Source: a virus
Strand: one strand, 5' to 3'
DNA: 40,881 nt
IMG/VR virus record: IMGVR_UViG_3300043540_000449
Coordinates: 1-40,881 of that record
Part shown: one piece after another, positions 1-40,881 of the stretch
Layout of the letters: every line of letters begins with the position of its first letter
Numbering within the stretch: position 1 is the first letter of the stretch
Made by a program: the position numbers and the translations under genes
Notes under the pieces: model-generated
What the model was told of the DNA's origin: nothing
Seen by the model: only the letters and a program-made list of their open reading frames with translations
Database searches by the model: none

Positions 1-86
1 AGATCACAGACTTTTTCAAGGTTTTTTCTTATCGTTATATAGTTTTTAGTTAAATCGGAAATTATTGTTCCATTAATGAGTGTCAT
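1..86 (-). CDS. partial small CDS cut by the left edge
   Basis: An ATG at 84-86 on the minus strand opens a frame of 28 codons that runs off the left edge without a stop. The visible peptide starts MTLINGTIISDLTKNYI. It lies in line with the leftward small genes to its right, 24 nt past the stop of the preceding one. There is no SD; the start is preceded by TATTAAT, like other SD-less starts in this array. The family is not recognised. Only position in the array and the open frame support it. Confidence 0.35.
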   Translation of the reverse strand, partial: MTLINGTIISDLTKNYITIRKNLEKVCD

Positions 87-110
87 ATTAATATTGAACT
101 TTTATAACTA

Positions 111-227
111 TTATAATAGTGAGCGTATCTTTCGGCTTATTGCCTTTGCTAATTTATTACTGTCAATATATTTCGGCTTTTCCCATATTGACGTTTTCCG
201 GAATAATCTTTTTAATATCCTGATCAT
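111..227 (-). CDS. possible small basic protein (38 aa)
   Basis: Frame of 38 codons plus TAA, starting at the ATG at 225-227; the peptide begins MIRILKRLFRKTSIW and is strongly basic. No SD is present, but TTAATAAT lies a few bases upstream, as for neighbouring array genes. A perfect 8-bp inverted repeat (162-169 with 185-192) lies inside the frame. No family is recognised. The short length means it could be chance. Confidence 0.3.
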   Translation of the reverse strand: MIRILKRLFRKTSIWEKPKYIDSNKLAKAISRKIRSLL

Positions 228-247
228 AACTATTATTAATTGATGAT

Positions 248-400
248 TTATTCTCTGCACCCCGCCCACTCTCTTAACAAAACATCCTTTTTATCAATAT
301 ATCTTTTTAACGATTGCAATTCTGCCAATTCCAAATAGCTTATATTCTCATTTTTGATCGCCCGTCTTATTTCTTCCAATCTTTTTTTAATGTTTTTCAT
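248..400 (-). CDS. conserved small phage protein (50 aa), ELAELQ/WAG type
   Basis: ATG at 398-400, stop at 248-250. The peptide contains EIRRAIKNENISYLELAELQ, then a short helix and the ending LLREWAGCRE. This matches from memory a small helical protein that recurs in phage and plasmid small-gene arrays (Lxx-EIRxxIKxExISYxELAELQxL then DxxLLEWAGVPE). Its function is unknown to me. The start is SD-less, with TTTTAATAATATG. It is one of the better supported members of the leftward array. Confidence 0.7.
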   Translation of the reverse strand: MKNIKKRLEEIRRAIKNENISYLELAELQSLKRYIDKKDVLLREWAGCRE

Positions 401-410
401 ATTATTAAAA

Positions 411-569
411 TTAAACTTTTAATATTGTTAAAAAAGACTTTATGAGCCAATATGCTTCCTCTTCATAGGTTAGTGGCGGACAACCGCCTAAATCTAACCC
501 GTCTTTTTCTATATCAGAACACCATTTCTTTGCCTTTTTTATTATTTTTTTTATTTCTGTTTTTTTCAT
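411..569 (-). CDS. small protein of unknown function (52 aa)
   Basis: ATG at 567-569, stop at 411-413, 10 nt before the next gene. The peptide is lysine-rich at the N terminus and contains WCSDIEKDGLDLGGCPPL followed by an acidic-aromatic patch (TYEEEAYWL) and a hydrophobic end. Two cysteines could bind metal, but there is no clear zinc motif. The start context is TTTTAATAATATG without SD, shared with the genes at 400 and 1256. Not recognised; support comes from array position, matching start context and coding-like composition. Confidence 0.5.
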   Translation of the reverse strand: MKKTEIKKIIKKAKKWCSDIEKDGLDLGGCPPLTYEEEAYWLIKSFLTILKV

Positions 570-589
570 ATTATTAAAATAATTTATAA

Positions 590-784
590 TTAAAAAAGCT
601 CTGATAAAATATTATCCGGTACTAAGTTTTTTTTGATCATTTGGCCCAGTAATCGATCACCTTTTTCACTATCAAAATTTAAGAATTCTATTTTTCCTGG
701 AAAGCCTTTTTTAGTAAAGCTAACCCGTCTGAATTGCTTCAGCCGGTAATCGACTGTATAGTTTTTGTATTTTTGTAGTTTCAT
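590..784 (-). CDS. conserved small phage/plasmid protein (64 aa)
   Basis: Start ATG at 782-784 with a strong SD (GGAGGT, 7-8 nt upstream). The protein begins MKLQKYKNYTVDYRLKQFRR and has IEFLNFDSEKGDRLL in its second half. That pattern (YTVDYRLxQFR, then EFxxFxSxKGDxLL) is one I recognise from small orphan genes of many phages and mobile elements; its role is unknown. Single basic domain, no signal peptide or membrane segment. It sits in the leftward array between other small conserved genes. Confidence 0.75.
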   Translation of the reverse strand: MKLQKYKNYTVDYRLKQFRRVSFTKKGFPGKIEFLNFDSEKGDRLLGQMIKKNLVPDNILSELF

Positions 785-816
785 ATTTTTTTACCTCCTT
801 TTTATATAAACTTATA

Positions 817-1080
817 TTAATATAAACGATCAGAAAACTTTTTTATTTTATTTTTAAAAATTTTATTTTCTTTTTCTGATAATGTTTTATTGTTATTGTT
901 TAATTTTTGTAATACCGACTCAAACGTAAAGCGCTCCCATGTCCGGTTATAGTAGCAAATCTTTACAGTTTCCCGCTCATAGTTGTTATAAATTAAAGTT
1001 GCTAAATGCCGGAAGCCGTAGCGTGTACTTTCTGATCGACAAACTACTAATATATTTTTATTGATTTTAAATACTCTCAT
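817..1080 (-). CDS. conserved small phage protein (87 aa), TRYGFRH type
   Basis: ATG at 1078-1080 preceded by GGAGGTGAGAAAA, a strong SD at good spacing. Key stretches are VVCRSESTRYGFRHLATL, CYYNRTWERFTFESVLQKL and a lysine-rich tail. The combination TRxGFxH...CYxNRTWExxxFxSVxxKL is a recurring small protein of phage and plasmid accessory arrays; no biochemical role is known to me. Two cysteines do not form a clear zinc site. Likely co-transcribed with the other leftward genes. Confidence 0.75.
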   Translation of the reverse strand: MRVFKINKNILVVCRSESTRYGFRHLATLIYNNYERETVKICYYNRTWERFTFESVLQKLNNNNKTLSEKENKIFKNKIKKFSDRLY

Positions 1081-1112
1081 TTTTTCTCACCTCCTTTCTT
1101 TTTAATTTTTAA

Positions 1113-1256
1113 TTATTTATAATTCGTTCTTTTTTTGCATCTTTGACATAAAAAAACCTTTTGCCAATTTCCCATTTTTGCTCCGGCTTGCGATTTTTGT
1201 TTCAAGTTGTATTGTTCGCCGCACCAATCGCACCCATAAGAAAATAATTTTTTCAT
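1113..1256 (-). CDS. small zinc-ribbon protein (47 aa)
   Basis: ATG at 1254-1256, stop at 1113-1115. Two CxxC knuckles, GCDWCGEQY near residues 8-15 and FLCQRCKKR near 35-43, form a compact treble-clef or zinc-ribbon-like fold in a protein with a basic tail. Start context is TTTAATAATATG without SD, preceded by TTATAAGTTAA. The gene lies between the genes at 1080 and 1281 with short spacers. Function unknown; nucleic-acid binding is a guess from size and charge. Confidence 0.65.
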   Translation of the reverse strand: MKKLFSYGCDWCGEQYNLKQKSQAGAKMGNWQKVFLCQRCKKRTNYK

Positions 1257-1280
1257 ATTATTAAATTTAACTTATAACTT

Positions 1281-1763
1281 TTATCCGTAATCGTGTTCAA
1301 TGGTAATATCTTTTAAACTTTTTCTATACCATTTATTAAATACTGATAAAGACATCCTAAGATAAACTAATGACGGCGTCCATTTTTTAACACCGGTTAT
1401 ATGATAGATAGTTATAAAATCATATTCAGAATTTTCTTTATTATGATAATGGACTATTGAAAATCTATTTTCTTTGATAAACTCTTTTATTTTTCTTAAA
1501 TATCTTGCTACTCTTCTAATTTCAGCTTCGGTCTCAATAATCTTCCATTTATCATTATTATCACAATAACTCAAGGTTTCGGCGCAATCCAGCCCAATTC
1601 TATAAACCTCGTTTAATTCATTTCTAACAATCGCAATATTACAAATAGCCCGCCCGCAATTTTCGCACTGCTCAACATCGCCATCTTCGAACGTACCATG
1701 TTTAATATCGATTAAAGTATATTTATGGTTTAATGGTAAGTTATATCTGATAATTTTTTTCAT
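1281..1763 (-). CDS. zinc-binding phage protein with CxxCGRxI...GLDC motif (160 aa)
   Basis: The ATG at 1761-1763 is chosen because AAGGTG lies 6 nt upstream; an in-frame GTG at 1772 overlaps that SD. Around residues 33-60 the protein has CENCGRAICNIAIV and then VYRIGLDCAETL, a paired-cysteine ribbon. I recognise it from single-copy phage/plasmid proteins in which ENCGxxI is followed by GxDCxxTL. The rest is a charged helix (residues 75-100) and a beta-rich C terminus. It is the largest gene of the array. Function unknown; metal binding is inferred from the cysteines. Confidence 0.75.
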   Translation of the reverse strand: MKKIIRYNLPLNHKYTLIDIKHGTFEDGDVEQCENCGRAICNIAIVRNELNEVYRIGLDCAETLSYCDNNDKWKIIETEAEIRRVARYLRKIKEFIKENRFSIVHYHNKENSEYDFITIYHITGVKKWTPSLVYLRMSLSVFNKWYRKSLKDITIEHDYG

Positions 1764-1811
1764 ATTCATCACCTTTTTATTATTTTAAATTTTTAACTAA
1801 GTTTTTAATTT

Positions 1812-1836
1812 CGGCCGGTTTTCAAAAAACCAGCCG
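1812..1836 (-). other. RNA hairpin H1 downstream of the 1847-2161 gene
   Basis: 1812-1822 pairs with 1826-1836 around a 3-nt loop, starting 11 nt past the stop of the leftward gene. The only imperfect position (1816/1832) is C-A on the + strand but G-U in the leftward transcript, so the stem is complete only in that RNA. No U-run follows on the minus strand. It may be a 3'-end stabiliser, processing site or weak terminator. Confidence 0.6.
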
Positions 1837-1846
1837 GATCAAAAAC

Positions 1847-2161
1847 CTAATCCTGCATCCATTCAAAATATTCGTCTTTTTCAAGCGTAGTTTCGCCGTT
1901 TTTAACTGAAGCCCAAAAATTTTTAGCGTTTTCAAGCGTTCCTTTTGTTCCTGCTTTCAAGTCTGATCGAGCCGGTACTATATTTCCCCAATAATCATAG
2001 TGCCGGATCTCCGGTAAAAAACAAATACCGGCTTCTAATAAGTCTGAAGCGGTTCGTCCGGCCGTTCCTTCAAGACTCCAAACTCGGCCATTATCAATCA
2101 AATCCTGCCAATGATGATAGCCAAATTGTTTTTGTAATTGTCTTATTTGTTTTTCGGTCAT
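1847..2161 (-). CDS. small protein of unknown function (104 aa)
   Basis: The ATG at 2159-2161 is chosen over an in-frame GTG at 2170 because AAGGAGGTG sits 6 nt upstream and contains that GTG. The protein starts TEKQIRQLQKQFGYHHWQDLI and contains NGRVWSLEGTAGRTASDLLEAG, DYWGNIVPARSDLKAGTKG and a short acidic tail. It is soluble, without cysteine motifs. It resembles small proteins of phage accessory arrays in style, but I cannot name a family. A hairpin follows its stop. Confidence 0.7.
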   Translation of the reverse strand: MTEKQIRQLQKQFGYHHWQDLIDNGRVWSLEGTAGRTASDLLEAGICFLPEIRHYDYWGNIVPARSDLKAGTKGTLENAKNFWASVKNGETTLEKDEYFEWMQD

Positions 2162-2201
2162 GATGTTCACCTCCTTTTATATTTTTTTTAACTTATAATA
2201 A

Positions 2202-2372
2202 TTAAAATAAATGTTTAACATCGTTGATAATAAATTCAATATTTTTAATAGCGTTGTATAATTCCATAAATCCCTGTTTTTTTCTTCCTTCTTCATTTTC
2301 TATTTTTTGATTTTTTTCCATCAAGTCATTTAATAAATTTAAAACTAAATTTAATCTTTCTAAGACGTTCAT
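2202..2372 (-). CDS. small helical protein (56 aa)
   Basis: ATG at 2370-2372 with an excellent SD (AAAGGAGGTG, 6 nt upstream); stop at 2202-2204. The peptide begins MNVLERLNLVLNLLNDLMEK and continues as an amphipathic charged helix, probably a short coiled coil. Strong initiation signal and array position support it. No family is recognised. Confidence 0.65.
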   Translation of the reverse strand: MNVLERLNLVLNLLNDLMEKNQKIENEEGRKKQGFMELYNAIKNIEFIINDVKHLF

Positions 2373-2424
2373 TTTTTACACCTCCTTTTGATTTTTTAAC
2401 TTATAACCATTGATTATTAATTTC

Positions 2425-2450
2425 AGCCGGCTATTTTTTAATAACCGGCT
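2425..2450 (-). other. RNA hairpin H2 downstream of the 2461-2601 gene
   Basis: AGCCGG (2425-2430) pairs with CCGGCT (2445-2450) and TATT (2432-2435) with AATA (2440-2443), with a 4-nt loop. The internal pair 2431/2444 is C-A on + but G-U on the minus transcript. On the + strand the stem is followed by five T, so a second use as a rightward terminator is possible. Confidence 0.6.
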
Positions 2451-2460
2451 TTTTCAATAA

Positions 2461-2601
2461 TCAATTGATCAAAAATTCTAAGTCCTCCCTATCTTGTTCG
2501 ATCTCTTGTTCGATTGCTTCGTAGTCTTCAGCCAAAACTTTCTTTGTCTCTTCGTCGATCTTTGCTAAGTATTCTTGAGTTTCCCGATCTAAGTTTTCCA
2601 T
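2461..2601 (-). CDS. small acidic helical protein (46 aa)
   Basis: ATG at 2599-2601, stop at 2461-2463. The peptide begins MENLDRETQEYLAKIDEETK and is almost entirely glutamate/aspartate-rich helix, ending LEFLIN. No SD, but the AATAATATG start context and the TTATAAGTTAA leader match its neighbours. The strongly acidic composition is unlike the basic neighbours and could suggest a DNA-mimic or antitoxin-like role, which is speculation. Family not recognised. Confidence 0.55.
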   Translation of the reverse strand: MENLDRETQEYLAKIDEETKKVLAEDYEAIEQEIEQDREDLEFLIN

Positions 2602-2656
2602 ATTATTGGTATTATTTTTTAACTTATAACTTTTATTGATTGGTCCCTATTTTTCC

Positions 2657-2678
2657 GGCCGGATTTTTTTATCCGGCC
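2657..2678 (-). other. RNA hairpin H3 downstream of the 2691-3038 gene
   Basis: GGCCGGAT (2657-2664) pairs perfectly with ATCCGGCC (2671-2678) around a 6-nt loop (2665-2670), 12 nt past the stop of the leftward gene. There is no U-tract on the minus strand. Position and G+C core match hairpins H1 and H2. Confidence 0.6.
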
Positions 2679-2690
2679 TTCAAGCAGTGA

Positions 2691-3038
2691 TCAATCGATC
2701 AATAAGAATTGATTGTCGATCTCTAAGCTTATAGCCTCTTGATCAAATTCTTTTTGCTTTTCTTTCGTAAAATTTAAAACGGCCTGTAAATTTTTGTTTA
2801 GTGTCTTGTCATCCGTAAAAGATACAACCTTCGTTATATCTTCAACTATATAATGGCCGGTGCTATCCTTCCAGTAGCCTTTGGCCTGCTCTAACGTTGC
2901 ACCGCCAAATAAACCGGTAAAATAGGAAGCTACTTGATCAATCCTTTTTTTGAATTCTTGTTCAGTTGTCTTGATCCCTTTTCTTGTCGACGGCGTGTAA
3001 AAAACTACCCTATGATTAAAAGTTAGATATTTTTTCAT
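2691..3038 (-). CDS. small conserved phage/plasmid protein (115 aa)
   Basis: ATG at 3036-3038. The protein has a beta-rich start (KKYLTFNHRVVFYTPS), then FKKRIDQVASYFTGLFGGAT and AKGYWKDSTGHYIVEDITKVVSF. The FxxLFGGAT...GxW-x(5)-G-x(3)-EDxT pattern is familiar from small mobile-element proteins whose function I do not know. No membrane segment or cysteines. No clear SD; the leader has the array motif TTATAAGTTTA. Followed by hairpin H3. Confidence 0.7.
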   Translation of the reverse strand: MKKYLTFNHRVVFYTPSTRKGIKTTEQEFKKRIDQVASYFTGLFGGATLEQAKGYWKDSTGHYIVEDITKVVSFTDDKTLNKNLQAVLNFTKEKQKEFDQEAISLEIDNQFLLID

Positions 3039-3077
3039 AGTTCTATTAATTAATAACTTTTAATAAACTTATAACGG

Positions 3078-3137
3078 TTAAGCTTCTAACCTCTACCCAT
3101 AGCGCCTTTACGACTATGGGTAAAGTTAAAAGCTTAA
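3078..3137 (-). other. long RNA hairpin H4 overlapping the stop of the 3134-3328 gene
   Basis: Arms 3078-3102 and 3114-3137 form about 24 pairs with one bulge (3093) and an 11-nt loop. The inner 9-bp block TACCCATAG/CTATGGGTA is perfect. Two positions (3086/3129 and 3091/3124) are C-A on + and G-U on the leftward transcript. The stem includes the stop codon of the upstream gene, so translation to the stop would compete with folding. Confidence 0.6.
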
Positions 3138-3328
3138 TCAAGGTATGGTTTAAAACCATCTTTTCTCATGTCTTCAAGCATCACGGCGGTATATTTATTA
3201 GCTTTTTTTAAATAAGCCTGATAACATTTTTTTGAGCAAAACCACCGCCCAAAAACTATTTTTCCACAATAACATCTTGAAGGTGCTTTGAATTCTATAA
3301 CTCCCTTGACATCTTGCCAAATCTCCAT
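3134..3328 (-). CDS. small zinc-finger protein (64 aa)
   Basis: ATG at 3326-3328 with SD AGGAGGTG about 7 nt upstream. First gene of the leftward array, about 48 nt downstream of the expected start of transcription. Residues 19-40 hold CYCGKIVFGRWFCSKKCYQAY, a C-x-C...C-x3-C ribbon of the kind seen in small nucleic-acid binding proteins. The C terminus is a short helix. As promoter-proximal gene it should be the most expressed of the array. Function unknown. Confidence 0.7.
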   Translation of the reverse strand: MEIWQDVKGVIEFKAPSRCYCGKIVFGRWFCSKKCYQAYLKKANKYTAVMLEDMRKDGFKPYLD

Positions 3329-3382
3329 ATTTTTTCACCTCCTAGCTTTTTAAAGTGCTTTTTTAATTTCTTTTATACAACC

Positions 3383-3411
3383 ATTATATAGTATAATATA
3401 TGTATTGTCAA
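3383..3411 (-). promoter_or_regulatory. consensus sigma70-type promoter for the leftward small-gene array
   Basis: On the minus strand TTGACA (3411-3406) is followed by exactly 17 bp and TATAAT (3388-3383), a perfect match to both consensus hexamers. The expected transcription start is near 3376, giving a leader of about 48 nt with an SD before the first gene at 3328. A second TTGACA lies upstream at 3431-3426, without a convincing -10. Confidence 0.85.
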
Positions 3412-3663
3412 GTAGTATATATCCTTGTCAACTCCCTTTTTAGCCTCAAATGAAAGTGATTTTTTTCAATTTACAGCCTTAAAATGCTATAATTAAGAAG
3501 GAAGAAGACTAAAATATCTAGAATAGACACTATTATTTATTCGGTAGTATATATATAGCTCGACACTAATAAAAACCTAACCAATGTCACTACACTAAGA
3601 TATTTTTAGCCTCAATCTATTGAAAAAATGATAATAGGCTCAATTAATTACAAAAGTTTTTAC

Positions 3664-3757
3664 CGGATCATAAACACAGATCCGATTTACCGGAGCATAA
3701 ATTCGGAGCATAAATACAGATCCGAACGGATCATTGAATACAGATCCTTCCGGATCA
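3664..3757. repeat. interrupted-palindrome repeats, CGGATC-n9-GATCCG type
   Basis: Copies start at 3664, 3691 (half), 3704, 3727 and 3751 (half). Full units read CGGATCATAAACACAGATCC or close variants, so each is a direct repeat and also has inverted CGGATC/GATCCG ends. Spacing is irregular (27, 13, 23 and 24 bp). This looks like an array of protein-binding sites, either iterons or operators. GATC in every arm also offers Dam-type methylation sites. Confidence 0.7.
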
Positions 3758-4020
3758 ACTAGGAGAAAACTATACTATATCCCTAGTAAATGACAAAAAA
3801 AACCCTATCTAAGAAGCATGATAATATATAAATTTTATAGAAAAATGAAGAGAAGAGGTAGCATTTCTTATCTTATCCTATCTATAGTCTTATAGTAAAT
3901 AGGATAATAAATATTATTATATAACTATTGTTATTAAGTATAGTTGAAATATGTTAAAAAAGTAAATGTGCTAGAAGAATATTTCTACTTGGGTAAAGTA
4001 TGTTTTGTTGGGTCCCATAC

Positions 4021-4078
4021 TTAAACCTAAACTTAACTTAACCTAAATCTAAACTTAATCTAAATATAAATCTAAAAA
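4021..4078. repeat. degenerate TAAACY/TAAATC hexamer repeats
   Basis: About ten consecutive 5-6 bp units (TAAACC, TAAACT, TAACT, TAACC, TAAATC, TAAACT, TAATC, TAAATA, TAAATC, TAAAAA) give a strand-asymmetric tract with no G on the + strand. Such tracts can act as easily melted or strand-specific binding elements in origins; no function is shown here. Confidence 0.6.
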
Positions 4079-4136
4079 AATAGTATCTGTTTGTAATTAT
4101 GCACCTATGTATCACTAGAGAGTGTCTAAAAGGAGG

Positions 4137-4165
4137 TTGAATTTATAGATAGGCTTATATATACT
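4137..4165 (+). promoter_or_regulatory. candidate rightward promoter before the 4229 gene
   Basis: TTGAAT (4137-4142), 17-bp spacer, TATACT (4160-4165). The expected start of transcription (about 4172) falls just before the first 23-bp repeat at 4175, so the repeats would be in the transcribed leader. Confidence 0.55.
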
Positions 4166-4174
4166 ATTGGTGTG

Positions 4175-4243
4175 GTGAGCAAAATCGAACCATTATGGTG
4201 AGTGAAGCCGAACCATAAGAGTGAAATGAGACTGAAGAAAAAG
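4175..4243 (+). repeat. 23-bp direct repeats, cluster 1
   Basis: Three head-to-tail copies begin at 4175, 4198 and 4221, exactly 23 bp apart. The pattern is GTGAGyrAArycGAACCATwA; the third copy is degenerate and runs into the start of the 4229 gene. The same unit and period occur before the next gene (4464, 4487). Confidence 0.6.
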
Positions 4244-4456
4244 AAAAATATCTATCCTCGGTGTTTATCCTGTCATAAAAAGGAAATTCCCTTTCGGAAG
4301 CTGTATTCTTATGAGGGAGTAACTTTTATGGGGTCTGTTCCATTTTGGGTATGCATAAATAAAAATTGCATAAGGAGATTAAAACTGATTAGAAATAGAA
4401 AATATAGATGTGTTGGTGAGAGGTATATAGATTATTTTAAGTGGGTCACATTATAG
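4229..4456 (+). CDS. small zinc-ribbon protein (75 aa)
   Basis: The ATG at 4229 is preferred over a GTG at 4202, which lies inside the repeat array; neither has an SD. After a lysine-rich start come CLSCHKKEIPFRKLYSY near residues 13-29 and FWVCINKNCIRRL near 40-52, a two-knuckle zinc ribbon with a basic tail. It resembles the protein encoded at 40430 in cysteine spacing and in the CHxKExxFxKxY pattern. It is the first rightward gene after the control region, so a regulatory role is possible but unproven. Confidence 0.65.
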   Translation, partial: RLKKKKNIYPRCLSCHKKEIPFRKLYSYEGVTFMGSVPFWVCINKNCIRRLKLIRNRKYRCVGERYIDYFKWVTL

Positions 4457-4463
4457 CGAAATA

Positions 4464-4509
4464 GTGAGTATAATCGAAGTATAATACTGAGTTTATCGAA
4501 GTATGAAAT
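4464..4509 (+). repeat. 23-bp direct repeats, cluster 2
   Basis: Copies at 4464 (GTGAGTATAATCGAAGTATA) and 4487 (CTGAGTTTATCGAAGTATG) are 23 bp apart. They match cluster 1 in unit and period and run into the ATG at 4503. The intergenic space between the two small genes consists almost only of these repeats. Confidence 0.55.
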
Positions 4510-4919
4510 ACATAGAAGATATCCGTCTTTGGAGGTTTCGGGTAGATGATGTTATGCGGTATGAGACACCGTCTGATTATTTTGAGGAAGGGAGGGGAAG
4601 GAATACTAAAGAGGTAATCTCGGTGTATTCCAAGATAGCCAAGAAAGACCGGATATTTCTTGCCGTCCACGAACTTATTGAGCGGATTTTAATTCATTAC
4701 TGGGGATTAACCGTTTTTGATATTGACCGATTTGATATGAAAAAGGGTGGTCGGTATTACGAAGGGATGTATGGTGAGGATAAGCGGTATAAAAAAGCCC
4801 ATAAGGTGGCAACAGCGATCGAAAAGAGTTTGGTTGAAGCTATGGGAGAGGACTGGAAAAAGTATAATAAACGGGTTTTAGAAAAGAAGATACGGTGGAA
4901 AACAAAAAATAAAAGATAA
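4503..4919 (+). CDS. conserved phage protein with HELxE motif (138 aa)
   Basis: The centre reads FLAVHELIERILIHYWGL, followed by DIDRFD and, further on, YKKAHKVATAIEKSLVEAMG and DWKKY. The order VHELIE, xxDxFD, HxxAxxIExxL, DWxxY is one I associate with a phage family of unknown function carrying a metalloprotease-like HExxE. The His and two Glu are present; catalysis is not established for the family. ATG at 4503 directly follows the second 23-bp repeat, with no SD. The tail is very basic. Converges with the glycosyltransferase operon, 14 nt apart. Confidence 0.7.
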   Translation: MKYIEDIRLWRFRVDDVMRYETPSDYFEEGRGRNTKEVISVYSKIAKKDRIFLAVHELIERILIHYWGLTVFDIDRFDMKKGGRYYEGMYGEDKRYKKAHKVATAIEKSLVEAMGEDWKKYNKRVLEKKIRWKTKNKR

Positions 4920-4933
4920 AAAAGTATTCCTTC

Positions 4934-5614
4934 TTATATTGCCGAAATAAGAAATGGTCGATTATAAACTTTTGCAGGAGTGGGGTTTTCTGGTGTCCCC
5001 GAAACATAAGTTGAGCGACCTATTCCAAATCCGACATTTATTACATAGTCTTTGTTTGTTATAGCGAGTTTTCCTCCAAGAGAAGTTAATCGCAAGTGAT
5101 TGCCGTCATCGTCAACGGGGGTGATACGGGCTAAATCCTCTTTTCTAAAACAGTAGATGGAAGAAACAAAGTCGTCAACAATATTGCATTCCGCTCTCCT
5201 TTCAAGGATATTGAACCGTTTATCGTCAGGGTCGTAATGACGGTAGTTAAAGAGGGATAGGGAGACAATATCGGGGTTTGTATCCATAATCCTCACCGAG
5301 GTAGACAGCCACCCCTTTTCTTCAAAGATTAAGTCGGTATCTATCTTAAAGATAAAATCCCCTTCCGCCAGTCCCAGACAGTTCTGAAACGATCTTCCTA
5401 CTCCCCGATTTTTCCCGTTGGATACAATCAGTTTTGATATCTTTTGGTTTTTATAGTATCCGATAAGAATATCCCTGTTTATTCCCGCATCATCATTAAC
5501 TATGATTTCGGCTGGATAGTCCAAGGTATCAAGAAGTGAATTAAGGCATTGGAGAAGGAGCTCTGAACGAGTGTAGGATAAAACACACAGGCTGGCAAAT
5601 CGGGCTGCTTCCAT
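4934..5614 (-). CDS. family 2-type glycosyltransferase (226 aa)
   Basis: GT-A fold transferase predicted to move a sugar from a nucleotide sugar to an unknown acceptor. The N terminus ASLCVLSYTRSELLLQCLNSL and EIIVNDDAG form the nucleotide-binding half; the metal-binding DxD-like motif is KIDTDL, near residue 93. The C terminus is beta-rich and shorter than usual, and there is no membrane anchor. Last gene of a leftward three-gene set, 37 nt after the second. No SD is evident. Acceptor could be phage DNA, virion protein or host surface glycan; the sequence does not decide. Confidence 0.8.
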   Translation of the reverse strand: MEAARFASLCVLSYTRSELLLQCLNSLLDTLDYPAEIIVNDDAGINRDILIGYYKNQKISKLIVSNGKNRGVGRSFQNCLGLAEGDFIFKIDTDLIFEEKGWLSTSVRIMDTNPDIVSLSLFNYRHYDPDDKRFNILERRAECNIVDDFVSSIYCFRKEDLARITPVDDDGNHLRLTSLGGKLAITNKDYVINVGFGIGRSTYVSGTPENPTPAKVYNRPFLISAI

Positions 5615-5651
5615 ATTTTATGTTTTTACCTCTATCGAGCTTTATCAATTT

Positions 5652-6530
5652 TTATTGAAGCCATTGTTTTGGCACTTCCCAATTTTTAATTCCCCAGCTT
5701 GAAAAAGCCTGCCTTGTGGCGTTGATAAGATTAAAGTCTGGTTTGTCGGTATTAAAATGTTTTTTGTTTAACCTGTCTATATGCTCCTTCATACCAGAGG
5801 GGAAACGGTCTGGGGGAGTTTCGTGGTACTGGTGAAATGAGGTTAGCCGTTTGTCATAGGAGAACCTGTACCCCGCCTTCCAGAGCCGTATTCCCATTTC
5901 CCCGTCCTCAAGCCCGATATGGGTCTCATCGTCATATCCTCCGACATTAAAAAATATTTTTCTAGGGATACCGATATTTCCTCCAAAACATGCCAGTCCG
6001 TCGGAGAGATCGTTAAATGTTTCATCTGGTTTTGTTTTATCTATTTTTTGAATTCTCACATCCGCCTCTTTCATATTATTTAGTATAAAGTTACCCAATC
6101 CTTCCTGATTTCGTATATTTGCGGCAATAATTTCGGGAGACATGGGGTTCATCCAATGATACGCTCCGATAATAACCCGATTGGGGTTTTTTTCAAAATC
6201 TTCTCTGTAGTAGGATAAGGCGTGAAAGGGCAGGCAGACATCTGAGTCTACAAATACCAGCAGTTTAGAGGTCGGATCGGATATGAAGGCGGCAAGGTTT
6301 CTTGGGGTTGAGGCGTTCCATGTTCCAGATTTATGGTTATTGAAGACATAACGCAGGTTAAATACCTGTTTGAACCCTTCAACCACCCAATAGGTATCAT
6401 CGGTGGAGTTATCGTCCGAGACAATCACCTCATACTCGTTTTTAGGGAGAGACTGGGTTTGGAGGGCAAGAAGTGTTTGTCTCAGGTTTTTTGCCCTATT
6501 TCTGGTTGGAATGATGACGCTTATAGTCAT
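5652..6530 (-). CDS. family 2 glycosyltransferase (292 aa)
   Basis: Classic GT2 start: ISVIIPTRNRAKNLRQTLLA, then EVIVSDDNSTDDT, and the DxD motif FVDSDVCLP near residue 96. In the second half GGNIGIPRKIFFNVGGYD and GLEDGEMGIRLWKAGYRF match the galactosyltransferase-like C-terminal region (the ED pair is the likely catalytic base region). Size and domain order are normal for the family. Its ATG overlaps the stop of the preceding gene by 4 nt (ATGA at 6527-6530), so translation is probably coupled. Soluble, no membrane segment. Confidence 0.9.
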   Translation of the reverse strand: MTISVIIPTRNRAKNLRQTLLALQTQSLPKNEYEVIVSDDNSTDDTYWVVEGFKQVFNLRYVFNNHKSGTWNASTPRNLAAFISDPTSKLLVFVDSDVCLPFHALSYYREDFEKNPNRVIIGAYHWMNPMSPEIIAANIRNQEGLGNFILNNMKEADVRIQKIDKTKPDETFNDLSDGLACFGGNIGIPRKIFFNVGGYDDETHIGLEDGEMGIRLWKAGYRFSYDKRLTSFHQYHETPPDRFPSGMKEHIDRLNKKHFNTDKPDFNLINATRQAFSSWGIKNWEVPKQWLQ

Positions 6531-7183
6531 AAGTTTTTTCCTTCAATTTCATAATGATTAAGTATTTTTCCTTTAATATCTATCAAGTGAAGTCCGTTAT
6601 TAACTTCCGTTCTCCCAAGAGATACAATTTTCAGGTGTCTGCATTCGCCCTCAACCTGAACTATTTTATATCCCGCTCTCCGAATATTACTGGTAAACCA
6701 GATATCGTGCATTCCATATACTTTATGGGGGTCTTGTCCTTCAAGCCAGCGCTCCTCGTTTATTGAATATGCCTTATCCGCCCTGAAAAAAGGGAGGGGG
6801 ATTTTATCAAACACTTCTCTTTTTACCAAGGTCATCCCCAGCCCGCAAAAGAGGATTTCTTTTGTAGAGCGCCGATATTGTATAGTTGAGTAGTTATTGT
6901 GCATCGCATAGTCAATGCACGCCGCCCCCACTTCTTTTGGTTTTATCGCCTCAAGAAGTTTTGGCAAGGCATTTTTGATAGGAACGGTATCTTCCTCTAT
7001 AAAAAATATATAGGCAGGACTGTCTTTAAGAGCTTTATTTACCAATTCATTTTGAGCTTCGGGAATGGGAAGGTTGTGGGAGAAGAAAACTTTAATTGGG
7101 TAGGCGGAGCGCATTTTTTCAAGTTCCTCTAGAACTTCGGTAAATACCAGACCACGACTTGGAAGAACAACGTTGATACGCAT
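6527..7183 (-). CDS. glycosyltransferase-like GT-A protein (218 aa)
   Basis: First gene of the leftward set. It starts MRINVVLPSRGLVFTEVLEE and has a DxD-like acidic motif in IFFIEEDTVP near residue 80. It continues with GAACIDYAMHNNYS, GLGMTLVKREVFDKIPLPFF and a conserved-looking GMHDIWFTSNIRRAGYKI. This order fits GT-A transferases in which a late (H/E)D is catalytic. The ATG lies 7 nt from a good -10 box, so the mRNA is predicted to be leaderless. Donor and acceptor unknown. Confidence 0.75.
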   Translation of the reverse strand: MRINVVLPSRGLVFTEVLEELEKMRSAYPIKVFFSHNLPIPEAQNELVNKALKDSPAYIFFIEEDTVPIKNALPKLLEAIKPKEVGAACIDYAMHNNYSTIQYRRSTKEILFCGLGMTLVKREVFDKIPLPFFRADKAYSINEERWLEGQDPHKVYGMHDIWFTSNIRRAGYKIVQVEGECRHLKIVSLGRTEVNNGLHLIDIKGKILNHYEIEGKNL

Positions 7184-7190
7184 TTTGTAT

Positions 7191-7220
7191 ACTATATCAT
7201 AGTGTCTGCTTAAAAATCAA
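7191..7220 (-). promoter_or_regulatory. promoter of the glycosyltransferase genes, leaderless geometry
   Basis: Minus strand: TTGATT (7220-7215), 18-bp spacer, TATAGT (7196-7191). Only 7 nt separate the -10 from the ATG at 7183, so transcription would begin at or next to the start codon. Similar over more than the two hexamers to the divergent promoter at 7231-7259. Confidence 0.65.
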
Positions 7221-7230
7221 TAGGAATGAG

Positions 7231-7259
7231 TTGATTTTTCAGAAATAGTATGATATGGT
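7231..7259 (+). promoter_or_regulatory. divergent promoter of the packaging module
   Basis: TTGATT (7231-7236), 17-bp spacer, TATGGT (7254-7259). It shares TTGATTTTT-n-AG and TATGATATrGTA with the opposing promoter, so the pair forms an imperfect inverted repeat centred near 7225. The ATG at 7274 lies 14 nt past the -10. Confidence 0.55.
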
Positions 7260-7273
7260 AATAGCATACGTAT

Positions 7274-7531
7274 ATGAAAGTAAGAGAAATTCCTCTACCC
7301 GTATTTGTTAGGCTTGCTGCGGAGCAAATGAAAAATCTTCCTGTAATGGTTACTCTTTTTGGAAAGCCGTATGCCCGTATTACCAAGTGCTCCGAAGAAG
7401 AAATTAAAAAATATATGGAGGATAAGGAAAATGAAGGGAAACCAAAATTCTATTTTACCCCGCAGGGAATAAAGATGTGCGTTAAGCACAATGTTATGTT
7501 TCCTTTATGCGACTGCGGCAAGGAAATTTAA
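7274..7531 (+). CDS. small protein with C-terminal cysteine/histidine cluster (85 aa)
   Basis: First gene of the rightward packaging module. The N terminus (MKVREIPLPVFVRLAAEQ) leads into a segment like PVMVTLFGKPYARITKC, reminiscent of a small antitoxin-like fold, followed by an acidic helix. The C terminus CVKHNVMFPLCDCGKEI has Cys-x2-His and Cys-x-Cys, a probable metal site. It ends 2 nt before the terminase small subunit gene. No SD; the leader is very short. Not recognised as a family. Confidence 0.65.
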   Translation: MKVREIPLPVFVRLAAEQMKNLPVMVTLFGKPYARITKCSEEEIKKYMEDKENEGKPKFYFTPQGIKMCVKHNVMFPLCDCGKEI

Positions 7532-7533
7532 AT

Positions 7534-8040
7534 ATGAGAGACGAAATAATTAAGGGTTATGTAGTGAAATATACCGATGATAAGGGAAAATTAAGAAAGC
7601 GTAGGATAACGAAACGTCAGGTGGCTTTTGTGGAAGGACTGATGCAGGGAAAATCTCCATACCGATCCGCCTTAAATGCGGGATATACCAAAAACTCAGC
7701 GCAAGAGGTGCGAAAAGAAATTATGGCTGGTAAAGCGGTAAATGCCCTTATGGATAGTATTTCCTTGAAGGTTGAAAAACTGGGACTGACGGAGGATTTT
7801 ATCGCAAAGAAACTATGGCAATGGTTCAATTCTAAAAAAAAGATTTTTAATAAAAAGGGAGAGGTTATAGGTGAGGTTGAGAACGAGGATATTCAGATAA
7901 AAGCGTATGACAGGTGGAAAGAAAGACGGGAAAAACAGGATAAAATTAATCTCCCTGTCCGAAAGATTACCTATGAGGAGTTTATCAGAGGGGGTAAGGA
8001 AAAGGGAGAAGAAAAGGAGGACCTATCAGCAAATCCATAG
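7534..8040 (+). CDS. terS: terminase small subunit (TerS, 168 aa)
   Basis: DNA-recognition subunit of the packaging motor. The ATG at 7534 is chosen because it follows the upstream stop by 2 nt; an earlier in-frame ATG (7507) would overlap that gene. Residues 30-62 read RQVAFVEGLMQGKSPYRSA then LNAGYTKNSAQEVRKEIM, the HTH region typical of phage small terminases. A coiled segment (KVEKLGLTEDFIAKKLWQWF) and a charged C terminus follow. The position directly before TerL supports the call. Its TAG stop overlaps a possible ATA start of TerL. Confidence 0.85.
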   Translation: MRDEIIKGYVVKYTDDKGKLRKRRITKRQVAFVEGLMQGKSPYRSALNAGYTKNSAQEVRKEIMAGKAVNALMDSISLKVEKLGLTEDFIAKKLWQWFNSKKKIFNKKGEVIGEVENEDIQIKAYDRWKERREKQDKINLPVRKITYEEFIRGGKEKGEEKEDLSANP

Positions 8041-8105
8041 GGTATCAATACTATAAAAAAGCGATTGAACTGTCGTTCCTTATTGTTAATAAGGAAAATG
8101 TTGTT

Positions 8106-11100
8106 GTGCCTTTTAAGCTGAACGAGGTGCAGGATATGTTTTTGAGGGAGGCGACAGGAGCGGATATTATTCTTAAATCACGCCAGCAGGGGTTATCAAG
8201 CCTCATACTTGCCCTGTTTACGGTAGATTTTTTGACGGTTGAAAATGTAAAAAATGTGGTTATATCTCACGAGCAAAAGGCGACCATAAGACTTTTAGAC
8301 AGGGTTAAATACTATCTTAATTCTCTTAAAAAAACGTTTAAGGGTGATCCTCCATTTAATCTAAAATATAACTCACGCTATGAAATGGTCAATACCCAAA
8401 AGAACTCGGTCTTTTATATAGGGACTGCGGGGGGCAGGGCTTTTGGTCATGGAGACACCATAAACAACCTGCATTTTTGTCTATCAGAGAACAATATGGT
8501 TATTGGACACAATGGTTTTGTTGACAAAATTAATAGTCTTGGAACATTAACCAAAGATGTCAGAACTGGAACGGGGTGTTTAGCCGAGGTTAAATGTCTT
8601 TCGAAAAAGACAACTAAAAAATTGGGGCACGACCACTTATTGAGTATAAAAAGTTTTGGCAACCAATCTCTTCCGCTAGAAGTAACCCCAGACCATAAAA
8701 TTCTTACCAGGGAATTTAAGACAGGAAAACCTGTTTGGAAACGGGCTGATGAATTAACAAAGAAAGACTATATTGGTTTTCCTTTGAACAACCCTAGTCA
8801 TAAAGTTAAATTTTTTCGGGTAGATTATGTAAAAGGATATAAATCTGGAGTAAAAACATTTCAGCATACACTATCTCTAAATTATGATTTAGGTTTATTA
8901 AGTGGATGGTATTTGGCGGAAGGCAGTATTATCAAGGCTAAGTATGGATTTAAAGGATTTATTTTATCTGTAGATACTGATGAGGAAAAAGAAATTAAAA
9001 ATTTAATTAACAAGTTTAGTGATTTGATTCAAAGCGTAGGCGTGTCTATAAATAAAAACAGTAGAAGTAAGAATATTAGGATTTATTCTCGTCCCCTTGG
9101 GAAATATCTAATTGAGTTGTTTAACGAAAAGGATGGTAAAAATATTCCAGATGTAGTATGGAATTATCCAAGAGAATTTCTTTTAGGTTTAATTAAAGGG
9201 TTGATTTTAGGTGATGGTTCAATCAAAGAATCGAGAAGCGTTAGCTTTTCTTCGGTAAGACCACAGCTTGTAGTTCAACTAAAAAGACTCTTAATTTCTC
9301 TAAGAATCGGTTATCCATCAATTAATATAACTCCTGCGTCTAAAAAGTGGAATCGTAACAATAGAGAGAGATGGACACTTATACTTTTTGGTTCGGCAAA
9401 TATAAAATTAAGGAGAATACTTGGGTGGAAGATGCCAGATTTTAAAACACACCCTGTTTTGAGAAAAAGACATTCCAATTGGAATTTCGGACGCAAAGAT
9501 TGGCGGAGGGGTAAAGATTATTATTGGTCGAAAATAACATCTATAGAACAAATTGAAGCTCCAAAATTTGTTTATGATTTGGTTTTGGAACACCCTTGTC
9601 ATTCTTATACTACAGTATCTGGGGTTGTGCATAATTCGGAGATCAGTCGTTACCAGGATGCCGAACGAATTTACACGGGAGTTATTCAGGCGGTCCCAAA
9701 AGACGGGCGTATCATAATCGAAACCACGGCCAATGGTTACGGAAATTTCTTCTATAAGCTCTGGAATAAAAATGTCAGGGGAGGAAGTTATACTAATCAT
9801 TTTTTCCCGTGGTTTAGGTCAAAAGAATATACGCTCCCCGTACCGAAAGGGACAGAATTTACCGAAGAGGAGTTAAAAATTGCCGAGAAGTATGGACTTA
9901 CCAGAGAACAGCTCCAGTGGAGAAGATGGAAGATTGAACAGTTAAACGGGGATGTTGACCGCTTTAATGAGTCGTTCCCCGCAACGCCAGAGGAGGCATT
10001 TATCGTATCAGGAAATCCCGTTTGGAGTTCAAGTTTAATGAAAGAGTATCTTTTGCGGGTAAAAAAGCCGATGGTGGTTGGCAATCTGGTCGGGTATAAT
10101 AAAAATGTAACGGTTGAGCGAAATGAGAAAGGATACTTAAAGATATATAGGAAGCCGCAGGAGTTTCACCGTTATGTAATCGGAGCGGATGTTGCCGCTG
10201 GGAAAATGATCTCCAGCGAAGGAGATCTGCCAGATACCGATTATTCCTGCGCCCAAGTAATTGACGCCAATACATTGGAGCAGGTGGCGGTATTTCATGG
10301 ACGGATCGACCCCGATATGTATGGTCGTCAGCTTGAACTTTTGGGGACGCTTTATAATAATGCTCTTATTGCGGTTGAACGGAACTCTTTAGGTTTGGCT
10401 ACGCTTATCACCCTTCGTGACTTATATTATCCAAATATCTATTTTAAGGAACAGTTCGGTCTTATTGCCGAAAAGACAACTTCGGAAATGGGTTGGGAAA
10501 CAACCTCCGAAAGCAAGGGACTTATGATCGCCGACACAACACGGCTTCTTCGGGAAAAAAGGTTAGTCATTTATGATGAGGAAACGATAGGAGAAATGAT
10601 GTCGTTTGTCAGAACCCCATCTGGTCTTGCCGAAGCAATTCCTGGAGCTCATGACGACAGATGTTTTATAGCGGGAACTAAAATACTGACAAGTAGGGGT
10701 CAAATAAACATAGAAGATATAAAAGTTGGGGATTTGGTAATGACAAGAAAGGGATACAAACCAGTAGTAGCTACTGGTTTAAGGTATGACTATGTCATTG
10801 AAAATAAGGCATTACATCTTATAGGAACACCAGATCATCCTATAATTACTAAAACTGGCACTTCAAGGCTTGACAACATTAAAGCAACTGATATACTATA
10901 CATATGGAACGAGAAACTATCATCTATCGAGGAAAGAAGTATCACCGATATCCTCAATCAAAAAGAAGACAGTTACAAGTCTATTTCTGGAGGCACGATA
11001 AATGGAAATCTCCCCCCTTTGCGCTTCATAGACAAATTTGGATTGACCACTTTGGGAAGATCCCTAAGGGATATATTATTCATCATAAAGACGAAAATCC

Positions 11101-11672
11101 TCTTAATAACACTATCAATAATCTTGAATGTATTTCGGTTAAAGAACATAATGAAAAACATTTTACAGAAGAGAGAAAACAAAGGAGTATTGAGAATGGT
11201 AAAAGGCAAGCTGACCGTCTTGTTAAACAACTTAGAGAATGGAGAAAAAATAATCCAGAAAAAGCAAGAGAAATATATCGGCAGAATGGGAAAAATCAAG
11301 CTCAGAGAGCCGTTAAGACACTTGCCGAATGGAGAAAGAATAATAGAGAAAAATTCGAAAGAATATGTAGAGAAAATGGTAAAAAACTCAATCAGTGGAT
11401 GTGGGGGAAAAAGAGCGGTTTATAATCTAAAAGTAGCTGATTGCCCCGAATACTTTGCTAATAATATACTTGTTCATAATTGTATTGCCTATATGATTGC
11501 ATTACAGATGATTGGAAAGCCACAAGCCCGTCAGAGAGGAAATGAGATTGAGAGGCAGGATTTGGGAAGTGAGATTTTTTATATCAACAATGTTCCCTTT
11601 AATAAGGAAGGACAACCTATAAATCCAGAAGATAGTATGGACGTTTCAAATAATGAGGATTTTGTTTTTTAA
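8106..11672 (+). CDS. terL: terminase large subunit (TerL) precursor with two inteins
   Basis: ATP-driven DNA packaging motor and nuclease. The Walker A variant KSRQQGLSS lies at residues 24-32. Walker B is split by intein 1 (INNLHF joined to SEIS), followed by coupling motif IIIETTANGYGN. The RNase H-like nuclease shows VIGADVAAG, IAVERNSLG and GAHDDR, the last split from CIAYM by intein 2. Removing inteins (residues 125-510 and 853-1125) leaves about 529 residues, normal for TerL. The GTG at 8106 is the only standard start, but the frame stays open to 7998 and family-like sequence (LSFLIVNKEN) precedes it. The real start may be ATA 8037, which overlaps the TerS stop. Confidence 0.95.
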   Translation: MPFKLNEVQDMFLREATGADIILKSRQQGLSSLILALFTVDFLTVENVKNVVISHEQKATIRLLDRVKYYLNSLKKTFKGDPPFNLKYNSRYEMVNTQKNSVFYIGTAGGRAFGHGDTINNLHFCLSENNMVIGHNGFVDKINSLGTLTKDVRTGTGCLAEVKCLSKKTTKKLGHDHLLSIKSFGNQSLPLEVTPDHKILTREFKTGKPVWKRADELTKKDYIGFPLNNPSHKVKFFRVDYVKGYKSGVKTFQHTLSLNYDLGLLSGWYLAEGSIIKAKYGFKGFILSVDTDEEKEIKNLINKFSDLIQSVGVSINKNSRSKNIRIYSRPLGKYLIELFNEKDGKNIPDVVWNYPREFLLGLIKGLILGDGSIKESRSVSFSSVRPQLVVQLKRLLISLRIGYPSINITPASKKWNRNNRERWTLILFGSANIKLRRILGWKMPDFKTHPVLRKRHSNWNFGRKDWRRGKDYYWSKITSIEQIEAPKFVYDLVLEHPCHSYTTVSGVVHNSEISRYQDAERIYTGVIQAVPKDGRIIIETTANGYGNFFYKLWNKNVRGGSYTNHFFPWFRSKEYTLPVPKGTEFTEEELKIAEKYGLTREQLQWRRWKIEQLNGDVDRFNESFPATPEEAFIVSGNPVWSSSLMKEYLLRVKKPMVVGNLVGYNKNVTVERNEKGYLKIYRKPQEFHRYVIGADVAAGKMISSEGDLPDTDYSCAQVIDANTLEQVAVFHGRIDPDMYGRQLELLGTLYNNALIAVERNSLGLATLITLRDLYYPNIYFKEQFGLIAEKTTSEMGWETTSESKGLMIADTTRLLREKRLVIYDEETIGEMMSFVRTPSGLAEAIPGAHDDRCFIAGTKILTSRGQINIEDIKVGDLVMTRKGYKPVVATGLRYDYVIENKALHLIGTPDHPIITKTGTSRLDNIKATDILYIWNEKLSSIEERSITDILNQKEDSYKSISGGTINGNLPPLRFIDKFGLTTLGRSLRDILFIIKTKILLITLSIILNVFRLKNIMKNILQKRENKGVLRMVKGKLTVLLNNLENGEKIIQKKQEKYIGRMGKIKLREPLRHLPNGERIIEKNSKEYVEKMVKNSISGCGGKRAVYNLKVADCPEYFANNILVHNCIAYMIALQMIGKPQARQRGNEIERQDLGSEIFYINNVPFNKEGQPINPEDSMDVSNNEDFVF
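8478..9635 (+). mobile_element. intein 1 in TerL with LAGLIDADG endonuclease (386 aa)
   Basis: Protein-splicing element. The first residue is Cys (CLSENNMVIGHNGF). Block B is LEVTPDHKILTREF. The C-terminal blocks are FVYDLVLEHPCHSYTTVSG ending VVHN, with Ser as the +1 extein residue. Two dodecapeptide motifs, LLSGWYLAEGSI and LLGLIKGLILGDGSI, mark a LAGLIDADG homing endonuclease. It interrupts the Walker B motif, a typical conserved insertion site. All splicing residues (Cys1, TxxH, His-Asn, Ser+1) are present, so it should splice. Confidence 0.95.
10870..10897 (+). promoter_or_regulatory. promoter inside intein 2 for the nested HNH gene
   Basis: TTGACA (10870-10875), 16-bp spacer, TATACT (10892-10897), then 6 nt to the HNH ATG at 10904. 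It lies within the intein coding sequence. The geometry equals that of other leaderless promoters here (for example before 11721 and 30442). Confidence 0.6.
10904..11425 (+). CDS. HNH homing endonuclease nested out of frame in the TerL intein (173 aa)
   Basis: Complete gene with ATG and TAA, lying wholly inside the intein 2 reading frame but shifted. The N-terminal YRGKKYHRYPQSKRR is followed by the HNH core: ALHRQIWIDHFGKIP, GYIIHHKDENPLNNTINNLE and EHNEKH, near residues 40-88. This is the HNH type found in phage intron and free-standing homing enzymes. The C terminus has two copies of an EWRKNNxEKxxxIxxxNGK unit, a likely DNA-binding extension. A promoter-like sequence lies 6 nt upstream and there is no SD. 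It probably mobilises the intein or itself. Confidence 0.85.
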   Translation: MERETIIYRGKKYHRYPQSKRRQLQVYFWRHDKWKSPPFALHRQIWIDHFGKIPKGYIIHHKDENPLNNTINNLECISVKEHNEKHFTEERKQRSIENGKRQADRLVKQLREWRKNNPEKAREIYRQNGKNQAQRAVKTLAEWRKNNREKFERICRENGKKLNQWMWGKKSGL

Positions 11673-11685
11673 TTTAAAAATATAC

Positions 11686-11713
11686 TTGACAAAGCATATA
11701 TTTGCTATATCAT
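11686..11713 (+). promoter_or_regulatory. promoter before the 11721 gene, leaderless geometry
   Basis: TTGACA (11686-11691), 16-bp spacer, TATCAT (11708-11713), 7 nt to the ATG at 11721. It sits in the short gap after TerL and would drive portal-region transcription. Confidence 0.6.
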
Positions 11714-11720
11714 TTATTAT

Positions 11721-12113
11721 ATGATTGAAATTATTGCTTTGCTGGCGGCAGTTGTTTTTTTCTTCTTTCTTTACCATAAGTATTTTATTGAAACGGAGTT
11801 CAATAATTTATTTCATTTTATTGATAGTATAGATAAATCCGTTACATTATCTGGGGAAGAAAAAAAGAAAGAAAATGAAATCATTAAAGGAGAGATAAGC
11901 GAACTTAAAAAAGAACTCAAAATAGTATCAAAAGAACTGTCTGAAAAATTAGAGAATATAACTAAAAAAATGGTTGTGTATGAGGAAAATGAAATTGAGA
12001 AAAAAGAGAAGGAGGAAGTTCCCTTAAGTGAAGAATACCGCATTCCCATTGTTGATGGGATGAAGGTAAAATTTGAAGGGGATGATAAAACATACCCCAT
12101 TAAAATTGAATAA
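11721..12113 (+). CDS. small membrane-anchored coiled-coil protein (130 aa)
   Basis: Residues 3-19 (EIIALLAAVVFFFFLYH) are one transmembrane segment. Residues 45-95 form a charged coiled coil (KKENEIIKGEISELKKELKI and onward), and the C terminus is a short beta-type tail (YRIPIVDGMKVKFEG). It lies between TerL and portal and ends 5 nt before the portal ATG. A predicted leaderless promoter precedes it. Function unknown; a membrane role in entry or assembly is possible. Not a recognisable spanin, since no lipobox is present. Confidence 0.7.
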   Translation: MIEIIALLAAVVFFFFLYHKYFIETEFNNLFHFIDSIDKSVTLSGEEKKKENEIIKGEISELKKELKIVSKELSEKLENITKKMVVYEENEIEKKEKEEVPLSEEYRIPIVDGMKVKFEGDDKTYPIKIE

Positions 12114-12118
12114 TTAGT

Positions 12119-15100
12119 ATGAGTAAAAAAGAAGATAGAAAAAAAGACCCAGTTCCAGAAGTTTTGAAGGAAGTGCAGGAGCTTCGTGAACAGCAGGATT
12201 TCCTTGCCCGTGGAAAAAAGCTCCTCCAAAACGCTCAAGATGCCAGACGAAGGTATGATTATGAGTGGATGGTTCGTGATTTATTCAGGCGTGGATACCA
12301 ATTCTCCCGCTTTCAGCCAACAACCCAAACCGTTATATTGTCTTCTCGTCAACAGGCAAAAATTCCCATTAACTTGGTTGCGGCTCAACTTCGTTCCATT
12401 AGAAACCAAGCGACCGCCTTTAGACCAAAATGGGAAGTTGCTCCTCGTTACCAAACTGAAGAAAGTAAAGTGCAGGCTCGCTATACTCAACAGCTTCTTG
12501 ATTATCTTTTTGATCACTTAAAATTAAAGACGCTAATTAAAGAAACAGTTACTCAAGGACTGATTTTTTCGGTGGGGGGTCCGTGGGAAGTAACCTATGA
12601 CGAAGAAAAAGATGAAGTACGGGTTTGGCTGCTTGATCCTTTTGATTTTTATATTGACCCGTTAGCCGAGTCGGTTGACGATTCCGAGTTTTGTATCAAG
12701 GCGGTACGAAGACCATTATCCGAGGTATTGAATAATCCTTTATTTAATGAGAGGGCGAGGAAAGAAATTGGGGGAGCAGAAGCCCGTCTAGCTATGAGCG
12801 AATATAAGCAGTTTATTATTCAGTCAATGCGGATTGTTTCCCAAAGAACTTACGATATGAACGAAAGCATTATTTTATTTGATGGGTCGTTTAAGGTAAG
12901 AAAAGACGGAAAAGTTAATTTGCGAAGAATGGTTTGGACAGATCAAAATATCACTCCATTAATTTGGGAGCTTAGAGATGATGAAGAATATGATTATGTT
13001 ATATATCGTGCGGACTTAAATCCAAAAGAAATATACGGGGAAGGATGGATGAAACATGTTATGCCAATTAACCGTGTAATAAACAATCTTGAATCTTCGG
13101 TTTTTGAATATAATACAAGAGTTGCCAAGGGAAGAATTGTTGTTGATAAAGACAGCGGAGTTCGGGCTATTCATAATGTTCATGGAGAAATTATTTCAAA
13201 GGTTCGGGGAACTGAAGTCAGGGCTCTTGATATGCCTTCACTTCCTATAGCTGTTTCCACTCAGATTGAACGAATGAACCAATATCAGCAGGATATTGGA
13301 GCGGTGCATGATTCTTCGCTTGGAAGAATACCTGTTGGAGCAAGAAGCGGCTTGATGGTTGCGGAACTTAAGCAAAGCGATAGCTGTGTTGACATTGAGA
13401 CAGAGGCTCTAACAAAGAGAGGTTGGAAAAAATATAACGAGATTTTAGATGGAGAAGATATTTATTTACTCGACCCAAAAACGAAACAATCAAGGTGGGG
13501 CAAAGTAAACTGGATTTACTGGAACGATAAGGAAGAAGCCGAGATGTATGTGGCTAAAACGAAAACGATTTCTTTTCTTACAACTCCAGATCATTCGTGG
13601 ATGACCGTGAACGTCAGGGGCAATTGGAAAAAAGAACAGACACAAACACTTAAAAATGATCAATATATTCCTTTAGCGGTTAAAAATGGTCAAATTCCCG
13701 TAAAAAAAATGTATTCAGATGATTTTGTGCGGTTAGTTTCTTGGGTTATAACTGAAGGAACATATAATGGAATTAGCAGAAGAGATAAGAAAAATGGAAG
13801 TCTGGAAATAAGGATTTATCAGGCAGAGAAAAATATGGACAAAGTTGAGAAAATTAAAGAATTATTTTCCCGATTAAAGATTAATAGAAAACCGTATGTT
13901 GGAAAAATAAGAGGGAGCACTCGTTGTTGGACATTTAGTTTTGCAAAAGATTATGCTAAACAAATAAGGGAACTTTTCCCGACCAAAAGTTTGACGATAG
14001 ACTTTGTTTCTCAATTAACCGAAGACCAATTACATATTCTTATTGATACGATGATTTTGGGAGATGGATATGAAGAAGCTGTAAATAAAGGAAGAAGAAG
14101 TTTTATTAATACAAATAAGGAAACGATTGACGCTTTTCAATTCGCCAATACCTTACTTGGAGTTCCAACCGCTGTAAGTAAAAAAACAAGAGAGAGAGAA
14201 CATTGGAAAACCTGTTATGTTGTTTATCTTAAAAATAATCCAAAGGTATCGGTAGGCAATCTTCTGAATGGAAAACTAAAAAAAATCAAATTTACAGGAA
14301 GAATATGGTGTCCAAATACTGAAACGGGTTATTGGTTAGCAAGAAAAGACGGAAAGGTCTTTTATACTGGCAACACCGGACAGCAAGACATCACCGATAA
14401 CTTGGAGGACTTTTTGGAGGAAGTAGCCCGAAAGATATTAAAAAAGATTGCCAAACATTATACCTCTTACCATGTTATTAGAAATCTTGGCTATCGGGAT
14501 GAAGACGCAAAGTATTTTGCAGTGGTGGGAGAGTCGTCGAAGAAAAAGGGTTCAGCCGATATAAAACATAAAGGACAGGTGAAAATAGGCCCCGACTGGC
14601 TTGACCTTGCGATTATTGGAGAGGACACCCATGTTAAAGTTAGTATCGGAAGCTGGCTTGGATACACGAAAGAAATTATGGAGCAAAAGATATTGAAGTT
14701 TGCCGAGATTGGTTTAATAGACCAAAAAACTGCTTTGAAACTGTTGGAGTTTGGCAACATTGATGAGATTGTTAAACAAACGAGGATTGAAAGTTTGCTA
14801 AAAAAGAGTATCCAGTCGGGGAACATGAACCAAAACCCCGAAGAAGACCAATATGGGTTGGCGTTAACGGAAAACGAAATGATGGTAAATGAGGATAAGG
14901 ATATGCCTGTTGATCCCCATGATGACCATTATGTCCATATTGCCCTTCATCAAGAGGCTTTAGGAAAAGGAAGAGACGACCTTGTTGGAAAACATATTCA
15001 AATTCACCAATCATACTTGGGGCAGTCAACCGAGCAAATTCCTAATCAGGCTCAAGGGACTCAATCAGTTACCCCGCCTCAAGGCGGTCAAATGCCACCG

Positions 15101-15193
15101 CCAACGCCAAACGGAGCATCAATGATAGGTGGCGGAGGGGGAATGGGAATGCCGACTATGCCTCAGGGACAGGGAACAGTTCCGATACAATAA
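12119..15193 (+). CDS. portal protein precursor with one intein
   Basis: Forms the dodecameric DNA channel at one head vertex. Extein features are a charged N-terminal helix, YEWMVRDLFRRGYQFSRF, then PINLVAAQLRSIRNQATAFRP and WEVAPRY, a DPFDFYIDPLA motif, and NRVINNLESSVFEYNTRVAK, which fit the P22/podovirus-like portal class. The intein interrupts residues 423-752; the extein is about 694 residues, a normal size. The C terminus is Gln/Gly/Pro-rich and flexible. The start ATG has no SD and follows the upstream stop by 5 nt. Position directly after terminase supports the call. Confidence 0.9.
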   Translation: MSKKEDRKKDPVPEVLKEVQELREQQDFLARGKKLLQNAQDARRRYDYEWMVRDLFRRGYQFSRFQPTTQTVILSSRQQAKIPINLVAAQLRSIRNQATAFRPKWEVAPRYQTEESKVQARYTQQLLDYLFDHLKLKTLIKETVTQGLIFSVGGPWEVTYDEEKDEVRVWLLDPFDFYIDPLAESVDDSEFCIKAVRRPLSEVLNNPLFNERARKEIGGAEARLAMSEYKQFIIQSMRIVSQRTYDMNESIILFDGSFKVRKDGKVNLRRMVWTDQNITPLIWELRDDEEYDYVIYRADLNPKEIYGEGWMKHVMPINRVINNLESSVFEYNTRVAKGRIVVDKDSGVRAIHNVHGEIISKVRGTEVRALDMPSLPIAVSTQIERMNQYQQDIGAVHDSSLGRIPVGARSGLMVAELKQSDSCVDIETEALTKRGWKKYNEILDGEDIYLLDPKTKQSRWGKVNWIYWNDKEEAEMYVAKTKTISFLTTPDHSWMTVNVRGNWKKEQTQTLKNDQYIPLAVKNGQIPVKKMYSDDFVRLVSWVITEGTYNGISRRDKKNGSLEIRIYQAEKNMDKVEKIKELFSRLKINRKPYVGKIRGSTRCWTFSFAKDYAKQIRELFPTKSLTIDFVSQLTEDQLHILIDTMILGDGYEEAVNKGRRSFINTNKETIDAFQFANTLLGVPTAVSKKTREREHWKTCYVVYLKNNPKVSVGNLLNGKLKKIKFTGRIWCPNTETGYWLARKDGKVFYTGNTGQQDITDNLEDFLEEVARKILKKIAKHYTSYHVIRNLGYRDEDAKYFAVVGESSKKKGSADIKHKGQVKIGPDWLDLAIIGEDTHVKVSIGSWLGYTKEIMEQKILKFAEIGLIDQKTALKLLEFGNIDEIVKQTRIESLLKKSIQSGNMNQNPEEDQYGLALTENEMMVNEDKDMPVDPHDDHYVHIALHQEALGKGRDDLVGKHIQIHQSYLGQSTEQIPNQAQGTQSVTPPQGGQMPPPTPNGASMIGGGGGMGMPTMPQGQGTVPIQ
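13385..14374 (+). mobile_element. intein in the portal gene with LAGLIDADG endonuclease (330 aa)
   Basis: Begins CVDIETEALTKRGWKKYNEI (Cys1), has LTTPDHSWMTVN as block B and ends WLARKDGKVFYTGN, followed by Thr as +1 residue of the extein (TGQQD). The penultimate residue is Gly rather than His, a variant known for inteins with the GKVxxTGN ending. Dodecapeptides LVSWVITEGTYNG and LIDTMILGDGYEE show a LAGLIDADG endonuclease. It splits the portal between ELKQSDS and TGQQDITDN. Confidence 0.93.
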
Positions 15194-15200
15194 AATTCAC

Positions 15201-15229
15201 TTGACAAATAAATATTATTAGTTCATAAT
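15201..15229 (+). promoter_or_regulatory. promoter before the 15241 gene
   Basis: TTGACA (15201-15206), 17-bp spacer, CATAAT (15224-15229), 11 nt to the ATG at 15241. It lies right after the portal stop and would start a short leader of about 4-5 nt. Confidence 0.55.
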
Positions 15230-15240
15230 ATATTTCATAT

Positions 15241-15426
15241 ATGGCAAAGAAAAAACTTTCCAAGAAAGACCAAAGTAAGATTGGTCAAAAGATTGCAAAA
15301 ATCTTAAGAGAAGGCGTACGGAAAAACACAAAAAAGCCTGTCAGTAAATCTAATCCAAGAAGACCTGTTAGCCCCGATCAAGCAAAAGCAATAGCATTTT
15401 CAATGGCAAAGAAAGGAAAACTATAA
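15241..15426 (+). CDS. small basic phage protein (61 aa)
   Basis: Lysine-rich (MAKKKLSKKDQSKIGQKIAK) with the ending RRPVSPDQAKAIAFSMAKKG. The motif DQAxAIAxSMAxxG near the C terminus is one I recognise from small proteins encoded near portal and capsid genes of metagenomic phages; function unknown. The charge suggests binding to DNA, perhaps packaged in the head. A promoter lies just upstream; no SD. Confidence 0.7.
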   Translation: MAKKKLSKKDQSKIGQKIAKILREGVRKNTKKPVSKSNPRRPVSPDQAKAIAFSMAKKGKL

Positions 15427-15448
15427 TTATAGTGAGTGTAATTAAACT

Positions 15449-15619
15449 ATGAGCACTGTATCATTTTACAAACCAAAATCTTCAGAAAAATTTTCTGTCG
15501 TTCACCCTCATTTGAAGGCGGTTAATATTAAAACACACTATGCTTCAATGAAATCTCCAAAAGCGCCGAAATTGTCTAGGTTAAAAGTTGGTGGCAAAAC
15601 TGCCAAAATCAAATTATAA
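15449..15619 (+). CDS. small basic protein (56 aa)
   Basis: ATG at 15449 in the context TTAAACTATG, TAA at 15617-15619. The protein begins MSTVSFYKPKSSEKFSVVHP and ends with Lys-rich KAPKLSRLKVGGKTAKIKL. No cysteines, no membrane segment. It follows the 15241 gene by 22 nt and precedes the next by 2 nt, so all are probably co-transcribed. Not recognised; a minor head component is possible from location. Confidence 0.6.
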   Translation: MSTVSFYKPKSSEKFSVVHPHLKAVNIKTHYASMKSPKAPKLSRLKVGGKTAKIKL

Positions 15620-15621
15620 CT

Positions 15622-15882
15622 ATGGTAGTAGTTACCGCTATTCCTAAAAAATTAGCTCATGAGCCTTCATTTAAGCAAAGGGTGCTTGTTTCCGATTACT
15701 TAAATAAAAAGGAATATTTTGATCAAATGGATGAAATGATGGGGTGTGAAACCATACCCGTTGACTTAAATGGGCAATTTGCTCCTATAGATAAAAATGT
15801 TGATAGTAATATGAGAAAAACTCAAGAGAGCATAGATGAACGGATGTTTGTTGAAAGAAGGAAAGGGGGTGATGAAGATTGA
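15622..15882 (+). CDS. small protein in the head region (86 aa)
   Basis: Starts MVVVTAIPKKLAHEPSFKQ and has a mixed charged sequence ending in ERRKGGDED. No recognised domain. The ATG follows the previous stop by 2 nt (TAACTATG), without SD. Its stop overlaps the TTG start of the next gene by 4 nt (TTGA). Location before the scaffold suggests a capsid-assembly accessory role, which is inference only. Confidence 0.6.
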   Translation: MVVVTAIPKKLAHEPSFKQRVLVSDYLNKKEYFDQMDEMMGCETIPVDLNGQFAPIDKNVDSNMRKTQESIDERMFVERRKGGDED

Positions 15883-16142
15883 AAAACTCTCAAGGTAAAT
15901 TGCACGGCGGGGAAGGAAAAGAACACTTTACCCCTAAAGGGTATCAGGGAGTCACCCTTCATCGCTCTGGACCAAACCCAGCTTTGAAAGTAGAAGGTGG
16001 AGTCCATAGGGTGTCAAAAAGTACGGGGGGGTCAGCGTTTGATCCTCAATCAAAAGGATATAGAGGCCCTTCAAATATGACTCCGGAAAATCATGGAGTG
16101 GTTAATCCCGACGATGTGACCCGAAGTGGATTGCCAAAATAG
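15879..16142 (+). CDS. small Gly/Ser-rich protein, TTG start (87 aa)
   Basis: The TTG at 15879 is preferred because AGGGGGTG lies about 8 nt upstream and the start overlaps the preceding stop (TTGA); the only nearby ATG (15872) opens a frame of eight codons. The protein is polar with repeated Gly (HGGEGKEHFTPKGYQG, GGVHRVSKSTGGSAF). No domain recognised. It ends before the structured leader of the scaffold gene. Confidence 0.6.
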   Translation: MKNSQGKLHGGEGKEHFTPKGYQGVTLHRSGPNPALKVEGGVHRVSKSTGGSAFDPQSKGYRGPSNMTPENHGVVNPDDVTRSGLPK

Positions 16143-16310
16143 GAATAGCTATTTCTGCGTTAGGCATTCTTTACAGGTAATGCCTAGCACAGAGGTGATA
16201 AAGCAATTTGTCATCTTTTATTTGTCGCATCACTGATAGCGTTACAGTGGGGACTAATGACTATAAATTAGGGAGTCGTTCGCCTAACGAACAGAAGGGG
16301 GGTGAATAAA
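16143..16310 (+). promoter_or_regulatory. structured leader before the scaffold gene
   Basis: Stem 1: 16159-16168 with 16179-16188 (10 bp, one G-U). Stem 2: TGATAAA/TTTGTCA around GCAA (about 16195-16212). Stem 3: GTTCG/CGAAC (16278-16282/16288-16292) with loop CCTAA. The 5' arm of stem 1 (CGTTAGGC, 16158-16165) is also fully complementary to GCCTAACG (16282-16289) beside the SD (16295-16303). Either a kissing interaction or an alternative long-range stem could therefore control initiation. No known riboswitch class is recognised. Confidence 0.4.
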
Positions 16311-17012
16311 ATGCCCGATGATATTGATGCGTTATTAAAAGAGGAAGGCGACTCAACGGATTCGCAAACCGTTAAAAAGCCAGCAGTTGATGAAGGTGGT
16401 AAAACACCAGAAGAAATTGCGTGGAGTGAATTGAAAGGATCTACACAGGATAGGGTGCGTAGGTTAATTGAGGAACGGAATCAAGCCTTAAACGAACTTG
16501 AGAATCTAAAAAAAGCAAGTCAGTTTAATGTTCCGCCTCCTCCTAGCTATGTCAACCCGCAAGTTCAGGAAGCAGTAAATAAGCTGTCTGATGTGGGAAT
16601 AGCCACCAAAGACTTTGTCAAGGAGGAAGTTTCCAATAAGATGGCTACTATTGCCTACAATTACGAACTTGACCGTCTTGAGAATAAATATAATGGAAGC
16701 GATGATAGACCAAAGTTTACCCGTACAGAGTATGAGGATTTTGTAAGTCGAAATCCCCAATACAAATCTTATTTACCAGAAGATGTTTATAAGATTATGT
16801 ATCAGGAAGAACTTTTGGACTATGAGATAAAACACATTTCTTCTAATAAGGGCTCAAGAGCTCCAAGTCTAAAGCCTACCTCAACTCAAAAAACAGGAGA
16901 GGGGGAATTGACATTAGAGGAGATTGAAGACCGTCTCAAGCAACCTGACGGAAGAAAATGGTACGAGAAAAACATTGATAAAATCAATAGAGTTCTCGCC
17001 CAGAATAAGTAA
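16311..17012 (+). CDS. scaffolding protein (233 aa)
   Basis: Temporary core for capsid assembly. The ATG at 16311 has a strong SD (GGGGGGTG) 7 nt upstream; the in-frame GTG at 16302 is inside that SD. The N terminus is acidic, the middle is helical and coiled (RVRRLIEERNQALNELENLK), then a Pro-rich linker (FNVPPPPSYVNPQ), a helical region and a C-terminal helix LTLEEIEDRLKQPDGRKWYE. Composition, length and position directly before the coat gene are typical of phage scaffolds. No protease motif is seen. Confidence 0.8.
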   Translation: MPDDIDALLKEEGDSTDSQTVKKPAVDEGGKTPEEIAWSELKGSTQDRVRRLIEERNQALNELENLKKASQFNVPPPPSYVNPQVQEAVNKLSDVGIATKDFVKEEVSNKMATIAYNYELDRLENKYNGSDDRPKFTRTEYEDFVSRNPQYKSYLPEDVYKIMYQEELLDYEIKHISSNKGSRAPSLKPTSTQKTGEGELTLEEIEDRLKQPDGRKWYEKNIDKINRVLAQNK

Positions 17013-17116
17013 CCTTTCATAAATTCACTTCTAAACATACCAAACCTATTTAGTTAGGAGGTATTTTTTTTGTTAAAAAACATTATAAGTAATAAATAAA
17101 AGGGGGTGAGTTTATT

Positions 17117-17977
17117 ATGGCGAATATTACGACAACTACAGCGGCGGTGTTTCTACCAACTTTGTGGTCGATCGAGGTGTTACGGGCTACGGAAGCGGCA
17201 CTCGTTTTTGCGGGATTAGTCCAACGGTTTGATAGTCAGGTTCAGGCAAGAGGTCAAACTCTTACCATTCCTAATATATCAAATTTGACGGCTAATTTGA
17301 AAGTCGCAAATACGGATGTTACCACTCAAGCGGTAACTGAAACCCAAACGGTATTAAATATAAACTCTTGGTATGAGTCTTCGTTTGAAATAGAAGATAT
17401 CGTATCGGTGCAGTCAAATTATGATCTTAGATCGCTTTATAGCGAAAAGGTCGGATATGCGATTGCAAAGAGAATTGATACCGATGTGGCGGCAAATTAC
17501 ACAAGTTTTACGACAACGCCTCAAGGAACGTATGGAACGGATATTTCGGATGCGGTTATCGTATCTGCGATACTGGAACTTAATTTGGGTGATATTGCCT
17601 TCGAAAATAGGGCATTTATCGTCCATCCAAACGAACTGGCAGCCATCATGAAACTTGATAAGTATGTAGCAGCTACCTATTTGGGAGAGTATGCCCAGCC
17701 GACACCAGTTGTTAAAGGACCAAAGAGCAGATATATGTGGGGAGAATTGTGGGGTATTCCTTTGTATTACACCACAAATGTGCCACAGACGGCAGGGACT
17801 CCAACACAAACACACAACATGCTTATTCAGAAAGAAGCTATTGCTCTTGCATTACAGCAAGCTCCAAGACTTCAGGCGGCATATTGGCTGCCTTCATTGG
17901 CATGGAAGGTGGTTTGCGACGCAATTTACGGTACTGCAGCTTGGAGAACAGCGGCTGGAGTGGAGTTAAAGAGCTGA
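17117..17977 (+). CDS. major capsid protein (286 aa)
   Basis: HK97-fold coat protein. The N-terminal region VFLPTLWSIEVLRATEAALV and QARGQTLTIPNISNLTA, DVTTQAVTETQTVLNIN then YESSFEIEDIVSVQSNYD match the P22-type/coat family. Later AFIVHPNELAAIMKLDKYV and GELWGIPLYYTTNVP fit the A- and P-domain region. No N-terminal delta domain or cleavage site is obvious. The SD AGGGGGTGAG lies 8-9 nt before ATG. A preceding 100-nt gap holds an AGGAGG followed by eight T. Confidence 0.92.
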   Translation: MANITTTTAAVFLPTLWSIEVLRATEAALVFAGLVQRFDSQVQARGQTLTIPNISNLTANLKVANTDVTTQAVTETQTVLNINSWYESSFEIEDIVSVQSNYDLRSLYSEKVGYAIAKRIDTDVAANYTSFTTTPQGTYGTDISDAVIVSAILELNLGDIAFENRAFIVHPNELAAIMKLDKYVAATYLGEYAQPTPVVKGPKSRYMWGELWGIPLYYTTNVPQTAGTPTQTHNMLIQKEAIALALQQAPRLQAAYWLPSLAWKVVCDAIYGTAAWRTAAGVELKS

Positions 17978-18351
17978 TACAAGCTCTAAAGGAATATATC
18001 CTCTATTATGAGGATTTAAGGTATGGGTGCGCTCGTTGCCACCCATACCGCATGAAACAGATATTTGGTTCGCAGGAATACAAAGGGAGTGATTTTTTCG
18101 TCCTTGATGTAGGAGGCGAGCCTATACGTATTACCTGCAAATATCAATTTGACGACCTTATAATTTCAAGTCCCGACGGGGATGTGTTATTGTCGTGGGA
18201 TATGGATGATTTTGACGAGAATAAATGTATCCCTATTAACCCCCACGACAACTTGAAAGAGATTTCAGGATTAACCAGTACCCATTTGCTTTTACGGGCT
18301 AAAGATGTTACTAAAACGTTAAAAGTCTATTTATGTTTACAAAGGAATTAG
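17974..18351 (+). CDS. small head-region protein with CARC motif, non-ATG start (about 125 aa)
   Basis: The frame has no ATG before 18052, yet coding-like sequence begins directly after the coat gene (LIQALKEYILYYEDLRYGCA and on through RCHPYRMKQIF). The CTG at 17974 is chosen because it overlaps the coat stop by 4 nt (CTGA), the overlap style used elsewhere here; the start is uncertain. Residues about 20-28 hold CARCHP. The rest is beta-rich with DVGGEPIRITCKY and DGDVLLSWDMDDFD. It could instead be a -1 frameshift extension of the coat protein. Function unknown. Confidence 0.55.
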   Translation: MIQALKEYILYYEDLRYGCARCHPYRMKQIFGSQEYKGSDFFVLDVGGEPIRITCKYQFDDLIISSPDGDVLLSWDMDDFDENKCIPINPHDNLKEISGLTSTHLLLRAKDVTKTLKVYLCLQRN

Positions 18352-18367
18352 GAGGTGAAATGACAAT

Positions 18368-18694
18368 ATGAGCTCAGAAGGAACAGGTAAACCGATTTTA
18401 ACCGACCATAAAAACAATGCGTCAACAAGTTCCGCAACTCTTATTGATTGGTCAACCGAGGGCGGAGTTCAAAAGATATATATATCGGGAACTTCAGGCG
18501 GCGTTTCCCCTCAAGGAGTATATGTGGGATTTGATACAACAGCCAATTCAGATAGTTTTTTTGTTCCGTTATCGGTAGGAACAAGTCTTGTCCCTGTAGC
18601 CGAGTTTGATTTTAAGGGACTTGGAGTGAAAAAAATATATGTTTTGCCAACGAACGGCACAAACGATATTTATATTTTAGGAGTTAAAAACTAA
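18368..18694 (+). CDS. small beta-rich virion protein (108 aa)
   Basis: Strong SD (AGGAGGTGAAATG) precedes the ATG at 18368. The sequence is Ser/Thr/Gly-rich and beta-type (VQKIYISGTSGGVSPQGVY, KKIYVLPTNGTNDIYIL), like a single Ig- or jelly-roll-type domain. Position between the coat and head-tail adaptor genes, and the strong initiation signal, suggest a capsid decoration or minor head protein. No sequence family is recognised. Confidence 0.65.
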   Translation: MSSEGTGKPILTDHKNNASTSSATLIDWSTEGGVQKIYISGTSGGVSPQGVYVGFDTTANSDSFFVPLSVGTSLVPVAEFDFKGLGVKKIYVLPTNGTNDIYILGVKN

Positions 18695-18703
18695 AAAAAT
18701 AGT

Positions 18704-19432
18704 ATGAAGACATTAGGTAATCTTCAAACAGGGGTGCGGACCTATCTTGATGAATCGACTCAAGGCGATTTTCTTGACAGCGAAGTAACCTCCGCCATCA
18801 ATTATGCGTATCATAAAGTTTTTATGGCGGTGGCTAAAGTGTATGACGGGTTTAAGGAAACCACTACCCCCTTTACCTATGCGTTGATCAAAGGTACTCA
18901 AGAGTATTTGATTGACAGTTCTTTAATTAAAGTAACAAGGGTAGAGGTAAATTATTCCCCGCAGGTAGCGGGGTCTATTCCTAACCGATCCATACGAATT
19001 AGTATGGATGATGCTTTAATTAACATTGGAAACACAGCCGCCTCGGGAGCATTTGTCAATGGGGGATATTATATTCACGGCGATCAGACCGCCCAGTATA
19101 TTGGACTTATTCCTATCCCGAATCAATCCGATACCACGGGAAAATCATTATATGTATGGGGAATACAGCTTCCCCCCGATCTGTCAAATAGCACAGATAC
19201 AATTGCGCTTCCGTATCCCGATGAGGCAGGAGATATTATAGAAATAAGGGCGACGGCACGGTTGCTTTCAAAAGGACAGCAGGAACACAAGGCGGCTTTT
19301 GACTATATCAATCTTTTTAAGTCAGAATTAAAAGATTATATTGATTTTATTAAAGAAAGACAGTCTGACGGACCCGATATGATACGGGATGTCGAAATAG
19401 ACAACCTTGATTTTCAAACATTACCAATGTAA
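18704..19432 (+). CDS. head-tail adaptor/connector protein (242 aa)
   Basis: Predicted to bind below the portal ring. The N-terminal helix pattern TLGNLQTGVRTYLDES, DSEVTSAINYAYHKVFMAV and TQEYLIDSSLIKVTRVEVNY are typical of gp6/P22 gp4-like adaptors, as is the late LPYPDEAGDIIEIRATARLL followed by HKAAFDYINLFKSELKDYI. Length and position after the coat gene agree. ATG follows the previous stop by about 9 nt, with no SD. Confidence 0.8.
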   Translation: MKTLGNLQTGVRTYLDESTQGDFLDSEVTSAINYAYHKVFMAVAKVYDGFKETTTPFTYALIKGTQEYLIDSSLIKVTRVEVNYSPQVAGSIPNRSIRISMDDALINIGNTAASGAFVNGGYYIHGDQTAQYIGLIPIPNQSDTTGKSLYVWGIQLPPDLSNSTDTIALPYPDEAGDIIEIRATARLLSKGQQEHKAAFDYINLFKSELKDYIDFIKERQSDGPDMIRDVEIDNLDFQTLPM

Positions 19433-19433
19433 T

Positions 19434-20981
19434 ATGCAAAATTTACGGGTTATTGAGGAAAACCAGTTTTTCGGATACGATGACACTTCTCCGCCACAGC
19501 TTGTTGCAAGAGGAGTTTTTCAGAAGGCGGATAATTGTTTAGTTTCCTATAATAAGATTGCAAAAGTTCCAGGTTCATCCGCTCTTGCTACCTCCATTGC
19601 CGCCTATCCTTTTAATGGGATCGCCGCCTATGAAAAAGTATCAACTACGGTGAAATATATCGTTGTTTCAATAAACGGAACTTCAAATGCGCAGCTATAC
19701 AGTTGGAGCGGTTCAGGTGAGTTTTCCGCTTTAGGAACTGCCAATCTCACCAATAGCAAAGATGTATATTTTGAGACCGCCGATGATATCCTTTTTGGGT
19801 TTAATGGGGTGGAGGAGGTTGACTGGGACGGAACAACCGTAACCAAAAACAGGGCGGGAGTTCCTTTGGGACTGTATCCCGCCTGGTTTCATAACTACCT
19901 TTTTGTCGCCAATAACTCAAGTTATCCTAGCCGATTATACTGGTCAAACTTAGGAGACCCTACTACCTTTACCGTCACAAACTATGTTGATATCAATCCA
20001 GGAGACGCCGATAAGATTACTGGACTAGGGATGCTTCAGGATGAATTATTTGTCTTCAAGCAAAACACTATTTGGTCAGTTACAGGCTGGAGCGGATCTT
20101 CATTTTCCTCAACCACGATTGCCACCCAAAACACCAACGCTCGCATAATAGGATATGGGTGTATTGCTCCCCGTTCCATTGTCTCAACAGGAAATGACAT
20201 ATTTTTTCTTTCTATGTTTGGTAACACTCCTCATATCCGAAGCCTTCGGAAAACCCAATATGCGACTACATTGGGAGGAGGAATAATAAGCGAACATATT
20301 AAGACAACTATGGATGACATTACCAAGTCGGCAGTTTCAAAAGTGGTGGGAGTGTATGACGGAAGATATATTTATTGGGCTATTCCCACAGGAGGGAGTT
20401 CGGCAAATAATAAAATTATTGTTTTGGACACGGTAAAGTCAATTCCAAAAAGTAATATCTGGGTATTTACTACGATGACAGGAAAAAATGCCGAAGATTT
20501 GGCTCTTTCAACCATACCAGGAGGAGTGGCAACGGTAGTATTTACCGACTCCTCAACTACTTCGGGATTGGTTTTCAAAATAGACAGTTCGGTAAGCACC
20601 GATAATGGAGCAGATATCACGATGGATGTAATCACCAGAGGGTATATGGTTGATCCCGCACGAAAAAACAAGTGGAAATACCTCTATATGCGGTATAAAT
20701 CGGGATATAATTCCTCAGTTACAGTAAATGCGGCAATTGACGGGGTATCTACATATTCTTCCGAAGGGACAATTTCTTTAGCTTCATTGAGCCCCGCTCT
20801 TGGATCGTTTATATTGGGACAAAGTCTTTTAGGAGGAACAACTTTACAATCGGCAAGAATAAACCTTGCCCACAGGATAGGAAAAATGATTGCGTTTGAG
20901 TTTACCGAAACATCTAATAATCCAATTGAACTATATGATTATCAGATTTATTCATTTGCCAAGGGGTTAAGAGCCTCATAA
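19434..20981 (+). CDS. tail hub/stopper, beta-propeller-like (515 aa)
   Basis: Resembles the packaged-DNA stabilisation or nozzle proteins of short-tailed phages (P22 gp10, T7 gp12 type). Start at ATG 19434, 1 nt after the adaptor stop. Repeated propeller-like blades include NQFFGYDDTSPPQLVARG, QLYSWSGSGEFSALG, DDILFGFNGVEEVDWDG, YPSRLYWSNLGDPTTF and LGMLQDELFVFKQNTIWSVTG, then WVFTTMTGKNAEDLAL. The LxVFKxxTIWSxTG stretch is characteristic. With no tape measure gene nearby, this supports a podovirus particle. Confidence 0.8.
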   Translation: MQNLRVIEENQFFGYDDTSPPQLVARGVFQKADNCLVSYNKIAKVPGSSALATSIAAYPFNGIAAYEKVSTTVKYIVVSINGTSNAQLYSWSGSGEFSALGTANLTNSKDVYFETADDILFGFNGVEEVDWDGTTVTKNRAGVPLGLYPAWFHNYLFVANNSSYPSRLYWSNLGDPTTFTVTNYVDINPGDADKITGLGMLQDELFVFKQNTIWSVTGWSGSSFSSTTIATQNTNARIIGYGCIAPRSIVSTGNDIFFLSMFGNTPHIRSLRKTQYATTLGGGIISEHIKTTMDDITKSAVSKVVGVYDGRYIYWAIPTGGSSANNKIIVLDTVKSIPKSNIWVFTTMTGKNAEDLALSTIPGGVATVVFTDSSTTSGLVFKIDSSVSTDNGADITMDVITRGYMVDPARKNKWKYLYMRYKSGYNSSVTVNAAIDGVSTYSSEGTISLASLSPALGSFILGQSLLGGTTLQSARINLAHRIGKMIAFEFTETSNNPIELYDYQIYSFAKGLRAS

Positions 20982-20988
20982 TAACTAT

Positions 20989-21180
20989 ATGGATAGAGCA
21001 ACTATAGAAACATATATGAAACAGTTTGTCAATGACGGAGTAACTTCCCAGTCAAGGGCAGTATTTAAACAAAAAATAGACGCCTACCTTACCTCTCAAG
21101 AAGAGACTGCCGAGGTAAAAAAGGCAATACTTGACGATCTGTATTCATACCCAACCTTTATAAATTTACCAAACGATTAA
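20989..21180 (+). CDS. small helical protein (63 aa)
   Basis: ATG at 20989 in TAATAACTATATG, 7 nt after the hub gene. Helical throughout (RATIETYMKQFVNDGVTSQS, KQKIDAYLTSQEETAEVKK), no cysteines. It lies between the hub and the fibre gene with 3-nt spacing to the next ATG. Not recognised; its position suggests a small tail or chaperone component. Confidence 0.65.
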   Translation: MDRATIETYMKQFVNDGVTSQSRAVFKQKIDAYLTSQEETAEVKKAILDDLYSYPTFINLPND

Positions 21181-21183
21181 ACT

Positions 21184-21729
21184 ATGCAAGTTACTCGTAC
21201 AACAACTTTTGTAGATGGAAATGTTTTAACCGCATCAGCCCTAAATGGAGAGTTTAATAATTTATTAAACGCCCCAAATATTGTGAATGCGGATATTTCC
21301 TCCAACGCCGCAATTGCTTATTCTAAACTTAATCTGACAGGAAATATAACCAATGCGGATATAGCTGATAATGCGGCAATTGCGTCGTCTAAGTTAGCCC
21401 TTGTAATAAATCGAGCCTTTACTTGGTATCTTCCCGATACGGAAATTGTCAGAAATGGAGCAGGAGCATTCTATATTGCTCCAGAAGCGATGACAGTGGT
21501 AAAGATTTGGTATATTTGTACTTCGGGAACGGCAACAATACGGATTAACGGCGGAGCGGATGGGACTACGGAAATTGCCTCTGGAATGAATGTCTCCTCA
21601 ACTTTACGCAGTAAAGCAAGCGCATTTACCTCAACGGCAATTGCCGCAGGAGATTTGTTAAATCTCGATATTACGGCGGCATCAAGCCCTGTAGGCATTA
21701 CCGTGACAATGGAGGTAACACAGCCATGA
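21184..21729 (+). CDS. tail fibre/appendage protein (181 aa)
   Basis: The N terminus TFVDGNVLTASALNGEFNN is the tail-attachment motif of many phage appendages. It is followed by two AxIAxSKL repeats (ADISSNAAIAYSKLNL, ADIADNAAIASSKLAL) that form triple-stranded fibre segments. The C terminus is a beta-sandwich tip (FYIAPEAMTVVKIWYIC to VGITVTMEVTQP). Probably a trimeric host-contact fibre. No SD; ATG 3 nt after the previous stop. Confidence 0.8.
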   Translation: MQVTRTTTFVDGNVLTASALNGEFNNLLNAPNIVNADISSNAAIAYSKLNLTGNITNADIADNAAIASSKLALVINRAFTWYLPDTEIVRNGAGAFYIAPEAMTVVKIWYICTSGTATIRINGGADGTTEIASGMNVSSTLRSKASAFTSTAIAAGDLLNLDITAASSPVGITVTMEVTQP

Positions 21730-21752
21730 TTATAAATTTATAAAATGTCATT

Positions 21753-21938
21753 ATGCAATTTTCAGGATGGAGTTCAGGAAAAGACGGAACGGCGTCAGGA
21801 ATAAGCGGAACGATAAATACCTATGTGACCTGTACGGGCACAGTTGGGACAACTACCGCCAACAAAGCAGATACCTTTGGTTTTATTTGCACAGGAACTA
21901 ATACTTATTATGGTTATATAGTTGGACAGAATTTATAA
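21753..21938 (+). CDS. small Gly/Thr-rich appendage protein (61 aa)
   Basis: Starts MQFSGWSSGKDGTASGISG and continues with TINTYVTCTGTVGTTTANKA. Low-complexity beta-type composition like the tip part of fibre proteins. It stands alone between a fibre gene and a glycine-rich adhesin, 2 nt before the latter. It could be a separate tip subunit or a remnant of a larger fibre. No SD. Confidence 0.55.
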   Translation: MQFSGWSSGKDGTASGISGTINTYVTCTGTVGTTTANKADTFGFICTGTNTYYGYIVGQNL

Positions 21939-21940
21939 AA

Positions 21941-23119
21941 ATGGCAAACTTAAATTCTTGGCAAAAAATTACAAGAGTACTCCCTGGCATGACATTCGGC
22001 GATGGTGCTGATGGTGATTATAACTCTTCAACTATCCCCACAATGACTTATCAGTCTTGTTCTGGTTCTTCTGGTTCAACAACTCTAACTTTAGGTTCTT
22101 CTGGATTTAGTAACGGTGATTTACTTCTAATCCACCAAACAAGAGGAACGGGGGCGGGGCAGTGGGAGATAAATAAAATATCTTCTGGCGGCGGGACAAC
22201 CTCGTTAACCTTACAAACAGCCTTACAATATACCTATACTGATAGTGGGGCTTCACAGGCACAGGCTGTTAAAATCCCAAGATATAATAATGTAACTGTG
22301 CCTTCTGGGGCAACTTGGACAACATCTGGTTGGGATGGAAACATTGGTGGAATTTTTGTTTTGGCGGCGAAAGAAACAGTAACAGTTTCGGGAACAATAA
22401 CTGCAAATGGAGTTGGATTTAAAGGAGGACCTGTGGCTACTGCGGGGACAATCGGTGTACAGGGGGAAAGTTATACAGGAATAGGGACTAATTCTAATAA
22501 TGCTAATGCTTCAGGAGGCGGAGGAGGACATGATTACGTAGGAAATGGTTATGATGGTTATGGTGGAGGCGGGGCTGGCCATAAGAATACAGGAGTAACA
22601 GGTGAGGTTGGCTATCCTGCCAATTTTTCTGCTGGAATGGGTGGTGGAACAGTAGGAATCCCCGATTTAACAATTTGCTTTTTTGGTAGTGGGGGTGGAT
22701 CTGGAGGAAATGAAAATAATTCAACTTCAGGTTGGATTTATGGAGGTAAGGGTGGTAATGGAGGTGGAATAATTTTTATTTTTAGTAAAACATTTAATAT
22801 TAGTGGAACGGTTTCATTAAATGGGACAAATGGGTATAATGGAACAGGTTCTAGTGATGGTAATTGTGGCGGTGGTGGTGGAGGGTCTGGTGGCTCAGCT
22901 CTTATAGTCTGTCAGATAGCAACATTAGGCTCAAATTTTTTAACTGCTCTTGGTGGAGCTGGAGGAGATGGGCCAGGAGCTGCTGGAAGTGGAGGAGCAG
23001 GAAGCGTTGGTCGTATCCACCTTAGTTACTATTCCTCCTATACAGGAACAACCAATCCGACACTGGACGTATCGCAAGACACAACTTTAATATCACCAGT
23101 TTTTACAGGAATGATATAA
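21941..23119 (+). CDS. glycine-rich tail adhesin (392 aa)
   Basis: The N-terminal third is a beta-domain (TYQSCSGSSGSTTLTLGSSG, GDLLLIHQTRGTGAGQWEI). The middle has PSGATWTTSGWDGNIGGIFV and VTVSGTITANGVGFKGG, a pattern common in surface adhesins. The last 200 residues are rich in Gly runs (GGGGGHDYVGNGYDGYGGGG, GGGGGGSGGSALIV), resembling polyglycine II-type tip regions of some phage adhesins. Likely receptor-binding or structural appendage. Codon and base composition is more T/G-rich than neighbours, consistent with a swapped module. Confidence 0.75.
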   Translation: MANLNSWQKITRVLPGMTFGDGADGDYNSSTIPTMTYQSCSGSSGSTTLTLGSSGFSNGDLLLIHQTRGTGAGQWEINKISSGGGTTSLTLQTALQYTYTDSGASQAQAVKIPRYNNVTVPSGATWTTSGWDGNIGGIFVLAAKETVTVSGTITANGVGFKGGPVATAGTIGVQGESYTGIGTNSNNANASGGGGGHDYVGNGYDGYGGGGAGHKNTGVTGEVGYPANFSAGMGGGTVGIPDLTICFFGSGGGSGGNENNSTSGWIYGGKGGNGGGIIFIFSKTFNISGTVSLNGTNGYNGTGSSDGNCGGGGGGSGGSALIVCQIATLGSNFLTALGGAGGDGPGAAGSGGAGSVGRIHLSYYSSYTGTTNPTLDVSQDTTLISPVFTGMI

Positions 23120-23123
23120 ACCT

Positions 23124-24140
23124 ATGGCAACAGTATATATTAGTAATACGGGAGAACAGAGGGTTGAGGGAGGAAGTCAGCCTTGGCCAGTTGGACAAGC
23201 GGCTGACGGACGAACTATTTATTCTGACGGGTCAATGGGGTGGACTACTTGGAAACCAATCGGAACGGTTCAAAACCCATCATCAACCGCTAATGCTTCA
23301 TTTTCTCCTACCTATGCTATTACCTATACTCCTTCCTCAATGCAGGATGTTAATGCCGCTTTAAGTCAGATTACTCAATCGCAGACAACCCCAGTTCAAA
23401 AAAGTAATTTAGTGGATATTTCAAAAATGGACTGGACTGTTCCTAAAATGAGCCCTGGTGACATTGATAAACTGATACAAGATGCATATAATAGTCCTCA
23501 AGTAGTTGCCTATTACCAAAAATTACTTACTGAAAGTCAAGGAGATGTAGATCGGGCTATAAAAAGACTGGAAGAAGATTATCAGCAAGGTCTTCGCTAT
23601 ACCACCGAAGATTTAACGAGAAAGACAGGATATACAACAGAAGACTTAAATTCCGCCCTTGAACAGTTAGGGGTAACGTTTCCCAAAGAAGCCCAAGCTC
23701 TGGTTGACACATTAAATAAACGGGGAATTGGAGTAACTCAAGCCTATTCGGGACAATCTCGGCTGGCGGGAGCGGGAGCAGTATATGACGCAATGGGCAA
23801 TATTATTTCTCAAGGAAATGTGGGTGGTCAGGCGGGAACTGAAATGCAACAGCTTACCGAAGATCAAGCTCTGCGGAAAGAGGCAATACAAAGAACAGCA
23901 GATAGGAACTTAAAGGAACTAGGTATACAGGCTCAAAGAGATTTGGAAAAGGAGAAATTAACCCGACAACGGGGCGAAGAAGATATAACCCGTGAGCAAC
24001 AAAAATATCAAGAGCAATTACAACAGCAACGTGAATCCGAAGCAACGCAAAAAGGGCTTCAATTAGCTCAATATAAGCAAGCGGGCGATATTGCACAAAA
24101 GCAGTTAGATATAGCGAAAGAACAGTTGAGTAAAATGTAG
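23124..24140 (+). CDS. coiled-coil virion protein (338 aa)
   Basis: The short N-terminal domain (MATVYISNTGEQRVEGGSQP) is followed by Ser/Thr/Gln-rich linkers. The C-terminal half (residues 230-338) is an extended charged coiled coil with many Gln and Glu (QRDLEKEKLTRQRGEEDI and on). No transmembrane segment. Long soluble helical proteins at this place in short-tailed phages are often internal virion (ejection) proteins; that role is inferred from position. ATG follows the adhesin stop by 4 nt (TAAACCTATG). Confidence 0.65.
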   Translation: MATVYISNTGEQRVEGGSQPWPVGQAADGRTIYSDGSMGWTTWKPIGTVQNPSSTANASFSPTYAITYTPSSMQDVNAALSQITQSQTTPVQKSNLVDISKMDWTVPKMSPGDIDKLIQDAYNSPQVVAYYQKLLTESQGDVDRAIKRLEEDYQQGLRYTTEDLTRKTGYTTEDLNSALEQLGVTFPKEAQALVDTLNKRGIGVTQAYSGQSRLAGAGAVYDAMGNIISQGNVGGQAGTEMQQLTEDQALRKEAIQRTADRNLKELGIQAQRDLEKEKLTRQRGEEDITREQQKYQEQLQQQRESEATQKGLQLAQYKQAGDIAQKQLDIAKEQLSKM

Positions 24141-24170
24141 TTGACATATTATAAATATGGATAATAATTA
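24141..24170 (+). promoter_or_regulatory. promoter before the 24175 gene, leaderless geometry
   Basis: TTGACA (24141-24146) overlaps the end of the upstream stop region. The -10 is ATAATT (24164-24169, spacer 17) or TAATTA (24165-24170, spacer 18), ending 4-5 nt from the ATG at 24175. Confidence 0.55.
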
Positions 24171-24174
24171 AATT

Positions 24175-25344
24175 ATGGATACCTATACACAACCAGGAGG
24201 AAATACTCCTCAATCTTTACAGCTTTCTGACTTGATGGATACGATTGCTAAGTTAAAAGGGCAGGTGTCTCCTGATACCTATAGCGCCCTTGAGGGAGCA
24301 GGCAAGGCTGCCCAATCAGCCGCTACCGCAACAAGCCAGTTTCCAACTTTTATATCACAGCAAAAAGCGGGGTATGAACAACAGGCGGGAATTCCTCAAG
24401 GAATTAAAACATTTTCTGATCTTTCCGATCTTCACAAAATGATTATTGCCGATTATCAGTTGGCTAATAAATACGCTGACAAGTATATGAGACCAGATTT
24501 TCAACAGTCTGGAACTCCAACTCAACAGCCATCAGATGTGCCAACAATGCCCAATGTTCCTGCGCCACAACTTCCTATTATGACGCAGGAAAGTGTAACT
24601 CAACCTTATTCTGGATTGACTAATCCGTGGGATGCTCTTAATGTAGCTACAACAGGAACTGCACTTCAAGAAAAAGGAGTTGTAGATATAGCAAACGCAT
24701 TAGCAACGCTTATAGGACAAAACTACCAAAATATATGGGGAAACCTGTCTTCGGATAAGACGGCGTATCAGGCAAATATTGACGCAATGGATCGTCTTGC
24801 CAATATGTATATGAATTTGGCTCAATTTTCCCAGTCAAACAAAGAACAGGGATTGATAGCTCAAATGCAAACCGATGTTTCCCTAGCGCCTAATACCCGT
24901 AAAGCTCTTGATGCATTAAGGCTTAAATATCAGCCGCTTGGCATTACTGCAGAGGATTTGTTAAAGGAATGGAAAAGGCAGGGAAAAATATCCGATACGG
25001 ATTTTTCAAAAATAGTTAATGAATGGGGTTTGCCTCAATCACTACTGCCAAAGCAAAAAATACAAACAGTTACCAATAAGGATGGAACAAAAAGCATCTA
25101 TGAACTTCAACCAGATGATACATATAGATTGGTTAGCATTATTGGAGAAGGGGGAAAGGGTCAAAAACCTGTAAAAATAGGAAATGATTGGTATCAGTAT
25201 AATGCAAATACAAAACAATATGAGCCGATAAACAAAGGATTATTTGGAACGGGATTATTTGCTCCGCCCCCAATACCCGATGTAAGCGCCTCATTGTCGG
25301 AAGGAACGAGAGGAGTAACATTAGACAGTTTAATTGAAAAATAA
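24175..25344 (+). CDS. virion-module protein, likely internal (389 aa)
   Basis: Gln/Ala-rich helical protein beginning MDTYTQPGGNTPQSLQLSDL. It has a Pro-rich linker near residues 115-140 and a long helical middle (KTAYQANIDAMDRLANMYMN). A C-terminal part contains GNDWYQYNANTKQYEPINKG. No catalytic motif recognised. Size, composition and place between the coiled-coil gene and a membrane-active protein gene fit an internal virion protein. A promoter ends 4-5 nt before ATG. Confidence 0.6.
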   Translation: MDTYTQPGGNTPQSLQLSDLMDTIAKLKGQVSPDTYSALEGAGKAAQSAATATSQFPTFISQQKAGYEQQAGIPQGIKTFSDLSDLHKMIIADYQLANKYADKYMRPDFQQSGTPTQQPSDVPTMPNVPAPQLPIMTQESVTQPYSGLTNPWDALNVATTGTALQEKGVVDIANALATLIGQNYQNIWGNLSSDKTAYQANIDAMDRLANMYMNLAQFSQSNKEQGLIAQMQTDVSLAPNTRKALDALRLKYQPLGITAEDLLKEWKRQGKISDTDFSKIVNEWGLPQSLLPKQKIQTVTNKDGTKSIYELQPDDTYRLVSIIGEGGKGQKPVKIGNDWYQYNANTKQYEPINKGLFGTGLFAPPPIPDVSASLSEGTRGVTLDSLIEK

Positions 25345-25345
25345 T

Positions 25346-27082
25346 ATGGCAAAATTGGATTTTCAAAAAGCAAGACAATTTGGGTTTTCCGAACAGCAAA
25401 TTAGAGATTTTGCTGATAAAAATAATATTGATTTATATAATGACCCAGGTCAAGGAGGGTTGTTGGATTTACTTCCTCTTGGAGGGAGTATTTTGGGTAT
25501 GATTGGAGGAGGTGTTTTAGGAAGCTCTGCTGGACCTGTAGGAACATATTTGGGAGGAGCGGGAGGAAACATCGCAGGGACAGCGGCAGGGAGAGGATTG
25601 GAAGATGCGATATTAAAACTTCTCGGTAAATCTCCAAAAGATATAGGAAAAGACGTATTGTCAACAACCGCCTCATATGCTCCCTATGGTTTTCTTCCAG
25701 GAGCGGGTATTGGAGGAGATATAGCTGAAAATGTCTTGGGAAAAGGTCTTGCACAGCGGGTGGGAGGAAATCTATTGACAAGATTAGCGACGGGATTAAC
25801 AGCTGGAGGAGCTTCAAGAGCATTAAGTGATATTGCTTCGGGTCAGGATGTAACAAAAGATATACCTAACATTAAAAAACAGGCTATTTCTTCAGCTGTA
25901 ATGAATGAAATTATCCCAGGACTATTTGATGTATTGGGAGCTGGTAAAAACTATGCGGGGCGTGTGGTTTCAGATATTGCAAAACAGCGGGCAGCGCAAA
26001 CAGGAGAGCTTTCACAGACGGTAGCTCAACAGTCTGCCGATGAACTTATACCTTATTATCATCAGCCTCTTGCTATACGAGAAGGAATTATTCCTGGAAA
26101 GATAGATGAGTTTGGTCGCCCGCAAGCCGCAGGAGAATTCTCCCCCCAATATGTTGATATGGCAATCAAAAATAGAGATGCGGCGGCGCAAAGAACCGAG
26201 GATGCGTTACAAAAAATATTAAAACAAACTCCCGCAAAAGGAATAAATGATGAACCGATACAAACAGCCTTTAAAGATTATATTAAAGTTGATCCAGAAG
26301 AAGCAAAAATGTTATTAAGGCGATCTAAAAATCCTCAATTGGCTGAAAATCCTGCTGCGGTAAATAAGGTGATGGACACTATTAAAGAACAAAAATTATC
26401 ATTGATATTAAACGATTTTAAGAGAAAGGCATCAGATTATCTACAGGGCGATGATCTTAAGCAGTTTAATGATTTTTTAGACGGGAAAACCGATGGAACA
26501 TTAATGGATGTTAATACTTTAAAAAGAATTATAGGAAGAAGTTTTAGTCATAAAGATAAATACGCAAGCGCTAATATCCTTTATTCAAAGTTGCGTCAGT
26601 ATATAGAAGAAGCCTCTGGAAAGTCTAAAGACGTAATGGATTTAAATGAGAAAGCCCATCTTTTAACAGAATTGCAGGGATATTTAGAGGATGCTAAAGG
26701 TAAAATGGGCTTATCAAAAAAATTTACTACCTTGTCTCAACAGCAGGCGTTAGAGAAAGCGAAATCAATGAGCAATCTTCCCGTTTCTCTTGAGCTTCCA
26801 ATAGCTCTACTTTCCGCTCTCGGAGGAGCAGTTGGGGGGGGAGCAATAGGGGCGGCGACTAAATCTTTTGGAGCAGGGGCGGGAGGAACATTTGGCACTA
26901 CTTGGGCATTGCGAAGCGCATTAAAAAATATATTAAGCAGACCTGAGGTTCAAGATGCAATGTCGGCTCAATTGCAAAATATTTCTCAAGAAACTGGAGC
27001 AAATAAGATACCTTTTATGAACCTTAGTGATTTATTAACAGCTTTGGGAGTAAGAGGAACAGTATTGGGAATTAACCGTTAA
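25346..27082 (+). CDS. Gly-rich, membrane-active internal virion protein (578 aa)
   Basis: The ATG at 25346 follows the previous stop by 1 nt; an upstream in-frame TTG is less likely. Residues 35-90 are hydrophobic and Gly-rich (GGLLDLLPLGGSILGMIGGG, AGPVGTYLGGAGGNIAGTAA). A second such stretch lies near residue 490 (LLSALGGAVGGGAIGAATKS). The middle is helical and charged. Glycine-zipper segments on a soluble helical body are typical of ejection proteins that form a channel through the host membrane. No tape-measure-like length or repeats. Confidence 0.7.
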   Translation: MAKLDFQKARQFGFSEQQIRDFADKNNIDLYNDPGQGGLLDLLPLGGSILGMIGGGVLGSSAGPVGTYLGGAGGNIAGTAAGRGLEDAILKLLGKSPKDIGKDVLSTTASYAPYGFLPGAGIGGDIAENVLGKGLAQRVGGNLLTRLATGLTAGGASRALSDIASGQDVTKDIPNIKKQAISSAVMNEIIPGLFDVLGAGKNYAGRVVSDIAKQRAAQTGELSQTVAQQSADELIPYYHQPLAIREGIIPGKIDEFGRPQAAGEFSPQYVDMAIKNRDAAAQRTEDALQKILKQTPAKGINDEPIQTAFKDYIKVDPEEAKMLLRRSKNPQLAENPAAVNKVMDTIKEQKLSLILNDFKRKASDYLQGDDLKQFNDFLDGKTDGTLMDVNTLKRIIGRSFSHKDKYASANILYSKLRQYIEEASGKSKDVMDLNEKAHLLTELQGYLEDAKGKMGLSKKFTTLSQQQALEKAKSMSNLPVSLELPIALLSALGGAVGGGAIGAATKSFGAGAGGTFGTTWALRSALKNILSRPEVQDAMSAQLQNISQETGANKIPFMNLSDLLTALGVRGTVLGINR

Positions 27083-27190
27083 AAGTCTATAAAAGCTGCA
27101 ATGAGAGCAAATATAAAACAAACAATAAATAATTTAAAGAAAAAATCCATTTTTTTATGGTAGCATATTATATGTTAAAAGTCAACGCTT

Positions 27191-28327
27191 ATGAACTTAT
27201 TCCAGATTATTAAACAGATGTTTTCAAAACCAGCCTCAAAACCAACCTCAAAACCTTCTTCAGGAGGAGGTTCGCCTTCCCGTCCTCCAGCCGTTTTCCA
27301 TCCTTCTATTTCAAGACCTTCACCGCCTCCGCCACCTCCGCCACCTCCGCCAAGACAGATTGTTCAAGGGCAGACCGCTCAAGCGGGTAATATAGGACAA
27401 AATGTTCATCCTTCTATACAATCAATGATTGCTTCCTCCTCCCAAAAATATAATGTTCCTCTACCTCTTTTAACAACACAGATTAAACACGAGAGCTCTT
27501 TTAATCCTATGGCAAGACATGTTAATACGGATGGGTCGGTTGACAGGGGGATTGCTCAAATCAACGATAAAGCTCATCCTGAAATTTCAGACAGTCAGGC
27601 GTATGATCCCCAGTTTGCGATAGACTGGATGGGAAAAACAATGGGTGAAAAATTTACCCGTTTGGGAAGTTGGGATAAGGCTCTTTCAGAATATAACACG
27701 GGAAGTCCGACTCTTGGGATAGAGAGCTATGCAAAACCCATTTTACAAGAGGCGAACATACAAAATACTCCTCCTCCGGCAGGGACAGGGCTTCTTCAAA
27801 AACTTGCTTCGGGAGAGAAGATTGATTTAACCCAATATCCAGCCTTTTCTAAGGCTCTCAAAGAAGAAGATAGTCGCTTTTATAAACAAATTGACGATTT
27901 GTCCAAGTTTATTGAGGAGGGAAGAAAATTAGCCGAACAAACAGGAGCATACTTCAGAACGCTTCCCGATACTTCAAGACAACTTGCCGAACAGGTAGGA
28001 CGGGTAATAAGAGGAGCTCAACCGCAGCCCCCTTCAGGGATACAACCTCTTGGTCCAGCCCTCCCCCCGCAGATTAAATGGGATACTCCAGTTGTCAATA
28101 ATCAAACAGGGGAAGTAACGACAGCGGGATCGCCTCCAACAAAATCTTTATTTAACCAGCTTTTGGATTATCTACAAGGAGGTCAAACAGGAGACCAGCA
28201 ACCCAATTATGAAGAAAAAAAGAAAAAACAGTCAAGACGGGGGATTGATACGGAAGGAAAAATTCCTACCCCGTTGGCTGCTCACTATATGAGAAATATA
28301 CCATTTTTAAATGATCAAAATGTCTAA
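27191..28327 (+). CDS. virion lytic transglycosylase, SLT type (378 aa)
   Basis: Cleaves peptidoglycan glycan strands, probably during DNA entry. A basic N terminus and a Ser/Pro linker with a run of ten prolines (about residues 44-53) lead to the SLT/GH23 domain at about residues 75-190. LLTTQIKHESSFNPMAR holds the catalytic Glu, RGIAQINDKAHPE is the second conserved motif and KALSEYNTGSPT the third. The C-terminal half is helical and polar with a Lys-rich end. The tail overlaps the next gene. A 108-nt gap lies upstream with an AT-rich possible -10. Confidence 0.88.
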   Translation: MNLFQIIKQMFSKPASKPTSKPSSGGGSPSRPPAVFHPSISRPSPPPPPPPPPPRQIVQGQTAQAGNIGQNVHPSIQSMIASSSQKYNVPLPLLTTQIKHESSFNPMARHVNTDGSVDRGIAQINDKAHPEISDSQAYDPQFAIDWMGKTMGEKFTRLGSWDKALSEYNTGSPTLGIESYAKPILQEANIQNTPPPAGTGLLQKLASGEKIDLTQYPAFSKALKEEDSRFYKQIDDLSKFIEEGRKLAEQTGAYFRTLPDTSRQLAEQVGRVIRGAQPQPPSGIQPLGPALPPQIKWDTPVVNNQTGEVTTAGSPPTKSLFNQLLDYLQGGQTGDQQPNYEEKKKKQSRRGIDTEGKIPTPLAAHYMRNIPFLNDQNV

Positions 28328-28637
28328 ATTGATAGGTTCTGATTTACACGGCAGTTTTGACGCCCATCCAGAAATTTGGGATAAGGTTGACGTGATTGTA
28401 ACAGGAGAAACATGGGAGGAATTTGAAGGATTGATGGAAAAATATGTCGGACCTAAAAAACCAATTTTTCTTAATCCGCTTCCTAAAGGAGAAAGCCCAG
28501 ATTTAGGAAATATCGTATCCCATAAAGAAGATATTATAAATACAATGGAGATAGACGAGTATTACGAAGACCAAAAGGAACAGGCGGATTTGTTAAAAAT
28601 TTTATGCCCGAATTGCAAAATAATTCTTCTAAAATGA
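28320..28637 (+). CDS. small HAD-like protein (105 aa)
   Basis: ATG at 28320 overlaps the transglycosylase stop by 8 nt; another in-frame ATG is at 28311. The order LIGSDLHGSFD, DVIVTGETWEEFEGLME, PIFLNPLPKG, VSHKEDIINTMEI and EYYEDQKEQADLLKILCP resembles minimal HAD-superfamily phosphatase-like phage proteins, with motif IV EDxxEQ. Motif I reads DLHGS instead of DxDGT, so the second aspartate is His. Catalysis may be altered or lost. Translation of the next gene is coupled (ATGA at 28634-28637). Confidence 0.6.
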   Translation: MSKLIGSDLHGSFDAHPEIWDKVDVIVTGETWEEFEGLMEKYVGPKKPIFLNPLPKGESPDLGNIVSHKEDIINTMEIDEYYEDQKEQADLLKILCPNCKIILLK

Positions 28638-29959
28638 AAAACTATATTATTATCAGTGCGGCAGGTTTAGGATTTTTTATGACTTCTCATTTAGGGAAGG
28701 GAAAAGGGGTGGAGAAAGTATTTTTTGCCCCGCTTGACAAGAATTTGAAGAAACTCGGACAAGATATGAACGAAGTTGATGGGTATGAAAAACTTGAAAT
28801 GGTCTTTGACCCGTTTGAAGTTTTGAATAAGTATAAGCCTGATGAAATCTATGTTGTTTTTGACGATGTTGGCTGGGGAGGGATGGCTGATTTTATTGCA
28901 AAAAAGGGGTATAAGGTGGTTGGTTCTTCGGAATTGACCGATAAAATGGAAGATGACCGTGATTTTGCGACTAAACTTTTTGGCAGGGTGATGAAAACTC
29001 CTGAAACATTTAGTTTTGATTCGTTTGAGGAAGGAATAAAATTTGCCAAAAGTCAAGATACAAAAGAACGGTTAGTTTTTAAGCCCAATGACAGTTTAGT
29101 GCCTAAAGATATGACCTATATGTCCCATGATATACCCGATTTGCTTGACGCTATGAATACTTTTAGGGGAGAATGGAAATGGAAGGAGTCGTTTCAGCTT
29201 CAGAGGGTTGTTGACGGGGTTCTTGTTGATTTTGGGGCTTGGTTTAATGGGCAGGAATACTTGAAAGACAGCCATTATCTTTACTTTGAAAATAAACCGT
29301 TTTTAGTCGGCGATAAAGGACCTGCAACAGGAGGGGAAATAGCCGTTGTTGTCTATCGGGCTAATAAGGGAATATTTTTTGATATTTTGGAGAAACTAAA
29401 GCCCATATTTAGAAAATCAGGCTACAGGGGTCAGATTTCCATAAACAGTATTGTTTCCAAAGAGGATAAACAACCATATTTTTTGGAACTTACACCTCGT
29501 TTTGGCTATCCTTCATTTCCGCAGGATATTACCGCTCTTGAAGAAAATAACCATACATTGGACGAACTTATAGACGCCCTTTGCGAAGAAAAAACTACCC
29601 CGCTTTTTCCCACCAATAAAGCCACTACCGTTATCTGGGCAACCACGCCTCCATATCCAAATAAAGTCCATAATGAGGAAATTTCGGGGCTTCCTGTTTC
29701 TTGGGATAAAAAATATGACAAGTATTTCTTTCCTTACTTTGTTATGTATGATAAAAAGAAAAAATCAATCGTATTGACAGGAAATGACGCATCGGTCTTA
29801 AATGTTACCTGTTCAGATACTACGATTGCGGGTGCGGTTGAGATGACTTATGAAAAATATCTGCCCACTATTAAACTAAAAAATATACAATATAGGACAG
29901 ATTTGGGAGAAGATGCTATAAAAAGAATTAAAGAGTTAAAAATTTTAGGAGTAATCTAA
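28634..29959 (+). CDS. ATP-grasp ligase related to GARS/PurD (441 aa)
   Basis: ATP-grasp enzymes join a carboxylate and an amine through an acyl-phosphate. The ATG at 28634 overlaps the previous stop by 4 nt. The N-terminal Rossmann-like part (IIISAAGLGFFMTSHLGKGK) is followed by FKPNDSLVPKDMTY in the ATP-binding lobe. DKGPATGGEIAVV corresponds to the GARS DTGPNTGGMG loop. RGQISINSIVSKED and FLELTPRFGYPSFPQ hold the metal-binding Glu and the NxRxGxP-like loop (T in place of N). No other purine gene is present, so an acceptor other than phosphoribosylamine is likely. Confidence 0.82.
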   Translation: MKNYIIISAAGLGFFMTSHLGKGKGVEKVFFAPLDKNLKKLGQDMNEVDGYEKLEMVFDPFEVLNKYKPDEIYVVFDDVGWGGMADFIAKKGYKVVGSSELTDKMEDDRDFATKLFGRVMKTPETFSFDSFEEGIKFAKSQDTKERLVFKPNDSLVPKDMTYMSHDIPDLLDAMNTFRGEWKWKESFQLQRVVDGVLVDFGAWFNGQEYLKDSHYLYFENKPFLVGDKGPATGGEIAVVVYRANKGIFFDILEKLKPIFRKSGYRGQISINSIVSKEDKQPYFLELTPRFGYPSFPQDITALEENNHTLDELIDALCEEKTTPLFPTNKATTVIWATTPPYPNKVHNEEISGLPVSWDKKYDKYFFPYFVMYDKKKKSIVLTGNDASVLNVTCSDTTIAGAVEMTYEKYLPTIKLKNIQYRTDLGEDAIKRIKELKILGVI

Positions 29960-29960
29960 T

Positions 29961-30410
29961 ATGACTACCACAATAGGACAAAAAACCATTGTTCCACCAG
30001 AAGGAAAGATTTTCGGGAAAGAATTGTTTTTAGACCTTTATTTTTGCGACCCAAAGACGGTCAACGATTTAAGGCTTTGTTATGATTTTCTTGACAAGGC
30101 GGTTGATTTGTTAGGAGTGGCTAAACAAGCGCCTCCATTTATCTTTCAAAGTCCTACCCAATATATTAAGAACGGGAAGATAGTAGACTGCAGTAATAAG
30201 GCTGGACTATCGGGTTTTGTTCCTCTTATTGAGAGCTCCGTTGTAATTCATACCCTTGTTCCCAAAAACTTTGTTACTATTGATTTTTATACCTGCGGGA
30301 ATTTAGACACTCCTATGATTGATAAGATGGTTGACTTTGCCAAGCGTACCTTTAATCCGAAAAAGCTCGATATTAAAATAATAAGACGTGGGGAAAACTA
30401 TTATACTTGA
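29961..30410 (+). CDS. speD: S-adenosylmethionine decarboxylase-like protein (149 aa)
   Basis: Pyruvoyl-dependent decarboxylase family. KAGLSGFVPLIESSVVIHTL holds the self-cleavage Glu-Ser pair (ES, near residues 89-90) and the conserved His, and VTIDFYTCGNLD holds the catalytic Cys. An N-terminal FGKELFLDLYFCDP aligns with the usual HxxxDLxGC start. Length fits the bacterial class. Product would be decarboxylated AdoMet for polyamine synthesis, but related proteins can act on arginine or ornithine, so substrate is open. The ATG lies 1 nt after the ligase gene, an apparent enzyme cassette. The symbol reflects family only. Confidence 0.78.
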   Translation: MTTTIGQKTIVPPEGKIFGKELFLDLYFCDPKTVNDLRLCYDFLDKAVDLLGVAKQAPPFIFQSPTQYIKNGKIVDCSNKAGLSGFVPLIESSVVIHTLVPKNFVTIDFYTCGNLDTPMIDKMVDFAKRTFNPKKLDIKIIRRGENYYT

Positions 30411-30435
30411 CTTTTAAGGAAGTTCGTTTGATAAT
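30407..30435 (+). promoter_or_regulatory. promoter before the 30442 gene, leaderless geometry
   Basis: TTGACT (30407-30412) overlaps the stop codon of the speD-like gene. After a 17-bp spacer comes GATAAT (30430-30435), and 6 nt later the ATG at 30442. Confidence 0.6.
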
Positions 30436-30441
30436 TAAAAT

Positions 30442-31323
30442 ATGGTTGTAGATTTAAAATCACGACAAAGACTGATGGAAGATAGGCGTATGGAAATGAT
30501 TGTCCGTGGAATTGGCGATACTATAAAAAGCTCTCTCTCTAAAACAAATGGGTCAAGCGAAGAGAAAAAACACATCATAAGTCTTCAATTAGATGAAAAG
30601 AACGACCCTTCAATGCTTGAGATGGTTGATAAAATGGGCAAGGGGCTTATTCTTCTTTACAAGGCGATTAAAAATATAAGGATTGATTTTCCTCCAGTGC
30701 AGGAAGTTGACGGGACGGTTCGTATCAGGGAAATGCCGCAGGTTAAGGTAAGAAATCTTGACGATCTGGAGAAGTATTTTAAGTCTTTAGAATATCGTAT
30801 TGGTCAACTTGCTCAAGCGATATCAATGGTTAAAAAAGCTCCGCCTCCTAAAATTGAGTTCCCCAAGTTTGATGTTCCCGACAATAGCAAAGCGGTTATA
30901 AAAGTATTGGGTGAGCTTGAAAAAGCAATTTCACGGTTAGAGAAAAAAGAAATGGATTTTCCCGAGTCTATCGAGGTTTCTAACTTCCCGCCCCAGATAG
31001 TCCCGACTCCCGTTACACATATTTCTATAAACTCATTAAACGGAACGGTTAAGTCAACTGCGGTAATGGTAACTACCGATTTAACTCCTTTACCCCCAGT
31101 TGCTTTAGCATACAGACGATCATTAACCATTTATAATAATTCATCAGTTACGATTGAGATAGGGGGCTCGGCTTTTACATTCGGGAACGGGCTGCCTGTT
31201 CCTGCGGGAACATACGCCCCCTCATTTGATGCAGGTCCAAGTACGATTGTATATGGAAGAACAAGTAGCGGGACAGCCGATGTAAGAGTTACGGAAATTA
31301 GCGATGAAGACTCGGGTCGTTAA
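30442..31323 (+). CDS. tail appendage protein with coiled coil and beta tip (293 aa)
   Basis: The N terminus is a helical charged region (LKSRQRLMEDRRMEMIVRGI). A coiled part follows (DLEKYFKSLEYRIGQLAQAI) with Pro-rich breaks (KKAPPPKIEFPKFDVPD). The C terminus is a beta-domain with YRRSLTIYNNSSVTIEIGGS and GLPVPAGTYAPSFDAGPSTI, a module common in phage structural proteins for particle attachment. Likely a fibre or spike base. Starts a new transcription unit after the enzyme cassette. Confidence 0.7.
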   Translation: MVVDLKSRQRLMEDRRMEMIVRGIGDTIKSSLSKTNGSSEEKKHIISLQLDEKNDPSMLEMVDKMGKGLILLYKAIKNIRIDFPPVQEVDGTVRIREMPQVKVRNLDDLEKYFKSLEYRIGQLAQAISMVKKAPPPKIEFPKFDVPDNSKAVIKVLGELEKAISRLEKKEMDFPESIEVSNFPPQIVPTPVTHISINSLNGTVKSTAVMVTTDLTPLPPVALAYRRSLTIYNNSSVTIEIGGSAFTFGNGLPVPAGTYAPSFDAGPSTIVYGRTSSGTADVRVTEISDEDSGR

Positions 31324-31333
31324 AAATTATTAA

Positions 31334-31549
31334 ATGAGTATGACAGATGCACCAACAAAGAATAAACTAAAAGAAGAAAAACCGACAGAAGTAACTCCGT
31401 CTGAAACACTAGAACAAAAACAAAAACGGATAGAAACCTGTGTGGCGGAAGTAAACCAAGTGCTTGAAAAATACAATTGTTCTCTTTTTTCATATATGAT
31501 TGTAACGGGAACAGGAAATGTTCCTAAAATAGAAGTTATATCTAAATGA
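31334..31549 (+). CDS. conserved small phage protein (71 aa)
   Basis: A charged N-terminal half is followed by QKRIETCVAEVNQVLEKYNC and PKIEVISK at the end. The pattern RIxxCxxExxxxLxKYNCxL...PxIxIxxK recurs in small proteins within structural modules of many phages; role unknown. ATG 11 nt after the upstream stop, no SD. Confidence 0.7.
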   Translation: MSMTDAPTKNKLKEEKPTEVTPSETLEQKQKRIETCVAEVNQVLEKYNCSLFSYMIVTGTGNVPKIEVISK

Positions 31550-31553
31550 CAAT

Positions 31554-32027
31554 ATGAGCAGAATTTCGGGTGGGAGCGCTACAGCACTCTCTTCAGATAT
31601 TGAAATAGGTGCGGTTGAAATTAAAGACGCAACCACCGACACAAGAGCCGTAGTTGGGTCTAACGGTCTTTATGTGGATGTAAGGTCAATTCAGACGGGG
31701 AAAAACCTAGTTTCAACAGGAGGGTCTGCGAGCTTGTCTGGTAATAATATCATTGTGGCAGCAGGAACAAATAGATTAAAAGTTTACGCCTTTTCTCTTT
31801 CCACGATTTCGACGACGCCAGTAATCTGTATTTTCCAATCGGGGGCTTCAGGAACTGAACTCTGGAGAGTAATTTTGCAGACTCCAGACTCAGTAGCTGG
31901 TGGTGCTAACTTAGCTGTCCAACCGCCAGCTTGGTTATTTGCTACCGATAGTGCGACTCCTTTAAACTTAAATCTATCAACAGCCGTAACAGTTCATTGG
32001 TCAGTAAGTTATTTTGACGAAAGTTAA
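31554..32027 (+). CDS. virion structural protein, beta-rich (157 aa)
   Basis: Ser/Thr/Ala-rich with a start RISGGSATALSSDIEIGAVE, then DTRAVVGSNGLYVDVRS, a short beta-hairpin module often seen at the base of phage surface proteins. A beta-sandwich follows (GNNIIVAAGTNRLKVYAFSL to TAVTVHWSVSYFDES). Likely an appendage or decoration protein. ATG 4 nt after the previous stop. Confidence 0.65.
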   Translation: MSRISGGSATALSSDIEIGAVEIKDATTDTRAVVGSNGLYVDVRSIQTGKNLVSTGGSASLSGNNIIVAAGTNRLKVYAFSLSTISTTPVICIFQSGASGTELWRVILQTPDSVAGGANLAVQPPAWLFATDSATPLNLNLSTAVTVHWSVSYFDES

Positions 32028-32040
32028 ATTTTAATTTTTG

Positions 32041-32108
32041 GAAGGGGGTGAAAAATAAAATATAGCAACTAAAAAGCTGTTGACAATTATAAAAAAGTTA
32101 TTTACACT
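32041..32108 (+). promoter_or_regulatory. orphan RBS-like tract and candidate promoter before 32140
   Basis: GGAAGGGGGTGA at about 32040-32051 equals the strong SDs before scaffold and coat, but only ATA-TAG follows, so no gene uses it. TTGACA (32080-32085), 17-bp spacer and TACACT (32103-32108) form a candidate promoter with a 31-nt gap to the ATG at 32140. The gap may mark a deleted gene. Confidence 0.35.
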
Positions 32109-32139
32109 TAAATAAGATTATAAGTTTACTTTAATTTTT

Positions 32140-32661
32140 ATGGCAGCAACATTTCAATGGTCACAGACCTATGGCACTTCGCCAGGTACTGTAACCGATA
32201 TTGGATCGAGTGGGAACTTGTTTAATTTTAAGGATGTTGATGACGCTACACCATCGAATTATTCGTCTTATCCGATTACTGCGTCTGATACGCCTAACCA
32301 AGGTCGTTCCTATGAAGTTTGGTTGAGAATGCATTTTACTGGTACGTTTAATAAGATTGATAACCTGCAATTCTGGATGTCAACGGATTTCAGCCCAAAT
32401 ACAGGTTTAACTGTTTACTGGAAAGGAAACAATGTTGGTTCTTATCAGACGCCAGTTAAGACTGATAGCACTATTGCTACTAGTACCGTTCCGACATCTG
32501 ACCCAGGTACTGCTAATGTTTCTATTGGAGGTTCTTTGGCAGGAAATTTAACGTCGGCTGGTTATTCGGACTATATTGTTTTACAGCTTGATGTTGCTAC
32601 AACGGCTGCTTCAGGTGATACGTCGCTAGCGACATTCACAGGCCAATATGATGAGCAATGA
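32140..32661 (+). CDS. virion structural protein (173 aa)
   Basis: Beta-rich, aromatic and Ser/Thr-rich: FQWSQTYGTSPGTVTDIGSS, NQGRSYEVWLRMHFTGTFN, NTGLTVYWKGNNVGSYQTP. It resembles single-domain phage surface proteins that sit between fibre genes. No catalytic motif. Base composition (more G and C at third positions) differs from the gene that follows, suggesting module exchange. Confidence 0.65.
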   Translation: MAATFQWSQTYGTSPGTVTDIGSSGNLFNFKDVDDATPSNYSSYPITASDTPNQGRSYEVWLRMHFTGTFNKIDNLQFWMSTDFSPNTGLTVYWKGNNVGSYQTPVKTDSTIATSTVPTSDPGTANVSIGGSLAGNLTSAGYSDYIVLQLDVATTAASGDTSLATFTGQYDEQ

Positions 32662-32706
32662 GAACTGTTTACATTGATGAGCAATAAAAATTAGGAATAC
32701 AATTTT

Positions 32707-33021
32707 ATGAAAACTAATCCTGACAATAAGACGTTTATCAAGGCTGTAAAAAAATTAAAAGAAGGAGATAAACTTACTGTAGATGATGGTGTTTTAGTTG
32801 TTGAAGCTATCTTTTCAGAACCTACACACTTTCCGTTTCACCAAAGAATATTTGAACCAGGAATGATTTTAAAGAAAGAAGGCTCAAATGTTAGAGTTTA
32901 TATAGAGGCTGAAAAAATTGGTTTGATAAAAAAAGTAGTTAAAAAGGGTGAATTTGTAGATAGACAGATAAAAGATGATAAGGTTTTACCAGCAGATAGA
33001 GGAATTGGTTATAAAGGTTAA
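32707..33021 (+). CDS. small protein of unknown function (104 aa)
   Basis: Lysine- and valine-rich: FIKAVKKLKEGDKLTVDDGV, then EPTHFPFHQRIFEPGMILKK and a basic end. It looks like a small beta-barrel domain. AT-rich codon use contrasts with 32140. No SD (AATTTTATG). Not recognised; it forms a pair with the next gene in composition. Confidence 0.6.
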   Translation: MKTNPDNKTFIKAVKKLKEGDKLTVDDGVLVVEAIFSEPTHFPFHQRIFEPGMILKKEGSNVRVYIEAEKIGLIKKVVKKGEFVDRQIKDDKVLPADRGIGYKG

Positions 33022-33040
33022 AAATTAGCAATTCAATGCT

Positions 33041-33499
33041 ATGAAAAATGAAGGGAAAATATTACAGGGTATTAGACCAAAAACTATAGATTTAGAGTTT
33101 TTAGTAGTTTATAAAGATGGTACGACTCTTGAGCAAAGATATAACGTTGGAAAAGAGTTTGGAGAAAAGCACTTTGGAGATATAGAATTGGACAAAGTTA
33201 AAGAGTTTCACTTGGTTGATAGGAATGGTAATAAGCATTATACTGTAAACGTAGAAAGGCAGAGTATTTTTATAAAAGGCCTAGAATTTAAAGTACAGTT
33301 TCCTAGAGACAAAGAAGGTAAAGAAGTAAAAGGAAAATTGGTTTATTATAGAAGAATAAGAAATGATTTTAATCCAGAAGGAATTAAAACAAACGTAACG
33401 TATTTAATAGGATTTCAGGCTTTAATTGATGGAGTGAATAAACAACAGTATATTTATGTTAATCCAGACGGGACTTTTACATTAAGTCAGCAACGTTAA
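33041..33499 (+). CDS. protein of unknown function (152 aa)
   Basis: Mixed alpha/beta protein: RPKTIDLEFLVVYKDGTTLE, GDIELDKVKEFHLVDRNGNK and a C-terminal beta region with YINPDG-like YVNPDGTFTLSQQR. No known motif. It starts 19 nt after the previous gene and ends before a strong terminator, so it closes a transcription unit. AT-rich like its partner upstream. Confidence 0.6.
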   Translation: MKNEGKILQGIRPKTIDLEFLVVYKDGTTLEQRYNVGKEFGEKHFGDIELDKVKEFHLVDRNGNKHYTVNVERQSIFIKGLEFKVQFPRDKEGKEVKGKLVYYRRIRNDFNPEGIKTNVTYLIGFQALIDGVNKQQYIYVNPDGTFTLSQQR

Positions 33500-33559
33500 T
33501 TAGAAATTACCGAATCCAATCGGGAGATTATAACTACTCAATTCAATGAGGATGTCTTG

Positions 33560-33583
33560 ACCTGCCGAAAGGCAGGTTTTTTT
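33560..33583 (+). terminator. rho-independent terminator
   Basis: ACCTGCC-GAAA-GGCAGGT (33560-33577) is a perfect 7-bp stem capped by a stable GAAA tetraloop and followed by seven T in total. It ends 6 nt before the ATG at 33589, so it separates the repeat-protein gene from upstream transcription. It is the clearest intrinsic terminator in the window. Confidence 0.9.
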
Positions 33584-33588
33584 AGTAT

Positions 33589-36500
33589 ATGGCAAGGCTT
33601 TGGATTTCAGGTGGACATTTACAGTCACAGTTGGAGTTTTCGCACGTTACTGGTGCAACAGACCCGACGTTTGATACAGGTATAGTCAGGTCGGGTGCTG
33701 TATCGATTCAAACCAACGGGTCAAATAATGCTTTCGTAGACCTTCCTACTTACTCACAGGCTGAAATCTATATTCGTGTTTATATCTATGCGGCATCCCT
33801 TCCGGCATCAGATAACGTCATCATACAGTTTATTAACGGAAACGCTGGAGTATTTACCATCCAATGTACGTCTGGTGGACTTTTGAAGGCCATAAACGGT
33901 AGTTCTTCGGGTACGTTGCTTGGTACATCAACTAACGCCATACCTACAAACGCATGGTTTATGTTGCAGGTTCATGCCAAAGCGTCTAGTTCAGGTGCAG
34001 GGGTTTTTGAAATCAAACTCTATAATTCAAGTGGCACGTTGGTTGAAACCGATACCTACAGTAACTTGACTACAGGTGGTGGTTCGGTAATGACTGGTGT
34101 TGTCTATGGCCCAAGAACGGCAAGTCAAAACCTTCGTTGGTCTGATGTTGTTGAGGACATGACTGGGTATCCTGGACCAGGTAAAGTGATTTGTCGTTCT
34201 GTTAAGGTTGGAACGCCAACATATGACGCATGGACAAAATATGGGACACCTCCTTACTTAAACGATGTTCCAACTGATACGACAAATGTAGTGGTATCCT
34301 TGAATAACGGAACTACAAACGCCCAGACCGAAATTTTGTCTCCTGTTGATTCAACTCAGACTAATTTCGGCACAGATGTTGTTGGAGCATCAGATACAAT
34401 AAATTCGGCCTATGGTGTAGTCATTGTGCAAAAGTCAGGGACAGGCTCGGCAAAGACATATAAAGTAAGACATAGATATAACAGTACAGATACCGATACC
34501 ACAATCACCTTGCCTTCATCGGCCGCCCTTTTCGCAACTGGATTTATTTCAAGTCCAACCATTACCTTGCTTAACCAAATGGAAATAGGTGGTGTGCAGT
34601 CAGGTTCGTCAGGCGGTGTTAAAGAGCAGATTAATGATGCGTATGTAATGATTGACTATACCCCGACGGCTGCAACTACAAATACTGTTACTGTTACTGT
34701 CAAAGCTCGTATTAAAGGTCTTGGTGTTACTAAAACAGTTAGTTCTAAAGGACGAGTAAAACAGTTAGCAATTACAAAAACAGTTAGTTCTAAGGCAAGA
34801 ATTGTTTTTAATAGAACCAATACTGTATCTGCTAAGTCAAGAATAAAAATACTTAATACAAAAACGACAACTGCCAAAAGTAGAATTAAAAAGATAGGTA
34901 TCACAAAAACAGTTTCAGCAAAAGCAAGGATAAAATCGTCTGGGATAATAGAAACAGTTTCAAGCAAATCAAGGATTAAAAAACCTAGTATTACAAAAAC
35001 TGTACAGGTTAAAGCAAGAATTAAAAACTATTCAACAAAAACAGTTCAGGCAAAGGCAAGAGTTAAATTTATTAATGTAACAAAAAGTATTAGTGCAAAA
35101 GCAAGAATTAAAAAAGTAGTAACTGCGAATATTTCTGCTAAGGCAAGATTAAAGGTTGGGAAAACATCTACGGTTCAAAGCAAAGCACGAATTAAAGCTT
35201 CAGGAGTAACAAAAACAGTTAGCGTAAAGGCTGATATAAAGAAACTTAATGTTACAAATACATTACAGGTAAAATCTAGAGTTAAAAAACTTGGTATTGG
35301 ACAAAGTATACAAGCAAAGGCAAGAGTTAAATATGTTGACGTAACTAATACAATTTCTTGTTTAGCAAATATAATCAACGGCGTTACTTATGAACAGACA
35401 ATAAATGCAAAAGCACGAATAAAAAAAGAATTTGTAAAGACCATATCTGTCAAGGCAAGGATATTGTCAGTCGGTGTTAATAAAACTGTTCAGGTTAAAG
35501 TACGAATAAAGAAATTGGCAGTAACTAAAACAGTATCGTCAAAAGCACAGGTTAAATTGGTTTCAATAACTAAAACAATTTCTGCAAAGGCTCGTATTAA
35601 AAAAGTTGTATCAGTCACTATTGATTCAAAATCAAGAATCAAAAAGAGTATTGATAGGACTATTCAAGCTAAAGCGAGGATAAAAACTTCTGGAATAATA
35701 AAATCAGTTTTGGCTAAAGCGAGGATAAAACAGATTGATTTGACTAAAACCGTAACTGTGAAATCAAGAATTAAGAAATTAAGTGTAACTAAGACTATTA
35801 CTGTTAAAGCCAATGTTGAGTATTTAATTGAGAAGACTGTTACCGTCAAGGCAAGAATTAAAAAAATAATTACTCAATCGGTGACTGCTAAAGCAAATGT
35901 AAATTATCTTGTTGAAAAAACCGTAACAGTAAAGGCGAGAGTATTAAAGTTATTGACACTGACTGTTACTTCCAAAGCAAGAGTAAAAAATCAGGCTACA
36001 AAAACGGTTACCGTAAAAGCCAGGGTTTTGTCCACAGGTCTGATTAAAACAGTATCTGCGAAAGCAAGAATTAAGAAAACGGTAACGAATTCTGGTGTTT
36101 CGGCTCTTGCAAGAGTTAAAAAATTGTCAGTAGAAAAAACAGTTACAGTTAAAGCTGCGGTTGAATATGTAATTACAAAGACTGTAGATGCAAAGGCTAG
36201 GGTTAAGTGGGTAAGTATTACAAAGACAGTAAGTGCCAAGGCTGCAATTCAGTTACAAGTTATCAGCTATACGGTTTCCGTTACTGCAAAAGCAAGGATT
36301 AAGGTAGAAAGAACAAAAACAGTCAGTGCCAAATCAAGAACGCTATTGGTTGTTACCAGAATTGTAACGTCAAAGGCCACAGTTGAATACCTGATAAGTA
36401 AAACTGTACAGACTAAGGCTAGAGTCAAAAAACTTGATATAACAAAGACAGTCAGTTCTAAGTCAAGAATATTGTTGTCAGGATTGACTAAAACCATTTC

Positions 36501-36831
36501 ATCTCTGGCACGAATCAAAGATACCAAGACGAAGACAGTGGGTGTATTAGCAAGGGTTAAACAGATTTCACTTCAAAATACGGTCAGTGCTAAGTCTAGG
36601 GTCAAAAGTGCAGGAAACGATAAGAATGTTACTGCAAAGGCTAGAATATTGGTTGTTATTGATAAGACAGTTTCGGTTTTGACCAGGGTTGTTAATTTTA
36701 AGACAAAAACCTTAACATCTAAAGCCAGAGTAAAAAGTTCAGTAAAGATTGTCAGTATCAGTGCCAAAGCAAGAATTAAAAAGATTTCAATATATTTCAT
36801 GAGTAGACAATTACAGGGGATAGGAATGTAA
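33589..36831 (+). CDS. very long repeat fibre with LamG-like head (1080 aa)
   Basis: Residues 1-200 form a LamG/concanavalin-like domain (AEIYIRVYIYAASLPASDNV, VFTIQCTSGGLLKAINGSSS, NAWFMLQVHAKASSSGAG). Residues 200-360 are a second beta-domain that includes DAYVMIDYTPT. From about residue 364 to the end are roughly 48 tandem units of 14-15 residues, consensus TKTVSAKARIKKLxI, strongly basic. The end YFMSRQLQGIGM is not repetitive. Likely a beta-solenoid or fibrous stalk exposing or anchoring the LamG domain. It lies 6 nt after a terminator, with no SD. Confidence 0.8.
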   Translation: MARLWISGGHLQSQLEFSHVTGATDPTFDTGIVRSGAVSIQTNGSNNAFVDLPTYSQAEIYIRVYIYAASLPASDNVIIQFINGNAGVFTIQCTSGGLLKAINGSSSGTLLGTSTNAIPTNAWFMLQVHAKASSSGAGVFEIKLYNSSGTLVETDTYSNLTTGGGSVMTGVVYGPRTASQNLRWSDVVEDMTGYPGPGKVICRSVKVGTPTYDAWTKYGTPPYLNDVPTDTTNVVVSLNNGTTNAQTEILSPVDSTQTNFGTDVVGASDTINSAYGVVIVQKSGTGSAKTYKVRHRYNSTDTDTTITLPSSAALFATGFISSPTITLLNQMEIGGVQSGSSGGVKEQINDAYVMIDYTPTAATTNTVTVTVKARIKGLGVTKTVSSKGRVKQLAITKTVSSKARIVFNRTNTVSAKSRIKILNTKTTTAKSRIKKIGITKTVSAKARIKSSGIIETVSSKSRIKKPSITKTVQVKARIKNYSTKTVQAKARVKFINVTKSISAKARIKKVVTANISAKARLKVGKTSTVQSKARIKASGVTKTVSVKADIKKLNVTNTLQVKSRVKKLGIGQSIQAKARVKYVDVTNTISCLANIINGVTYEQTINAKARIKKEFVKTISVKARILSVGVNKTVQVKVRIKKLAVTKTVSSKAQVKLVSITKTISAKARIKKVVSVTIDSKSRIKKSIDRTIQAKARIKTSGIIKSVLAKARIKQIDLTKTVTVKSRIKKLSVTKTITVKANVEYLIEKTVTVKARIKKIITQSVTAKANVNYLVEKTVTVKARVLKLLTLTVTSKARVKNQATKTVTVKARVLSTGLIKTVSAKARIKKTVTNSGVSALARVKKLSVEKTVTVKAAVEYVITKTVDAKARVKWVSITKTVSAKAAIQLQVISYTVSVTAKARIKVERTKTVSAKSRTLLVVTRIVTSKATVEYLISKTVQTKARVKKLDITKTVSSKSRILLSGLTKTISSLARIKDTKTKTVGVLARVKQISLQNTVSAKSRVKSAGNDKNVTAKARILVVIDKTVSVLTRVVNFKTKTLTSKARVKSSVKIVSISAKARIKKISIYFMSRQLQGIGM
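34680..36790 (+). repeat. about 48 tandem 42-45 nt coding repeats
   Basis: Each unit encodes the pattern T-K-T-V-x-x-K-A-R-I/V-K plus 3-4 variable residues. The units differ strongly at DNA level (synonymous and conservative changes) while the K-A-R-I core is kept. This points to old duplications held by selection on the protein rather than recent slippage. Start and end are approximate. Confidence 0.85.
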
Positions 36832-36940
36832 CTGCCTACTTATGGCAATATGGAAAGTCATGATAAGTCTGAAAGGAAGGTCGGGATAGCCTTAAAAAAA
36901 GCGAGTATTAAGCAATTATGAAATTAACTAAATAAAAACA

Positions 36941-36968
36941 TTGACTTTTTGTAAAAAGATAGTATAGT
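36941..36968 (+). promoter_or_regulatory. promoter upstream of the lysis region
   Basis: TTGACT (36941-36946), 16-bp spacer, TATAGT (36963-36968). The expected start (about 36975) gives a leader of about 46 nt before the GH25 remnant at 37021. Confidence 0.6.
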
Positions 36969-37020
36969 TAAGTTAGGCTTATAAAAAATGAATAAAATCA
37001 TTATCAATAATTAAAAACCT

Positions 37021-37406
37021 ATGATTAAAGGAATTGACATAAGTTCTTATCAGGGTTCGCCTAATTACGATACGTTAAAAGCAAACCTTGACTTTATTAT
37101 CCTCAAAGCTTCGGAAGGAAACGGCTTCAAAGACCCACAATTATCAAGAAACCAGTCAGAGGCAAGAAGGGTCGCAAAAGTTAATTCTTCTGATATTTTA
37201 GAAATTGGTGATAGTAATTTAGCAGGACAGCAATTTAATACTCCGCTTGTTAATAATACAGCAATTCAACAGAAGGATAGCGGTGTGACGGCAAGAGATG
37301 TTGCTAAAATTGATAGTTCTGATGTTTTAATGCTTATGTGAACAATACTTTAATCACAGTAGGGAATACTTTAACAGTTCAATGGACTGCTGAAGCAGAA
37401 TTATAA
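37021..37406 (+). pseudogene. GH25 lysozyme/fibre hybrid remnant with frameshift
   Basis: Residues 1-46 (MIKGIDISSYQGSPNYDTLK, FIILKASEGNGFKDPQ) are the N-terminal strand-helix start of a GH25 muramidase, including the DISSYQG motif. The other 150 residues of that family, with the catalytic acid pair, are absent. The frame switches to fibre-like sequence with two related units (ARRVAKVNSSDILEI, ARDVAKIDSSDVL). It stops at 37341, but the -1 frame continues NAYVNNTLITVGNTLTVQW to a stop at 37406. One T added to the TTTT at 37325-37328 would restore a single ending. Probably non-functional. Confidence 0.7.
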
Positions 37407-37437
37407 CCTATTAAAAGAGAAGAAACAACTTTAACCT

Positions 37438-38430
37438 ATGAAAATAAATTTACCGAAAATATACAGTCAAAATGATGAGAGGTGGAAAAACAAGACGCTT
37501 GGGACAAAAGGCACTATTGGTGCTTATGGTTGTCTTTTGACCGATATAGCAATGCTATGCGTATATTTTGGACACGATGAGACACCAGACACTCTTAATG
37601 AAAAACTAAAAGCAAACGGTGGCTATCAGGACGGCAACCTATATGTCTGGGGGGCATTGACTAAAATCTATCCTGATATAACCTATCAGGGACAAGTCTT
37701 AACTCCCGACCCTCTTACTAAAACCCAGATGGATTTTATCAGATCAAGAATAGATGAGGGTTATCCTGTTGTCCTCCAAATAGACGCAATTCCATCAACC
37801 GCACAATTAGATGAACATTGGGTCTTGGCTGTTGATTATGACGGCGATGACTTTATTTTGGCTGACCCTTGGGACGGAGCAGTAAAAAGAATAACCTCTT
37901 GGGGCGTAGAACCTAAAAAGATAATCTATGCTTATGCTTGGTATAAGGGAACTCCTGCTAAAGAAACTGGCGACTATTATCTTGGAATTGACCTTAACAA
38001 CAAAGAAAGTATTAAGGTTTGTGTTGCCACTTGGAAGCGGGTTATTGACGGGGAGTTTGTAGATAAATCAAAATATCAGGAGTTAGAGAACGCCATTGCC
38101 AATCTTAATCAGCAGATATCAGACTTAAATGCTAAAAATACGGCTATTAACGATGAGAATAAAAATCTACGAGGTCAATTAAAAGATTGTCAGGACAAGA
38201 TAGAGGAAATTACTACCCAGAATAGCAATAGCAATTCTGATTTGCTAACATTAACACAAGAGCTAAACCAACTTAAACTTGACTATGAGAACGCCAAAAA
38301 AGACTGGGGGATAAAAGAGATTAACTATCAAAAACAAATCAAAACTTTACAAACAAAATTAGATGGTTATAAATCGCCAGTAAAAAAAATGTTAGTTGAC
38401 ATCTGGCAAAAAGTTGTAAAAGGCGTATGA
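37438..38430 (+). CDS. endolysin-like C39 family peptidase (330 aa)
   Basis: Papain-like cysteine peptidase expected to cut peptidoglycan cross-links. SQNDERWKNKTLGTKGTIGA and YGCLLTDIAMLCVYFG hold the catalytic Cys near residue 32. DEHWVLAVDYDGDDFIL has the His near 121, and ADPWDGAVKRI the Asp. Residues 205-310 are a long coiled coil (NAIANLNQQISDLNAKNTAI), unusual for an endolysin and perhaps a wall-binding or oligomerisation stalk. It has no signal peptide, so release needs the holins downstream. Its stop overlaps the next ATG (ATGA). Confidence 0.82.
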   Translation: MKINLPKIYSQNDERWKNKTLGTKGTIGAYGCLLTDIAMLCVYFGHDETPDTLNEKLKANGGYQDGNLYVWGALTKIYPDITYQGQVLTPDPLTKTQMDFIRSRIDEGYPVVLQIDAIPSTAQLDEHWVLAVDYDGDDFILADPWDGAVKRITSWGVEPKKIIYAYAWYKGTPAKETGDYYLGIDLNNKESIKVCVATWKRVIDGEFVDKSKYQELENAIANLNQQISDLNAKNTAINDENKNLRGQLKDCQDKIEEITTQNSNSNSDLLTLTQELNQLKLDYENAKKDWGIKEINYQKQIKTLQTKLDGYKSPVKKMLVDIWQKVVKGV

Positions 38431-38702
38431 TAAAAGATAAACTACCACCATATTTTCTAAATTATATGGAAGAGCGTTTTAAACGCTTAGAAGACCGCTT
38501 TGACAATAATATTACTGAAATAAAAGAATTGTTAAAAGGAAATGGTAATATTGGGTTGGTTGAGAAGGTAGAAGAACACGATAAATGGATTGAAGGGTTT
38601 GAGGCAAGGATGGGGGTAGTTGTTACTATTTTAGGAAGTATCTTTGCTTTAGCCTTTACCCTTGTAAAAGATGTCGTTGCTAATATATTTAAAGTTAGAT
38701 AA
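38427..38702 (+). CDS. XhlA-like membrane protein, possible holin partner (91 aa)
   Basis: The N-terminal half is coiled coil (FLNYMEERFKRLEDRFDNNI). One C-terminal transmembrane segment lies at residues 65-82 (MGVVVTILGSIFALAFTL), with a basic end. This topology matches hemolysin XhlA-type proteins that act with holin and endolysin. ATGA overlap with the endolysin gene supports joint function. No SD of its own. Confidence 0.75.
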   Translation: MIKDKLPPYFLNYMEERFKRLEDRFDNNITEIKELLKGNGNIGLVEKVEEHDKWIEGFEARMGVVVTILGSIFALAFTLVKDVVANIFKVR

Positions 38703-38704
38703 CC

Positions 38705-38851
38705 ATGATAACAGGGATAAAAGAGAATAAAAAATTTGGTTTTTGGGTGGTTTATAAAAATCATAACCAAAAAGGATTGACCGATGTTAGAGAATATTTT
38801 ACTAATAAGCAAGAGGCTGAAAAAAGGCTTTTAGAATTAAAAGTTAAATAA
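38705..38851 (+). CDS. small protein in the lysis region (48 aa)
   Basis: ATG at 38705, 2 nt after the upstream stop, TAA at 38849-38851. Sequence starts MITGIKENKKFGFWVVYKNH and ends with a charged helix (KQEAEKRLLELKVK). It looks like a single small domain with a beta-hairpin then helix. Not recognised. Tight packing between two lysis genes supports it. Confidence 0.6.
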   Translation: MITGIKENKKFGFWVVYKNHNQKGLTDVREYFTNKQEAEKRLLELKVK

Positions 38852-38857
38852 ATAAAT

Positions 38858-39034
38858 ATGGAAAAATCACCATTGTTAAGCCGTAAGTTTCTTTTTTCAT
38901 TGTTATTAACCACTCTTTCTTTTGTCTTGGTTTTGACAGGAAAACTAACCTCAAAAGAGTGGACGGATTTTGTTATGGTTGTTGCTGGAATATATGTTTC
39001 TGGGAATGTGGCATCTAAGTTTGTTCAAAAATAA
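38858..39034 (+). CDS. small two-TM holin (58 aa)
   Basis: ATG at 38858, stop at 39032-39034. Two hydrophobic segments, FLFSLLLTTLSFVLVLTG (residues 11-28) and DFVMVVAGIYVSGNVASKF (37-55), are joined by a short polar loop, with basic ends. Size and two-TM topology match small class II-like phage holins, and the neighbours are endolysin and XhlA-like genes. No SD. Confidence 0.72.
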   Translation: MEKSPLLSRKFLFSLLLTTLSFVLVLTGKLTSKEWTDFVMVVAGIYVSGNVASKFVQK

Positions 39035-39036
39035 AA

Positions 39037-39243
39037 ATGGTTGAACATTTTAAGCCAAGACCGAAAGAACAACTTAAAAAGCCATATTTTACCGTCTACT
39101 GTCAAGATGAGGGAAGATTTATCTACGAATCCTCTGGATTAAACAAACAGATAGAAAGAATAGTTGCCGAGCAGACCGCTTATTCTCATACAAACGATTT
39201 AGGTCATAAAGTTTATATATTTCAAGAAGGCAAGTTATTGTGA
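39037..39243 (+). CDS. small protein of unknown function (68 aa)
   Basis: Basic N terminus (HFKPRPKEQLKKPYFTVYCQ), then a helix and a beta end (GHKVYIFQEGKLL). ATG 2 nt after the holin stop; stop overlaps the next gene by 4 nt (GTGA). Not recognised. Tight operon packing suggests a real gene. Confidence 0.6.
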   Translation: MVEHFKPRPKEQLKKPYFTVYCQDEGRFIYESSGLNKQIERIVAEQTAYSHTNDLGHKVYIFQEGKLL

Positions 39244-39527
39244 AAGAAAGGCTAAAGCCAATTTTAGAGGCTGGGATTATAGCTTTTGGCTTATACAGCA
39301 TCAGTCTTTTAGCCTTTTCTAAAGAATTGAAAGAGCAGGTGAGAAAAGAACAGGGGGGAAGATGTGATTGGTGCGGTAAAAAAGTTAGCAAGCTCCAAAT
39401 CCATCACATCATACCTCAAAGAATGAAGGGTAAAGATACACGAGAAAATGCCGTTGGGCTATGCGAAGATTGTCATAAATATTGGGACGAGTTATCATTT
39501 CAAAAAATATTTTATGGAAAAAAATAG
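39240..39527 (+). CDS. HNH endonuclease with N-terminal membrane segment (95 aa)
   Basis: GTG start overlapping the previous stop by 4 nt. Residues 9-27 (EAGIIAFGLYSISLLAFS) are a hydrophobic segment. Then come GGRCDWCGKKVSKLQIHHII (first Cys pair and the HH of the HNH core) and AVGLCEDCHKYWDEL (Asn-like turn and second Cys pair), near residues 40-85. The core is complete. Phage HNH proteins often aid terminase cutting or defend against other DNA; the membrane segment would place the nuclease at the cell envelope. Confidence 0.78.
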   Translation: MKERLKPILEAGIIAFGLYSISLLAFSKELKEQVRKEQGGRCDWCGKKVSKLQIHHIIPQRMKGKDTRENAVGLCEDCHKYWDELSFQKIFYGKK

Positions 39528-40446
39528 ACCGCCTATTATTGAAAAACCACCACAGCCTCAATCTCCTTCTTTATCCGAACAACTTTCTTCTTTACACCAA
39601 CTATCCGAAGCCACAAGACAAAAAGAGTTATGGAGAGATGAGGTGGAGATTAAGGTTCAAACACGGGGACTACCGTTTATGCTTATGCCTTTATCCGATT
39701 TACACATCGGAGCAGAAGGAGTTGATTATCAATCACTTAAAAAACACTTTGATTTTATTAAAAACAATCCTATCTATACAGTTTTAGTTGGAGATTTGGC
39801 TGATAACTTTTCACCTATTAAGCACCCGACAGCAATGAAAGATGATGTTATTCAACCGACAGACCAATGGGCAGTAGCTCGGTCTTTTTTTAAGGAATAT
39901 GAGAATAAGATATTGGCAGTTGTCTCGGGAAATCACGATGAGTGGACTGGGGCAGTTGGGATAGATATTTACCGCTGGTTAACTGAAGACTTAAATATTC
40001 CACTTCTTAAAGGTGGTGGTGCTTTAAGATTAAATATAGATGATGATCAATTTAAAGTTAGACTTTGGCACAGGATAGCAAGATTAAACAGTCAATTTAA
40101 CTATACTCATGCCGGCAAACAAGCATTACGATTGGCGGGTGATGATAGTGATGTTATTATTACTGGTGATAAACATTTAGGAGCAGTTGAGCAAACTCAT
40201 ATCGGAGATAAAAAAAGAACAATCGTCCAGCTTGGAACTTTCAAGGTAGAAGATGAGTATAGTAGAAGTCAAGGATTTGTTCAGCAACCAAGACCATTTT
40301 ATCCCGTCTTTATGTTTTTCCCTCAAACTCATAATATTGAAGCCGTTGAAAATCTTGACCAAGCGGAAGAATTGATTTCTGGTATGATAAAATACTATAA
40401 GCAAAAAGCAGTTAGTTTATTAGGAATAAATGAAAAAAAACAATAA
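39514..40446 (+). CDS. calcineurin-like metallophosphoesterase (310 aa)
   Basis: The ATG at 39514 is preferred; an earlier ATG (39448) would overlap the HNH gene by 80 nt. Metal-binding motifs appear in order: MPLSDLHIGAEG, LVGDLADNFSP, VVSGNHDEWTG, LWHRIARLNSQ and VIITGDKHLGAVE, the complete two-metal site of the family. The N-terminal 40 residues are Pro/Gln-rich. Close relatives occur in many phages next to late genes; substrate unknown (nucleotides or DNA ends are possible). Soluble. Confidence 0.88.
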   Translation: MEKNRPPIIEKPPQPQSPSLSEQLSSLHQLSEATRQKELWRDEVEIKVQTRGLPFMLMPLSDLHIGAEGVDYQSLKKHFDFIKNNPIYTVLVGDLADNFSPIKHPTAMKDDVIQPTDQWAVARSFFKEYENKILAVVSGNHDEWTGAVGIDIYRWLTEDLNIPLLKGGGALRLNIDDDQFKVRLWHRIARLNSQFNYTHAGKQALRLAGDDSDVIITGDKHLGAVEQTHIGDKKRTIVQLGTFKVEDEYSRSQGFVQQPRPFYPVFMFFPQTHNIEAVENLDQAEELISGMIKYYKQKAVSLLGINEKKQ

Positions 40447-40654
40447 TACCGACTGTTACTGTCCTTATTGTCATCAAAAAGAAGTTGTTTTCAAGAAAGT
40501 CTATAAAGATGGAGATGTTTTAATTCACTCTTCCAATCAATTCCATCTTTGCCAAAATCCAAACTGTGTTTTTTATATTCCAATAAAAACCTATAAACTC
40601 TATAAGCCTATATTAGAAAGGCAATTCTATTATGTTAAATCAAACCTGTGGTAA
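40430..40654 (+). CDS. small zinc-ribbon protein (74 aa)
   Basis: Overlaps the phosphoesterase end by 17 nt. CYCPYCHQKEVVFKKVYKDG near residues 9-28 and FHLCQNPNCVFYI near 38-50 are two Cys knuckles. The pattern CxxCHxKExxFxKxY then FxxCxNxNC is shared with the protein at 4229, so the two may be distant paralogues. Tyr/Lys-rich C terminus. Function unknown. Confidence 0.65.
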   Translation: MKKNNNTDCYCPYCHQKEVVFKKVYKDGDVLIHSSNQFHLCQNPNCVFYIPIKTYKLYKPILERQFYYVKSNLW

Positions 40655-40833
40655 ATTGGGACAATATCTTAACTAGAGAAGGAGTAATGAAGCTTTTGAA
40701 AATAAGTGAAGCTACTTATAGGCGTTATCTTAAAAAAGGCTTTTTATTAAAACTAAAAAGAAAAATAGGCAATAAGTTTCTTTTTGATAAAGAAGAGATA
40801 TTACAGGAGCTTAAAAAGACTGAAAAACTATAG
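40648..40833 (+). CDS. excisionase/MerR-like HTH protein (61 aa)
   Basis: GTG start overlapping the previous stop by 7 nt. The sequence LTREGVMKLLKISEATYRRY, then KKGFLLKLKRKIGNKFLFDK, then a short helix EEILQELKK is the winged helix of small excisionase-type DNA-binding proteins (TxxEVxxxLxIsxxTlyRyxxxG then R..G.R.ytk.di). It probably binds DNA as a regulator. No integrase is visible, so lysogeny cannot be concluded. Last complete gene of the window. Confidence 0.75.
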   Translation: MVNWDNILTREGVMKLLKISEATYRRYLKKGFLLKLKRKIGNKFLFDKEEILQELKKTEKL

Positions 40834-40881
40834 CTCCTTTGTATCCCTCCATATTACCCTTGTCCCATCTATGCCTTGTGT

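Follow-up and report, generated by a model that had tools for sequence, protein, structure and literature searches.

How a phage intein could keep its splicing activity in one reading frame and a complete endonuclease gene in another is the question raised by the terL locus described here. Inteins are usually described as single polypeptides, with the endonuclease in frame with the splicing domain. The window (the whole stretch of viral DNA that was analysed, 40,881 nucleotides, IMG/VR record IMGVR_UViG_3300043540_000449) contains a terL gene with two inteins, the first of which has LAGLIDADG in frame. The second is organized differently, and its parts are as follows:

8106..11672, plus strand: terL host ORF from the ORF list, 1188 aa, two inteins, open throughout
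10662..11480, plus strand: intein 2 in the TerL frame, 273 aa, identified from Pfam Hint_2 and Intein_splicing, its boundaries and an AF2 Hint fold
10662..10940, plus strand: N-terminal splicing segment, residues 1-93, with C1 and block-B TxxH (T56/H59); pLDDT ~94-98
10892..10903, plus strand: leader of the HNH ORF, the 12 nt between the opening of its frame and the ATG; tatactatacat; without a Shine-Dalgarno match
10904..11425, plus strand: HNH_3 ORF resembling homing endonucleases, running from its own ATG to its own TAA (173 aa) in the -1 frame with respect to TerL; Pfam HNH_3 8e-16
10941..11408, plus strand: host-frame linker, residues 94-249, open, with blocks of low pLDDT
11409..11480, plus strand: C-terminal splicing segment, residues 250-273, ending YFANNILVHN, from boundaries and model
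11481..11483, plus strand: Cys+1, first residue of the C-extein, from the sequence

An earlier note on this DNA had placed the splicing domain in the TerL frame, and the coordinates it gave (10662-11480) were confirmed, with Pfam matches to both Hint_2 and Intein_splicing. The element is bracketed by TerL exteins that match the PHROG terminase large subunit, and is inserted after ..GAHDDR, at the HDD motif of the TerL nuclease domain. The intein begins with C1 at 10662 and terminates in HN, with N273 ending at 11480; Cys+1, the nucleophile needed for splicing, comes next. All of the intein catalytic residues were thus present in the window (C1, T56/H59, H272-N273, and Cys+1), and in a 61-member alignment of the N-terminal splicing segment H59 was invariant and C1 and T56 nearly so. 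In the predicted structure the host-frame splicing segments make up a Hint fold with the linker between them, most of it modeled with low confidence; Foldseek matches of this AF2 model in the PDB were the gp41-1, DnaB, and RecA inteins, gp41-1 being the nearest solved intein. Between relatives, linker identity in the host frame was about that of the third frame, and the amino-acid sequence of this segment is apparently not conserved for its own sake.

The nuclease ORF was likewise found as previously proposed: complete, with its own start and stop codons, and at an offset of (10904-8106) mod 3 = 2, which places it in the -1 frame. The TerL ORF continues across it uninterrupted from 8106 to 11672. 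The HNH_3 profile match exceeds the Pfam cut-off, and the model of the protein had a pLDDT of 93. Its sole PDB sequence match was I-HmuI (1U3E, E 1.8e-4), which was also the best, though weak, fold match. Residues H42, H60, H61, N69, N73, H82, and H86 were invariant in 61 sequences. The C-terminal splicing segment begins within the final codons of the HNH ORF, so that two frames are coding there.

The out-of-frame HNH within an intein is a family and not a curiosity. Among the 165 collected loci and records there were 109 nested copies (94 non-redundant), every one of them at offset 2 and none fused in frame to its host; because the HNH relatives used were the best 80 of 471, more-distant HNHs fused in frame could be missed. 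A sample gathered with Hint queries in place of HNH queries gave 23 non-redundant inteins with HNH, again all at offset 2 with none in frame. The earlier note had named an in-frame HNH in related phages as the sign of a sequencing indel; no such fusion appeared. The N-splicing segment was searched by two single-sequence scans, its conservation being too low for an alignment-based pattern search. C1 was observed in 92/94 relatives and Cys+1 in 90/94, and at 92/94 loci the HNH stop overlaps the 30-aa C block. The hosts are TerLs of many families, and the members lie in bacterial phages and one haloarchaeal plasmid.

Comparison of TerLs with and without the intein, which the earlier note had recommended, succeeded in one family. 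The L064 TerL family included 76 exact empty alleles, all Pro+1, and 3 alleles with an exact in-frame 888-bp intein, all Cys+1; the downstream region is common to these three, which may therefore represent few independent events. For the window's own TerL, a search for an intein-less close relative found none. Taken with the conserved catalytic residues and the predicted fold, the switch from Pro+1 to Cys+1 makes splicing competence and DNA cleavage well-supported predictions. A role for the overlapping HNH in serving the phage instead of homing, for example in the DNA packaging proposed for HNH proteins near terminase genes, is improbable. Free-standing relatives do adjoin terS, terL, or portal genes in phages BP10, PAE1, SN1, and EauM-23, but the sporadic occurrence of the intein (3/79 among otherwise closely similar TerLs) resembles that of a mobile element. 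In addition, the HNH is spread over TerLs with unrelated N-exteins, unlike a conserved packaging factor; HNH identity was >60% while N-extein identity was <30% in 57 pairs. Hint and HNH distances were weakly correlated (rho 0.21), so that nuclease swapping is not separable from noise. One candidate for horizontal transfer, L031/L123 (intein identity with diverged exteins), was rejected: ~600 nt of left flank and the right flank are near-identical, and the pair is one lineage with an upstream mosaic block.

Separate expression of the nuclease, also claimed earlier, is supported by features of its start. A start codon was found at the HNH start in 93/94 loci, and across the family the median distance from the opening of the HNH frame to the downstream ATG is 12 nt. 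Shine-Dalgarno matches of at least 5 bases occurred at 31% of the HNH starts, as compared to 7% of control positions. None was found at the HNH ATG of the window locus or its nearest relatives; the majority of the window's long ORFs are also without one, just 7/28 having at least 4 matched bases. The invariable -1 position could suggest programmed -1 frameshifting, in which ribosomes would pass from TerL to the HNH reading and yield a fusion of the N-splicing segment to HNH with no internal initiation. We consider this very unlikely: slippery heptamers at the frame entry showed no excess (4 loci, 3.9 expected), an opening so close to the ATG leaves little room for a frameshift, and the conserved start codon and the Shine-Dalgarno enrichment also speak against it. 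The preference for -1 is explained more simply by the third frame, which is closed by a mean of 19 stops made by the HNH protein's own codons and was open in 0/94 loci.

The host frame, by contrast, was open in 94/94 loci versus 1.8 expected under synonymous randomisation of the HNH. In the -1 register, the sole sources of host stops are HNH Leu, Ile, Val, and Met codons before A or G, which provides a control within the gene: ATA was used in 0/452 cases where the host frame would stop and in 143/476 where it would be harmless. Stop-making synonymous codons fell to zero solely at host-stop positions, a result that held for Ile, Val, and Leu; for Met, ATG was followed by A in 0/135 cases. The equivalent frame of free-standing HNH relatives is closed, with 3-17 stops. 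Selection for openness, as the earlier note had argued, is therefore upheld by the synonymous-codon null and the codon control, although the expectation of a chance stop every 15 codons was overstated for the window locus, where the HNH protein and local codon usage leave a probability of 8.6e-4 that the host frame would be open. The decisive evidence is the family and not the window locus alone.

The HNH frame itself is conserved and evolves as a protein, contrary to what would have counted against the earlier proposal. Of its substitutions, 54% fell at codon position 3, much as in the N-splicing segment when that is read in its frame (55%); identity in the HNH frame was greater than in either other frame. 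The HNH might nonetheless be a dead relic of an ancestral in-frame endonuclease, displaced by compensating indels within an intein that is now a plain splicing element; in-frame HNH_3 inteins exist, and one of them, in the cyanophage CL131 dCTP deaminase, has been shown to excise itself (PMC6293099). A dead frame would collect stops, however, and the 94 diverse loci have kept the catalytic residues, protein-like substitutions, the start codon, and a complete ORF, which makes the relic explanation highly improbable. At the level of sequence statistics, purifying selection is shown on both frames: for the HNH protein in one, and for the lack of stops plus the splicing ends in the other.

Several known systems share parts of this arrangement. 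I-HmuI and other HNH homing endonucleases have the same HNH domain; the gene for I-HmuI lies in a group I intron, whereas no intron was found at the window locus. Split inteins whose halves flank an endonuclease gene of its own, the 'fractured genes' reportedly described by Dassa et al. in 2009, also have a splicing function and a nuclease as separate proteins of one locus; here the intein is contiguous, the host gene is unfractured and its ORF uninterrupted, and the linker is where the nuclease is overprinted. The mini-inteins that Microcystis phage Mic1 and archaeal virus vir335 have at this position of TerL match in host region, Hint, and Cys+1, and a check of all frames found no nuclease ORF in either. 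Canonical in-frame inteins also place Hint and an endonuclease between N- and C-terminal splicing segments, and TerL is a common host (PMC5050341, PMC6293099). Their nuclease forms part of one polypeptide with the splicing domain (as stated for CL131, PMC6293099), in contrast to the separate overlapping ORF found in all 109 nested copies here, and in mycobacteriophages the TerL inteins lie in the ATPase domain (PMC5050341) and not at the nuclease HDD motif.

The closest precedent found is the ShiLan element of mycobacteriophage DNA methylases (Arsenault, Gosselin and Gogarten 2025, PMC11855218), in which an HNH ORF lies in another frame with its own start, the insertion adds no host stop, the nuclease stop is at the insert end, and the distribution is disjunct, as in the present family. 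ShiLan is without a splicing domain and is thought to remain in the protein (PMC11855218); the present family has a complete Hint around the HNH ORF, a terL host, and about a hundred loci. Our literature search for precedent found the ShiLan papers alone; an earlier report, for example in subscription journals, is possible. That the insert is a group I intron removed as RNA, or a non-splicing ShiLan-type insertion tolerated in the protein, is the least credible alternative. A ShiLan-type insertion likewise pairs an out-of-frame HNH with an open host frame (PMC11855218), but this insert has a complete host-frame Hint domain with C1, TxxH, terminal HN, and Cys+1, an Rfam scan of 8000-12200 returned nothing at gathering scores, and Cys+1 is confined to intein-bearing alleles, the empty alleles of the same family all having Pro.

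Very probably, then, this is a mobile intein with its splicing and nuclease jobs in two overlapping frames. The likely order of events is as follows: translation of terL would give a precursor in which both ends of the insert come together as the Hint domain; this would splice itself out, and the excised intein would carry a frame-shifted reading of the nuclease, ~150 residues long, as an inert linker. Other ribosomes, as the conserved starts suggest, would initiate within the same mRNA at the nuclease start and release a free -1-frame HNH endonuclease. This enzyme may cut intein-less terL, repair off the intein-bearing copy then spreading the intein. Purifying selection maintains the HNH protein in one frame, and a stop-free host frame with its splicing ends in the other. 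A broader reading, to which we give about an even chance, is that these elements are a widespread unannotated class of inteins in viruses of bacteria and archaea, in which a free-standing HNH gene of the kind adjoining terL invaded a nuclease-free mini-intein in the sole frame kept almost clear of stops by its protein. The nuclease gene, read out of frame, would then supply a new, tolerated protein segment, and splicing and homing would be performed by two proteins from one stretch of DNA.

Overprinting would here have separated splicing from nuclease, on repeated occasions and with selection evident in each of the two frames, within terL, among the most conserved of phage genes. The family bears on the possible origin of ShiLan-like insertions and offers a clean system for studying the origin of long overlapping genes. 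The nuclease escapes gene finders that do not allow long overlaps on one strand, and is without annotation in the named carriers, which are Acinetobacter phage Highwayman, Tetrasphaera phage TJE1, Rhodobacteraceae phage LS06-2018-MD07, and Halobacterium plasmid pGSL19_54.9. The presence of the arrangement in isolated phages makes it open to testing. In several TerLs, the PHROG family phrog_35162 (function unknown) aligns to the frame-shifted linker.

The TerL gene of the window bears two inteins, the second of which encloses an endonuclease gene in another register:

8106-11672, + strand: TerL ORF, uninterrupted by stops
8478-9635, + strand: first TerL intein, 386 aa, C1 to HN, followed by Ser+1, with LAGLIDADG_3 in frame; conventional
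10662-11480, + strand: intein 2, 273 aa, C1 at 10662, terminal HN ending at 11480, then Cys+1
10904 (ATG)-11425 (TAA), + strand: HNH ORF, 173 aa, -1 frame relative to TerL

Intein 2 was inserted directly behind the HDD motif of TerL (GAHDDR^CIAYM). Pfam placed a Hint domain (Hint_2, Intein_splicing) in the TerL frame and HNH_3 (8e-16) in the -1 frame, and no stop interrupted the TerL frame across the HNH ORF. The earlier note, which had described a splicing domain read in the TerL frame, a complete HNH ORF in the -1 frame and a host frame open throughout, was thus correct on the construction of the element. The first intein carries its endonuclease in frame, so that the conventional and the overprinted arrangement can be contrasted within a single gene. 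A third intein of the window was located in the portal gene (12119-15193) at 13385-14374 (about 330 aa, C1 to N, Thr+1); its Intein_splicing match is weak.

Inteins with an out-of-frame HNH form a family and are no accident of one locus. In the viral collection, each of the five top-ranking relatives of the HNH had this construction, in other TerLs. When 165 loci and records were searched with profiles for the HNH and for each of the two splicing parts, N and C, HNH and Hint occurred together in 113. In each of 109 nested copies (94 non-redundant loci; 71 clusters at 70% HNH identity, 21 at 50%) the HNH lay at offset 2, the -1 frame, and in none was it fused in frame to the host, as a sequencing indel in the window would have led one to expect of its relatives. 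No profile-searched locus had its splicing halves on separate host-frame segments, and hence none was interrupted. The same offset was observed in Acinetobacter phage Highwayman, Tetrasphaera phage TJE1, Rhodobacteraceae phage LS06-2018-MD07 and Halobacterium plasmid pGSL19_54.9. With the N-splicing segment in place of the HNH as query, the inteins recovered that carry an HNH of this family numbered 23 after removal of redundancy; the HNH was at offset 2 in every one of them and in frame in none. A very weak HNH match (15-bit) at a different offset came from one additional locus, and the other Hint matches in this sample were without an HNH of this family.

Sequence comparison confirmed the arrangement as strongly conserved and under selection in both frames. 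Differences between near pairs fell 26/20/54% at HNH codon positions 1/2/3, as compared with 26/19/55% in the N-splicing segment read in its own frame. Across the overlap, identity was 82-98% in the HNH frame, which dispels the doubt that the -1 frame might be unconserved among homologues, but 67-97% in both the host frame and the unused third frame. Since the host frame was no more conserved than the third, the nuclease is constrained, and the host-frame linker is mainly kept free of stops. The C-splicing block was overlapped by the HNH stop in 92 of 94 loci, and the final nuclease codons thus double as splicing-domain code.

In this register the host frame is stopped only if A or G follows an HNH codon that ends in TA, or A follows one that ends in TG. 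For an unchanged HNH protein written with the codon usage of each locus's own exteins, the host frame would be open with a probability of 8.6e-4 for the window (median 2.3e-3); these per-locus probabilities are not to be multiplied as independent, the loci being related to one another. Open host frames were observed in 94 of 94 non-redundant loci against 1.8 expected. The third frame held a mean of 19 stops and was open in no locus, and free-standing HNH relatives had 3-17 stops in the equivalent frame. Codon choice within the gene provided a sharper control than this count: where a host stop would result, Ile ATA was never used (0/452 vs 143/476 elsewhere), nor were Leu codons ending in TA (0/457 vs 114/322 at harmless positions) or Val GTA (0/262 vs 70/327), and ATG preceded A in 0 of 135 nested Met codons as compared to 23 of 41 in free-standing relatives. 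Host-frame openness is therefore far beyond chance, and the earlier conclusion that it must be selected stands; the argument from chance stop spacing is too strong, because the -1 frame is intrinsically easy to keep open for such an HNH protein. That ease also explains the constant choice of this frame.

Expression of the nuclease is a prediction. Of the 94 loci, 93 had a start codon where the HNH begins, the HNH frame typically opened just 12 nt upstream of it, and a Shine-Dalgarno match of 5 or more bases preceded 31% of HNH starts vs 7% of control positions; slippery heptamers were not enriched (4 seen, 3.9 expected). Together these features favour internal initiation over frameshifting as the predicted route. 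The HNH start of the window has no Shine-Dalgarno match, and neither do most long ORFs of its genome.

The model of the host-frame intein had a pLDDT of about 94-98 at residues 1-93 and 250-273, with values of mostly 41-77 for the stretch that separates them, and was matched by Foldseek to the gp41-1, RecA and DnaB inteins. The HNH model had a mean pLDDT of 93; I-HmuI was its sole PDB match by sequence and its best, if weak, match by fold (E 0.066).

Intein splicing requires Cys, Ser or Thr at +1. Alignment of TerL alleles with and without the intein, a check that the earlier note had proposed, was possible in the family of locus L064, where 76 alleles were empty at exactly this site, all with Pro+1, and three carried an exact 888-bp in-frame insert, all with Cys+1 and with a 3' flank differing from that of the empty alleles. 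That Pro is replaced solely in the invaded alleles speaks for splicing as well as for co-transfer of the flank; the downstream region is common to the three, which may thus represent few events. Across the family, HNH identity exceeded 60% with N-extein identity below 30% in 57 pairs, and the host genes were spread over many TerL families. In two N-exteins of alignment A3, the stretch ahead of the intein matches DegT/DnrJ/EryC1 aminotransferase; these may be hosts other than TerL, or fused ORFs. At least one further TerL position is used besides the HDD site: out-of-frame HNH inteins were located early in TerL in L073 (1827-4043; in the ATPase domain region), L054 (3300-5756) and L097 (3372-5753), so the arrangement is not confined to one site. 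Another TerL (L087, 1165-4398) has two inteins at two sites, each with an out-of-frame HNH ORF. Splicing and homing of these inteins are predictions.

Mic1 and vir335 bear mini-inteins without a nuclease at the same TerL region, and free-standing HNH relatives adjoin terminase genes in BP10, PAE1, SN1 and EauM-23. Along with the Hint matches that had no HNH of this family, these observations point, without amounting to proof, to the entry of an HNH gene of this kind into a mini-intein.

The closest report found, the ShiLan element, likewise combines an out-of-frame HNH with an open host frame but is without splicing domains (PMC11855218); the splicing domain is complete in inteins of the window type. 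The CL131 dCTP deaminase intein, for which self-excision was demonstrated, has its HNH in frame (PMC6293099), not out of frame as here. The TerL inteins of mycobacteriophages, which splice and also cut DNA, sit in the ATPase domain (PMC5050341), whereas intein 2 directly follows the HDD motif. The literature searched, which took in few subscription journals, yielded no earlier account of an intein that has a complete splicing domain and an HNH gene overprinted on it. We regard the element as a mobile intein.

In three loci (L034, L073 and L100), the profiles phrog_35162 and phrog_30251 aligned to the HNH gene as read in the host frame; a PHROG family of 'unknown function' may therefore represent a nuclease gene translated in a shifted frame. 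In MT835477 (L257), an ORF that resembles a methylase and contains a Hint domain (2204-3736) shares 437 codons of its length with a frame open in a different register (2403-3713). In L001 (1872-5898), TerL is present as two overlapping ORFs (1872-3230 and 3223-5898) with several intein segments, through a split gene, a frameshift or a sequencing error.

Follow-up and report, generated by a model that had tools for sequence, protein, structure and literature searches.

Why would a phage carry a PurD-like ligase and a SpeD-like decarboxylase among the genes for its particle? The question is raised by the window analyzed here, a stretch of 40,881 nt that makes up positions 1 to 40,881 of IMG/VR virus record IMGVR_UViG_3300043540_000449, in which a small HAD-like gene, the ligase gene and the decarboxylase gene follow one another within the virion block (Table 1). 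The HAD-like gene overlaps the transglycosylase gene before it by 8 nt, with an alternative ATG start possible at 28311, and is joined to the ligase gene by a 4-nt ATGA overlap; a gap of 1 nt separates the ligase from the decarboxylase, and the fibre-like gene begins 31 nt further on. The cassette segment contains a stop-free run of up to 477 codons, whereas none of 300 base shuffles exceeded 131. The three cassette genes are real, tightly coupled and rightly positioned, which confirms the coupling that an earlier note on this DNA had read from the ATGA overlap and the 1-nt gap. That note had also placed them between a transglycosylase and a fibre gene. The former is borne out by the SLT domain (PF01464) and by a match to PHROG 342, an internal virion protein with endolysin domain, and the latter is probable from the position and composition of the downstream protein.

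Table 1. Features of the cassette and its flanks in the window
Feature	Position	Strand	Length and evidence
Probable internal/ejection protein	25334..27082	+	PHROG 167 tape-measure-like, E 2.6e-4
SLT transglycosylase virion protein	27191..28327	+	PF01464, E 1.4e-10; directly upstream of HAD-like gene
Small HAD-like protein	28320..28637	+	105 aa; ORF, 55% identical to sister copy
PurD-like (GARS-fold) ATP-grasp ligase	28634..29959	+	441 aa; AF2, Foldseek, tree, residues
SpeD-like pyruvoyl decarboxylase	29961..30410	+	149 aa; PF02675, residues, clade
Fibre-like gene	30442..31323	+	293 aa; downstream of decarboxylase; 34% to sister phage

The ligase is confidently predicted to adopt the GARS fold over its whole chain. 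All 15 of the top 15 Foldseek matches of its AF2 model (pLDDT 86, pTM 0.87) in the PDB are GAR synthetases, the agreement with PurD (2yw2, 2xcl, 1gso, 2qk4) extends over the whole length with a probability of 1.00 and a TM of about 0.7, and a profile search against PDB GAR synthetases gave an E of 7e-36. It shares with PurD the ATP-grasp Lys, Glu and Arg and the C-terminal YRxDxG motif. By analogy with PurD, K150 would bind ATP, E285 metal and R289 phosphate, in keeping with membership of the ATP-grasp superfamily; these three residues are invariant in 89/89 phage relatives, 15 ATP-grasp/fold positions are invariant in the same set, and T287 is kept in 88 of the 89. However, the identity to PurD is 18% in the structure alignment, and the residues specific to PurD are gone: the N-terminal GGREHA (GGR), the Asn of ExN, which has become ExT, and the DPE motif. 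These changes are common to the window, a sister phage, other phage members and cellular paralogues. Against the PurD equivalog TIGR00877 the ligase scores 60.3 bits (E 1.5e-16), below the cut-off of 288, with 39.4 bits for the sister ligase and 84-93 for other phage members. In the tree, which has long branches flagged by the tree tool, the PurD clade (100/100) excludes the ligase. The family has no entry or match in PHROGs and no full-length match in BFVD. Residues and phylogeny together place the ligase outside PurD, in a paralogue family shared by phages and Patescibacteria. Because the PurD-specific residues are lost and the clade is separate, it is presumably no ordinary PurD and probably takes a different amine, as had been proposed from the sequence.

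The family is large and unnamed and is found in hundreds of phage contigs, with at least 339 ligase relatives in viral contigs. We surveyed the neighborhood at 80 of the viral loci, 71 of which had an upstream gene. The ligase lies on the same strand as that gene in 58 of the 71, and in 44 of the 71 a long virion-type gene precedes it at a distance of no more than 30 nt; across the 80 loci, it usually adjoins the last ejection/internal-protein gene. The virion-block slot also holds in MW202796 and in L007-L022, and in L006 the ligase sits inside a baseplate module. No SpeD or HAD gene was found at any of the 80 loci, and the ligase must therefore have a role that is independent of them. The clade further includes genes of Patescibacteria, Micrarchaeota and Planctomycetes (L038, L039, L040, L049-L058), which share the N to T and D to E changes, the loss of GGR and the separation from PurD. 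Unlike the phage ligase, these are chromosomal and mostly stand-alone, and neither SpeD nor HAD was found beside them. In 1 of 11 Patescibacteria genomes, an association noticed post hoc, the paralogue lies in a same-strand run with polyamine-type genes (carboxynorspermidine-synthase-like, Orn/DAP-decarboxylase and saccharopine-dehydrogenase-fold); a search for further polyamine-linked cellular paralogues in the same gene order gave none new. As to the host, capsid relatives occur in 4/379 Patescibacteria genomes, the examined parts of those contigs carry none of the cassette genes, and among named phages the closest capsid matches come from cyanophages.

The decarboxylase passes the Pfam AdoMet_dc profile (PF02675; 54 bits, cut-off 25) and stays below the TIGR03330 equivalog (53.2 bits, cut-off 75.65). 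It keeps the pyruvoyl Ser and the equivalents of His68 and Cys83, while Leu replaces the Trp70 equivalent in the pocket, and the catalytic HT is followed by HTLVP in the window and HTLTP in the sister instead of the HTWPE of AdoMet decarboxylases. According to PMC10407285, true AdoMet decarboxylases can be told by a conserved Pro, and the residues diagnostic of SpeDC are Gln, Thr, Phe and Tyr; tentative candidates for Thr, Phe and Tyr are present in both window and sister and one for Gln in the sister only. In a tree without assayed SpeDC sequences, the decarboxylase falls in an HTF-type clade of Patescibacteria (99/95), whose SpeDC-type identity comes from its features and the placement of phiN3. 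The likeness to SpeDC (PMC10407285; PMC9992855) covers the SpeD family, the pyruvoyl Ser/His/Cys and an N-terminal loop insertion. The differences are HTL(V/T)P instead of HTFPE, an operon shared with the ligase and an activity that is a prediction. The clade appears to match published pyruvoyl ornithine decarboxylases and not AdoMet decarboxylases, with a differing pocket, and the enzyme probably acts on an amino acid rather than AdoMet. No spermidine synthase was found in the window record or the sister genome; the host could supply one. A single-sequence SpeD scan of viral contigs confirmed no close relative. In two other viral contigs a SpeD-like gene directly follows the portal gene, and the short contig lacks a ligase; a search for a wider portal-linked family returned only these two. 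Cellular SpeD searches covered sampled Patescibacteria and Planctomycetes.

The family calls made earlier for the ligase and decarboxylase hold by fold and profile, and that for the HAD-like protein is weaker. Motif I in the window reads DLHGS instead of DxDGT, departing from DxDx(T/V), and the assignment comes tentatively from the motif order of the sister copy (L001:7658-7987; DFDGT ... ITG ... HK ... YEDQ). The protein has no match in libraries or PDB profiles, and its AF2 model (pLDDT 47) is too poor for fold comparison. With the window and sister pair as query, the only relative in viral contigs is the sister phage itself, and tblastn of the sister HAD gave no hit among 50,697 phage records.

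The earlier note had made its idea depend on the genes occurring together elsewhere. The full cassette is intact, in the same slot and order, in one distant sister phage (L001) only; with the ligase alone in 80/80 surveyed loci, it is not an obligate unit. The cassette proteins are 55/47/45% identical (HAD/ligase/decarboxylase). When compared alongside their flanks they stand at 44-51%, above the neighboring ejection genes, which reach 28% or have no match, and above the fibre gene at 34%. The internal/ejection protein upstream of the transglycosylase has no match in the sister, though the cassette is present. Spacing there is -4, 7, -4 and -8 for transglycosylase/HAD, HAD/ligase, ligase/decarboxylase and decarboxylase/fibre.

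Since the ligase is coupled to a decarboxylase that probably produces an amine, this phage would seem to link an amine to some target in the late phase of infection. We tentatively favor a late amide-ligation module in the virion gene block, with the ligase as its conserved core and a lineage-specific decarboxylase that supplies its amine. The ligase, produced jointly with the final ejection/internal virion protein, would use ATP to join an amine and a carboxylate, not phosphoribosylamine and glycine. Ornithine or a similar amino acid is the probable substrate of the SpeD-derived pyruvoyl decarboxylase, which would give a small, putrescine-like amine for the ligase to use as one of its substrates. 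The HAD-like protein may be accessory and, in the window phage, may have ceased to be a phosphatase. The resulting amide would most likely act within the particle or on it, be it a modified ejection or fibre protein or a packaged cationic conjugate. Possible, if somewhat unlikely, is a broader version, in which a PurD-derived ligase family, whose genes are tied by translational coupling to that of the terminal ejection/internal protein across hundreds of podovirus-like contigs, amidates a virion component during assembly and has here acquired its own decarboxylase for the amine.

The sister phage encodes an Amidoligase_2 and GATase_6 pair as well. Phage modules of amidoligases, ATP-grasp enzymes and glutamine amidotransferases are reportedly treated by Iyer et al. 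in 2009. In LUZ24-like podoviruses, such modules consist of C-N ligases thought to make amide modifications (PMC3890496). They differ from the present cassette in using other ligase families, in lying in an early rather than a virion block and in having no SpeD-type decarboxylase. Enzymes of the glutathionylspermidine-synthetase type are ATP-grasp enzymes. A precedent for the favored module is phiW-14, which has putrescinyl-thymine DNA; a glutathionylspermidine-synthetase-like protein is its sole polyamine-related gene, and the putrescine comes from ornithine (PMC5977210). Amine-making and ligase genes together, as here, could also serve to put putrescine or an amino acid on bases, one of the uses that had been suggested at first. 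However, phiW-14 modifies its DNA base via hydroxymethyl-uracil and a pyrophosphoryl intermediate (PMC5977210), not an ATP-grasp amide, and the thymidylate/hydroxymethyl-uridylate synthase family (PF00303) has no member in the window, which is a fragment, or in the sister genome. The idea is weakened because the sister, with terminal repeats, has no member of that family; the genes also lie in the late virion block, and we consider such hypermodification most unlikely. Ordinary auxiliary metabolism, with PurD boosting purines and decarboxylated AdoMet going to spermidine, is very unlikely as well. The best named families are indeed PurD and AdoMet decarboxylase, and a report on snow viruses describes a phage purD as an auxiliary metabolic gene (PMC11097641). 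Yet the scores are far under the curated cut-offs (60 vs 288; 53 vs 75.65), both enzymes fall in separate clades, and a virion-block location without SpeE does not fit; in its plain PurD/AdoMetDC form, the explanation is rejected on cut-offs, residues and trees.

The two enzymes may instead serve separate late functions on one transcript, the decarboxylase making putrescine or agmatine as a packaging counter-ion or for late translation and the ligase using another amine, for example to modify a virion protein. This is a possible but doubtful account, which agrees with a ligase nearly always without SpeD, with known phage SpeD-type amino-acid decarboxylases (PMC9992855; PMC10407285) and with the portal-adjoining SpeD-like genes. 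Because the other 80/80 loci have the ligase without a decarboxylase, it is two related phages that connect the enzymes; in both, however, the genes overlap or lie 1 nt apart, and their order is kept despite diverged flanks. It is also conceivable, though improbable, that the ligase adds a cellular amino acid to a virion protein or surface molecule and that HAD and SpeD are degenerate structural or regulatory remnants. The altered HAD motif I and the exchange of the pocket Trp or Phe for Leu would fit, and the SpeD-like protein of L031, with its changed catalytic Cys region, suggests that some SpeD-like proteins may be inactive. Against this, the SpeD proteins of window and sister are 45% identical, and both retain the Ser, His and Cys on which self-processing and catalysis depend.

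A conserved enzyme in a fixed virion-block slot would be misread as 'purD', a purine auxiliary metabolic gene, and the ligase is a warning against counting genes that lack the PurD signature as purine metabolism. Modification of a virion protein by the ligase would amount to a particle maturation step of a new kind, and conjugation of a polyamine would tie phage-encoded amine synthesis directly to particle function.

The earlier note had placed three cassette genes at 28320-30410, and the open reading frames bore this out, all three lying on the plus strand (see table). The first gene overlaps the SLT transglycosylase gene by 8 nt, the HAD-like and ligase genes share an ATGA overlap, and a 1-nt gap separates the ligase and decarboxylase genes; no terminator-like site was found on the plus strand of the cassette segment. 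Within this single virus record of 40,881 bases, the gene order around the cassette is terminase, portal, major capsid protein, tail and internal proteins, SLT protein, cassette and fibre-like gene, a podovirus-like late block.

Coordinates of the cassette genes and of other features in the window and in compared sequences
Sequence	Feature	Position	Strand	Remark
Window	HAD-like gene	28320-28637	+	first cassette gene
Window	PurD-like ligase gene	28634-29959	+	second cassette gene
Window	SpeD-like decarboxylase gene	29961-30410	+	third cassette gene
Window	three glycosyltransferase-region genes	4934-7183	-	two with glycosyltransferase-like PHROG matches
Window	terminase and portal genes	8106-11672 and 12119-15193		probable inteins
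Window	C39-like peptidase domain, then coiled coil	37438-38430		PF13529, E 7.7e-11
MW202796.1 (L003)	unannotated PurD-like ligase gene	42140-43471 (L003 19764-21095)		443 aa
L024, viral contig	SpeD-like gene	4288-5636		directly 3' of portal gene; then DUF3326 gene (PF11805, E 2.6e-68)
L031, viral contig	SpeD-like gene	2682-3137		directly 3' of portal gene; altered catalytic Cys region
L073 (G240, Patescibacteria chromosome)	same-strand gene run with PurD-like paralogue	621-11332
L117 (G382, sister phage)	Amidoligase_2 gene beside GATase_6 glutamine amidotransferase gene	9349-13032

The whole cassette was found again, with the same gene coupling, in one IMG/VR contig (L001, 55,819 bases), which is probably complete because it carries a terminal repeat of 127 bases. 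The two phages are distant relatives, with identities of 75% for the capsid, 60% for the terminase and 65% for the portal; the HAD-like, ligase and decarboxylase proteins share 55%, 47% and 45%. By BLAST, the cassette proteins are 44-51% identical to those of the sister phage, while the two genes directly upstream have no match and the fibre gene reaches 34%. This better retention of the cassette argues for selection on it, as judged from a single pair of related phages. Co-occurrence of the three genes elsewhere, on which the earlier note had staked its idea, held for L001 and failed at the 80 other ligase loci surveyed, none of which has a SpeD or HAD gene.

The glycosyltransferase-region genes are common to both phages, and the sister has several further glycosyltransferase genes and a GDP-mannose-dehydratase/epimerase-like gene. 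Its Amidoligase_2/GATase_6 pair resembles the LUZ24-type modification module; none was seen in the window, a fragment. The probable inteins comprise two insertions in the terminase (~382 and ~264 aa, ending VVHN before S and LVHN before C) and one in the portal (~329 aa, starting CVDIETEALTKRG), all lacking in the sister phage.

Relatives of the ligase were found on at least 339 viral contigs in a profile-type scan. An upstream gene was available for 71 of the 80 surveyed loci, on the same strand in 58 and no more than 30 nt away in 44. The upstream products (median 653 aa) look like internal or ejection proteins, though most have no PHROG match. Downstream, an earlier locus set usually showed a fibre-type gene starting PPIPQDKI...WREWF. 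In the complete GenBank phage genome MW202796.1, the ligase gene has an internal-protein gene on one side and a short PIPQDKIGE gene on the other, and the relative on contig L006, from a contractile-tail phage, is flanked by tail and baseplate-wedge genes.

The ligase had no PHROG match, a weak GARS_C match as its sole Pfam hit, and 60 bits against TIGR00877 (cut-off 288). For its AlphaFold2 model (16 sequences; pLDDT 86, pTM 0.87), the best 15 PDB matches were all GAR synthetases, and the best viral structure in BFVD reached a TM of just 0.43. Fifteen positions are invariant in 89 phage members (E106, R109, K150, Q190, E219, K221, T232, G233, G266, E285, R289, P293, R421, D423 and G425), with T287 kept in 88. 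Among other residues, PurD conserves an N-terminal G-G-R, the ExN Asn and both acidic residues (Asp and Glu) of DPE, whereas the phage family lacks these, with Thr or Cys replacing the ExN Asn. In PurD structures, the N-terminal motif serves to bind phosphoribosylamine. True PurD sequences came together in a single clade (100/100) of a maximum-likelihood tree, in which the phage ligases clustered with cellular paralogues (100/100), the exact place of the window/sister pair being unsure because of long branches. These paralogues, from 11 of 286 Patescibacteria genomes, one micrarchaeon and Planctomycetes, mostly stand alone. The gene run in G240 also holds carboxynorspermidine-synthase-like, Orn/DAP-decarboxylase (PLP decarboxylase) and saccharopine-dehydrogenase-fold genes, with metK and ahcY close by; this polyamine-type setting, noted post hoc in one of 11 genomes, is a weak hint to the ligase role.

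The decarboxylase scored 54 bits against Pfam AdoMet_dc (cut-off 25) and 53 bits against the AdoMet-decarboxylase equivalog, below its cut-off of 75.65. Aligned with T. maritima and other SpeD proteins, it retains the pyruvoyl Ser, processing His and catalytic Cys, while HTWPE reads HTLVP. It shares with HTF-type sequences a loop insertion that AdoMet decarboxylases lack, and in the tree window and sister fall with Patescibacteria proteins in a clade of the HTF type (99/95). SpeD relatives of this kind, phage ones included, are ornithine or arginine decarboxylases, one of them from candidate phyla radiation bacteria (PMC9992855, PMC10407285). From a tree that contained no assayed SpeDC sequence, we infer ornithine as the substrate; the pocket change makes another amino acid possible. 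Microcystis phage MaAM05 (L082) carries a tandem pair of speD-type genes adjoining speE, likened to bacterial SpeD plus SpeDC pairs.

The sister HAD-like copy has HAD-like motifs in the correct order, and the window copy has a His at the motif I +2 position; libraries, PDB profile and structure model gave no support for a HAD fold. The first cassette protein is probably a HAD of doubtful activity.

Relatives of the window capsid protein occur in four Patescibacteria bins (G052:C113, G204:C5, G099:C15 and G187:C68; L120-L123), with a best identity of 32% and no cassette genes found on the parts examined. They hint at Patescibacteria as a possible host.

Podovirus ATP-grasp and amidoligase genes are already known (PMC3890496, PMC6209634), as are SpeD-derived decarboxylases in phages. 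In the open-access papers searched, we found no description of a PurD-derived ligase family with a fixed place among the virion genes, or of its pairing with a SpeD-type decarboxylase. For snow viruses, a phage 'purD' has been described as an auxiliary metabolic gene (PMC11097641); it may belong to this family.

A role in purine or spermidine metabolism is disfavoured by the missed TIGR00877 and equivalog cut-offs, the loss of PurD residues, the HTF-type placement of the decarboxylase and the absence of a spermidine synthase from both phage records. The DNA modification proposed by the earlier note is likewise disfavoured in its phiW-14 form, because a thymidylate-synthase-family gene is absent from the window, a fragment, and from the sister genome. 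The main rival, in which ligase and decarboxylase each have a late function independent of the other, is only slightly less likely than joint action, because the ligase occurs nearly everywhere without the decarboxylase. Sequence and model show the ligase fold, the residues, the clades, the gene coupling and the slot; joint action of the two enzymes, their substrates and the target are our inference. The conserved core is the ligase, in a fixed slot adjoining the last internal protein, coupled in the window lineage to a probable amine-making decarboxylase. On the simplest joint reading, a small amine would be joined to a carboxylate as an amide, in a late step that probably acts on or inside the particle.
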